Below are positions 1-64,000 of a stretch of DNA of 64,000 nucleotides, in pieces. Under the pieces are notes generated by a model. It saw only the letters and a program-made list of their open reading frames with translations. It did no database searches and was not told the origin of the DNA. Every line of letters starts with the position of its first letter. Position 1 is the stretch's first letter. The translations under genes were made by a program, and so were the position numbers. Source of the stretch: Odontesthes bonariensis. Lineage: Eukaryota; Chordata; Actinopteri; Atheriniformes; Atherinopsidae. The stretch is from positions 36,139,663-36,203,662 of the forward strand of contig NC_134510.1 of assembly GCF_027942865.1 (NCBI RefSeq). The letters are read 5' to 3'.

Positions 1-286
1 TGCCTAAAGATCCAGTTTAAAACGGCTTCTTTGCTAAGTTGTCTGTTCTGTGTGGACACGACACTGGTTCATCCCTTGAGTTAGGAGCCTTTTTCCTGCC
101 TGAATGATTCACAGGTCAGAGTTAGGGGGTTTAACAAATAAAACTAACACATTCCTCTTAAAATGATCAGGTACAAGGACTGAAAATCAGAGAAAAAGCA
201 GAAAATGTCCAAAGAAGAATTTTGAAAGCTTCAGAGAACTGTTGCTCAGGACCACTTTCAAAGTTCACACGAGGGTCTGGCTGCTT

Positions 287-582
287 CACTGGAAAAAATC
301 TAAGTCTTACCAAGTATATTTGTCTCATTTCTAGTCCAAATATATCATTACACTTAATATAAGACACAACTGCCTAACAAGCACTATTTCAGCCAGATAT
401 AGGGACTTGTTTGAAGACAATACATCTGGAATATCTTGTTAAATGAAATAGTCTTGAAAAAAAATTGTTTTGACATCTTGACAAGCCGATTTTCACTAGT
501 TCTATTGGCAGATTTTTTTGCTTATTTCAAGCAAAAACATCTTGTTTTTTTACTTAATTTTGGAGGGGCATTTTTTCCAGTG
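287..582 (+). mobile_element. CACTG-ended nonautonomous DNA element (copy 1, internally shortened)
   Basis: Begins CACTGGAAAAAAT and ends ATTTTTTCCAGTG, with TT on both sides (285-286 and 583-584) as a 2-bp target duplication. The interior matches the copies at 4846 and 11036 but lacks about 120 bp. The ends resemble EnSpm/CACTA elements. No coding capacity. It lies in a Notch intron. Confidence 0.8.
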
Positions 583-896
583 TTGGAAGGAAAATAAAAA
601 GAAATGAGGGGTGATTAAAGACTTCTGAACTGTATTTTAATGTCTGTAATTTCTGTGACTTACTGATGGACAAGCTATTCATAAGACTGGCAGCCATCTT
701 TGTTCTTCTGGCAACACTTTTTAGTTAAAATTTCTATCACATGGAAATGGTGCCTCTCTATTTAGCAAGAGGCTGTAGAGACAGATGATACATGTGGGAA
801 AGGTCCACTCAGATAGGACTTGAACCTCCACAGATGGTGTTTCTAACATCTCCCACAGTCAAGCACATTCACACTAATCTGCATCCACCTCCGCAG

Positions 897-1041
897 CCGT
901 GTCCGGGGACCCATGGCACCTGTGTCCGGGGAACAGAAAGTGCAGGGACAAGTTTGGAGATGGGTCCTGTGACAAAGAGTGCACGGATACAAAGTGTCTC
1001 CGCGACGGCTTCGACTGCCTGAAGGACAGGGGTCACTGCAA
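897..1041 (+). CDS. Notch exon: Lin12/Notch repeat 2
   Basis: Preceded by acceptor CCTCCGCAG and followed by donor GTAAAA. Reads DPWHLCPGNRKCRDKFGDG and continues through CDKEC and DGFDC, the cysteine spacing and Asp-rich calcium-binding pattern of the second LNR of Notch (human NOTCH1 has the same DPW start and DGFDC). LNRs shield the S2 protease site until ligand pulls. The alternative acceptor at 858 is rejected because it puts a stop in frame. The first LNR and all EGF repeats lie upstream of the window. Confidence 0.85.
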
Positions 1042-4000
1042 GTAAAAACCCTTCTGTCACTATCACTTTAGAAGCATAGATTCTTGTTCATGTTTCAGTA
1101 TATTCTAGTTATTTTCACAGAATAGTTTATCAGCTCTGAAGTACCCTGATTTAAAAGGCTTTATTATCACAAACCCCTGTCTCTTGAGCAGGGGCGGTCC
1201 TAGGGGCGGGCCGACGGGGCAATTGCCCGGGGCGGCACCATTGCGAAACCCCGCCCCCAAACGACATCGCGAAAATGTTAAAATAGTTATAAACATGTTC
1301 AAAATCGTTTAAAACGTGTTATTTCTACACTATTACCACATTGTTGTAATAATAACATTACTATAAGTGGTTTTTGTTATTATAAGCATTTTTTGCCGTT
1401 TTTTTTTTTTTTTTCTTTACCGGGGGCGGGGCGTCTGAGGGGGCATTGCCCGCAGCGCAATTAACTGTAGGACCGCCACTGCTCTTGAGGTATTATTTGA
1501 GACTTAATTTTCATATAAATAACTGACTTCATCCAGAAAAGAAAAGCCAAAATGGTAACAGTCATTACTGTTGTTTAGTTTGTCAGAGGAATAATTGTGC
1601 ATTTTGGATTAAACTATTGAATCGGAGATGATGCATATATCGCATTACTTTGCCACTGATTTCTAATTATTGTCTCTCTTCACTCCTCCCAGTCCAGGCC
1701 ACACAGACTACTGCCGCGCGTATTACGCCAGCGGCCGCTGCGACCAAGGCTGCAACAACGCCGCCTGCGGATGGGACGGCAGCGACTGCATCAAACACCA
1801 GAAACCTCAGTGGGCCAAAGGCACCCTGCTTGTTCACAGTAACGTCCCAAAGCAGAATGGCACCAGCACCATCAGCCCCCTTCTCTGGACACTCAGTGTC
1901 CTCCTGCAGTCACCCCTCAAACTGACGGACTCCGTTCCTCTGGCTGCCAGCATGAACTTGTTGGACTTCAGTCCTCAGGAGCTCGCCGAGCTGCTGGCCC
2001 ACTCGTACCCGGGAGACTCAAACGGGTAGGTAATTAGTCAAATATCTCTGGTGTTATGATTCGAGGGGGTCAAAAATAGTTATTGTATAGTAATTAAATT
2101 AACAAGACGGATAATAAGAAGGACACCTGCGTAAGACAGATGAGAATATTGCAGCTATTTGTAAATTCAGGCTTTCTTCTTACAAATTTTGATCTGATAT
2201 ATTTATTGCAACAGGAGTAATTTAAAGGGGAAGTTTTTTTTTTTTCAAACCATAAAATATGTTCATCTACTCTTTTTTATTTTTTATTTTTTTTACATTA
2301 CACATAAAACATTTCTACATTATACGCCAGGGGATAAAAGAGGCCACATTAAAATATTAATCGCTTTCTGGTTGTTTGAGAATTCAATGGAGGTCATGTA
2401 CTGGCTGATCTCACCGAGAAAGGCAAGAAAATATGTTTTTTTTCGCATGAATTTACATTTATGAATATGAAATTTTGCCATTAAAATGATGAGGTTGATA
2501 ATAAAAGTTATGTTGGCTTTTTCTTTGGTTTTGTTAAAGTCAGGGAGCCCAAACAATACACTCCCCCAAGATGAATTAAACTCATTACCAATATTGTTAG
2601 CGATAAAGTACTCCACAGTACATTTCACATCAATATCTTTTTTTAATCTTTTAACAATATGATCATTGGATGGAAAAAATCTATGAATTAACTTAAAATA
2701 AACTTCTCTGACTTTATTAGTTAACAGGTATCTGTTGGGTAAGAGCCAGATCTTCTTCCAGTCTGTGTGTTCCAAGTATTTGTTCCAGTATGAGACCACG
2801 TATGGAACTGTGGTGTAATCCCTTTTAAATGGAATCTAATTAGTTTGTTGTTTTTACGTTCATCTACTCACCAATATCAGTTTGGTGAAAGTCGGCGTCC
2901 TTCTGACGCTATTTAGATCACTCGAGTTCCGCTTATATCCATATAAGGGCATCTACTGGGATGGCGTCATCAACGTGCGCTGCCGTAGCAGCAGCACCTT
3001 TACACGAAATTTGTTACTGCTGCTGGTAACATGCTCCGTTATTGCATATTTCCAAATTGCCATGTTGCAAAAAACTAGCAGTAGCAAACTCCATGGCTGT
3101 GTTCGAAACCGCATACTACATACTACTCATACTAACTTTTTGAGTTAGTATGCGAGTTTGAGTAAGCGAGAAGTTCCCGGATGCATACTAGATTCTCCAA
3201 AATGTTGGGTATGCATCATGAGGTTACTACTCATACTCAAACTACCCAAGATGCAACGTAATGTGACGTCGCCAATCGTCATTTCCTGTCAAAACGGCAG
3301 TTTCAAGCTAGCTACAACGAGGGTAGGTTCACTTCCTGTTTTCAAAACAAAAGCACCAATTGTATCGTAATGGCTTTCCCTATGATAAAAGGCAACGGGT
3401 ATTTTATTTTGTGAAAATAACCGGAAGTGCGTTAGCTCACTGCGGCTAGCTTTAGTAGCGCCGAATTCGTGGGAACAAAATTGTAAATAGCCGGTATTTT
3501 GTCAGATTTTCAACACGTTGGGGATCTAAACGACTACTTTCTCTCCTGAAAATGTTTCAAATGTTGCTAAAGTTTACAGAGTTTAGAGCTTAAGCGAAAT
3601 CAGCTTCAGGCCGGCTGATTTCGGCTCGGGCAGGAGCGAAATGCATTGTGGGTAAACGCTCTGCATACTGTCTGATCGATGAGTATGTAGTATGTAGTAT
3701 GCGGTTTCGAACACAGCCCATGTAAAGATGGCCGACCGTCACCGAGCTGCGCTGCAGTGGCGCGGCTCGATGACGTCATCCCAGTAGATGCCCGTTATGT
3801 GGATATACGCATCTCGAGTGATCTAAATATCGTTGGAAGGACGCCGATTTTCACCAAACTCTTATCGGCGAGTATATGAACGGATTTTATGCCAGAAATA
3901 AAGTCCAGTTTTTAAAAAACCGAACTTCCCCTTTAATTGATATAAATTTGTCCAGGATCTCCTTAGAAATAAAATATACATGTTACCGACGTTGGGATGC

Positions 4001-7000
4001 AGAGCAGGGGTGTTGGGTAAACACTTGAACTCAGTTAATTCTGCCTGACATGTAGAGAAGTGGAAAATAACAAACTTAATTTTGTCCTAGATCAGTATAA
4101 GCTTAACTGAGCTCTAAGTGACAGATATTAAAGGCGGATATTGTTTAAAAGTGCAACAGGAGGACAAGATCCACAGCAACACAAAACTATGTCACCTGCA
4201 CAACAGTAAGATTCAGCTCCTTTTGCATTAACACATACAATCATGTGAAAAGAAAGCACACCCTCTTTCATATCTAAGCTTTTATGTATCAGGACAATAA
4301 AAAAGAAACATGGAAAATACAATCTCAGATTAGCAACTAAATGTGACACATAGTGGCACTGTGTCATCTAATGTGTCCACCCCATGGTTGAACAGCTTAT
4401 AGAACCACCTCTGCAACTATAACTTGAAGTAATTAGTTTCTGTTTGATGTTATCAGTCTTTCCAGCGTTGAGTTTGCAGCTCTGGTTTCTGCACAGCTCT
4501 CTGAAGGTCCCAGCACAGCATCTCAGTCAGGCTGAGCTCTGGACTCTGACTGGACCGTTGCAGCACCTCGATTCTTCTCTTCTTCACACATTCTGCTGCA
4601 GATCTGCTGCTGTGTTTAGGATCTTTGTCCTGTTGATGAGGCAGTTTCAGCCCAGCTTCAGCTGTCGGACAGACGGCCGAGTTTGGTCTGTTTGGTCACT
4701 TTGGTCTCAGGTGTCCAAAGAACATTATTCCAGAGGAGATGTAGCTCTTCGGTTTTTTACAGTCTGTATGAGCTTAGGGTGAACTTGGCGGGATAGTTCA
4801 TATAGTTTGGAAATGGCCATTGAAACCCTTCCCAAATTTCCAGAACACTGGAAAAAATCAAAGTCTTACCAAGTATATTTGTCTCATTTCTAGTCAAAAT
4901 ATCTCATTACACTTAATATCAGACACAACTGCCTAACAAGTACCATTTCAGCCAGATATAGGGACTTGTTTGAAGACAATACATCTTGAATTACTTGTTA
5001 AATGAAAAAGTCGTGAAAACAAATTGTTTTGAGTCACATATCATATGAAACAAGCTTTTTTTTTTTTACATTTGAAGAGGTTTTTAAGCTAATTTCAAGA
5101 TCACTTTTATCTCAAAAGTCCTAAATATCACATTTTATTTCAAGAAATCTTGACAAGCCGATTTTCACTAGTTCCATTGGCAGATTTTTTTGCTTATTTC
5201 AAGCAAAAACGTCTTGTATTTGTTGTTTTTCTTACTTATTTTTGGAGGGGCATTTTTTCCAGTGAACCAATTGCTTCTCTAAGATCATTGCTGGTGTCTT
5301 TCCTCCTTGGCATATAATCCATGTGTTGTTGCTCATCTGAGGTTGTATTTACCTAATTTCAAGGTAAGGACAATACTTTTCACACGATTGTAAATCAACA
5401 CAAAATAAAAGGGTACCACGTACAGACTCTGTGGAGCCTCAGTTGGCCAGTCTGGTATATATCAGTGGACAAAGTACTGAATAAGACGGGCCTAAAAAAA
5501 AAGAGCTGTTCTTTCCTACTGTGTCTTTCCCAGTTCCCTCCTTTTCCTCCAAGTGGACAACAGGCCGTGCTCCCCTTCGCTCTCTACCTGTTTCCCGTAC
5601 GCTACCGAGGCCGCCAATTTCCTCCGTGCCGTCATACTGCTGAAGCCTTCCACGTTCCCCGCCCTCCCGGAGCTGAAGGCCATCATCGGTGTAAGAGGTG
5701 TCCGAGAGGAAATAGGAAGCAGAGAGGAGGAAAAGGAAGCCGAAGGTGTGCTCTGGTTTTCCTGTCTACCACACACACACAAGCAAGCACACATATCCAT
5801 CTTTGAATTTCATCCAAACTAAACAGTGTAAAAAAACTTTGTCCTTCCAGCGTGTAAAGCTGTCGCAGGTTTTAAGATCTGCTGACATATTTATTCTTAT
5901 ATAAATAGAGATGTACACACATTCAGACGATAATGACTAAATTATTTGGTGAAAGAAACTGATGTATTTATTATGACTGAGCCCGACGTCAGTGAGGATG
6001 TCGGTAAAAGTGAATGAAGCTTAAAGCTAATTTATTAAGGCCTGAGCAGTTTTTCCAACACTGAGGGTCAGGATTTCATCAGGGAAACTGTTTTTTTTAT
6101 TACTTTTATCTTCATAATAAAAGAGGAAAAGGAAACACGAGATGTGTAAATGTACTTTTTTTCTACAGCCCTTTACAGACAATACTTACGGTGTACCAAA
6201 GTTCTTTACAGCAGGTAATAAATAAAGAGAAGAAGAAGTAAAAACAAATAAAAACAATAAAAGAACAGTGAAAGCAATAAAATACAACAAAATCAAATAA
6301 GATAAAAGTGTCATCATACTACTGTATAAATTATATATTATATATTGCTGTGTAACTCTTAATGTTTTTATTTTCATTCAAAGTTTCAGCCAGAGCTGAC
6401 CCCTGCATGGCTGTGGGCTGTGGTTGCCATAGCGATCTCACACTAAAAACAATAAAAGAACAGTGAAAGCAATAAAATACAACAAAATCAAATAAAATCA
6501 AATAAGATAAAAGTGTCATCATAGTACTGTATAAATTATATATTATATATTGCTGTGTAACTCTTGATGTTTTTATTTTCATTCAAAGTTTCAGCCACAG
6601 AGCTGACCCCTGCATGGCTGTGGGCTGTGGTTGCCATAGCGATCGCCCTGCTGCTCGTACTGCCCCTGGTGGTGTTCCTGGTGATGAGGAGGGTGAGGCA
6701 GCGGCGGTCAGAGAGGAGCGGCAGCGTCAGGGTGAGACGCCGGTCTAAGGTCACGGATGACGACAGCAGCAAAGCGAAGGCCTGGATCCAGCACGTGGCG
6801 CACCAGGATCAGCGCGTCCGGTCCAGCAGAGAGAAGGACAAGATCAGCCTGCGGAAGAAGAAGAAGGCCAAGGAGGCGGAGAAAAAGAGAAGGAGGGAAC
6901 CGCTGGGGGAGGACGCCATCCGAATGAGGTGAGTGGAGCCGCTTTGAGGGGATGTTTCGTTTGCTGGAAGAATGATGTGAGTGTAAAACAAGTGAGAACG

Positions 7001-10000
7001 CGTCCTGTACAATCGCCACAGTGGCTAAATGTCACTTTCTCCTCTCACTTTTCATTTTATCTCTGTACAGAAACACTTCTGCTTTACATCCTGATGCATT
7101 AATAGCTCAATTATTTATGGTAAAATGAAATTAAAAGTGCCAAACATAGATTATTCATTCAGATCATTACTTTAAATGAGACAATAGTTTCGTGAAATAT
7201 ACATAAAGTTTTGAAAAAGACTTGAATGCAGTGCTTAGACCATAAAGTCATTAGGAAAACGAGTAAAAAAAAGTCTGTTGCTCACAGGCTTTTACTTTGT
7301 AAAAGTCTGTTGCTGTCTGCTGCAGAACAGGAAAAGAAAGTAATCGGCGGATCCACCAAACATGGAGAAGGGTACGGAACTTTTACTCGGCCATTTTCAT
7401 TTTAAAGTTCTTCCAGACGGCGGAGTCGACAGAACCAAAGTCATCTGTAAACTCTGCCAAGTTGAATTGTCTTCTCAGCGTTGTAGTTCCAGTCTAAAAT
7501 ATCACTTAAAGGCAAAACACTTTCAAAAGACTTAAAGTCTCTGATTCTCGCCCTATCCCAGGGAGTGAGTACAGCTACCCTTCAGAGGAAGATGATTTTG
7601 GCCATTTGTATTCAAGAGAAGACCTCAGTAAATACTGTACCTCCTCATGTTCCAGAACTAAATTTAGTTCACCCAGAGACTACCACTGCTGCGTGTTTCC
7701 ACATCACAAAAAACATTTAGATGTGCTCCATGGCTCTTTGGTGATTGGGGAAACTTAAAGGTAGGGTAGGAGATCCTGGATTTTGAGTCCAGCGAAGCTG
7801 CATTTTGAAAATACACAGGTAAAAAGTCCCAACCCTTTTCTTCACTTTCCCCCCCGAAGGCACGCCTCTAGAGTACATGAACGCGCACGAGCACAAAGGT
7901 GCACGAGCGCTGTTCTGACAGCAAGCATCGATTGGTTTGGCTAACTTTTGCTAACTTTTTCTCATGGCAGATTCACAGGTAAGAAAATACCTTTCAACAT
8001 CATAATGAACCGTTTAATAATGCTAGGTGCTAGCCTAGCTGGCTCTAGTTTAGCTTCCTGCCAAGCTTCTGGACGCGTAATTCGTTCATGGAGCAGGGTA
8101 CGCGCACAGGGGGAAGGAGGGGGAGGGAGGAGCAGGTTGCAGTTTGATAGACGGCATCAGTATCCAATCATTGTTAACGGTCCGTTCAGTATGATTGGAT
8201 AGTGTTTTTCCTAGATTGTACGTTCTAGAGGCCACTAAAACTTTTCATTTTTATGTCAAAACTTTTAATTAATTGGTTGCAATGGGGGTGTGAAGAGTAT
8301 TTCAAGCAATATGTAAAAGATGCTCCAGAAAAAGAACCCCTACCCCACCTTTAAGACCAAAACAGCCGAGAAATGTGTTGTTTCATAAACTGCGCTTTGG
8401 TTTTCAGGCCCCTGAAAAGGGACCAGGACGCGGGCAGCGACACAGATTTCACCCAGAGTTCAATGGAAGACATCAACATGAGATGCTCCAGGCGGCAGGA
8501 AGACGCCTCCATCTGCGACCACAGGGCACCGGAGCAGAGACATTTTCGGGCTGGAGCCTCTCAGACCCGCAGGCCAATGCAACGTAATGATGCCTCCACA
8601 TTTTAGACATTCTCATTTGCTTCCTCAGTCATTCATGACCACCAAAACCTTCCAATTTATTTCCTCTCAGTCCTTGTTTTTAAAGTTCTTTACCCTCTAT
8701 GTTGAATGTAATTCAATTGCAAAAAAAACCCCATATTTTTTAACTGACATTGTGACAACATTGTTATCGTGAATACTTTTGGCCACAATCATCATGTGGT
8801 GAAACACAGACATCATGCCAGTCCCAATTAGAAAAAGGCAAGGCAGTTTTATCTGTGCAGCACAATTCAACAACAAGGTGATTCAAAGTGCTTTATAGAT
8901 ACATTAAAACAGTAGAAATAAAAAGAATGATTTAAATTTTAAACAAAAAAGAAAGAAAGAAGAACAATAGATAAAATCAGAAGTTAAATGTGATTAAGTT
9001 TTGAACCTCAAGCTTCAGATTTGGAGCTTTATCCAAACGCAGATGAAAATAGGTGTGTCTTCAGCCTGGACTTAAACACACTGAGTGTTTCAGCTGATCT
9101 GAGGCTTTCTGGGAGTTTGTTCCAGACATGTGGAGCATAGAAGCTGAACGCAGCTCCTCCATGTCTGGTTCTGACTCTGCGAACTGATAGAAGACCGGAT
9201 CCAGATAAGCTGAGGGCTCTGGAAGGTTCATGCTGGGTCAGGAGGTCCCTGATGCATTCTGGTCCTGGACCATTCAAAGCTTTATAGAGCAGCATCAGAA
9301 AAAGTTATACATGTTACTACACTGTGATCACATGAACGCTTCCTCCTGATCAGACTCAGTTACTGAATTTTACCAGCTCTTATTATGGTTACCAGTGAGA
9401 AAATCCAGGATTATTTCCCTCAATTAGGACCATTTTCACAGAGCCCTAAAACACAGAAGGATAAGGGACCGTAAAGGACGAGATCTGAACACATCACAGC
9501 AGCTTTAAAATCTTTACACTGACTTCCAGTCAGTCACAGAATAGATTTTAACAGCCTGCTGATGGTTTACATCTGTGATGTGTTCAGAGAATATAAAGCC
9601 AGCAGAGCTCTTAGATCCAAGGACTCAGGTCAGCTGGTCCAGTCCAGAGTCCAGACTAAACATGGAGAAGCAGCATTTAGCTGTTATGCTGCAAACAAGT
9701 GGAACAAACTGCCAGTGGAGATTAAACTTTCACCAAATGGAGACATTTTTAAATCCAGGTTAAAAACATTTCTTTTCTCATGTGTCTATGCAGGAAATCT
9801 GCACGCTATCTTTGAACTTATCTGGACTGTTGCTTGTTTTTAAATTCTTTTAAATGATTTTATTTGTTTCTCTTTATATTCTTTTATGTTTTTTTTAATG
9901 CTTCTTCCACTCCCTGCTGCAATGCTTTTATTTTATGTAAAGCACTTTGAATTGTTTGTTCATGAAATGCGCTATACAAATAAATTTGAATTTATTTGAT

Positions 10001-13000
10001 TTAAAGGATTTTCAGGTTTAATAAACAAACATTAACATTAGTATTTTACATGTACTTTAGATATAATAGATATAGTATCAGTCACTACATTTCTGAGTTT
10101 TTTACTGTTTTGGGGAGATTTTCCATGAACTATTCGTCTCCCACCTGCACTTGTGTCAGCTTCTTCTATCCTGAAATGCTTCCTGTTTCTCTTCAGCTCC
10201 ACCCAGAGGTTGGGAGAGGACCGCCATGCCCCCGCCTCTGCTCAGCCCTCCTCAGCAGGTCTGTCGGTGTTTCTTTTGACAGACTCCATGTGTGTTTTGA
10301 TTGAACCTAAAGGTTTTGTATTTCCGTGTCGGCAGTCAGCAGAGTGGTGCGGTCCTGATGGGTCTGTGGTTCTGATCCGAGCGGTCCGGAGCGGGCTGGA
10401 CAGAGTGGTCTTAGAGCTGCTGCAAGCAGGAGTTCCAGTCAACAACACAGATCATACCGGTAAATCCTCCTCGCACTACTTATTAATGTTAGTTCGGCGC
10501 CTGAAAGCCTGAAGCCAGAGTTTTTTCTCCTGGTAATTCTTGGTGGTGAAGTAAGAATCGACTCATTGCTGACTCACTAATGAAATAACAGACATGAAGC
10601 CAATAACCTTCTCTGACTGGTGCATGTAGAGTTAGTTTTGAGAGCTAACCTTGTTTCTGCCCCTAACAGTCCGAGGCCAGGCTGGGAGTACACTACCATC
10701 TTTACTCTTATTTTATGGGTACTGTTTAAAGGGATAGTTCGCCTCTTTTGACATGAAGCTGTGTGACATCCCATATTAGCAACATCATTTATGAACATGT
10801 TCTTACCCCCTGCTGCGTCCTGTGAGCCGAGTTCCAGCCTCGTTTTGGTGTTGATGAAGGTAGTCAACAATATCTGCGTAGGGTGTCAACAATGTTTGTT
10901 GACACCTTTCAGTCTGAAGCAGTTGGACCCTTGGTCCCTACACCCATCCTTTTTTTTTTTTTTTTTTGCCACATTATTTTTATTTTCACTTTTTAACACT
11001 TTTACATACAGCCTTTACATTTGTACACTGGAAAAAATGCCCCTCCAAAAAGAAGTAAGAAAAACAACAAATACAAGACGTTTTTGCTTGAAATAAGCAA
11101 AAAAATCTGCCAATGGAACTAGTGAAAATCGGCTTGTCAAGATTTCTTGAAATAAGATGTGATATTTAGGACTTTTGAGTTAAAAGTGATCTTGAAATTA
11201 GCTTAAAAACCTCTTCAAATGTAAAAAAAAGCTTGTTTCATGTGAAATATGACTCAAAACAAGATGTTTTCAAGACTTTTTCATTTAACAAGATATTCAA
11301 GATGTCTCGTATTAAAACAAGTCCCTATATCTGGCTGAAATTAAACTTGTTAGGCAGTTGTGTCTTATATTAAGTGTAATGAGATACTCAACGAGACAAA
11401 CATAATTGGTAAGATTTAGATTTTTTCCAGTGTATATCTTCATTCAACTTCCATACAAAAAGTCGCTGCATTTGTTTAAAGACAAGTAAAAGCAAAACAA
11501 AACATAACACTCAAAACAAGGATGCTCCTCCTGTTAACCAAGGTGATAATCTATATACAAACAAGTATTATTAATAAATGCAAAATAAGACACAAATATA
11601 GAGAAAACATACAAATCTTACAAGGTCAGGATCTGCATTGCCCACAAAGATTAGTCATCCACTTCTTCATCTAGTAAATCCAAGTCTTTAATGCAGCTGA
11701 TGCTCCAAAAGTTTTCAAATAATTGCCGTTTAGCCTTTAATATGTAAGTTATTCTCTCTAATGGAAGGCTTGCTAACATCTGTCTTATCCATCGAGTAGT
11801 ACTCGGTCTACAGATTTTTTTCCACAATAATGCAACACATTTCTTGGCATAAAGCAAGCTGAGGTCTATAAATGCCCGCTCATTCCTACTATAGTTGTGT
11901 TTCTCTGGGTATATGCTCCCTGTATCCATCCTACTGAAACCACCCCGTGTAAACGCTCGAGTCAGCCACACATTTCTGATACCTGCAAACTGAGGGGTGG
12001 AGTAACTTGTAACTTACCCCGTATCTCTCACGTCCTCTTTTTGTTTCCCTCCTCTCCCTTCCTTTCCTCCGTCCTTCCCCAGCTCCCCTGCTCTCCTCCT
12101 CTGACTCAGAACAAAGTTAATAGTCAGGTCAACAGACATATTAGCTTTGTTGCTTATCCTTCTCTTTGCTCGAGCCTTCCCCAGAGCCTCTGTCTTCCTG
12201 TTTCTACAACAACCCCCCCTTCTTTTTTTTTGTCTTTCCTCGTGTCCCATGTTGTTCTTTTCTCCGCGGCTGAGGCATCCCTCCCTTAATCCTCCCTCTC
12301 TTCACCACCTGGGCTGGACTCTGTTGTTAAATGGTTGTTCACTGGCTGACTTACTCCCTCCCTTCTTCCCCCTCACCTCCCCTCCACTCACACTGTCTCT
12401 CTCAGGGAGATCAGCCCTGCACTGGGCATGCTCAGTAAACCACCTCTCCCTGGCAAGAACGCTCATTCGCTACGGGGCCGCTGTTGACCTCCAGGACAAC
12501 AAGGTAGCTACCTATTATTACACTGAAAAAAGTGACTTTTTGCTGAAGTAAACTCTATCAGAGTAACCGTCATAATTTCTACCTTGTATTTTTAAGATTC
12601 AGTAAGAACTAGAGCTTCTTAAGTAAAAATATTTTATTCTTATTCTTATTGGTTCAGTCTGCTAAGTTAAATTTATTTTTACTTTTATTGTTAAATGTAC
12701 AAATCTGTTTTTATTTAGTTTACTGATGTTTATTATTATTACTATTATTATTATTTACCCTACTCTTCATACTGTAGATTTGTTTATAGCTGATGTTTAT
12801 TCTCTATTTTTATTCTATTCTATTTGCTTGTTTTTCCTTTAATTGTTTACTTATCTTTTATACTATACGCTGTTGCAACATAATAATTTCCCAAATTGGA
12901 ATGAATAAAGTACTTATCTATCTATCTAAACATTTTATGAACGAAATACATGAATTATGGGGGAAGAGTAAGTTTTACTTAGGTTTCCTCATACAATTTA

Positions 13001-16000
13001 AATGTTTAATAGTTGTATGTACATAAACCTAGAAATACTACATAAACTTTACTCTGAAAGTGTTTCGTTAAAATCTACTAAGTTACTTCATAACAGCAAA
13101 TACTACAGAAATATCAAATTTACTTAAAATTTTGAGTAAAATGATGTTCCTGCCTATGAAAAACAAGTAGACTTTACTTAGTTTACTTAAAACTTAGATG
13201 TAATTAAGTAAATGTTACTTAATATCTTCAAAACTGTTATGTTTTATGGTAAGTAAAATTTGCTTGATATTGCAGCATTCAATCTTACTTAAATCATTTG
13301 AGTGCAAATACTTACAAAGGGTTTTTTAAGTAAATCTTATTTTTTTCAGTGTAGGGAATATTTAGAGTTTTTAATTAGCAACATTTTTGTGACTTTGAAT
13401 GTGTCGCTCCTTTAGGGCGAGACTCCGCTCTTCCTCTCTGCGCTGCACGGCTGCTATGACACTGCCAGGCTGCTCCTTCTCCACGCCGCCAACCTCGATC
13501 TGCATGACCGGAGGGGCCGGCGTCCCATCGACGTGGCCAGAGAGGCCATGCACCACCAGGTCCTGGAGCTCGTTCTGGCTCACCAGATTCAGAGAGGGCC
13601 CGTCGCTGTGGACCCGGCCAACGACATGACGTGGGAGGAGCGCGCCATGATGTACTCGCAGTGGGTGGGCTCGCAAGGCATGCCCGGGAGGAGTGCCTCC
13701 TTCTCTGGAATCATAGGACACCGAGATATGAACCCACCACCACAAAAGTGAGGTTTTAGATCCATCAGTTTCATCATATTTTTTTTTTTAATGAACCTGA
13801 GAGCTGATTACTTAAAGGGATAGTTCACCTCTTTTGACATGAAGCTGTATAACATCCCATTTCAGCAACATCATTTATGAACATCTTCTTACCCCCTGCT
13901 GCGTCCTGTGAGCAGAGTTCCAGCCTCGTTTTGGTGTTGATGAAGGTAGTCCGGCTAGTTGGCTGGGGTTTAAAAAATAAAGGGTTTTGCTTCTCAAAAC
14001 AATATGCGTTCAAAAGAGTAATACATTTGCATCACAGAATCGTTCTCCAGGAAAAAGTCAGACCTCACAATCGCTTGGCACTATTTTCTCTCCCTTCGTA
14101 TCACTGCGTGCTGTGTAGACCGTGCACAGCATCTTAGGCAGCTGGCAAAGATTAAGCAAATTCTTTTACGACAAGATTTTGAAACTTTAATTCATGCGTT
14201 CATTACAACTCGGCTGGATTACTGTAACTTTACTTTGGAGTCAGCCGGTCTTCCCTCACGCGTCTCCAGCGGGTCCAGAACGCTGCTGCTCGGCTTTTAA
14301 CTGGAGTCGGGAAGAGGGAGCACATCACCCCTATCCTGGCTTCTCTCCACTGGCTGCTTCACCCATATTCTCCCGCTCGCTGCCTCAGGTCAGCTGATCA
14401 GCTGCTCCTGGAGGTACCGAGGTCTAAACTAAAGCTTAGAGGAGACAGAGCTTTTAGTGTTGCCGCTCCCAAACTATGGAACGATCTGCCGTTACATATC
14501 AGAAGTGCCCCTTTATTGTCCACTTTTAAAACTCATCTTAAGACACATTTTTATTCTTTGGCTTTTAACACGTGTTGAGAGTTTGGCTCTTACTTTCTGT
14601 TATTAATTTTGTAAATTTGGTATTTCTTAGATGCAATTTCCTGCATTTTAACCGAATTGTGGGCCCCGTTTCAGCCCAATAAGGATCTGTCCTTTTGTCC
14701 CTAAATACGTGACGATTCCATTATTTCAAGGGACGGTTGGCAACTCGTTTAGGCAGCCCTGGCAAACACATCACGCTTCCTTTAAAGTAGGCATTCGGAG
14801 ACATCTCGAATAGCCTGCACAGTTTCATCCACTCTGTATAATCATCGGTGCATAAATTGAACGCAAAGCCCAGATCACGTTTGCCCCTTTCTAGTCGCCA
14901 TTAATACTAATATACACACAACGAGCAAACAGGAGCGCAACAACAACAGCAACGCGCACGCACGGCCACAGTGAATTCAGACTGGCGTTGAGCCGACATC
15001 AGAACGCATTTGAACATGTAGTTCAGGGTCGGACTGGGAAAAAAAATCGGCCCTGGCAATTTTCCCCGGGACCAGCCCCCCCCCCCCCTCAGTATTAATT
15101 AGTATCTCCAATCTAATTAAATAAAAATAAAAAACAAGCACAGACACAGAAAAAATACACACCCAACACACAACCTGACTATCGGCTAACAACCATAATC
15201 AGTAACCTACACAAACCCAGACACATAATGGCTCGGCGGCCAGCAATCGGATAAACCAATGAAGTGAATCAATCCTGTGAAAGAATGAAAACAAGTGAAT
15301 GAAACCTGCACTCACCCATTATGAAGTTAACTCTGCCAGCCCCATACTCTTGCCCCTGCTCAGCCAACTCCTTGACGTCGGGTATGGTTGGTAACGTTAC
15401 GGCGGCTAGCATTAGCAACGAGGCTGCTAGGTTTGCTAAATCGGTAAGCATTAGGCTACTGAAGAAAGCTAGTCTTTTTAGCTACGTTATATTATCATCT
15501 TTCTTGTCGGCTATAGCCTTTGTTTACGGCCACTGGCCCTAACCTGACGCGTTAGCTTAGCTGTCAAATCACCGGAAGTTTTCACCGGAAGTACTGGCGC
15601 ACACACAAAAGCTCTCTCCAGACATATCATTCTTTCATTCCGCCCAGATGAAATTTAATGCCACTCTTCGAAAATCGGCGAAATTTAAGACATTTTAAGA
15701 CCTTAAAAAACGTATTTTTTATTTAAGACTTTTTAATACTTTTTAAGGATCCGCGGAGATCCTGTAATGGCGGCATGGACAGACCCACTTGAGGGATGGG
15801 GGCAGGGGGCGCAATCGTAACACGCACCTGCTTCAGAACTTGTCCTGAAGAGGCAAGGTCTGTGCACCCCCCCCCAAAAAAAATATATACAATACATTAC
15901 GAGCCACATGGCCATTAACGGGCTGCTAGCAAATGTAGACTAGATAAATACATTTAAAAATCGTATATTTAAAAAAAATAAAATAAAAAATCGGAGGCCA

Positions 16001-17229
16001 CCGGCCCAGATGTGGACCGGCCCACCGGGAAACAGGGGGGGCACACCGGCGTGGATGGGGGGGCAATGCCCGCGAGTGCCCCCCCCGTGGCGCTGGCGCT
16101 GGAGCAGTCCCCTGCTTCAGAGCAGCAAACACCGTAACAGGTGCAGCGGTCGGCATGCGGCAGCACGCAGTGATAAGAAGGGAGAGAAAATAGGGCCAAG
16201 AGATTGTGAGGTCTGACTTTTTCCTGGAGAACGATTTTGTGATGCAAATGTATTACTCTTTTGAACGCATATTGTGTTGAGAAGCAAAACGCTTTATTTT
16301 TTAAGCCCCAGCCGACTAGCCGGACTACCTTCGTCAACACCAAAACGAGGCTGGAACTCTGCTCACAGGACGCAGCAGGGGGTAAGAAGATGTTCAGAAA
16401 TGATGTTGCTGATATGGGATGTCATACAGCTTCATGTCAAAAGAGGCGAACTATCCCTTTAAGCTGAAGGAGGCGTTTCTTTTAAAATCTCACGATGCAT
16501 TCAATGAAACTTTGTGCTTGATTAAAAAAGGTCCAAAGCCAACTGTCAGGTTTGATTTTATAGGATAAAATGCAGTGTTATATTAGAGCTGTCGAACATT
16601 TAAAAAAATCATCAATTACATTATTTCGGGTGATAAAATAAGTAATTTTACAGTTATACTGAGTGTAAGTTGTTCACCGTATATCTCTTAATACTCTAAT
16701 GTTATGACTAACTGCTTTTCTTGCCAGTGATTGGTCTATGGGCCGAGTGCAGTACCCCCCCCCTCAGAACTGGCGACCGCAGCTCAACCAATCAGCAACA
16801 GCACTGGTTCCTCCGAGAATCATGGGCCGCTCCCCTCGTCCAATCAGCACCTTACAGGAGGTGACCTCAGAAGACGAGGACCGCGAAAGGCATCAGGAGG
16901 CGCCCAGAGCCACGACACCTCACTTCCTGTCGCCCCAGCCCGCCCCCCGGCAGCGGTCCTTCTCCTGCACCCAGCATGCTTTGCAGCGGCGCTCCAGCGC
17001 TCACCAGCCAGAGCCCAATTACCTTATCGTGACGGACAGAACAGCCAACGAGCCCATTGAAAGGGTGGTCGTCTCAGACGCCGCCGCCCAGCCTGACCGC
17101 CAGCCGGCGGTAAGCGGTGAGCATCCCAGCAGAGCGGAACAGGCAGCAGTGAGCTCGACAAACACCGAGCAGAAGTCCAGAGGTGAAAGGTCAAACAACG
17201 CCTCTGACTCCAGACAGACAGCCTTGTAG
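897..17229 (+). CDS. Notch-family receptor, 3' part (ten exons, 5' incomplete)
   Basis: Single-pass membrane receptor of the Notch signalling pathway; the ligand-binding EGF repeats lie upstream of the window. Exons read from splice sites and phase: 897-1041, 1693-2025, 5534-5688, 6595-6928, 8408-8583, 10197-10258, 10336-10459, 12406-12503, 13416-13747, 16728-17229 (stop TAG at 17227). All ten join in one continuous frame. Order: Lin12/Notch repeats 2 and 3, heterodimerisation domain, membrane segment, a very basic juxtamembrane stretch, the family motif REPLGED, ankyrin repeats resembling Notch repeats 5-7, then a short C-terminal tail of about 165 residues. Odd points: ankyrin repeats 1-4 absent, no furin-type basic site in the heterodimerisation domain, no clear RAM motif. 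Linkage to pbx2 and gpsm3 suggests a NOTCH4-like or divergent teleost 'notch-like' gene; the exact orthologue is uncertain. Confidence 0.88.
1189..1481 (+). mobile_element. hAT-type MITE with 8-bp target duplication
   Basis: Ends CAGGGGCGGTCCTAG and CTGTAGGACCGCCACTG are near-perfect inverted repeats. The flanks are the exact 8-bp duplication CTCTTGAG (1181-1188 and 1482-1489), the hallmark of hAT elements. The interior is GC-rich at the edges and AT-rich in the middle, with no ORF. It lies in the intron between the two LNR exons of Notch. Confidence 0.88.
1693..2025 (+). CDS. Notch exon: Lin12/Notch repeat 3 and first half of heterodimerisation domain
   Basis: Acceptor CCTCCCAG, donor GTAGGT; phase matches both neighbours. 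LNR3 reads DYCRAYYASGRCDQGCNN followed by CGWDGSDC, a very typical LNR. After it comes a long stretch matching the N-terminal half of the Notch heterodimerisation domain (KGTLLVHSNV, then LLWTLSVLLQSPLKL). The exon ends LLAHSYPGDSNG and joins directly to the exon starting SLLFLQVDNRPC. In human NOTCH1 this interval carries the furin S1 cleavage site (RRRREL); no cluster of basic residues is present here. Confidence 0.85.
2273..2857 (-). mobile_element. 5'-truncated L1-like LINE fragment
   Basis: Minus-strand ORF at 2320-2799 contains VREVYFKLIHRFFPSNDHIV, resembling the C-terminal region of L1-type ORF2 after the reverse transcriptase. The A-rich tail appears as T-runs at 2273-2295 on the plus strand. 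Flanked by the 12-bp duplication GTTCATCTACTC (2261-2272 and 2858-2869), proof of retrotransposition into the TTAA element. Confidence 0.8.
3095..3718 (+). mobile_element. Palindromic DNA element nested in the TTAA element
   Basis: Begins GGCTGTGTTCGAAACCGCAT and ends with its reverse complement (ATGCGGTTTCGAACACAGCC). Flanked on both sides by CAT, possibly a 3-bp target duplication. The interior holds repeated ACTACTCATACT-like motifs and no convincing gene. Confidence 0.65.
4200..5345 (-). mobile_element. Degraded Tc1/mariner relic split by a CACTG element
   Basis: The stretch 4460-4640 is nearly identical to the Tc1-like relic at 23487-23645. Downstream text (TTTGGAAATGGCC) also matches. 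The transposase frame is broken throughout. A CACTG-ended element (4846-5264) is inserted in it. Boundaries are approximate. Lies in a Notch intron. Confidence 0.6.
4846..5264 (+). mobile_element. CACTG-ended nonautonomous DNA element (copy 2, longest intact copy)
   Basis: 419 bp, ends CACTGGAAAAAAT and ATTTTTTCCAGTG. AA on each side forms the 2-bp target duplication. Same family as 287-582 and 11036-11432. Confidence 0.8.
5534..5688 (+). CDS. Notch exon: second half of heterodimerisation domain
   Basis: Acceptor TCTTTCCCAG at 5533. Reads SLLFLQVDNRPC, then CFPYATEAANFLRA, which lines up with the NOTCH1 stretch IVYLEIDNRQC...CFQSATDVAAFLGA. It ends LKAII plus one base; donor GTGTAAGAG fits the phase of the next exon (a donor two bases later would not). 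Confidence 0.8.
6251..6645 (+). repeat. Tandem duplication covering intron end and start of the Notch membrane exon
   Basis: About 190 bp at 6251-6437 is repeated at 6446-6645. Both copies run from AACAATAAAAGAACAGTG through the polypyrimidine/acceptor region TTCATTCAAAGTTTCAG into exon sequence (CTGACCCCTGCATGGCTG). The upstream copy stops after GCGATC, partway through the membrane helix, and lacks two bases just after the acceptor. The downstream copy leads into the real exon. Confidence 0.85.
6595..6928 (+). CDS. Notch exon: transmembrane segment and basic juxtamembrane region
   Basis: Acceptor AAAGTTTCAG, donor GTGAGT. Begins TELTPAWLWAVVAIAIALLL, a hydrophobic membrane helix running to about VFLVM, followed by the stop-transfer RRVRQRR. 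The next 80 residues are extremely rich in K, R, E and S and end in KKRRREPLGEDAIRMR. The REPLGED element is shared with other Notch proteins just after their first nuclear localisation signal. The RBPJ-binding RAM core (LWFPEGF in NOTCH1) is not recognisable; the only tryptophan is in KAWIQH. A truncated duplicate of the start of this exon lies immediately upstream (6384-6437). Confidence 0.85.
7265..7525 (+). mobile_element. Fragment of the TAGGGCTGGGC hAT family
   Basis: Matches the internal region of the copy at 39966-40613, including GGCGGATCCACCAAACATGG and the BED-finger-like coding stretch, but both terminal repeats are missing and similarity stops after GGCAAAACAC near 7522. Lies in the Notch intron 6929-8407. 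Confidence 0.75.
7755..8354 (+). mobile_element. TTAA-flanked MITE
   Basis: TTAA at 7755-7758 and 8351-8354; ends AAGGTAGGGTAGG and CCCTACCCCACCTT are imperfect inverted repeats. No ORF of note. Ends 53 bp upstream of a Notch exon acceptor (8408). Confidence 0.7.
8408..8583 (+). CDS. Notch exon: linker between membrane region and ankyrin domain
   Basis: Acceptor GTTTTCAG, donor GTAATG. Continues the REPLGED region as PLKRDQDAGSDTDFTQSS, equivalent to the GLKPLKN stretch of NOTCH1, then an acidic/basic linker ending in RRPMQ. No domain is recognisable beyond the Notch linker position. The phase (one base left over) fits the short exon at 10197. Confidence 0.7.
8825..9300 (-). mobile_element. 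L2-type LINE 3' fragment (minus)
   Basis: ORF at 9029-9295 minus contains MLLYKALNGPGPECIRDLL and HVWNKLPESLRSAETLSVFK, the C-terminal end of the reverse-transcriptase ORF common to teleost L2-like LINEs. The remaining 3' end runs to about 8830. Confidence 0.75.
9465..10005 (+). mobile_element. L2-type LINE 3' fragment (plus)
   Basis: ORF 9562-9843 carries the same C-terminal motif in the form NKWNKLPVEIKLSPNGDIFK. The 3' end has AAAGCACTTTGAATTG and a TTGAATTTATTTGATTT tail. Related copies: 29906-30296 and 30565-30825. Confidence 0.75.
10197..10459 (+). CDS. Notch exons: pre-ankyrin segment (10197-10258) and first remaining ankyrin repeat (10336-10459)
   Basis: The 62-bp exon reads PPRGWERTAMPPPLLSPPQQ, matching the position of the NOTCH1 segment AMAPTPPQGE just before the ankyrin domain. 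After an intron of only 77 bp, the next exon reads CGPDGSVVLIRAVRSGLDRV and ends VNNTDHTG. This aligns best with ankyrin repeat 5 of other Notch proteins (DGTTPLILAARL ... DVNAVDDLG), not repeat 1. There is no room between the two exons for repeats 1-4. Confidence 0.75.
10729..10905 (+). mobile_element. Left half of the TTAA foldback family
   Basis: TTTAAAGGGATAGTTCGCCTC to about 10862 matches the left arm of the elements at 13812 and 45558. The right arm is absent and the sequence changes after GATGAAGGTAGTC. Confidence 0.7.
10948..11960 (-). mobile_element. 5'-truncated L1-like LINE with nested CACTG element
   Basis: Minus ORF 11651-11971 contains SLLYAKKCVALLWKKICRPS and ASLPLERITYILKAKRQLF, typical of the C-terminal end of teleost L1 ORF2. 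The poly-A tail appears as a run of T at 10951-10968. The 3' region is interrupted by the CACTG element 11036-11432. This insertion fills much of the intron where the missing Notch ankyrin repeats might be expected. Confidence 0.75.
11036..11432 (-). mobile_element. CACTG-ended nonautonomous DNA element (copy 3, inverted)
   Basis: Same terminal repeats and interior as copy 2 in the opposite orientation. Flanking TA on both sides is the 2-bp target duplication. Confidence 0.8.
12406..12503 (+). CDS. Notch exon: ankyrin repeat (equivalent of repeat 6)
   Basis: Acceptor TCTCTCAG, donor GTAGCT. Reads RSALHWACSVNHLSLARTLI then RYGAAVDLQDNK, closely matching the NOTCH1 stretch KSALHWAAAVNN ... NGANKDMQNN. 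The phase connects directly to 10459 and 13416. Confidence 0.85.
12521..13351 (+). mobile_element. Second CACTG-type element family, carrying a LINE tail
   Basis: Ends CACTGAAAAAAGTGAC and TTTTTTCAGTG; TA on each side. The interior has repeated 'acttaagtaa'-like motifs. A LINE 3' tail (about 12700-12928, ending GTACTTATCTATCTATCT) is nested inside. It starts 17 bp after the donor of one Notch exon and ends 64 bp before the acceptor of the next, so it makes up nearly the whole intron. Confidence 0.7.
13416..13747 (+). CDS. Notch exon: last ankyrin repeat and post-ankyrin segment
   Basis: Acceptor CTCCTTTAG, donor GTGAGG. Starts GETPLFLSALHGCYDTARLL, then RPIDVAREAMHHQVLELV, the counterpart of the final Notch ankyrin repeat (ETPLFLAAREGSYETAKVLL ... 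RDIAQERMHHDIVRLL). The remainder (MTWEERAMMYSQWVG...) is gene-specific. The exon follows a CACTG-ended element that fills most of the preceding intron. Confidence 0.85.
13812..16462 (+). mobile_element. TTAA foldback element split by composite insertions
   Basis: TTAA at 13812-13815 and 16459-16462. Left arm to about 14122 and right arm from about 16119 are inverted copies of each other and match the uninterrupted element at 45558-46204. The central 2 kb is inserted material: an L2/Rex-type LINE 3' fragment on the plus strand (about 14125-14620, with the reading KLWNDLPLHIRSAPLLSTF), a putative hAT end (CAGGGTCGGACTGGG at 15024), short C-runs and unassigned sequence. Confidence 0.65.
16728..17229 (+). 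CDS. Notch last exon: short C-terminal tail
   Basis: Acceptor TTCTTGCCAG. Encodes about 165 residues starting NDWSMGRVQYPPPQNWRPQL and ending SDSRQTAL, rich in P, S, T, Q and E. NOTCH1-3 have several hundred residues after the ankyrin domain including a transactivation region; this tail is much shorter, as in NOTCH4. I do not recognise a clear PEST phosphodegron. A polyadenylation signal follows at 17451. Confidence 0.8.
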
Positions 17230-17480
17230 GAACGGCAAACAGGCGGTGGGACTTCAGCTCGCTCTCCGTTCAGCGGAACAGATGAGCGATGTCACCGGAC
17301 TGACCTCTTCTGTAGATTACTCACGCGCTACATTCCTGTCGTATAAATACTCAGCAGCACTTGGACAGGTTCTTTCTCCCCTTTTTCACTTTTTTTTCTC
17401 ACGGAGGGCGGATATTTCTGTAAATATTCTGTGACATGACATAGTCAAATAATAAAAAGAAGTGTGAGATCACTTCCAGT
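17230..17480 (+). terminator. Notch 3' UTR and polyadenylation signal
   Basis: AATAAA at 17451-17456, about 225 bp after the stop, is the first canonical signal downstream of the Notch coding end. The cleavage site is inferred. Confidence 0.5.
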
Positions 17481-18020
17481 CAGTTTGTATTCTGACTGCT
17501 GCAGAGTTATTCATGAAGAATGAATAAAAGGACTGACTGCACAGAGATGCATGCGACAAAGGGACTTTTCCCACATAAGATGGGGACTTTCTCTAATGGA
17601 TTTATTTTATTGTATTTGTGTGTACTCAGTACCTTTGTAAGTCACAGTCACTGTAATTTATCCTCAGAACAGGTAATATGGTGGCAATGTTGTTGTGCTT
17701 CTAACAAGGAGCTGATAAACTCTACAGTGTTCAGACACCAAGACTGGAAAACAACGAAGAGATGCATATCGGAATAACGATAAACACAACCAAAAGCCAT
17801 CATAAGCATGGTGGAACATAAAAAGTGGAAGGAATCTTGTGTAAATTATGCCTTTTTTTTGTTGCTGTAATTAAATTCTTATGTGGAACAGGGAAATAAA
17901 GAGATGCAAAACATCTAAGCAGCTTCCTACAAACACTCCAGGCATACAGACATAGCTTCCATCTCAAGTAAATGACTTTGTATTATAGGTCTGAGAATTT
18001 TTTATTTATTTATTTTTATC

Positions 18021-19029
18021 TTTGGCACCCTGTGGCACCCTCTGACACCCTTTGGCACTATGTGGCACCCTGTGGCACCCTCTGACACCCTCTGACACCC
18101 TTTGGCAGTCTGTGGCACCCTGTGGCACCCTCTGACACCCTTTGGAGCTATGTGGCACCCTGTGGCACACTGTGGAACCCTCTGGCACTCTCTGACACCC
18201 TGTGGCACTATGTGGCACCCTCTGACACCCTTTGGCACTCTGTGGCACCCTCTGACACCCTTTGGCACTATGTGGCACTCTGTGGCACCCTCTGACACCC
18301 TTTGGCACCCTGTAGCACCCTCTGACACCCTTTGGCACCCTGCGGCACCATGTAGAACCCTGTGGCACCCTCTGGCACCCTTTGGCACCCTGTGCCACCC
18401 TTTGGCACCATGTAGAACCCTGTGCCACCCTTTGGCACCATGTAGAACCCTGTGCCACCCTTTGGCACCATGTAGAACCCTGTGGCGCTCTTTGGCAACC
18501 TCTGGCACTCTGCGGTACTCTTTGGCACTCTCTGGCACCCTTTGCCACCCTGTGGCACCCTTTGGCACCCTCTGGCACCCTGTGGCACCCCGTGGCACCC
18601 TCTGGCACTCTTTGGCACCGTGTAGAACCCTGTGGCACCCTCTGGCACCCTTTGGCACCGTATAGAACCCTGTGGCACCCTTTGACACCCTGTGGCACCC
18701 TTTGGCACCCTCTGGCACCCTTTGACATCCTCTGGCACCCTTTGCCACCCTTTGGCACCCTTTGCCACCCTCTGGCACCCTGTGGCCCCCTTTGCCACAC
18801 TGTGGCACCCCGTGGCACCCTCTGGCACCATGTAGAACCCTGTGGCGCTCTTTGGCAACCTCTGGCACCCTGTGGCACTCTGCGGTACTCTTTGGCACTC
18901 TCTGGCACCCTTTGCCACCCTGTGGCACCCTTTGGCACCCTCTGGCACCCCGTGGCACCCTCTGGCACCCTTTGGCACCATGTAGAACACTGTGGCGCTC
19001 TTTGGCAACCTCTGGCGCCCTGTGGCAGC
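18021..19029. repeat. Minisatellite with strict 10-bp unit, about 101 units
   Basis: The consensus is TKTGGCACCC (most often TTTGGCACCC, TGTGGCACCC or TCTGGCACCC). The unit stays in exactly the same 10-base register for about 1,010 bp; differences are base substitutions and I saw no insertion or deletion of 1-9 bases. Higher-order structure is visible: a 30-bp unit repeated three times at about 18395-18480, and a segment around 18470-18620 reappearing at about 18830-18990. Because 10 is not a multiple of 3 and the unit has almost no stops, long spurious ORFs run through it on both strands (up to 374 codons on minus); none looks like a gene. Confidence 0.95.
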
Positions 19030-19189
19030 TTCCTCTGCAAAGCTGTGGCAGCTCAGGTTGCCAGGATAGTAGCTCGGCCCTGCTGCTCAGTCTGTGCATC
19101 AGACCTACCTGCGTCTCATAATCCAAACAGTTGATGACTTCCGGAGAAATAGAAAGCTGGAGTCAGAATGGGCTCCTTCTGCATCATGG

Positions 19190-19492
19190 ATGAAACTCTG
19201 CACTGTAGCGAGCAGCTACAACATGCATCCAGCGCTTCTCCAAACCGCAGCTCTGTCCCTTATGATCCAAAGAGTCGCAGAGGAAATGTCCTTTAACAGT
19301 TTTCTGGGGAAACAGGACTGTGTACTCCAATATATCTGCTTTCTTCACTCCGCGCTGAGTCCACTTCTGTGACAGAAACAGTCCCGTGGGGAAAAAAAAT
19401 CGTCAGGAGTCGAACACCTCAAGTCTGCAGCCTTACTGCTGGATTATTTTTCTTCCGCGTCTTTCCACCTGACGTTTCAGAGTCTGAAAACT
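19190..19492 (-). pseudogene. Broken her/hes bHLH gene copy (exon 2 and exon 3 remnants)
   Basis: The minus-strand stretch 19294-19366 aligns without gaps to the start of exon 3 of the intact her gene (25888 downward) at roughly three quarters of positions. It reads VKKADILEYTVLFPQKT, against VEKAEILEHTVLFLQKT in the intact gene, and has an AG acceptor at the same place. Upstream on the minus strand, 19425-19492 matches exon 2 (LKRQVERRGRK against LLKSQVEKRRRE) but then has a stop and shifted sequence. Exon 3 ends early near 19190 without the Orange domain or WRPW. Most likely a decayed tandem duplicate. Confidence 0.65.
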
Positions 19493-20399
19493 CTGAAACA
19501 GATAAAATAGGTAAATAGAAATAAAATACATCAGAAATTAAAAAAAATAAATAAATCGGCTGACCCGTTTTAGAATTGAAGCGCTTTCTTGGATATTAGG
19601 AAATTAACTAAATATTTCATTAAAGTATAGCGACATAGAGCCTTCCTTCTAGGCTTTGCGTCCTCTGCATCCTCTGGTAATTCATGATTGTTGTCCGAGT
19701 TGTTTACAGCAGTAAAAGTGACTGTCGCGCGCTGTCTCACAGCTGTGTGACAAGACGATGAAGTCCATGAAGGCTGTGCCAGACTTTAAGCACCCCCACC
19801 ACCTTATGCCAGAAGCGTAATTCCACCAAACAAAGTGTCAAAGGTGCACTATCTGGCAGCCTAATGTCAGACAATATAAACACGTTTGAGTATCTGAGCT
19901 TTAATCGCGCGCAATAGGACCCGTCACTAATGGAATGGGCTCGTGCAGCTGCTCGGACTTGTGAGCAGCACGCGCCAGTTAAGGGGTGTCGTGCGCTCGT
20001 GTCAGACTGATTTACAAGTGACAAACATCCGCCGGAACAGCGTGAGGCTCAGACAAACGACCGCGAGCTTTGACACCTCGATCCCGGACAGCCGTCTGAT
20101 GTGTCCGCTGGCACGCGGCGGTTGGATGGCCACGACCGCGCGCTGCTAAAAGAGACAAAACATCACAGAAAACCGCGTGAAGCCAGCCTAATATTTAATC
20201 GTGGTCACTCTACAGTTGCACCGGATAGGTTCTTACGAGTAAAAACTTTTCCTTTCACCTTTATTTGGGGATATAAAACTAAATCTGTTAAAATTTCGTG
20301 AATTTATTTGACCATACCTAATTTTCTATTATTTAAATCTTGCAAATCCAGAGAAAACGTCATGAATCGTGCGTAAAGCAGCGCAGCTTTCAGGTTGGA

Positions 20400-20540
20400 G
20401 TTTTGTGTCCGTGGGAACCTGATATTCACCTCTCCTCTTAAACACTCTACGACGTATCGATTCTAACAGGTAATAAAGTGAGACCTCGGTTCCCTGTTTG
20501 ATTTTCCCGTGAGAGAGAGCCGCGCGAGGTGATCCCAGTT
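20400..20540. promoter_or_regulatory. Putative regulatory module, copy R1
   Basis: Contains CGTGGGAA (20410-20417, matching the RBPJ consensus), CACCTCTCC (T-box-like half site), ACAGGTAATAAAGTG (20466-20480, CDX/HOX-like TAATAAA) and TTTTCCCGTGAGAGAG (from 20502). The same order with almost the same spacing occurs at R2 and R3. Function is inferred from motifs only. Confidence 0.5.
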
Positions 20541-20754
20541 GTGCATCAACGGCTGGTGCGAACGTGCATTCCACATCCATTCAACCAAACTCACGGCAAC
20601 GTGTTGTCAATAAACCTACAGGCCGCTGTAATATATCTTAATAGTGACTGAGGTGGGCACGCGTGAAACCCATCATTTTGCACACGACGCTTCCAGTTTA
20701 CGGCTTTAATCACAAAATCAAATCAACCTTTGACTCTCATCCACGTTTTCACCG

Positions 20755-20925
20755 AGCTCTGGGAACGTCACACTTGAGCAGCGTCTGGGAACGTGACCGT
20801 CACCTCTCCTCCGAGCACACTTTGTAAATGATGTATCAGGTTTGACAGGCAATAAAGTGAAGATCAAGCTTCCTGATCCACTTTCCCACGACGGGAAAGA
20901 GCTGGAGGATGCGCTCCCACTGCCA
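20755..20925. promoter_or_regulatory. Putative regulatory module, copy R2
   Basis: Contains CACCTCTCC, ACAGGCAATAAAGTG (20845-20859) and CTTTCCCACGACGGGAAAG (from 20881), which includes TTCCCACG, the reverse complement of the RBPJ site. The distance from ACAG to TTTCCC is 36 bp, the same as in R1. Confidence 0.5.
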
Positions 20926-21804
20926 CACTTACACCCAGCATTTGTCCGCGTGTTGCTTTCTCAGATCATGGCAAATGTGTGCAAACGCCTTTAAATTATT
21001 GTCCCTCGGTTTAAAAAAAAAATCAGCCATTTGCCTCATCTACCTAGTGACAGTTTATCTTTGGAAAGAAGAGAATTTTTTTTTCCATTGACGATATTTC
21101 GTAGAATGTTGTAAAATGTGCCATTTTGGAGCTAATTTAAAGTTTACAGGTGAAATGTTTGTTAATATATCTTCAATTATACCTTCAAACACTATAAACT
21201 TTAATGCCTGTGTGTGTTATGTGGCTCAGATATGGAAAATAGATCTACTGAAATATACAAAGCAACACCAAATAAACAAGGTGAGCGTAATAAAACAAAC
21301 TGAACCACAGTTGTTTGATAAATCCTTTCCATGTCAGCTGGTTTTTTTTCAGTTTAGCAGACTCCATAAACCAAAGAGAACGTCACTCTTTTATTATTGG
21401 ATCACAGCTGACTGCAGAGATTATTTTTTCAGTCCCAAACTGGCAAACATGTAAAAAGTCAACAATCCATCCAAACCAAACCCTCTGATCTCCGCCGCAG
21501 ACACGCGCAGCACATGCGCCATTAGCCTAACGTTTCAGCTAAAACTTCATCACAAAAAACTCCTCTACGATGAGCTGTACTGAGAGGTTCCCTCAAAAAC
21601 AACTAAGAAAGACCAAAGCCACGCACACTAAATTATAAAACACAAAATATTCCAATAATACGACCTTAAGTGGGAAAACTAGTCTTGACTTTATAGTAAA
21701 TAACACAATCAACAGATGCTGAAACTGTAATCTAAACTGAGCAGAATTAAGGCTGATCTGCATTCTTATTGAACTGTTACGTGGAGTTTAGTATCGGGGA
21801 CAAC

Positions 21805-21947
<143 letters not shown>

Positions 21948-21994
21948 GTAACCTGAAAAAGGAATGCAACATTTTGTTGGGAAGAGATCGCTGA

Positions 21995-22200
21995 GACGTT
22001 CCCACGTGTAATTCACGGTGCGTAATTAGCATTTGAGCTCTCACCCGTGTGCGTAAAGTGTGTGTGAGACGGTAAGATGCCCCGCCACACACCTCCTTTA
22101 ATGATGCACCAAGTCCAACAGATAATAAAACCGCAAATAAGACCTTTGGTGTTGTTTTCCCACGAGAAAGAAGAAGGAAACCGTCTCCCATCGCATGGGA
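21995..22200. promoter_or_regulatory. Putative regulatory module, copy R3
   Basis: Two RBPJ-type TTCCCACG sites (21999-22006 and 22157-22164), CACACACCTCC, ACAGATAATAAA (22118-22129) and TTTTCCCACGAGAAAGAAG. The ACAG to TTTTCCC distance is 37 bp. Clearly related to R1 and R2 by eye. Confidence 0.5.
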
Positions 22201-23350
22201 GCTGGGAAACAATTACAATAAAATCCTCCTTTTTAAACTAAATGAGCTGGTATAGTTTTTTTCTGTCTTGTAGGTCTCTTTCAGGAACGAACAGCAGCGG
22301 ACCTGGATTGATTTACGCCCTGGGCGAACCATCCCTTACAAAAAGATACTACATGTAGCTTACAAAATGCCATGTCAATGTATATTAGAAGTTATTTAAT
22401 TTAGCATATAGCTCATAACAATAAAAAATAATCCACAGTCGGGACTTCTTGTTGTGTAGCAAACACAAACTAGACCAGGTTGCCTTTGGGTAAAATTAGT
22501 TGCATGACATGATGCCTCAATTCTAATTCTAGTTCAGCAAAACTAAAAATCAAATACAGTCGTGGCCAATAGCAACATGTTAGCAAGAGGCTAACAGATA
22601 GCCTACGTCTCTCACGTCACTCGGAGAAATCTGCATCCCTTTATCTTCTACCTGTTTCTCCTCTTCTTCTCTTCTTCTCTTTCTAAACTGGGCACCTGAT
22701 GGCTTTTTTGGTCTTTCACCATGATGATGATCCATGATGACTCCACATTATTACCTTTGCTTTTCCCATTAACGCCGTCCGTTCACCCGTCAATCAACCG
22801 GAGTCACGTGACGTAAACAAGTTCACGTAGATGACTGCACAGATTATTATTATTATTTTTATTTATTTATTTTTACATTTTTCACATAACCCAATTAATT
22901 ACATGAAGGTATATGGCTCTATGTTCATTTTAGGGATGAAATACAGTTTATTTGGACTGGAAGCAGTTTGCGTTGTGTGGCCTGGGATCAGGCCCTGGGA
23001 ACGAAATAAAGAATCAGACCACTCTGGCATTTGAAGGACACATTACCTTCGCCTTTGTGGCGGAACTTCAAAGGTCGGCTGGGGGTGTGAAGACACGTTT
23101 GTGCTTCCTGCGAATTGACACCGGCCACGCGTGGAAAACAAATGGCCCCCGAGCAGCTGGAAGCGACGCTGGCGCGAGGATGAAATCTAATTATCATGAG
23201 AACAAACGCGCGCACATGTGCTGAGACTGAGGGCTTCCGCGTCACCGGCCGGTCGTGTGCAGCGTGTGGAAAGCAAAGAAGACATAATGGATATTATCTG
23301 GTCTTTAAATGAGGTGAACTCAACCTCAGATTAACAACAAGGCACGTCAT
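22200..23350. other. Unassigned intergenic sequence
   Basis: No gene recognised. Contains an AT-rich run (22845-22890) and a GC-richer block (about 22980-23260) with several CG dinucleotides that could be conserved noncoding sequence; nothing here identifies it. Confidence 0.4.
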
Positions 23351-23359
23351 TCTTTATTT

Positions 23360-24335
23360 GACAACATGCAGAAGCAGTGTGTGGAAAAACTAAGTGAACC
23401 CCATGATTCACAGCTTATCTTCAGTAGCAATGATTTGAAATAGTTTTCTGTATAAGGGAAGGTTGTTGGAGGTCTGCATTGAGGTTTGCAGCTCTGGTTT
23501 CTGCACAGCTCCCTGAAGGTCCCACCACAGCATCTCAGTCAGGCTGAGCTCTGGACTCTGACTGGACCGTTGCAGCACCTTGATTCTTCTCTTCTTCACA
23601 CATTCTGCTGTAGATCTGCTGCTGTGTTTGGGATCTTTGTCCTGTTACACTTTGGTATCCAGAGGAGTTCATGCTGGACTCAATGGCTGCAAGGTGCCCA
23701 GGTCCTGTGGCTGCAGAACCAGCCCAGATCATCAGCCCTCCACCACCGTGCTTGACAGCTGGTGTGAGGTGTTTGTGCTGATGTGCTGTGTTTGGTTTCC
23801 TCCAAATGTGCTGCTGTGCATTATGAGCAAACATCTCCACTTTGGTCTGCTCTGTCCAAAGGACATTGTTCCAGAAGTCTTGTGGTTTGTTCAGATGCAG
23901 CTTTGCAAACCTAAGCTGTGCTGCCATGTTCTTTTTAGAGAGAAGAGGCTTTCTCCTGCAGCCCTTCCACACAAGCCATACCTGTTCAGTCTGTTTCTAA
24001 CTGTGCTGTCATGACCTTTAACCTTTAACATGCTGACAGAGGCCTGCAGAGTCTGAGATATAGCTCTTGGGTTTTTTGCAGTTCCTCTGAGCATTGCATG
24101 GTCTGACCTCGGGGAGAACTTGCTGGGAAGATCGACAGCTGTCTTGAAGACTATCCACTTGTGAATAATTTCTCCAAACAGTTTGGAAATGGCCTTATAA
24201 CACCTCTCAGATTGATGTAAATAATTAAAATTGCAAATAATGTAAATCTTTGTCTTATAACTATATTGTGTTTGGACTTGATGCTGGAAAATATGTGAAA
24301 ACTTCTCCTGATAATCCGAAAAGGAACACTCAGGG
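23360..24335 (-). mobile_element. Tc1/mariner transposase relic
   Basis: Minus-strand ORF 23535-23972 contains KNMAAQLRFAKLHLNKPQDF and HGGGGLMIWAGSAATGPGHL, typical of Tc1-like transposases in fish, and further pieces continue to about 24340 in another frame. GTGGAAAAACTAAGTGAACC at 23381 resembles a Tc1 terminal region. Frameshifts and missing segments make it inactive. Confidence 0.8.
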
Positions 24336-24689
24336 AAATAAATATTCATGCATAAGTAATTAAAGAAATAGACAATTTATATACAAGATTAATGTGATGA
24401 ATTATTCAGCATTTGTAACCATAAGATTACTAGATGAGGCGAGTGAAGGTGAAGTGAAGTAGAGGTTTTGCTTTGACACGGTGCTAAATGATGTGTGACA
24501 GGATATCTTTATTGTCTTTGAACTGAGGACTGCTACCGATCTCTTTGATTTCACCGTCAGACTTCACACCTGGAGGATGTAGCCCAGCAGGAGGTCCTGC
24601 TTCATTGCTCTCAGGCTAAAGAGAGCCGTCCTGCCGACAGAAGGCCTCCGATTTGAAGAAAAACAACGTCTCTTTTGACATCTTTACAA

Positions 24690-25200
24690 TTTAAGAAATG
24701 TTTTTTATTAAATTCTTTATAAAAACAAATAATGAAAGTAAAGAAAAAGAATACTGCTCACCATAGGGAGACAACCAGAATAAATTAGTGTGCAAAACGG
24801 ACAAGATATACAGGAATATCTTTGAGAATATCTTTGAGAGGATACAAGTTATATCGAACAAAGAGCCAAAGATGTCACTCATGCTCGTAGACATCATGGC
24901 ATAAAGGGGAATAATGTGACGGGTGGACACTCGATCGTCATCCACTTTAGTGTCACACTCTGGAATCATGGTAGCAGATTTAGCTGTGGGGTTTCAGCGG
25001 CACACGAAGGAGGACGATCTCCTCGGCTCCGTGATACTCACCTCCTCCCTCGCTCCCCAGCATGGCAGCATTATCCGGCTTACGTGTCCCTGTGGGGGGG
25101 TAGGGGGGGGGACCCTGCACGCCTGCCGGCAGATTACACGGCTGCCCCGCTCACTGAGCTCAAACGAAAGCGTTAAGTAAGAGTGAGTCGACCCTATGAC
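24690..25200. other. Unassigned sequence downstream of the her gene
   Basis: The plus strand has two overlapping short ORFs (24916-25180), but neither resembles a known family convincingly. On the minus strand this is the expected 3' flank of her, with an AATAAA-like signal near 24705. Left unassigned. Confidence 0.35.
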
Positions 25201-25375
25201 ACGTACCACAGCACTTGTACAAAAAAAGGCTTTTTACATTATTTACAGGTTTTGAAGTTATGAGCTTTCCAGAAGACGAAGATGTAAATATTCTTTCATG
25301 AACAACACATACACGGCACCCGTAAAAATAGATTAGCTGTTGGATGTTGATAGTTCTGAGGTATTTGCTTGCAGG

Positions 25376-26303
25376 TCAGGGCCAAGGCCTCCACAAAGTC
25401 TGGCTGAGCGGGCAGCTCTGGGACGAGCCCTCTTTGGTAGCCGGTCTCTCTGCCCTCTCCTCCAGCTGACTTTGGCTCTGAGGCTGTCGGGGAACGCTTT
25501 GCTGAACCGGGAAGACGTAAGGCTGAGCGACACCGCTCGCCCCAAAGGCTCTGGTGTGTGGCCTGTACCTGGACTTCTGCCTCAGCAGCTGAAGGATGGA
25601 CTTTGTGTGCGGCAGGGAGCCGGACGTTCTGCTCTGGGCGCCTGCAGAATCAGTGTCTGAAAGCGCGACGCGAGCAGCAAAGGTTGCATCCAGCGCCGGT
25701 CCCAGCCAGAGGCCTTTCCCTTCGGGTCCCAGGAACCGAGAAGCTCTCCGCAGGCAGGTGGACAAACCATCCTGGAAGGAATGTTTCTGGCCTCCAGCCT
25801 TTGCCGTGTGTTCTTCCGCAGTTTTCTGGAGGAAGAGGACTGTGTGCTCGAGGATCTCAGCTTTCTCCACTCTGTGTTTAGTCCCCCCCTGCATAGCAGC
25901 AGCGATACAAGTTAATAGATTGCACAGCCTGAATGGATACCCTGACAGGTATCCCACAGTATTATCTTAATTAAATACTTTGAATAGTAGACAAATGTGT
26001 TTGTATTTCTTAGAGGACATTAAAATCTCGTATTTAACTTACCTGCTGAGGCTCCTGCAGCAACATGGTCCTCAGATGCTCAAGACTGCGATTCATTCGC
26101 TCCCTTCGACGCTTCTCCACCTGAGATTTTAGCAACTGGAAGCAAGCAAAAAAGAACAGGAATGACTCGAGAGTCGGGAAACGATTCCAGCTCACTTAAA
26201 TGTTCTGCAAAGAACTGTAGACCTTACTAAAACACAGCAGATTAGTCATTAATGTTACCTTTCTGTTGCTGGTCGCATCATCCAGTTCTTGTAACAGCTT
26301 CAT
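25376..26303 (-). CDS. Hairy/E(spl)-type bHLH transcriptional repressor (her/hes, hes7-like)
   Basis: Complement of exons 26303-26259, 26135-26043 and 25888-25376; about 216 aa. Exon 1 encodes MKLLQELDDATSNRK. Exon 2 gives the basic region and helix 1 (LLKSQVEKRRRERMNRSLEH). Exon 3 starts with helix 2 (VEKAEILEHTVLFLQKT), followed by an Orange-like segment (HSFQDGLSTCLRRASRFLG), and ends in WRPWP, the Groucho/TLE-recruiting tail with one extra proline, as in HES7. Such proteins sit in the nucleus, bind N-box/E-box DNA and are usual Notch targets; several run the segmentation clock. The start is the only ATG before the exon 1 donor in frame. Splice sites are all GT/AG. Which teleost her gene it is (her7, her5 or other) cannot be settled here. 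Confidence 0.9.
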
Positions 26304-26559
26304 AATCGCGCACTTCCCAAAGAATGCTCTGTTCTAGTCCAGTTCGAGCTTCTTCCCCAGTCCGCAACTGTTCGGGTAATGTGCCTCCAGTTCACGGGTT
26401 CTTCTTTTTACCTCCTCACTGCCTGTCCCCTCAGACTCCTCCTCCTGTCCCAGCGGGTTTTACAACCCGGACAGTCCACCCACCGAACTCCTCCCACATC
26501 CCCGCCGGCCACCGCATTTTTCTTGTTAAACCTCTCATACTGACAATTTAAACCTAATT

Positions 26560-27700
26560 TGATTAATTAAACTCCTTTTTTTTTCTCTCTCGTTTGTTTC
26601 GTAACTTGACGCGTCAGCTTTACGCGATAGATTTTACGTACAAATGCGTGCGTAAAGGTGATGCGTAAAATGACACATCCTGGAATATGGTTTAGAATAC
26701 AGGCTTTGTTTTTTTTTTCCCTGCACTTGTAATAGCTGTTAACACACTCTGTGTGTTTTCCAAAGAGGAATGAAATCAGAGAGAATTCATGAGATTAAAA
26801 TAATATTGATTCACAAATCTTAACAAAGTAAATTTGGGAAAAATATGAGCCAATTCTAATTTAATGTAATATTTTGGTGCTAAAAAGAATAATCCCGCGG
26901 TTCCCAATTGTTGGTATCTACACAGGTTACATTTAAACAGGATTTAGTCTCCCAGTAAAGGAGAAGAAATGCAGAGCTACGTCTCTGAGAGCGCACGAGC
27001 CGTTTGTGCGCCATTTAATTTGAATGTTTGCTGTTTTGTTGATTTGTTGATGCCAAAAAACTCCCTTTTGTCTTTTGTGATTGTGCCAAATCAGACTTTG
27101 CTCATCCGAATACTTTTGAGATTTTTTTTCTGCTCACTTCATGTCTTTTTGAACATCCGTGTTCCTTTTGGACATCATGCGCACTAATTTACGGCGAGTG
27201 CCAACCAACACGTCCTCCTTCACACCTGGGTTTCCGCGGAGTGAGAGAGTGCTTTGCATTCACACCATTATGTCACACTGGGCCACGCGTGTCATTTGGA
27301 CCGCTGTCTCGTGCTGGGGCGCAGCATTTGTTCGGCCTTTGCTTTTGAAAAACCTTTGATGTGTGGCAGACCTCCGTGGGAATGCCTCGAGGCTGTTACG
27401 CGCACGTGACAGTTTTTTTTAGTTTAACATTTGAAGCTCAAAGTGGAGACCTCGGAGCCCTTAGAGGCCCTTTGCAGATGCAAATTAATTAACATTATTT
27501 AACTATGTGTGGAGCACGTTATAATTACAATCCTGCATTTAACTCCACGCGCCACAGGTTCACCACCTTCATTCAATTCAGAGAAGTACCGCGTTAATTT
27601 GTGTAAAATCTTGACTCCTGCTCCCCCAACAATGCCACGCGCGACAAAGAAGAAAGATCTTAAACTCTTTGTGTGTAAGTAATGTAAGAAAACGCGCGTG
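26560..27700. promoter_or_regulatory. Putative conserved noncoding block upstream of her
   Basis: CG-containing, low-repeat sequence on the 5' side of the her gene. Motifs seen: TCACACCT (27220-27227, a perfect T-box half site) followed by TTTCCGCGGAGTGAGAGAG, CGTGGGAA (27375-27382, RBPJ consensus), and an octamer/homeobox string ATGCAAATTAATTAAC (from 27478). There is no ORF above about 70 codons. Regulatory role is inferred. Confidence 0.45.
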
Positions 27701-27849
27701 TTTCACTGTCTGCGCCTGATCAGATCCCATCCCAGTAATATAAATTTAATTTAGAGCCAATACACCGTAATAAATCAATGTCAGGAAGATATTAACAAGG
27801 ACAAATATTCAGATCATTCATTCAATATTACAGTAAAACCCCGACTCAC

Positions 27850-28820
27850 AGATCCAGTAAAGAAAACAAGAAAAGGTGTAGAAATAAAACCTGGGACGGC
27901 TGTGCTACTTATTTTCAGACAAAGAACTGCAACTAAGGACTATTTTCATCTATTAAACATCAAAACAATCAAAAGATCAATTACAAAATTTGAAAGGAAA
28001 GACCTAAAGTCCGAAAATCTGGAATGAAATTTTGTACATTTTCTTTTTATTAACAGTCAATTTAAATGCTTATGCTGCTAAACTGCTGCACATTTCACTT
28101 CTGACACCTGAGATGTGCACAAGGTCTCAGATCTGGGGCTTTGAGTGTTCTGCCACGTATCAAAGCTGCTCTGAGAACTCCTCTGGGCAGAGATCTCAGA
28201 TGCTGAGTCCAGAATCAACTAAAACTCACCCAGTCTCTGGGTGACTTACACAGCATGAACAACAGAGCCCGAACCCCTAATGCTGCTTCAGTGAATCAGT
28301 TTGCTGATGACAGGTGAGCCCCTGGGACAACAAACACCACCATACAGCACAGCCATAACATTATGACTACAGGTCTAATATTGAGTAGACCTTACTCATA
28401 CTAGCTAAAGAGCCCGACTGTCAGAGCATGGACAAAATAACATCTTAGGGTCTCCTGCAGTGTCTGGTGCCAGGATTTGGGTTTGTGTGAAATTCTTAAG
28501 GTCCTGAGTTCGGGTGGTCTTTGTAGATTGTTCTCCACAGATCTCCTCCGACTGGAGGCCAGGTGAACACCTCAGACTTTGCTGTGATATCTGATCCCAT
28601 TCTAAGCAGCTTTTGGAGGACACACTGCTGTCCCGAGGAGGCAGCAGGGGGGTGCTGATGTCATACGGGTGTGACAGGTGTAACATCCATGTGGACGCCA
28701 GGCAGCGAATGGATGAGCAGCTACTTTTTTGTGTGAGGTTGATACATGAAACTGTTAGTTTCACTGTTAGTGGAACTCTGTGCCATGTTTTCTATGACTA
28801 AAGGAGTTAAATCAAGACAT
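27850..28820. mobile_element. Probable degraded transposon-derived sequence
   Basis: The segment about 28300-28780 (CATAACATTATGACTACAGG, then a 119-codon minus ORF at 28405-28764) looks like an old DNA-element relic, but no terminal repeats were found. The rest is unassigned. Confidence 0.35.
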
Positions 28821-28824
28821 ATCC

Positions 28825-28985
28825 ACAAGAAATGTCAGATTGTTCAGCCTCCTGCCATCTGGGAAACGGTACAGGAGCCGCCGCTCCCGAACCACCGGAC
28901 TCACCAACAGCTTCATCCATCAGGCTGTCGTTAAACTTCTTAATCCTCCATCCTGCACTTTACTTATTTTAAATGCCTATTTATA
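28825..28985 (+). mobile_element. LINE 3' coding fragment
   Basis: Reads LPSGKRYRSRRSRTTGLTNS in one frame, the same end-of-ORF motif (LPSGRRFRTLNCRLNKYKNS) seen in the LINE at 62330-62400. Short and frameshifted. Confidence 0.6.
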
Positions 28986-29231
28986 TGTCTATTTAGCCTA
29001 ATGTTTAGCTATGTGTCTATGTGTCATTTTTTACCACATGTCTTTACCACATGAATTAAATGTAACTGAATTTAATTCAACAGAACTAGACTGGTTGAGC
29101 ATTTGAAAATGAACAACACTGCAGTGTATTTTGGGCTGTTGCTTGGGATCTAATTTTGCAGCTTTAAAAGGCATGGTTGGTAATCCTGGAGAGCTAGCAA
29201 GATTTGAAAGTGGCGCCTCCGCTAAGCTCCA

Positions 29232-29256
29232 CCCCCCCCCCCCCCCCCCCCCCCCC
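29232..29256 (+). repeat. Homopolymer of 25 C
   Basis: Uninterrupted C-run inside the TTAA element at 29164; the opposite strand is poly-G and could form a quadruplex. Confidence 0.9.
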
Positions 29257-29577
29257 TTTAAGTGATATTTTAGACTGGAACTACTACGCTGAGAAGACAA
29301 TTCAACTTGGCAGTGTTTACAGATGACTTTGGTTCTGTCGACTCCGCCGTCTGGAAGAACTTTAAAATGAAAATGGCCGAGTAAAAGTTCCGTACCCTTC
29401 TCCATGTTTGGTGGATCCGCCGATTACTTTCTTTTCCTGTTCCACAGCAGACAGCAGCAGAGTTTTACAAAATAAAAGCCTGTGAGCGACAGACTTTTAC
29501 AAAATAAAACCTGCGTTAATAAGAGATAGAATATTTATCGGCGTTAAATAATTAACGAGTTAACTCGCCCAGCCCTA
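29257..29577 (-). mobile_element. TAGGGCTGGGC hAT copy, truncated (inverted)
   Basis: Ends GTTAACTCGCCCAGCCCTA at 29577 (left terminus read backwards) and carries the BED-finger-like ORF start (29405 downward). The opposite terminus is missing at the C-run. Confidence 0.8.
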
Positions 29578-29905
29578 GAAAATAAAAGAAACCAAAAATT
29601 GTCCAACGGAAAGAGAGCGACCTCTGCATGGCTTTGCAGGCCCTTCAGATCCCTCAGTTGTCTCCACCGCTCAAACGCTGCACCGATGTCGACTCTGGTC
29701 TTGCTTCTGGCTTTTTCCAGGCCCGGAGTTTGGATTGGTCAGCTTTTTGTCAGTCCTGCAGCTGCCACAGATGTCTGATTATTTTCAGACCTTTTTCTAA
29801 ATACATCATGTATAGATTATTCTCAGGATAGACGGACCATTTCACCCAGTATTACAAAGTGTGTTTCTGAACAGGATTACCAACCATGCCTTTAACATGC
29901 CTCTA

Positions 29906-30825
29906 GCAGAGCTCTTAGATCCAAGGACTCAGGTCAGCTGGTCCAGTCCAGAGTCCAGACTAAACATGGAGAAGCAGCATTTAGCTGTTATGCTGCAAAC
30001 AAGAGGAACAAACTGCCAGTGGAGATTAAACTTTCACCAAATGGAGACATTTTTAAATCCAGGTTAAAGACATTTCTTTTCTCATGTGTCTATGCATGAA
30101 ATCTGCACGATATCTTTGAATTTATCTGGACCGTTGCTTGTTTTTAAATTCATTTAAATGATTTTATTTGTTTCTCTTTATATTCTTTTATGTATTTTTA
30201 ATGCTTCTTCCACTCCCTGCTGCAATGCTTTTATTTTATGTAAAGCACTTTGAATTGTTTTGTACATAAAATGTGCTACAAATAAATTTGACTTTGAACA
30301 ATCTGCATCTATGTTGTGTTTTACTGTGTCGTTAAGCTTAGTTTTTTCCCCAAAATATAATAAAAACTGCAGTGACCCTGAGGAGCAAAAACTATACCAA
30401 ATGCAACTAAGGCAACCGAAGCACAGCAACAAAACAGGACAAAAGAAAGGAATACATTTAGCAAAACACAAGTGTTCAGAAATGCAGCCGTGTTTCATTA
30501 CCAGAATAAGATTTAACCAAACACAACGAATAAAACCGAAAAATCAAACAAACTGTGAAAAAATGTGTCTATGCATGAAATCTGCACGATATCTTTGAAT
30601 TTTATTATATTTTTATTTAATACCATTTTATTTTATTATTTATATCTGGACTGTTGCTTGTTTTTAAATTCACTTAAATGATTTTATTTGTTTCTCTCTA
30701 TATTCTTTTATGTATTTTAATGCTTCTTCCACTCCCTGCTGCAATGCTTTTATTTTATGTAAAGCACTTTGAATTGTTTTGTACATGAAATGTGCTACAA
30801 ATAAATTTGATTTGATTTGATTTTA
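29906..30825 (+). mobile_element. L2-type LINE 3' fragments (two overlapping tails)
   Basis: 29906-30296 matches 9601-9990 nearly base for base, ending AAGCACTTTGAATTG. A second tail of the same family covers 30565-30825 and ends in TTTGATTTGATTTGATTTT, the short tandem repeat typical of L2 3' ends. Confidence 0.75.
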
Positions 30826-30899
30826 ACAACTTTTTTTATTCCAACCCAAAGACAACAGATATGTGGGCTAATCAGCAGCTGCTTTGTGAATACAGAGTC

Positions 30900-31567
30900 T
30901 TTATTGTAAAAGAGGTAGAGAGAATACAGGTGTTTCACTGTACAGAAAAAAAGACAGCACTGCTGATACACTCATTCAAACCATTAACATGGACACAGGC
31001 GCACCTCATTCATTTTATAGGGACACGTAAGCCTGGTACAAAAAAGAAAAGAAAAGGAAACACAACACAGAGAAACAAACACACAAAGTCTTTGGATTTT
31101 TCTCTATTGCCCTCTCATTCACTTCTGCATTCTCTCTTTCTGAGCTGCTAAAAGGAAAACGGTTGTTGCCCTAACAATAAAAGCAATAATATTAATAATA
31201 ATAATGATATAGTGTGCTAAAAAATAAAGATAATGCAATCCCACTCCTCCCAAACACATCTCAGTAACCTGTCAAAGTAGTGGAAAACAAACCCCTCCAC
31301 CCCCATGATAAAACCACACCTGCATGCACACAACAACACACACACATCCACTCCAACATCTGTGCACTCGACTAATCATCCGAACGGCGAGATGACCGGC
31401 GCTTCGGAAAGAAAAGCAAAACCACAACGTCCATTTCAAATGACCAAACCAAACGAACAATATACAAAAACAACTGCAGCCAAGTGGGAAGTGTGATATC
31501 ATTCTTTCTGTCTCGTCCGTCGTCAATCTTTCCGTCGCTGTCGTTCTGTAGCCAGTGGGCGGGGCCA
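30900..31567 (-). terminator. pbx 3' UTR with polyadenylation signal
   Basis: On the minus strand the pbx stop (31568-31570) is followed by about 660 bp with no repeat or ORF of note and then AATAAA (30905-30900). The cleavage site is inferred. Confidence 0.5.
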
Positions 31568-43273
<11,706 letters not shown>

Positions 43274-44619
43274 CTTCAGCGACGCACAGTGGCGACGACT
43301 GCTGCCCGACTGTGCTCACACACACGCACACGCTCACACGCACACCACTGCCTGATCCGAGGCATCGTGCAAAGCGAGGTCCCCTAGCGATTGACGGCCA
43401 AAGGTACAAGGCGTGCAAACACGGTGCAGCCAGCGTGTAAAGTGTTCTCATGGTGCACAAGTGTAGTAACTCTGCTGGGTTGAAATCAACCACAACATCT
43501 GCGCTCTTTGCATTTTCAGAAAGCAGAAGTGTGTGTGTGTGCGCATGTGTGTGAGGAGGGGGGCAAGATGACAAAGAAAGAAGTCAAAAGTATGCGCTTT
43601 ATTTCCACACTACAATCCCAAACCTGGTTACAAGCAGCAGCAGAGATGTGACGCTTTAGATTGGAGATGGTGTCTCTTTTGTAAAGCGATGATCTCTCTC
43701 ACTTTGTCTGTCTACTTCTGCTTTTAGCTTCAAGTCAACAGGATGTGTGCCAAAACCACAGAAGTGTCAGTGGAACCGTGTTGCCTGTTTCAACATGTTG
43801 CAGCTTGGCTGTAACACACTCAAACGCTCAGCAATTAAAGCAGCAGCAGCAGCAGCAGCAACAGCTGCCCACAGCTGCTCATCCAGTTCTGACTTTACGT
43901 TCAAATTGCAGAACTTCTCCCTGGGAGTCACAAGCAGACGGATCAGATGCACGGCGAGAGAGTTCTGTCTGCTTCTGGCAGTCATATTTCATGATAGATG
44001 TGGGCCAAGTAAATAAGGGGTGGGCTGTAACAAGAGGAACAGGAAGAGAAGAGACAAGGGAGAGAAGGTAACAAGGCAGACAGAGAGGGTGAGAGCTCGT
44101 CCCGTCGGCATGTGAAACGCTTCACAGCAGGTTTTTTTTTTTTCTTCTACATAAAGATATTGAGACAAGTGACGAGCCAAAAAATGCTGTGCTCAGTGTG
44201 TGGCAACTTCAAGGGATGATGTTGTGAGGAGATAAAGGTAAGGGTGAAGTTACTGAAGTTACAGGTAGAGAAAGCAACGTGGGATTGTGTCTGTAAAAAG
44301 AGAATTTCTTTGACATTTTGGCCATCATTTAGAAATGAGAATCGTCACAAATGTTTGTCGTCACATGGCTGACGGAAATATTCGTCTTACACCGGTTAGA
44401 TTTTTCTGCCTGAAACATCTGCAGCCACCATGCCTGAACTTGTTAAACTGGTTTTTCACATTTCTCAAGAGAAAAAAACACGAGCTCCAGTCTGTTTTTA
44501 GGTGTATGTCAGGGGTGGCGTTTTTTTTCCCCTCTGAAGCAGTAAATAGGTCGGAAACGATTTTAACCCGTGTTTCTTTTTTTCTTTTTTTTTTTGTCAG
44601 AGTTTGACAAAAGAGATTC
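43274..44619. promoter_or_regulatory. Shared upstream region of divergent pbx and gpsm3, with CAG repeat
   Basis: pbx (minus) and gpsm3 (plus) start codons are 1.35 kb apart, head to head. A CAG run of about seven units lies at 43839-43861. An acceptor-like TTTTTTGTCAG at 44590-44600 shortly before the gpsm3 ATG suggests an upstream noncoding exon. No TATA box was assigned. Confidence 0.5.
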
Positions 44620-46762
44620 ATGGACTGCGCAGAGATCAGAGTTGAAATGGCTGCGGAGGAGCTGTTGGAGCCGCTCGTCATCACAGAGGACGGAGACGCG
44701 GCTGCGTGTGTCACAGAAGCGGAGGCAGCGAGCGGCTCAGAGGCCGCCACAAAGATGGAGCAGCACTCAGGGGAAAGCTCTGTGTTGGAGGGCCATTCCA
44801 CAGAGGACAGACCAGAGCCTTCAAATGAGAGCACAAGTGATGGACAGAACGGGGGGCAGACTCTTAACGTGACAATTACAGAAGAACCCGGTGGCACGGA
44901 AGATAAAAAAGCTGCATTAAACGAGCATCAGGTGGACGAAAAGGAGTCAGAGCCACGACCTGAAGGGGCTGTGAATCCAGAGGAGGACCCAAAAAAGGTT
45001 GGTGGGCTGCTCAGTCAGCAGGTTGCATGGTAAACAAAGCACTTGTATGTAATGTTATTATATTATATCAACAAACCGTGACGCACTAAACATCCTCATT
45101 TTGGAAGAAAATCATTTCATTTACAGGGGGTATGTGGGAGTACGTAGGAGTGAAGTGAATTCTTTTGCTGTGCCAACAAACACTCTGTGCCACTCACTCA
45201 GAAAACCTTTTCCACTCCTCCCCTCTCTGCCACCGACCCGCGCTTTCTCAGGTTCGCCGGTTAACCCCCGACTTCCCGGAGTCGCTGTACGAGCTGCTGT
45301 GCACCCTCCAGGAGGGGAGACGGCTCAATGACCAGCGCTGCTCCTTCAGGCTGGAGGGGGGCATCAGAAGGAGGAGGTGCCACTCTGAGCCCAACACCAC
45401 CAAACCGGCCAACAGAGGTGTGTGGGGGGGGCGTCCAAGAGACCGCCTCACAGGGGGGGTGTGATGAAAGCGCTGCATTTGTTTCCATGATATGATGCTG
45501 ACGCATGTTAATCACCAAACTGCTCTTTTTTTGCGATGACTCGACTGTTTTCAGACTTTAAAGGGACAGTTCGCCTCTTTTGACATGAAGCTGTATGACA
45601 TCCCATATTAGCAACATTATTTATGAACATTTTCTTACCCCCTGCTGCGTCCTGTGAGCCGAGTTCCGGCCTCGTTTTGGTGTTGACGAAAGTAATCCCG
45701 GCTAGTTGGCTGGGGTTTAAAAAATAAAGCGTTTTGCTTCTCAAAACAATATGCGTTCAAAAGAGTAATACATTTGCATCACAAAATCGTTCTCCAGGAA
45801 AAAGTCAAACCTCACAATCGCTTGGCACTATTTTCTCTCCCTTCATATCACTGCCTGCTGTGCAGACCGAGCAGCAAACACCGTAACAGGTGCAGCTGTC
45901 GGCAGCACGCAGTGATACGAAGGGAGAGAAAATAGTGCCAAGCGATTGTGAGGTCTGACTTTTTCCTGGAGAACGATTTTGTGATGCAAATGTATTACTC
46001 TTTTGAACGCATATTGTTTTGAGAAGCAAAACGCTTTATTTTTTAAACCCCAGCCAACTAGCCGGACTACCTTCATCAACACCAAAACGAGGCTGGAACT
46101 CTGCTCACAGGACGCAGCAGGGGGTAAGAAGATGTTCAGAAATGATGTTGCTGATACGGGACGTCATACAGCTTCATGTCAAAAGAGGCGAACTATCCCT
46201 TTAATGTATCCATCTGGCCTGCTTGCATCCCCACTGAAGCCCCGTTCTCTCTCCCTTTTCCCCCCCAGTTATCTTTTCCTCCATGACTTCACTGCAGAAA
46301 GAGGAGTTTTTCGAGCTGGTGGCCACAGCACAAGCCCGCCGGCTTGATGACCAGAGGGCCCAGCTTGAAAGGTCTCCACCGCCAAAATCAAAAGCCAGAA
46401 CTTTCAGAGGAAGCCTAAAACAGCTGTCTTTTGTGAAAAAGCCAGCAGCAGTAGTTCCTGTCCCCAAACAGGATCTGTATGATATGATTCTGACAACACA
46501 AGTAAGTGGTCTAAACTTGTTTTTTTTTCTTTTATTATCACGACCAAATGTGTTGTTGTTAGGGTCGAACAAAGTGCATTGTGGTGGCGGGAAACATCTT
46601 ATTTCACACCTTTTTTTTGCGATCAAATTTTTATTTTCATTTCAATAAGTCCAACAGAAATATTTCAGAGGATACAATCTTATTAGAATGGATTCCCAAA
46701 GAAAGACAGTTGGCCCAAGACATAAGAACGTGTCATGGGAGAACACAGCAAAAGTATTGATG

Positions 46763-46796
<34 letters not shown>

Positions 46797-47453
46797 TAAT
46801 ACAATAATATATATATTTTTTTTGTTATTTTATGTTTTTATATATATACATAAAATAATAAAGTAACACAACTATGAATATAAATATAAATAATATATTA
46901 GATGAGAGGTGAGAGAGCTAGTGGGAAAAACAATTTACAGCATGTTTTTTAAAGAGTCAGGGGTGCTACGCCAGGTGTTTAGGGTGCTATCATTAGCAGC
47001 ATTAATCCGAGCTGTATATGACGTCCAAAAGAGAGAGAATCCAAGACTGGGTGGTCAGAGAATGAGGTGGCTTCCAGCGAGTTGCAATCATTTTCTTGGC
47101 TGCTGTCAATCCAGCAAAGATGACTCGCTTTTTGAGTTTAGAAAGATTGAGAGGGATTGACAGATCATTTAGAATCAGCACACATATAGTTACAGGCAAT
47201 GTATCATCTATCAAATTAGACAATTTGGATGCAACATTGCTCCAAAGTTGTGGACAGTCCCAAAACATGTGACTAAATGTGCCCTGGGCTTCATCTTCCC
47301 TTCCACCCACAGGCCCAAGGCCGGCTGGAGGACCAGCGCAGCAGGGCTCCCGGTCCCATGGACGACGAGGACTTCTTCTCCCTGCTCCTGAGGGTCCAGG
47401 GGGGGCGCATGGACGAGCAGAGGACCGAGCTGCCATGCTTGCTGCAGACCTGA
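44620..47453 (+). CDS. gpsm3: G-protein-signalling modulator with four GoLoco motifs
   Basis: Exons 44620-44997, 45252-45417, 46269-46501, 47313-47453 (stop TGA); 305 aa. Cytoplasmic guanine-nucleotide dissociation inhibitor type protein that binds GDP-bound G-alpha-i. GoLoco motifs: SLYELLCTLQEGRRLNDQR (exon 2), EFFELVATAQARRLDDQRAQ (exon 3), DLYDMILTTQ joined across the intron to AQGRLEDQRS, and DFFSLLLRVQGGRMDEQRTE (exon 4). Each ends in the D/E-Q-R triad whose arginine contacts the nucleotide. The first exon is an acidic, low-complexity 126-residue region. There are no TPR repeats, so it is gpsm3-like rather than gpsm1/gpsm2. Human GPSM3 is shorter with fewer motifs. The start is the first ATG after a likely 5' UTR acceptor. 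Confidence 0.9.
45558..46204. mobile_element. TTAA foldback element, complete (646-bp near-perfect hairpin)
   Basis: TTAA at 45558-45561 and 46201-46204. From AAGGGACAGTTCGCCTC to GAGGCGAACTATCCCTT the whole element is one inverted repeat with arms of about 300 bp and a loop of roughly 50 bp near 45870. It lies in gpsm3 intron 2 and ends 65 bp before the GoLoco exon 3. Other copies: 13812-16462 and the half copy at 10729. Confidence 0.85.
46605..47300 (-). mobile_element. 5'-truncated L1-like LINE fragment in gpsm3 intron 3
   Basis: Minus-strand coding stretch reads GTFSHMFWDCPQLWSNV, the C-terminal Cys/His region of L1 ORF2, and continues to AAKKMIATRWKPPHS. The tail side has T-runs near 46608. 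An (ATA)n microsatellite is at 46757-46800. The coding end stops within about 15-25 bp of the exon 4 polypyrimidine tract. Confidence 0.75.
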
Positions 47454-48170
47454 GAAGGAAAAGAAGAAACAACGGGGCTGGAGTCTTGTAGTATTTTTGC
47501 TTCAATCTTCTTCGTAGAGAGGCCTTTTTCACCCTGAAGATGCTTGTTTTTGAGGTTTCGAGGTTCTCTCCTGTGTGTCAGTCAGTGTTAAAATTGTTAA
47601 GATTGTAGCAAAAAACGCTAATTTTCTCAGCAATAGAGCTTTTAATGTAACTTTAGGGATGTTCCTAACAAAAAGTTTACTTTTTTAAATCTTTTTTTTT
47701 CCCTTTCTTGGTAGACACAGTCGGTAGCTTTCATACTGATCCATTTTACAGAATGTTTGCTGTCGAATGGCTGCAGCGTGTGCACATGTCTTTGATGAAG
47801 AGGAGGCAGTCGGCTGATCTGTATTGCTTTTATTTTTAAAGTAAAGTCGGTGATCAAACACACCAGGATCGCTGTTGAGGAGATGATAATGGCTCCAAGG
47901 TCGCGCAGTGCTTAAGTGTATGTGATCATTCTCCTCCAGAATAAACCAAATATGTTTAAAGTAATTTAAATTTAGCATCTTGTGCATTTTTTTCCCTTAA
48001 AGTTCAACACTTCCATCTTCGTTTTTCTGTTATTCCATATTGGTGTCGTGGTAGATTTGAATTACAGCTATACAAACAAGGATGTTTCAAACCTGTTCTG
48101 TTTATAATTAACCAAAAAAATCCCTAATCGGTACACATTCCCACAAACTTGTTTCCTTAATAAAACATCG
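47454..48170 (+). terminator. gpsm3 3' UTR with candidate polyadenylation signals
   Basis: AATAAA at 47940-47945 and again at 48159-48164 downstream of the stop; which one is used cannot be told. Confidence 0.4.
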
Positions 48171-48475
48171 CCTTTGCGCATAAATCAACCCATTCATCCA
48201 AGAACTGAAGAACTGGTGATATAACACTCAGTAAACAAATAAGGTACAGACAAAGGTGTTAATATTTCACAGAATGAGCGGTGTTATCGCAAACTTCCTG
48301 AATCTTAGTTTCCTTTTCTGGGTTCCTTATGCTGAAGGAGCCAAAGCCAACGTGGTTTTTATCATGTTTTAAATCGTTAGAAACAATAGGTGAATTGCTA
48401 TGAAGTCCATTTATACTTTAACCCTTAAAGAAAAATGTGAATTAATTTTCATTTCTAATAAATACTACATATAAG

Positions 48476-48798
48476 TAGGGCGAGGTAACTCGTTATTATC
48501 GCGTTAACTCAGTAATTATCTAACGCCGATAAAAAATTTTTAAATTTTTTTTTAATTTTAATTATTTTTTGGGGCTGGTGTACAGGTGTTTCACTGTACA
48601 GACAGTGTGTTTGCACAACAAATGTTATGGCACTTTCATTCATATGGCAGCACATTTAAAATAAAACTAAATGCTAAAAGCTATATGCTACTTTTGAATT
48701 CATTTTTTGGATTTTGCGTACAAACGCGATTAATCGTGATTAATCAGGGAAATCATGTGATTAATTAGATTAGAAATTGTAATCGTTGCCCAGCCCTA
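48476..48798 (+). mobile_element. TAGGGCTGGGC hAT, short copy
   Basis: Starts TAGGGCGAGGTAACTCG and ends TTGCCCAGCCCTA; exact 8-bp duplication CATATAAG (48468-48475 and 48799-48806). Retains only the last part of the ORF. Confidence 0.9.
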
Positions 48799-48806
48799 CA
48801 TATAAG

Positions 48807-51483
48807 TTAACTTATTTTGTCAAGTTTTACATATTGGCTAAAATCACAAACTCCGAGCTGAAGTTAAATGTTAACAATTTTGAATGTTTACTGTTAACCA
48901 GAACACGGTTGTCACTCATCACAAACTATGATCTAATGAGCCACATGTTTGAGGCATAATAGGCTTTTAAAAATGCTGCATCAAGGCCATATTGTGTCAA
49001 CAGTGAGAAGAGGCCTCCTGGAACCTTGTGACCTCCTCTGCTGTGTGTTGCATCCACTGAGCTCAGAGGAAACCTTTCTGAGGAAGTCCTGGTTGGTCTG
49101 TGCAACAGAGGTTAGAGGTGACGAGAGGAAGCTGGGTCACTTCCTCAAACAGAGGAGGATTAAAAATGTGTGATGAGAGCTCTCTGACCGACGCCGACTC
49201 CAACGCAGACGAGAAAACACACAAGAAAACATTGAACCAAAGTTGCGAAAGAGTCAAACTTGGAGGAAACAACAGCAGCAGGCTGTCTGCCCAGGTTCAA
49301 GTTCCACTTTTAAGATGGAAGTGTTTTTTTTAAAGGTCAGTTCAGTACGCTGTGTCAGTCTGTTCCTCGTTAGGCGTTAGACTATTTTGCAAAGAGCCGT
49401 TATTAATCAGGCCAACGTGAATTTGCAATTATAATTCACATTTTTTTGGTTGATTAATAGATTCCTCTGTAAAAGAAAGACAGCTGGAAGGCTGTGGTTA
49501 ACATCCACACTGGAAGGTTTTAGTTGAACATGCACAGCTGACTCCACGTTTACGATGAAATCACTTGAAAGCAGGACGTGAAAGAGCTCTAGTTTTGTTA
49601 TACAGTGCTGCACAAATATGGCTATACGGCTACCAGGGAAACAGGAAGTAGGTGAAGCATTATTCAAACAGCTGCAAAGATAAACATAAATACAGTAAAT
49701 GAGGCAGAAACAAAGTTTGTACAATTCTAAGGAGCTTGAAAGTGAATATTTGGTCTGAGCTCCTTTATTCTCTACGTTGAGGAGGATTCATCCCTCCATC
49801 AGACCTGTTGACCTCAGCCTTTTCTCCCTGTATTTCTCATGACAGGACACCATTTCTCACTCTGTGAATGGTAGATGGATTCATTTAAAGGTCAGATGCA
49901 TCTCTCAGCTCCTGTTAGGTGATTTCCCCCCTCCCTGTTTCCTGTTTCATATTCAGATTCTGCTTTAGTTTTCAGGCCTGCCACTTTTTTGTCCTCCACT
50001 TGTCCAGATTATTCAGTTAATAGCACACTGTCTGCACACCATGCTGAAATATGCCAAGTTTTCAGCTAATATCTGTTCGGGAATCACCTTGTTGCTGCAA
50101 AAATACAATTCTATGTCTGTAAAACTGTGATATCTTTGGTATTTTTGGCAGAAAAAAAACTTTGAAAGCGCTCCAGAAACCCAGAAGAGTTACTGCGCAA
50201 GAGCACTTCAAAAAGATTACAAGAAAGTCTGGCTGCTTGGAGGATAAACGATAAGAACTGAGCTGTGGCTCAAGGCTTTTTCACAGCGCTGCAATCAATG
50301 AAGACACGCCCACTAGTGACGTCACGGACCACCTGACTAAACTGGGACTTTTTGAGAAGGTTAAGACCGGGTTAGTTTGGGACTAACCTTAAAACCAGTT
50401 AAAGCGTCGCATAACCCGCAAGAAACTACCTTGTTGTTTTTTTAATGTACCTTTATGGTTAAAATTTCCTTGTAAAGTATCGGCTGCCACCGTAGATAGT
50501 TTTTATTCAGTTATGTTTTGTTTTTGTTTCGCGCGTTTTTTTGACGTCACAGTCCCATCCCAACGTCGTCAGCCCAGAGCAAAACCAGGATGTAGAAGAA
50601 GACGAAACTTTAAGATTAAGACAGAATAATAACTGCTGGAGGACATCTGTGAGAACAAGCACGCGGAGTTAGAGGTGTGTATACGTGCTTAAATTTAATT
50701 TAAGTTCCCATTAGCCCGGTTAATTGTTACAGGTAAAATATGACACGGTTGTTATTGGTATCTACTGTGATTTACTTTGTGTACATCCAGTTAAAGCTTA
50801 ATTAGTTGGTGACGTTTGTTTCAAATCTTTTTTTGTACACAAGTAGAAGACACAAAGCTTTGTCTCATTAATATTCCTCAGTGTCGCAAGGTGCTTGTGC
50901 TTAATTTGGGTTGCACCCAACCCGAGTTTATGTTACTCCAGTTTTTAACGTTGTTCGTAGCTCATATGTTGTACTTTTTTAATGAATACTGTGTTGTTGT
51001 GCACCCTTTGGTCTTTAACTTGTTTAGTTTGATTCAAGTACTCATTTTTGAGGTAGTTGATCTGATGCTTAGGTATGTAGCCCAATTTTAACATTATATG
51101 TCAAAAGTATTCTTGGTATCTTAATGTATTTTTGACCTTATTATTGCCATTCACACATAGATTCAGATGTCAGATTAACAATAATATAACTTTAAATCAA
51201 GGAATGAATGATGACAATACAAGTAATACATACAATAATAATGAAGTGTAAATTAATCTTTGGTTTCAGTCTGAAAAATGTGTCCGTCTTCTGTAAAACA
51301 AGCTTGTTTGGGGGTATTTGCTGCTCGTGCTTTTGTCTCAGACTTTTACTTAACTTGAAGAAGAAAGCTTCTACGCTGTTGGTTATATTAATAGTTAAAG
51401 GTCTGAGGGGCATAAATAAACTCATTCAGCAACTCATTATTGTTAAATGTTCTCCTCTTCTGTGATTTCCCAGCACATGCAGT
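48807..51483. other. Intergenic region between gpsm3 and dnase2
   Basis: No coding exon recognised. A stretch at about 50540-50675 ending GTTAGAG before GTGTGTATACG could be a noncoding first exon of dnase2; this is only a guess from its position and donor-like end. Confidence 0.3.
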
Positions 51484-54400
51484 ATGGACAGCACTACTCC
51501 CTGCTGTTATAAAGTGAAGTTTCTCTGCTCTCAGATGCTGCTGTTTGTGGCCCTGATGGTCGCCTGTGTGCCACTAGGGGGCGACACTTCACCAATCAGC
51601 TGCTACAACGACCAAGGACATGCTGTTGATTGGTAAATACCCTTTTATGATTGTTGTAACCTTGTTAGAGGCCATAACTTCTGGCCAACAGAAAACAGTC
51701 CATGCATCAGTGTTGGCTCTGAGTTCTCACATTTACACCTCGCTGCCTGTCTCTTCTGTAAATTAGGTTCTTTATGTACAAGCTGCCAGAAGAGGATCAC
51801 AGCAAATCTCCCACAAAGGGTGAGATGTATTTATTGCTGGAGAAAGGGAGTGAAGGATGGGCCGAGGGGAAAACGACGGTGAACGACACTATGGGAGCTC
51901 TGGGCCGGACAGTCGGGCAGATGTACTCACAGGAAAAGGTGTGTTTCCATCTTTGGTCGGCAATAGAAACAGATACCGAATCCCCCAAATTTTGTATTTG
52001 GGGTCGTTTACTGAGAGTTTTGGATGGATATTGATTTACCGTGCTTTTTATAAACGAATATAAACCATTTGTATGTGCCCCAGACATTTATTGGCCCTTT
52101 TGAGGGAGTTCATTCTGAACTATCTAAAGGTTTTCAGTGGCATTGAGGACTTGTTTCTGACCCCTTCACAACTCTCCAGCTTTTCCTCGTTCAAACCTTA
52201 GTTTTTTTCTTGAGGTAATTTTCCTGCTTTAAACTTTGTCCGATGCATTTTGTATTTTTTTCATTCCCATTATACATTGAATGCGTCCAACAGTGAAAAA
52301 GACACACTTTGTTTTACAACTATTGTTACCATCAATCATCATTTATTATAAAATTGGTATAAACTTTTATATTAAGGTGTTTTTTATTTTAGATTTCGGT
52401 GCATATATGATTGTTTAATGTCCATGATATATACCTGCTGTATGCATCAAAGCTCCTCCAGTGATCAGAAAGAGCTTTTTAAATATATTTCTGACTGCTT
52501 CTGCTTTCTGGCTGCAGTCATAAGACTTTGCTTTTTATGACACATACTGAAACATATTTTCTGTAAAGACATTGCACTTCTGGAACAACGTGATATTTCT
52601 GGGTCAGAAAAAGAAACTCAGCAAGAAGTGAAAATTTACTTCTGCTTTTAGTTTCAAATTAATTTGTGCTGATTCTCTTAATCTGTGCCCAGGGAAGAAG
52701 GTTTGTTTTAATGTTTTAAAGAAAGCTTTGTCCTTTTTTTTTGTTACAGAAATCAGAGGTAGCTTACATCCTTTACAATGACCAGAGGCCAGCGGAGGAG
52801 TCTGGTGACAGATGGGACAACACCAGCAGAGGCAGCGGGGGGCACACAAAAGGTGAGCATGTCCAGTCCTGGTTAATACACCGAAACGGTCAAATGCATG
52901 TATCACCATTTGGATTTCTTGAATAAGGCTTTTTTTGAAAAGCGTGTGGAAATATGAGGAGCTACAAATAAAGAGCTGCAAATTCAGATATTGAACCGTG
53001 GGGGAGAGCAGTAACAGGTCGGAGATCTGTCGGACACGTCGACTCCTCATCGAGAAAAAGTCAAGGAAAAGTGTTTCTTTGCATAACTAGGGCTGGGCGA
53101 GTTAACTCGTTATTATCGCGTTAACACAGTAATTATTTAACGCCGATAAATATTTTATCGCGCATTAATGCAATTTAAAAAAAAAAATTATTTTAGAAAA
53201 AGTTTTGGGGGGCTTTTGTGCCTTTAATGGATAGGAAAGTTCAGAGAGACAGGAAGCAGGGGGCAGAGAGAGGGGGAACAACACGCAGCACAGGGCCGTC
53301 CGATGGCCGGTTTTTATTTAGGCTTTTATTTTGTAAAAGTCTGTTGCTGTCTGCTGCGGAACCGGAAAAGAAAGTAATCGGCGGATCCACCAAACATGGA
53401 GAAGGGTACGGAACTTTAACTCTGCCATTTTCTGCAAAGGGCCGCTCGGTGTGGGACTCGAACCGGGGCCAACTGCAGCGAGGACTATAGCCTCTGTACA
53501 TGGGGCGCCTGCTCAACCCACTACGCCACCGACCGCCCCCCATTTTCATTTTAAAGTTCTTCCAGACGGCGGAGTCGACAGAACCAAAGTCATCTGTAAA
53601 CACTGCCAAGTTGAATTGTCTTCTCAGCGTAGTAGTTCCAGTCTAAAATAATAAATAACACTTTTCCGGTGGCGCTGCTCTGCTTGCGACCCGGGCTTGC
53701 CTTCACTGCACCGTCTTTCGTCATTTAGTCTGTCTTTGTACGTGCGTTTGCGTTTATTTTTTATGTGCGCGATTGGTGAGTGTGTGCTTCAGAACGTGAG
53801 ACATGGCAAAAATAATCCACTGTTTGTACCTCGTCCTAATTATCGCTGGACTTTGGACTCCCTGCCAAACTCACGTCGGGGCCAAGGAGGCCCAACCACC
53901 TATCTCCTACACCAGAGACTCACTGCTGGCGCTGCGATCAGCTGGACTCCCCCCCGTGGTGGATCTACCGGAGTGCGTGAGACTACAGCTAACGCGAGCG
54001 CGGGCCAGGAAGCGGGGCAGGCGCGGTGGAGTGCGGCAGCGCCTGCTGAGGAGAGGCAATCGGCCTCCCCTGCCTTCTATGATTCTCTGCAACGCGAGAT
54101 CTCTCCGGGCCAAGATTGACGAGCTTCGGGTTAACACCAAGACATGCTTTGAGTACCGCACCGCGAGCCTGCTGGCCATCACGGAGACTTGGCTCCACCG
54201 AGACATACAAAACTCTTTGGTTGACATTGAAGGATTTTCGCTAATACGGGCAGACAGGACAGAAGAATCCGGGAAACGCAGAGGAGGTGGCATGGCGGTG
54301 TATGTGAGTAACAGCTGGTGCAAACAATACACAGTTAGGCAATGGTCTTGCTCTCCTGACGTGGAACTTTTGCACTTGCACTTCAGGCCTTTCCATCTAC

Positions 54401-57400
54401 CAAGGGAGTTTGGCAGTGTGTCTGTGTGCGTTGTCTATGTACCCCCAAGTGGAAACGCAGCACGAGCTGCTACTCACATCGCGGATTGTGTACACAACGA
54501 ACTACAACGTTCTCCAGGCGCTCCTGTATTTATTATGGGAGACTTTAACCATTGCAAATTAGAGCTTATGCTCCCTGGGTTTGAGCAGTATGTCAAGTGT
54601 AGCACACGCGAAAATAGAACTCTCGATAAGTGCTACGGTAACATCAACAATGCTTACATCGCCAAGCCTAAACCTCCCCTGGCAAACTCGGATCACAATG
54701 TCGTTCATTTATTTCCAACATATAAAACTATGTTAAAACGAAGCAAGCCTCAGGTGAAAACTGTAACCCTGTGGACAGAGGAAGGGATAGAATCCCTCAA
54801 AGGCTGCTTTTTATGCACAGACTGGGAAGTCTTCCACGACGCAGATATAAATGTGACCACAGATACAATCACTGACTATATTAACTATTGTGTGGACAGC
54901 GTTCTTCATAAAAAACAAGTTGTGGTCTACCCAAACAATAAGCCCTACATAACTAAAGACATTAAAAACTGCATTAACAGGAAAAATGCAGCTTTCAGGA
55001 AGAAAGACAAGTTGGAACTGAAAATTATACAAAGGGAACTCAATCAACTACTAAGGCAAGCCAGGAACCGTCAAAGGGACATAATAGAAACCCAATTTGT
55101 AAACATGAACTCCAGGAAACTTTGGGATGCAATGAAAAGTACTGTAAACATGCGCCCAAGTAAAGTTGACATAAGCACATCTGACGACCACAGCAAGGCA
55201 GACGAATTGAACAATTTTTATCTCAGATTTGAAACTCATGATTTTAATAATGAATGTATGCTTGTTTTAAGTTCTTTAAATAATGAGACTAATGTCCACG
55301 AGGTAGACTGTCCAAAAATACAGTCCTTATTTAAGAAGGTGTGCACTAGAAAGGCCATGGGGCCAGATGGGATATCCGCCCGCCTCCTAAAATCCTGTGC
55401 AGAGGAGCTCACTCCAGCCTGGTGTCCGATTTTTCAGCGGTCTCTTGACTCCCACACTGTACCAGCGCTTTGGAAAAAGGCAGCTATTACACCGGTCCCC
55501 AAAAAGCCCTGCCCCACAGAAAACAATGATTTTAGACCAATTGCATTGACGTCTATAGTCATGAAATGCTTTGAAAAATATATGGTTTCCCTTTCAAAAA
55601 CCGAGGTCAACCCAAAACTAGACCCGTGGCAGTTTTCCTATAAGCATCAGCGTAGTACAAATGATGCTGTAAGCAGCATCACCCATCTTGTACTGAAACA
55701 TCTGGAGGACCCAAAGGCCTATGCTCGTTTACTTTTTATTGATTTTAGCTCAGCTTTTAATACAATTCAGCCATTTTTACTACTAGAGACACTAAAGAAC
55801 ATGGGTGTTAGCTCTTTTATCATAAAGTGGTACTATTCCTTTTTTAACAAATAGGACGCAGTATGTTAGAGTCCACAATGCAGCCTCACAAACTAAGTGC
55901 ATAAGCACAGGGGCTCCTCAAGGTTGTGTGAGTTCTCCCGTCCTCTTCACTATCTACACAAATGAATGTGTGAGTACTCACCCACAGAACTACATTGTCA
56001 AGTTCTCAGATGACACTGCAATCCTGGGGCTACTACATAAGGATCAGGAAACAGCACCATACCATTCGGAGATAGAACAGTTTGTTGACTGGTGTGATGC
56101 CCATCATCTTGTTGTCAATGTGAAAAAAACTCAGGAAATGATATTTGACCCAAGAGTAGTTTCCAACACAAATGCAGTACACATCCATAACACCCCCATA
56201 TGTCAGGTCCCCTCATATAAATACCTGGGTGTCTTCATGGACAGTTCACTAACATGGCAAGTCCATATTGAGAGCCTCTGTACCAAGCTCCAACAGAGGA
56301 TGTACTTTTTAAGACGACTAAGGCTGTATGGTGTTAATAATAGGCTTCTGTTTTTATTTTTTCAAATGATCTTAGAAAGTGTGATACAGTATGGTGTGCA
56401 AACGTGGTATGGTAATAGCGCGCGCTTGAGCATGAGTAGTGAGTAGACGTGTCTCCCGCAGCTCCCGCAAACATCTGTTAAATTTCTACATTTTGGACCT
56501 TGCAACCGTTCAAACTTCGTTGGAAACTCCAATTAAGTGACTTTATTTCATCACGAGTGGACAAATGCCTCCCAAGTCGGCCAAACAGCAGGGTGGGAAG
56601 GGCAACCCGGACTCCCCGGATAGCGTTAGCATAGAAACAGATGCGAATGCTAACAGTATGAAGACGCTGGCTGACGCAGTTACCACTGTGCAAACCTCTA
56701 TCGACTCATTTCGGGAGGAAAACCGGGCGTCTATTGCCTCTCTGCATTCAATTCTCAGTGGATATGGCCAACGAATCACTGATGTAGAGGACGGCATGAA
56801 TGAGTTTGACAAGAGACTGAGCGGCGTGGAAACTTCCCAAGCTTCACTGGCTAAAGAAAACGACGCTTTGAAGGAGAAGGTAGCATACTTGGAAAACTAC
56901 ACCAGACGGCAGAATATACGTATTGTGGGGATACCAGAAAATGCGGAGGTTCCGCGACCATCGGAGTTTATTACTAGGCTGCTCATTGATGTGCTTGGGG
57001 AAGATAGTTTTGAGAAGCCACCGTCGGTGGACAGAGCCCACAGAAGTTTGGCCCCAAAACCAACAGATGGCGACAATAGACCGCGGCCGTTCATTGTCAA
57101 GCTCCACCACTTTCAAACTAAGGAGTTGATCCTACGTCTCGCCAGACAGAAGGGTCCGCTTTCTTTCAACGGATCAAGATTTCACATCTTTCCTGACTAC
57201 AGCCCGGATGTCAACAAACGACGCGCAGCCTTCTCCGAGACCAAAAAGAAGCTCCACGCCGCTAAGATCCAGTTCGGCCTCTACTACCCAGCCACTCTGC
57301 AGTTTACGCACAACGGGAGACGCATGAAGTTCACTGATTCTGCGACGGCACTGACTTATGTCAATAAAAACGTTACTGCGGAAGACGGAAGCTCCGCTTT

Positions 57401-57624
57401 ACACGCTACAGAAGATGGTGATTGAGGTAATGTTGATGATCGGGTCAAAATGCAAATAACTAACTAAAAGAGACGGTGATATCACAAGATACAGTTATTC
57501 TGTCAATATTACTGACAGTATTTTTTACTTTTCATAGTATTATTTTATTAGTACTGTTTACGGGCGTTTTTTTGTGTGAATATGTGTACACATGACACTT
57601 AATGCTACATATGTACGCCCTCCT

Positions 57625-57664
<40 letters not shown>

Positions 57665-60600
57665 TTTTATTTTACTGATTGCCACCGATCTTGTTGCACT
57701 GACTTTCAATGGCCTATAGGTGTTATGGTTTCAATGATGTGGAAGGGCATCACAGGTCATTTAATAGCCTACACTGTTGGAGAGGTTCATTAATGGTTCA
57801 TTAATGTATTCAATATTGCGGGTAGCATGCAAACATAGGTTTGCAGCAGTTTGAAGTTTTCTGGGGGGGTAGCCTTCTGAAGGCTTGTTTATGTGTTATA
57901 TGTGGTAATTTTGATGTGTTATTTGTTTTGTATGCAGTTTGTGCACCTACTTGGCTTTTTTATCATCTAAATGGGGCTGGTATTTCTGAGTTGAGTGGTT
58001 CTAATGGCACAGGTTAATTCAAATCTTGTCCCAGGTAAAGATGACATGAAAATTATAAGCTGGAATGTTAAGGGTTTGAATCAGGCAATCAAAAGAAAAA
58101 AGGTTCTCTCTCATTTACAACATCTCGGGGTTGGTGTTGCCTTCCTACAGGAAACCCACCTTTTAAATCGAGACCAATCAAAAATTCACAAGGAATGGGT
58201 AGGGCAAATGTTTCACTCGCAATTTAACTGTAAAGGTAGAGGAGTAGCTATACTCATTCACAAAAAGATTCCCTTCATTGTATCAAACACTATCCTGGAC
58301 CCAAATGGCAGATATGTGATGGTTGTGGGAGAGTTGTTTCAACTTCGCTTAGTATTGGTTAATGTCTATGGCCCAAATTTTGATGACGATCACTTTTTTA
58401 AAAAGATGCTAAGCTCTATTCCTAATCTAGATAGTCATCACTTGATTATGTCTGGGGATTACAATCTGGTAATGGATCCTACCTGGGATCGCTCTTCCCA
58501 ATCTGTACCGAGACCGTCTAAATCCGTGCAAACAATCCAATCATTTATAGATACACATAAACTTATAGACCCATGGAGATTTAAGCACCCTGCTAAGAGG
58601 GAGTATTCATATTACTCTAATGTACACAAGTCATTTTCCAGGATAGATTTCTTTTTGGTTGACCCCTATTTACTAAGTGTTATTACAGATTGTAAATATG
58701 ACCCAGTTATTATTTCCGACCATGCCCCTGTGAGTATTAAAGTAACTCTTCCGACTCAGAGGACCAAGCGGACTTGGCAGCTTGATACACTCCTGCTGGC
58801 AGATTCAGATTTTGTAAAGTTCATTACTGAACAAATAGATTTTTTTCTGCAGGTAAACAGGACTGATGGTATCTCAGCCTCAACTCTCTGGGAAACACTT
58901 AAAGCATATCTCAGAGGGCAGATTATTTCCCGTTCTGCCCATATTAGGAAAATGAAGTATAAGAAAATTGAGGAACTATCTTCAGAAATTAAGACTCTGG
59001 ACGGACTCATAGCTGGCTCTCCGACCCCTGATCTGATTAGGAGAAGAGTAGGTATACAAACTGAAATTGATCTCTTAACTACTACTCAAGCAGAGAGGCT
59101 CATCCTTAAATCTCGGAGTAGATTCTATGAAGAAGGGGATAAGCCTTCCAAATTATTAGCCAGTCAACTCCGTCAAAAAGCAGCGTCTCGTATTATTTCG
59201 CAAATTATGTTACCTGATGGCTCCTCAACGGAGGATCATCAGGCTATTAACAACTGCTTTAAAGAATTCTATTCTAAATTATATTCTTCCGACTCAACAC
59301 CGGATCACAAACAATTTGACACCTTTTTTTCTAATATGAACATTCCTACAATTGACTCTGACTCTAAAGAGCGGCTGGAACAAAATTTGACGTTGGAGGA
59401 AATTAACAATGCAATTATGTCCCTTCAGAGTGGAAAAGCCCCCGGCCCGGATGGGTTTCCAACTGACTTTTATAAAAAATTCAAAGATAAACTTGCCCCT
59501 CTTCTTCTCTCAGTTTATGCAGAGGCACTAGAGAAAAACATTCTTCCGCCTACGCTCTGCCAGGCTTCTATTACATTGTTATTAAAAAAGAATAAGGACC
59601 CTCGTGATTGCTCATCGTACAGACCAATTAGCCTGACGAATTGTGATGGTAAAGTGTTCTCGAAGGTTATTGCACTCCGGCTTGAGACAGTTCTTCCTCA
59701 TATCATCTCTGAGGACCAGACTGGGTTTGTCCAGGGCAGGCAATCCTATTTTAACCTGAGACGATTGTTTAATATCATCTACACTAAACCTAACACTCCG
59801 TCCCCAGAAGCAGTAATATCGCTTGATGCCGAAAAGGCGTTTGATCGGGTCGAGTGGAATTATCTTTTTCATACACTTAGTAGATTTGGTTTTGGCCCTA
59901 TCTTTATTCAACTTATCAAGCTCATTTACACTGATCCAACTGCCTCAGTTTATACCAATGGCATTTCATCCGAATACTTTCCTCTTTACAGAGGGACGAA
60001 ACAAGGGGATCCAGTGAGTCCGTTGCTTTTCATTCTAGCTATAGAACCACTTGCTATAGCTCTCAGATGCAATAATAGTATAGAAGGTATTTCACGTGGT
60101 GGCCTGACTCACACTGTCTCGCTTTATGCAGACGATTTGTTACTATATGTCACCAACCCTATCACATCTACCCCTGAAATTCTTAGAGTCTTGCAGGAAT
60201 TTGGAAACATATCTGGATATAAATTGAATTTTAATAAAAGTGAATACTTCCCTATTAGTAGTAATGCTAGGGAATATCCCAATCTGCCGTTTAAATTATC
60301 CGCTGAGTCCTTTACATATCTAGGTGTGAAAGTCACCAAATCCTATTACAGTCTGTTTAAGAGCAACCTCACTCCTCTGCTGGAACAATGTAAACAGGAT
60401 ATTAAAAGATGGTCTATTTTGCCTCTCTCTCTTATTGGGAGGACAAATTCTGTAAAGATGAATATTGTGCCAAAATTTCTATATTTGTTTCAGGCGTTGC
60501 CTGTTTTCATACCACAATCTTTTTTTAAGGTGTTTAATCAAATGATTTCTTCCTTTATATGGAATAATAAACCAGCTCGCATAAGAAAAGAATTTATGGA

Positions 60601-63226
60601 AAGACCAAAAGGTGTAGGTGGGCTTTCGCTTCCAAATTTGTGTACGTATTATTGGGCTGCGAATTTTAACGCCACTTCTCTCTGGTTAAAAGATTGGAGT
60701 GATAGGATCCCTGCATGGCTCCAGATTGAAAAGGTTACAAGTAGCCCACATTCACTACCTGCCTTGCTTTGTGCTCCCCTACCATCGCTAGTTAATAATG
60801 TTAAAGATAATATAATTGTGACTCAATCATTACGTATTGTGAACCAGTTCAAAAGATGTCTGGGTATTCAGAGTATATCTATTCACTCACCAATAATACG
60901 TAATCACTTATTTCAACCATCTTTATTGGACAATGGCTTTAAAACTTGGTATGATAAGGGTATTCGCAGTATTAAGGACCTGTATGTCAATGATACTTTT
61001 GCTAGCTTTGAGCAGCTGTCCAGAAAATTTGGTCTGACCAATAATCATTTTTTGCGATACTTGCAGATTAGAGATTTTACTCGTAAAAAATTTGCTAATT
61101 TTCCTATTCTTCCCCCTCCTTCCTGTCTGGATTCCCTATTACAGGTCAATGTGCTGAATAAAAGCAGAGTATCATTTATTTACTCTCGTATGATGGATAG
61201 CTGCAACCAGTCTATTTCACATATTCGAGAACAATGGGAAAGTGACTTGGGGATCCAGCTGTCCGATGGCGAATGGGATATGGCTCTTGCTGGGATCCAC
61301 TCTTCTTCAATATGCTCTAGACATGCTTTGATACAATTTAAAGTGTTGCATAGATTACATATCTCAAAAACTAAATTAGCTAGAATATTTCCAAATGTAG
61401 ACCCATTATGTGATAGATGTAAACAGACCCCGGCTACTTTCTATCATATGTTCTGGTCCTGTCCGAAACTTGTTCCTTTTTGGTCATCTTTTTTTGAAGT
61501 CATCTCTAATGCTTATGCCTATAATATTTCACCTTCTCCTTTGGTTGCTATTTTTGGTTGGTTTTCTGATCCAATGGGATCTGTTACCCCGGTTTATTTA
61601 CAGAAAGTCATTGCCTTTTCCTCCTTATTAGCTAGGCGCTTGATTTTATTCAAATGGAAGGCTGCTGCTCCTCCATCTCATCACCACTGGATTAGGGACG
61701 TTATGCAGAACCTTAAGATGGAAAAGATTAGATGTACCCTCAACGGTTCCACTAACAGATTCCATAAAACCTGGGGCCCTTTAATAACTTATGTTAACAA
61801 TTTACCTGGTCTGGAACTGGGACCCTGAATTATTATACCTACCCCTGAATAATCCTGTAACATGAAGTATTAGGTGCGCTTGTTGTTGTTGTTTTTTTTT
61901 TTGTTTTTTTTTTCTTTTGTTTGTCTTTGTTTTGTTTCCTCTTGTCTTTTTCTGTCTGTTGTTTATGACGAATTTGTTACTCTGATTTTAGGTTTGATCT
62001 GTCTCCATTTGTTGTCGGGATTGTTTTTCTGTGGTTATTTGTAATACAGAGAATATGATTGTTCTGTATGATAATTGAAAAATCACAAATAAAGTGTTTT
62101 AAAAAAAAAAAAAAAAAAAAAAAACGTGGTATGGTAATCTGACTGTTCAGTTAAAAACCAAGTTGGGGCGTCTGGTTAAAACTGCACTGAAGATTGTTGG
62201 TTACCAAGATCAGGGATATATGCAGTCCATCTATGAAAAGTCAGTGCTCAGGGAGGCACTGAAGATTCTAGAGGACCCCACACACATTCTGCACAATGAA
62301 TTCACTCTGCTACCCTCAGGTAGACGTTTTAGGACATTGAACTGCAGACTCAACAAATATAAGAACTCCTTTATCCCGTCTGCCATAAGAATGCTCAATG
62401 ATAGATAGACATGCGCTGCACAGTCTTATGTTCTATGTTTTTAATGTTTTTCTATGTTTATGTTGTATGCTGAGTGTGTGAGTGCTGTATGTTATGCAGT
62501 GATTGTTGGAAGCCCAAGACAAATTTCCCCCTGGGGACAATAAAGTACACTCTACTCTACTATCACTTAAAGGCAAAACACACAACTGATAGCAGCAAGT
62601 CATTCAAGGAAACAGACAGTGGAGCGAGGCTTCTACATAAAAACTACAGAAAGATGCTGATGTTAAAAGTGTGTTTGCACAACAAATGTTATGGCACTTT
62701 CATTCATATGGCAGCACATTTAAAATAAAACTAAATGCTAAAAAGCTATACACTACTTTTGGATTCATTTTTGGATTTTGCGTACAAATGCGATTAATCG
62801 TGATTAATCAGGGAAATCATGAGATTAATTAGATTAAAAATTTTAATCGTTGCCCAGCCCTAATAATAATAAAATCTAAGTTTTTTTGTCACTATAGAGC
62901 AGAACATTAAAGGTGTAAGGATGAAAAGGGTCGTGTTTGTATTTCATACATGATTTCATACTTATTTAATGTGTAGAAATGAATAAGCCCAGCTGATTTT
63001 CCTTCTCATTTGAAGATGAAATGTTTGTGTTTTTGACTGTTTTAATAATTCTGCATCTCAGGTGTTGTGCTGCTGGATAAAAATCAGGGCTTTTGGTTGG
63101 TCCACAGCACCCCTCACTTCCCCCCTGTGCGACAGGAAGGGCAGTTTTATTACCCCAGCAGTGGTCGGAATAATGGGCAGAACTTCATCTGCGTGACCTA
63201 CCCGCTCGACCGTTTCCAGACCATCG
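51484..63226 (+). CDS. dnase2: Deoxyribonuclease II, 5' part (four exons, 3' incomplete)
   Basis: Lysosomal acid endonuclease that degrades DNA from engulfed cells. Exons 51484-51632, 51767-51938, 52750-52852, 63062-63226; all GT/AG and in phase; about 196 codons visible of a family length near 350. A hydrophobic signal segment (MLLFVALMVACVPLG) precedes ISCYNDQGHAVDWFFMYKLP, the family's N-terminal CYND...VDWF motif. Later: EMYLLLEKGSEGW, VAYILYNDQRP, QGFWLVHSTPHFPPV (including the active-site region histidine) and NGQNFICVTYPLDRFQTIG. Two in-frame starts exist; 51484 adds 17 residues before the hydrophobic stretch, 51535 gives a more usual signal peptide. The remaining exons lie beyond 64000. 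Intron 3 is 10.2 kb, almost all nested transposons. dnase2b is a less likely alternative. Confidence 0.9.
53206..53310 (-). mobile_element. SINE-derived segment carried within the hAT
   Basis: From GGGGGGCTTTTGTGCC to GGGCCGTCCGATG, the reverse complement of the segment in the hAT copy at 36794-37467, and at the same internal position. Confidence 0.65.
53433..53539 (-). mobile_element. tRNA-derived SINE head
   Basis: On the minus strand begins GGGGCGGTCGGTGGCGTAGT, with a box-A-like region and box B GGTTCGAGTCCC (plus 53453-53464). Exact 8-bp duplication CCATTTTC on each side (53425-53432 and 53540-53547) interrupts the hAT ORF. Confidence 0.8.
56565..57425 (+). CDS. L1 ORF1 protein (RNA-binding chaperone)
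   Basis: 286 aa, starting MPPKSAKQQGGKGNPDSPDS. A disordered head is followed by a predicted coiled coil (about residues 30-115, heptad-like SIDSFREENRASIASLHSIL to KENDALKEKVAYLENYTRRQ), then the L1 RRM-like domain starting NIRIVGIPENAE with VDRAHRS and RPFIVKLHHFQTKELILRLA, and a C-terminal domain (FHIFPDYSPDVNKRRAAF). This is the transposase_22/L1 ORF1p architecture, which trimerises and coats the L1 RNA. No internal stop. Confidence 0.88.
   Translation: MPPKSAKQQGGKGNPDSPDSVSIETDANANSMKTLADAVTTVQTSIDSFREENRASIASLHSILSGYGQRITDVEDGMNEFDKRLSGVETSQASLAKENDALKEKVAYLENYTRRQNIRIVGIPENAEVPRPSEFITRLLIDVLGEDSFEKPPSVDRAHRSLAPKPTDGDNRPRPFIVKLHHFQTKELILRLARQKGPLSFNGSRFHIFPDYSPDVNKRRAAFSETKKKLHAAKIQFGLYYPATLQFTHNGRRMKFTDSATALTYVNKNVTAEDGSSALHATEDGD
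57626..57660 (+). repeat. T-run in the spacer between L1 ORF1 and ORF2
   Basis: About 30 consecutive T within the 569-bp inter-ORF region; length could reflect assembly or slippage. Confidence 0.8.
57995..61828 (+). CDS. L1 ORF2 protein (endonuclease and reverse transcriptase)
   Basis: 1277 codons, uninterrupted. The APE-like endonuclease (residues about 18-245) has IISWNVKGLN, FLQETHL, VNVYGPN, SGDYN and SDHAPVSI. The reverse transcriptase (about 470-760) has GKAPGPDGFPTDFYK, YRPISLTNCDGKVFSKVIA, ISLDAEKAFDRVEW, GTKQGDPVSPLLF, and the catalytic SLYADDLLLYV. The C-terminal zinc-knuckle-like segment is CDRCKQTPATFYHMFWSC. It nicks the target and primes reverse transcription of its own RNA. 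The likely initiator is the ATG at 57995 or the internal one before KIISWNVKG (58046); both are in frame. Confidence 0.92.
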   Translation: MVLMAQVNSNLVPGKDDMKIISWNVKGLNQAIKRKKVLSHLQHLGVGVAFLQETHLLNRDQSKIHKEWVGQMFHSQFNCKGRGVAILIHKKIPFIVSNTILDPNGRYVMVVGELFQLRLVLVNVYGPNFDDDHFFKKMLSSIPNLDSHHLIMSGDYNLVMDPTWDRSSQSVPRPSKSVQTIQSFIDTHKLIDPWRFKHPAKREYSYYSNVHKSFSRIDFFLVDPYLLSVITDCKYDPVIISDHAPVSIKVTLPTQRTKRTWQLDTLLLADSDFVKFITEQIDFFLQVNRTDGISASTLWETLKAYLRGQIISRSAHIRKMKYKKIEELSSEIKTLDGLIAGSPTPDLIRRRVGIQTEIDLLTTTQAERLILKSRSRFYEEGDKPSKLLASQLRQKAASRIISQIMLPDGSSTEDHQAINNCFKEFYSKLYSSDSTPDHKQFDTFFSNMNIPTIDSDSKERLEQNLTLEEINNAIMSLQSGKAPGPDGFPTDFYKKFKDKLAPLLLSVYAEALEKNILPPTLCQASITLLLKKNKDPRDCSSYRPISLTNCDGKVFSKVIALRLETVLPHIISEDQTGFVQGRQSYFNLRRLFNIIYTKPNTPSPEAVISLDAEKAFDRVEWNYLFHTLSRFGFGPIFIQLIKLIYTDPTASVYTNGISSEYFPLYRGTKQGDPVSPLLFILAIEPLAIALRCNNSIEGISRGGLTHTVSLYADDLLLYVTNPITSTPEILRVLQEFGNISGYKLNFNKSEYFPISSNAREYPNLPFKLSAESFTYLGVKVTKSYYSLFKSNLTPLLEQCKQDIKRWSILPLSLIGRTNSVKMNIVPKFLYLFQALPVFIPQSFFKVFNQMISSFIWNNKPARIRKEFMERPKGVGGLSLPNLCTYYWAANFNATSLWLKDWSDRIPAWLQIEKVTSSPHSLPALLCAPLPSLVNNVKDNIIVTQSLRIVNQFKRCLGIQSISIHSPIIRNHLFQPSLLDNGFKTWYDKGIRSIKDLYVNDTFASFEQLSRKFGLTNNHFLRYLQIRDFTRKKFANFPILPPPSCLDSLLQVNVLNKSRVSFIYSRMMDSCNQSISHIREQWESDLGIQLSDGEWDMALAGIHSSSICSRHALIQFKVLHRLHISKTKLARIFPNVDPLCDRCKQTPATFYHMFWSCPKLVPFWSSFFEVISNAYAYNISPSPLVAIFGWFSDPMGSVTPVYLQKVIAFSSLLARRLILFKWKAAAPPSHHHWIRDVMQNLKMEKIRCTLNGSTNRFHKTWGPLITYVNNLPGLELGP

Positions 63227-64000
63227 GTAAGTCTGCAGTCGTGCCGTGTGGCCTCTGAGGCAGAGAGGTTGGAGTTAAATCAGCGTGTAGCTGGGAGGAG
63301 ACGCTTCAAACAGCCACTGAAGTTCAATCCTCCTGCCATTAAATGTTTCAGTCTAAATACACTTTCTGCAGAAATAAAAGAGTTTCAATTTCAATATAGG
63401 AGGTATTACTCAGTAGTCAGTGAATTAAAAATCCAGCCATTTCAAATCCGGCCCTCCATAATGTTCCCCATCTGCTCCTCAGTGTGAAACTAAATCAAAC
63501 AATTCAGATGTGATTAAAGCTCACAGTCCAGACTTTCACTTAAAGTCATTTTCCTACATGTAGTAATTACAATCCTTTTTATACACAGACCCCCTCATTT
63601 CAGGGCTCCATAATTTTTGGATCAATTGGCTTCCAGGTGTTAGCGATCACTCAGGCGTGTTTCATTGCTTCATCATGTCACGCCAAGAGAATGGAGGATG
63701 CAGGAGCAGGAGATGTAATATCCAAAGCTTTTATTTGTGAGGGCAGATGTTAACAAGTTCCTCCAGAGAGAGAAACAAATCAGGCTATGGAATTATATAT
63801 AATAATATATAACCGAAATGGAGAAGTATATCTATAAAAATGATCAAAAAATCCAAATCACTCCTCTATACGGAGGAATAACCAAAAGGATCTATTAAAC
63901 TTTATCTTTAACTAAAAGTCACTCCTGCTACGGAGGAAAAAACAAATCACCTCTCCTTAAAAAACGGAGGAACTACACTGAAAAATTTACCAAACAAAAA
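63227..64000. other. Start of dnase2 intron 4 with short degenerate tandem repeat
   Basis: No exon recognised. At about 63855-63980 a 50-60 bp unit recurs three times with the core CACTCCTnnTACGGAGGAA (each unit a small CTCC/GGAG stem). The first 300 bp after the exon have nothing recognisable. Confidence 0.45.

What the first reader, a model, noticed from the sequence alone, without database searches (positions are those of the whole stretch)
10197..13747. Notch intracellular domain appears to keep only three ankyrin repeats (equivalents of 5-7)
Seen: the pre-ankyrin exon (10197-10258) splices, after a 77-bp intron and in perfect phase, to an exon whose best match is Notch ankyrin repeat 5, then to repeats 6 and 7. 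Known: other Notch proteins have seven repeats that form the platform for RBPJ and Mastermind. Inference: this receptor may signal weakly, differently, or without the canonical complex. The following intron is full of L1, foldback and CACTG insertions, a possible cause or result of exon loss.
Basis: partly seen in the sequence, partly recalled or inferred. Interest (0 to 1): 0.82.

Follow-up and report, generated by a model that had tools for sequence, protein, structure and literature searches.

The report
Stripped-down fish NOTCH4-type (notchl) gene
A fish gene sitting where mammals keep NOTCH4 still reads as an open protein-coding gene but seems to have lost the parts a Notch receptor needs to bind its ligand and to build its usual gene-switching complex, including repeats 1-3 of its seven ankyrin repeats.

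Summary
The ankyrin loss is real; the count is off by one and the change is wider. Exons 10336-10459, 12406-12503 and 13416-13747 align without gaps, over 129 residues, to Notch repeats 4, 5 and 6-7: four units remain, of which only 5 and 6 pass Pfam's cut-off one by one. The gene also shows no EGF array, LNR1, furin-type S1 site or RAM motif. Yet ten exons from LNR2 to the stop can be joined into about 755 open codons, and codon positions differ from the paralogues as in coding DNA. Neighbours (bromodomain/BET and ABC-transporter genes upstream; PBX and GoLoco genes downstream) mark the MHC paralogon that holds NOTCH4 in mammals; salmon 'notchl' is listed with such neighbours. Best reading: the teleost NOTCH4/notchl gene, reduced, and unlikely to signal through RBPJ-Mastermind. 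No RNA and no other fish sequence could be examined, so a recent relic is not excluded.

The parts
897..1041 (+). exon: LNR2 (in the paralogues one exon carries the last two EGFs, LNR1 and LNR2; here it starts just before LNR2)
   Evidence: PDB NOTCH1 NRR match starting at LNR2; LNR HMM; paralogue exons
1693..2025 (+). exon: LNR3 and N-terminal half of the heterodimerisation domain; no R-x-K/R-R furin-type site (read by eye)
   Evidence: Pfam LNR, PDB match, translation
5534..5697 (+). exon: C-terminal half of the heterodimerisation domain (NODP); 3' end unresolved (5688, 5690 or 5697 among several in-frame choices)
   Evidence: Pfam NODP E=1.2e-8
6595..6928 (+). exon: transmembrane-like segment, basic juxtamembrane region, KRRREPLGED block, no hydrophobic-W-hydrophobic-P RAM motif; start unresolved (6589, 6595, 6601 or 6603)
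8408..8583 (+). exon: pre-ankyrin linker
   Evidence: open frame and splice borders
10197..10258 (+). 62-bp exon: pre-ankyrin linker; donor GTCTGT looks weak; the paralogue e3 profile does not match it
10336..10459 (+). exon: ankyrin unit 4 (degenerate; its GPDG resembles the start of repeat 1)
12406..12503 (+). 98-bp exon: ankyrin unit 5
   Evidence: Pfam Ank E=1.5e-7; Notch e6 HMM E=1.8e-8
13416..13747 (+). exon: ankyrin units 6 and 7 and following tail
   Evidence: Notch e7 HMM E=1.1e-14; Pfam Ank E=6.9e-5
16728..17229 (+). last exon: C-terminal tail to the stop codon; no other copy in the genome search
36589..43315 (-). neighbour: PBX gene (PBC domain and homeodomain exons), in the PBX2 position
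   Evidence: Pfam, genome search
45252..46501 (+). neighbour: short GoLoco gene, GPSM3-like (name by recall)
   Evidence: Pfam, genome search

Best explanation
The window holds the teleost gene of the NOTCH4 (MHC) paralogon, named notchl in zebrafish and salmon. In this fish it is reduced to LNR2-LNR3, heterodimerisation domain, transmembrane segment, a basic juxtamembrane region without the RAM motif, ankyrin units 4-7 and a short tail. Shown: the parts present, the parts not found, an open frame, the neighbours. Inferred: it is, or was until recently, a translated membrane protein that does not bind Notch ligands and does not assemble the RBPJ-Notch-Mastermind complex, because the RAM anchor and repeats 1-3 are missing. 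If it acts, the likeliest way is as a non-canonical or inhibitory modulator of the other Notch genes, for example a gamma-secretase substrate or an ankyrin decoy in arterial endothelium, where zebrafish notchl is expressed. A possible origin of the ankyrin change (inferred, untested) is one in-register deletion joining the start of repeat 1 to repeat 4: it would explain the GPDG at the start and the repeat-4 end with its donor in the usual phase.
For: Four other Notch loci in this genome each have the four ankyrin exons; the window gene shows no repeat 1-3 exon. Whole-EGF patterns: 0 in 124 kb on C6 against 15, 19, 17 and 18 in 30 kb of C7, C27, C26 and C20; best EGF-HMM hit on C6 E=1.4. A paralogue exon with EGFs+LNR1+LNR2 gave 142 genome rows (150 of 234 candidates scored): four cover at least residues 2-158 of 163 (C26, C20, C7, C27); two lie on C6, an EGF-only piece at 31.88 Mb and this gene's LNR2. 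No RAM motif (present in 4 of 4 paralogues). About 755 open codons where a Markov-1 simulation gives 17.7 stops on average, minimum 8 in 300. Third-position differences exceed second-position ones against each of 4 paralogues (p from 1.2e-5 to 6.7e-13); GC3 0.727 over the exons from 6597 on. Neighbours: BET/bromodomain and ABC-transporter exons upstream, PBX and GoLoco downstream. PBX loci also share a contig with Notch on C26 (about 175 kb apart), C7 and C20. A published table lists PBX2, GPSM3 and NOTCH4 one after another (PMC1309616, passages). Salmon NOTCHL is listed with GPSM1B, TAP1, PBX2 and BRD2A, order not given (PMC6786245, passages). Zebrafish notchl is expressed in dorsal aorta and intersegmental vessels (PMC9338088, passages). 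ICN1-4 of mammals have RAM and seven repeats, and ANK is required for all known Notch functions (PMC3192765, passages).
Against: No transcript and no second fish sequence was available, so expression, present selection and the state of notchl elsewhere are unknown. No start codon or signal-peptide exon is proven: a candidate ATG at 666 fits the phase, but such ATGs occur 0.2 per kb per strand, about 1.9 in the 9.2 kb scanned, and two were found. The join of the exons near 5690 and 6595 is unresolved: 20 donor-acceptor pairs keep the frame, and the best-looking donor (GTAAGA after 5690) does so with one acceptor only, 6603. Donor GTCTGT at 10258 looks weak. The paralogue e3 profile matches neither linker exon, so the equation of the 62-bp exon with e3 is by eye. 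Exons as degenerate as 10336-10459 could escape the profiles. NOTCH4 orthology rests on neighbours; no tree with a NOTCH4 sequence was made, and the names BRD2, TAP, PBX2 and GPSM3 go beyond what Pfam shows. The inhibitory role has no direct evidence.
Confidence: 0.58

Rival explanations
1. A relic: a NOTCH4/notchl gene that recently lost its 5' half and part of the ankyrin domain and is decaying, its remaining exons not yet broken.
For: No EGF array, LNR1 or proven first exon; repeat-rich introns; a weak donor at 10258 and an unresolved join near 5690/6595; degenerate unit 4; much weaker constraint than in the canonical genes (second-position differences 0.35-0.37 against 0.15-0.18).
Against: No stop in about 755 codons against 17.7 expected; coding pattern of differences from all four paralogues. 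These speak for constraint over most of its history, not for the present.
Confidence: 0.27
2. A complete Notch receptor whose EGF exons and repeats 1-3 are missed through assembly error or extreme divergence.
For: Unit 4 shows that profile searches can nearly miss an exon.
Against: No N in 124 kb; no EGF or LNR1 match in the 60 kb upstream, where other genes already lie, the nearest ABC_membrane match being about 14 kb upstream of the window; only 77 bp separate exon 10336 from the exon before it; no fifth EGF+LNR1 exon among the genome rows.
Confidence: 0.1
3. A lineage-specific duplicate of notch1, notch2 or notch3 that landed here and degenerated.
For: Sequence alone does not place it: 0.37-0.41 amino-acid identity to all four.
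Against: Similar distance to all four and a PBX + GoLoco neighbourhood.
Confidence: 0.05

Closest known systems
zebrafish/salmon notchl
   Same: by neighbours (BRD2A, TAP1, PBX2, GPSM1B listed with it in salmon; PMC6786245 passages) most likely the same gene
   Different: its domain content in zebrafish or salmon could not be checked here
mammalian NOTCH4
   Same: the MHC paralogon with PBX2 and GPSM3 (PMC1309616 passages)
   Different: mammalian ICN4 has RAM and seven ankyrin repeats (PMC3192765 passages); here the RAM motif and repeats 1-3 are not found, nor an EGF array
NOTCH1 negative regulatory region (PDB 3l95)
   Same: LNR2-LNR3-HD align (E=7e-38)
   Different: no LNR1, no furin-type S1 site
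NRARP
   Same: a short ankyrin stack that inhibits Notch (PMC8229355 passages); analogy only
   Different: no sequence comparison made; three repeats; not a membrane protein (recalled)

Membership tests
Notch receptor | tandem EGF-like array | tested here: not met
   0 in 124 kb, controls 15-19 per locus; HMM best E=1.4 (trained on the four control loci, so its control is not held out); genome search
Notch receptor | three LNR modules | tested here: not met
   2 of 3 (LNR2, LNR3):
Notch receptor | heterodimerisation domain | tested here: met
   NODP E=1.2e-8, PDB; the N-terminal half (NOD, PF06816) was not matched in this gene
Notch receptor | single transmembrane segment | tested here: inconclusive
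   hydrophobic stretch at the right place; no topology program run
Notch receptor | RAM hydrophobic-W-hydrophobic-P motif | tested here: not met
   no match in the juxtamembrane exon; present in 4 of 4 paralogues
Notch receptor | seven ankyrin repeats | tested here: not met
   four units 4-7, two above the Pfam Ank cut-off
NOTCH4/notchl | MHC-paralogon neighbours PBX and GPSM3-type | tested here: met
NOTCH4/notchl | sequence phylogeny with NOTCH4 | not tested
   no NOTCH4 sequence from a database was used
NRARP | NRARP sequence and three-repeat fold | not tested
   considered as analogy only

The most novel reading that the evidence does not exclude
Teleost notchl has become a stable, selected 'mini-Notch': a membrane protein with no ligand-binding array, a partial regulatory region and a four-unit ankyrin stack, acting outside the RBPJ-Mastermind complex as an endothelial brake on the other Notch receptors.
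Probability: 0.22. Interest if true: 0.75.

Novelty: new variant of a known kind. Interest (0 to 1): 0.55.

Why it matters
One paper says NOTCH4 was identified only in mammals (PMC10277265, passages) and another that its zebrafish orthologue is absent (PMC1309616, passages); a third reports Notch4 in lungfish (PMC11401434, passages). A gene in the NOTCH4 position with an open but stripped reading frame would help explain why it was missed in fish, and would be a natural test of which Notch parts are dispensable.

Tried and rejected
Rejected: three repeats numbered 5-7; the TE-rich intron as the site of loss; a second copy of this gene elsewhere (searches found none); the signal-like ATG at 666 as a proven start (chance level). 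Led nowhere: tRNA scan (none found); paper searches (no paper listed; two papers each). In one search the LNR3 block of C27 was set out of frame; one search replaces it. Confidence in the main reading went from 0.6 to 0.58 and in the relic from 0.25 to 0.27 because of the unresolved join found there.
Full report
The window lies at C6:36139663-36203662 of a 945-Mb genome held without a name. The Notch-family gene runs on the + strand from window 897 to 17229. Ten exons with GT-AG borders can be joined into about 755 codons ending in a stop (four models, 753-758 letters with the stop). The join between the exons near 5690 and 6595 is unresolved: 20 in-frame donor-acceptor pairs exist, and the best-looking donor, GTAAGA after 5690, keeps the frame only with the acceptor at 6603.

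Ankyrin part. The four other Notch loci (C7, C27, C26, C20) each carry exon e4 (repeats 1-3), e5 (repeat 4), e6 (repeat 5) and e7 (repeats 6-7). In the window gene 12406-12503 is e6 and 13416-13747 is e7, with the same phases. Exon 10336-10459 is e5-like: units 4-7 align with repeats 4-7 of C27 over 129 residues without a gap, human repeat 4 is its tblastn partner, and it ends at the same phase-1 donor. It is degenerate: Pfam Ank alone E=0.085, below cut-off, although Ank_2 spans units 4-6 at 61.3 bits in the joined protein. No e4 was found in 124 kb, both strands; the best e4 match is a cross-match to the gene's own e7 (E=0.0065). Held-out controls on C20 and C26 put the right exon first in 10 of 10 tests. 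Results against: the e3 profile matches neither linker exon, and a generic ankyrin profile finds only units 5 and 6 here, so an exon as degenerate as unit 4 could be missed. Between exon 10336 and the exon before it there are 77 bp.

Other losses. The whole-EGF pattern occurs 0 times in 124 kb on C6 and 15, 19, 17 and 18 times in the 30-kb stretches of C7, C27, C26 and C20 (one C7 hit is on the minus strand). Only LNR2 and LNR3 are present. In the paralogues LNR1 and LNR2 share one exon with the last two EGFs; here that exon begins just before LNR2. A genome search with that exon gave 142 rows, 150 of 234 candidates being scored; four rows cover at least residues 2-158 of 163 and are the canonical loci. 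The heterodimerisation region shows no furin-type site (by eye), and its N-terminal half is not recognised by Pfam NOD, which finds the four canonical loci. The juxtamembrane exon keeps KRRREPLGED but has no hydrophobic-W-hydrophobic-P motif, which all four paralogues have.

Is it a gene? A first-order Markov simulation of the coding sequence gives 17.7 stops on average and never fewer than 8 in 300 runs. Over 208-242 codons, second-position differences are 0.35-0.37 and third-position ones 0.56-0.69 against each paralogue; between C20 and the other three canonical genes they are 0.15-0.18 and 0.55-0.60 over 209 codons. So it evolved as coding DNA under much weaker constraint. This does not show that it is translated today. 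No first exon is proven.

What gene? Upstream on the other strand lie exons with an ABC_membrane match, the nearest about 14 kb from the window, and exons with bromodomain and BET matches. The PDB comparison gives ABCB members and TAP1 among others; that this is TAP1 or TAP2 and BRD2 is by recall and position. Downstream lie PBX exons and GoLoco exons of a short protein, GPSM3-like by recall. The genome search gives six PBX loci; those on C26, C7 and C20 share contigs with Notch genes, those on C19 and C4 do not, and C27 has a Notch but no PBX row. The GoLoco gene has only weak relatives elsewhere. This fits the MHC paralogons, with C6 as the NOTCH4 one. Salmon NOTCHL is listed with GPSM1B, TAP1, PBX2 and BRD2A (PMC6786245, passages); zebrafish notchl is expressed in arteries (PMC9338088, passages).

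Mechanism. In mammals RAM likely makes the first contact with CSL/RBPJ and the ankyrin stack with CSL forms the surface that recruits Mastermind; repeat 1 becomes ordered on binding (PMC3192765 and PMC8229355, passages). Without the RAM motif and repeats 1-3 that assembly is unlikely (inference). Mammalian ICN4, unlike ICN1-3, already fails to induce T-cell leukaemia in mice. A regulatory or inhibitory role is the most likely function if there is one, but it is not shown. For all papers cited I saw passages only. I saw no paper describing a reduced teleost NOTCH4 in the listings of searches; several of these lists were capped and the library is open-licence only.

Noticed in passing
25376-26135 (-): A hes/her-type gene next to the Notch-family gene: basic-helix-loop-helix-like motif near 26135 (recognised by recall) and a following open frame; Pfam gives no hit for that frame.
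   Followed up: partly
6249-6437 and 6444-6644: A tandem duplication of about 200 bp (93%) that copies the first part of the transmembrane exon.
   Followed up: no
10960-11876 and about 1.2-0.3 kb upstream of the window: A repeat of about 0.9 kb, 94% identical, containing a 0.4-kb element with further copies in the 124 kb.
   Followed up: no
18002-19060: A minisatellite of GTGGCACCC-like units after the gene, seen by eye.
   Followed up: no
56541-57425 and 57995-61828: LINE-like open frames of 294 and 1277 codons (the class is recalled, not searched).
   Followed up: no
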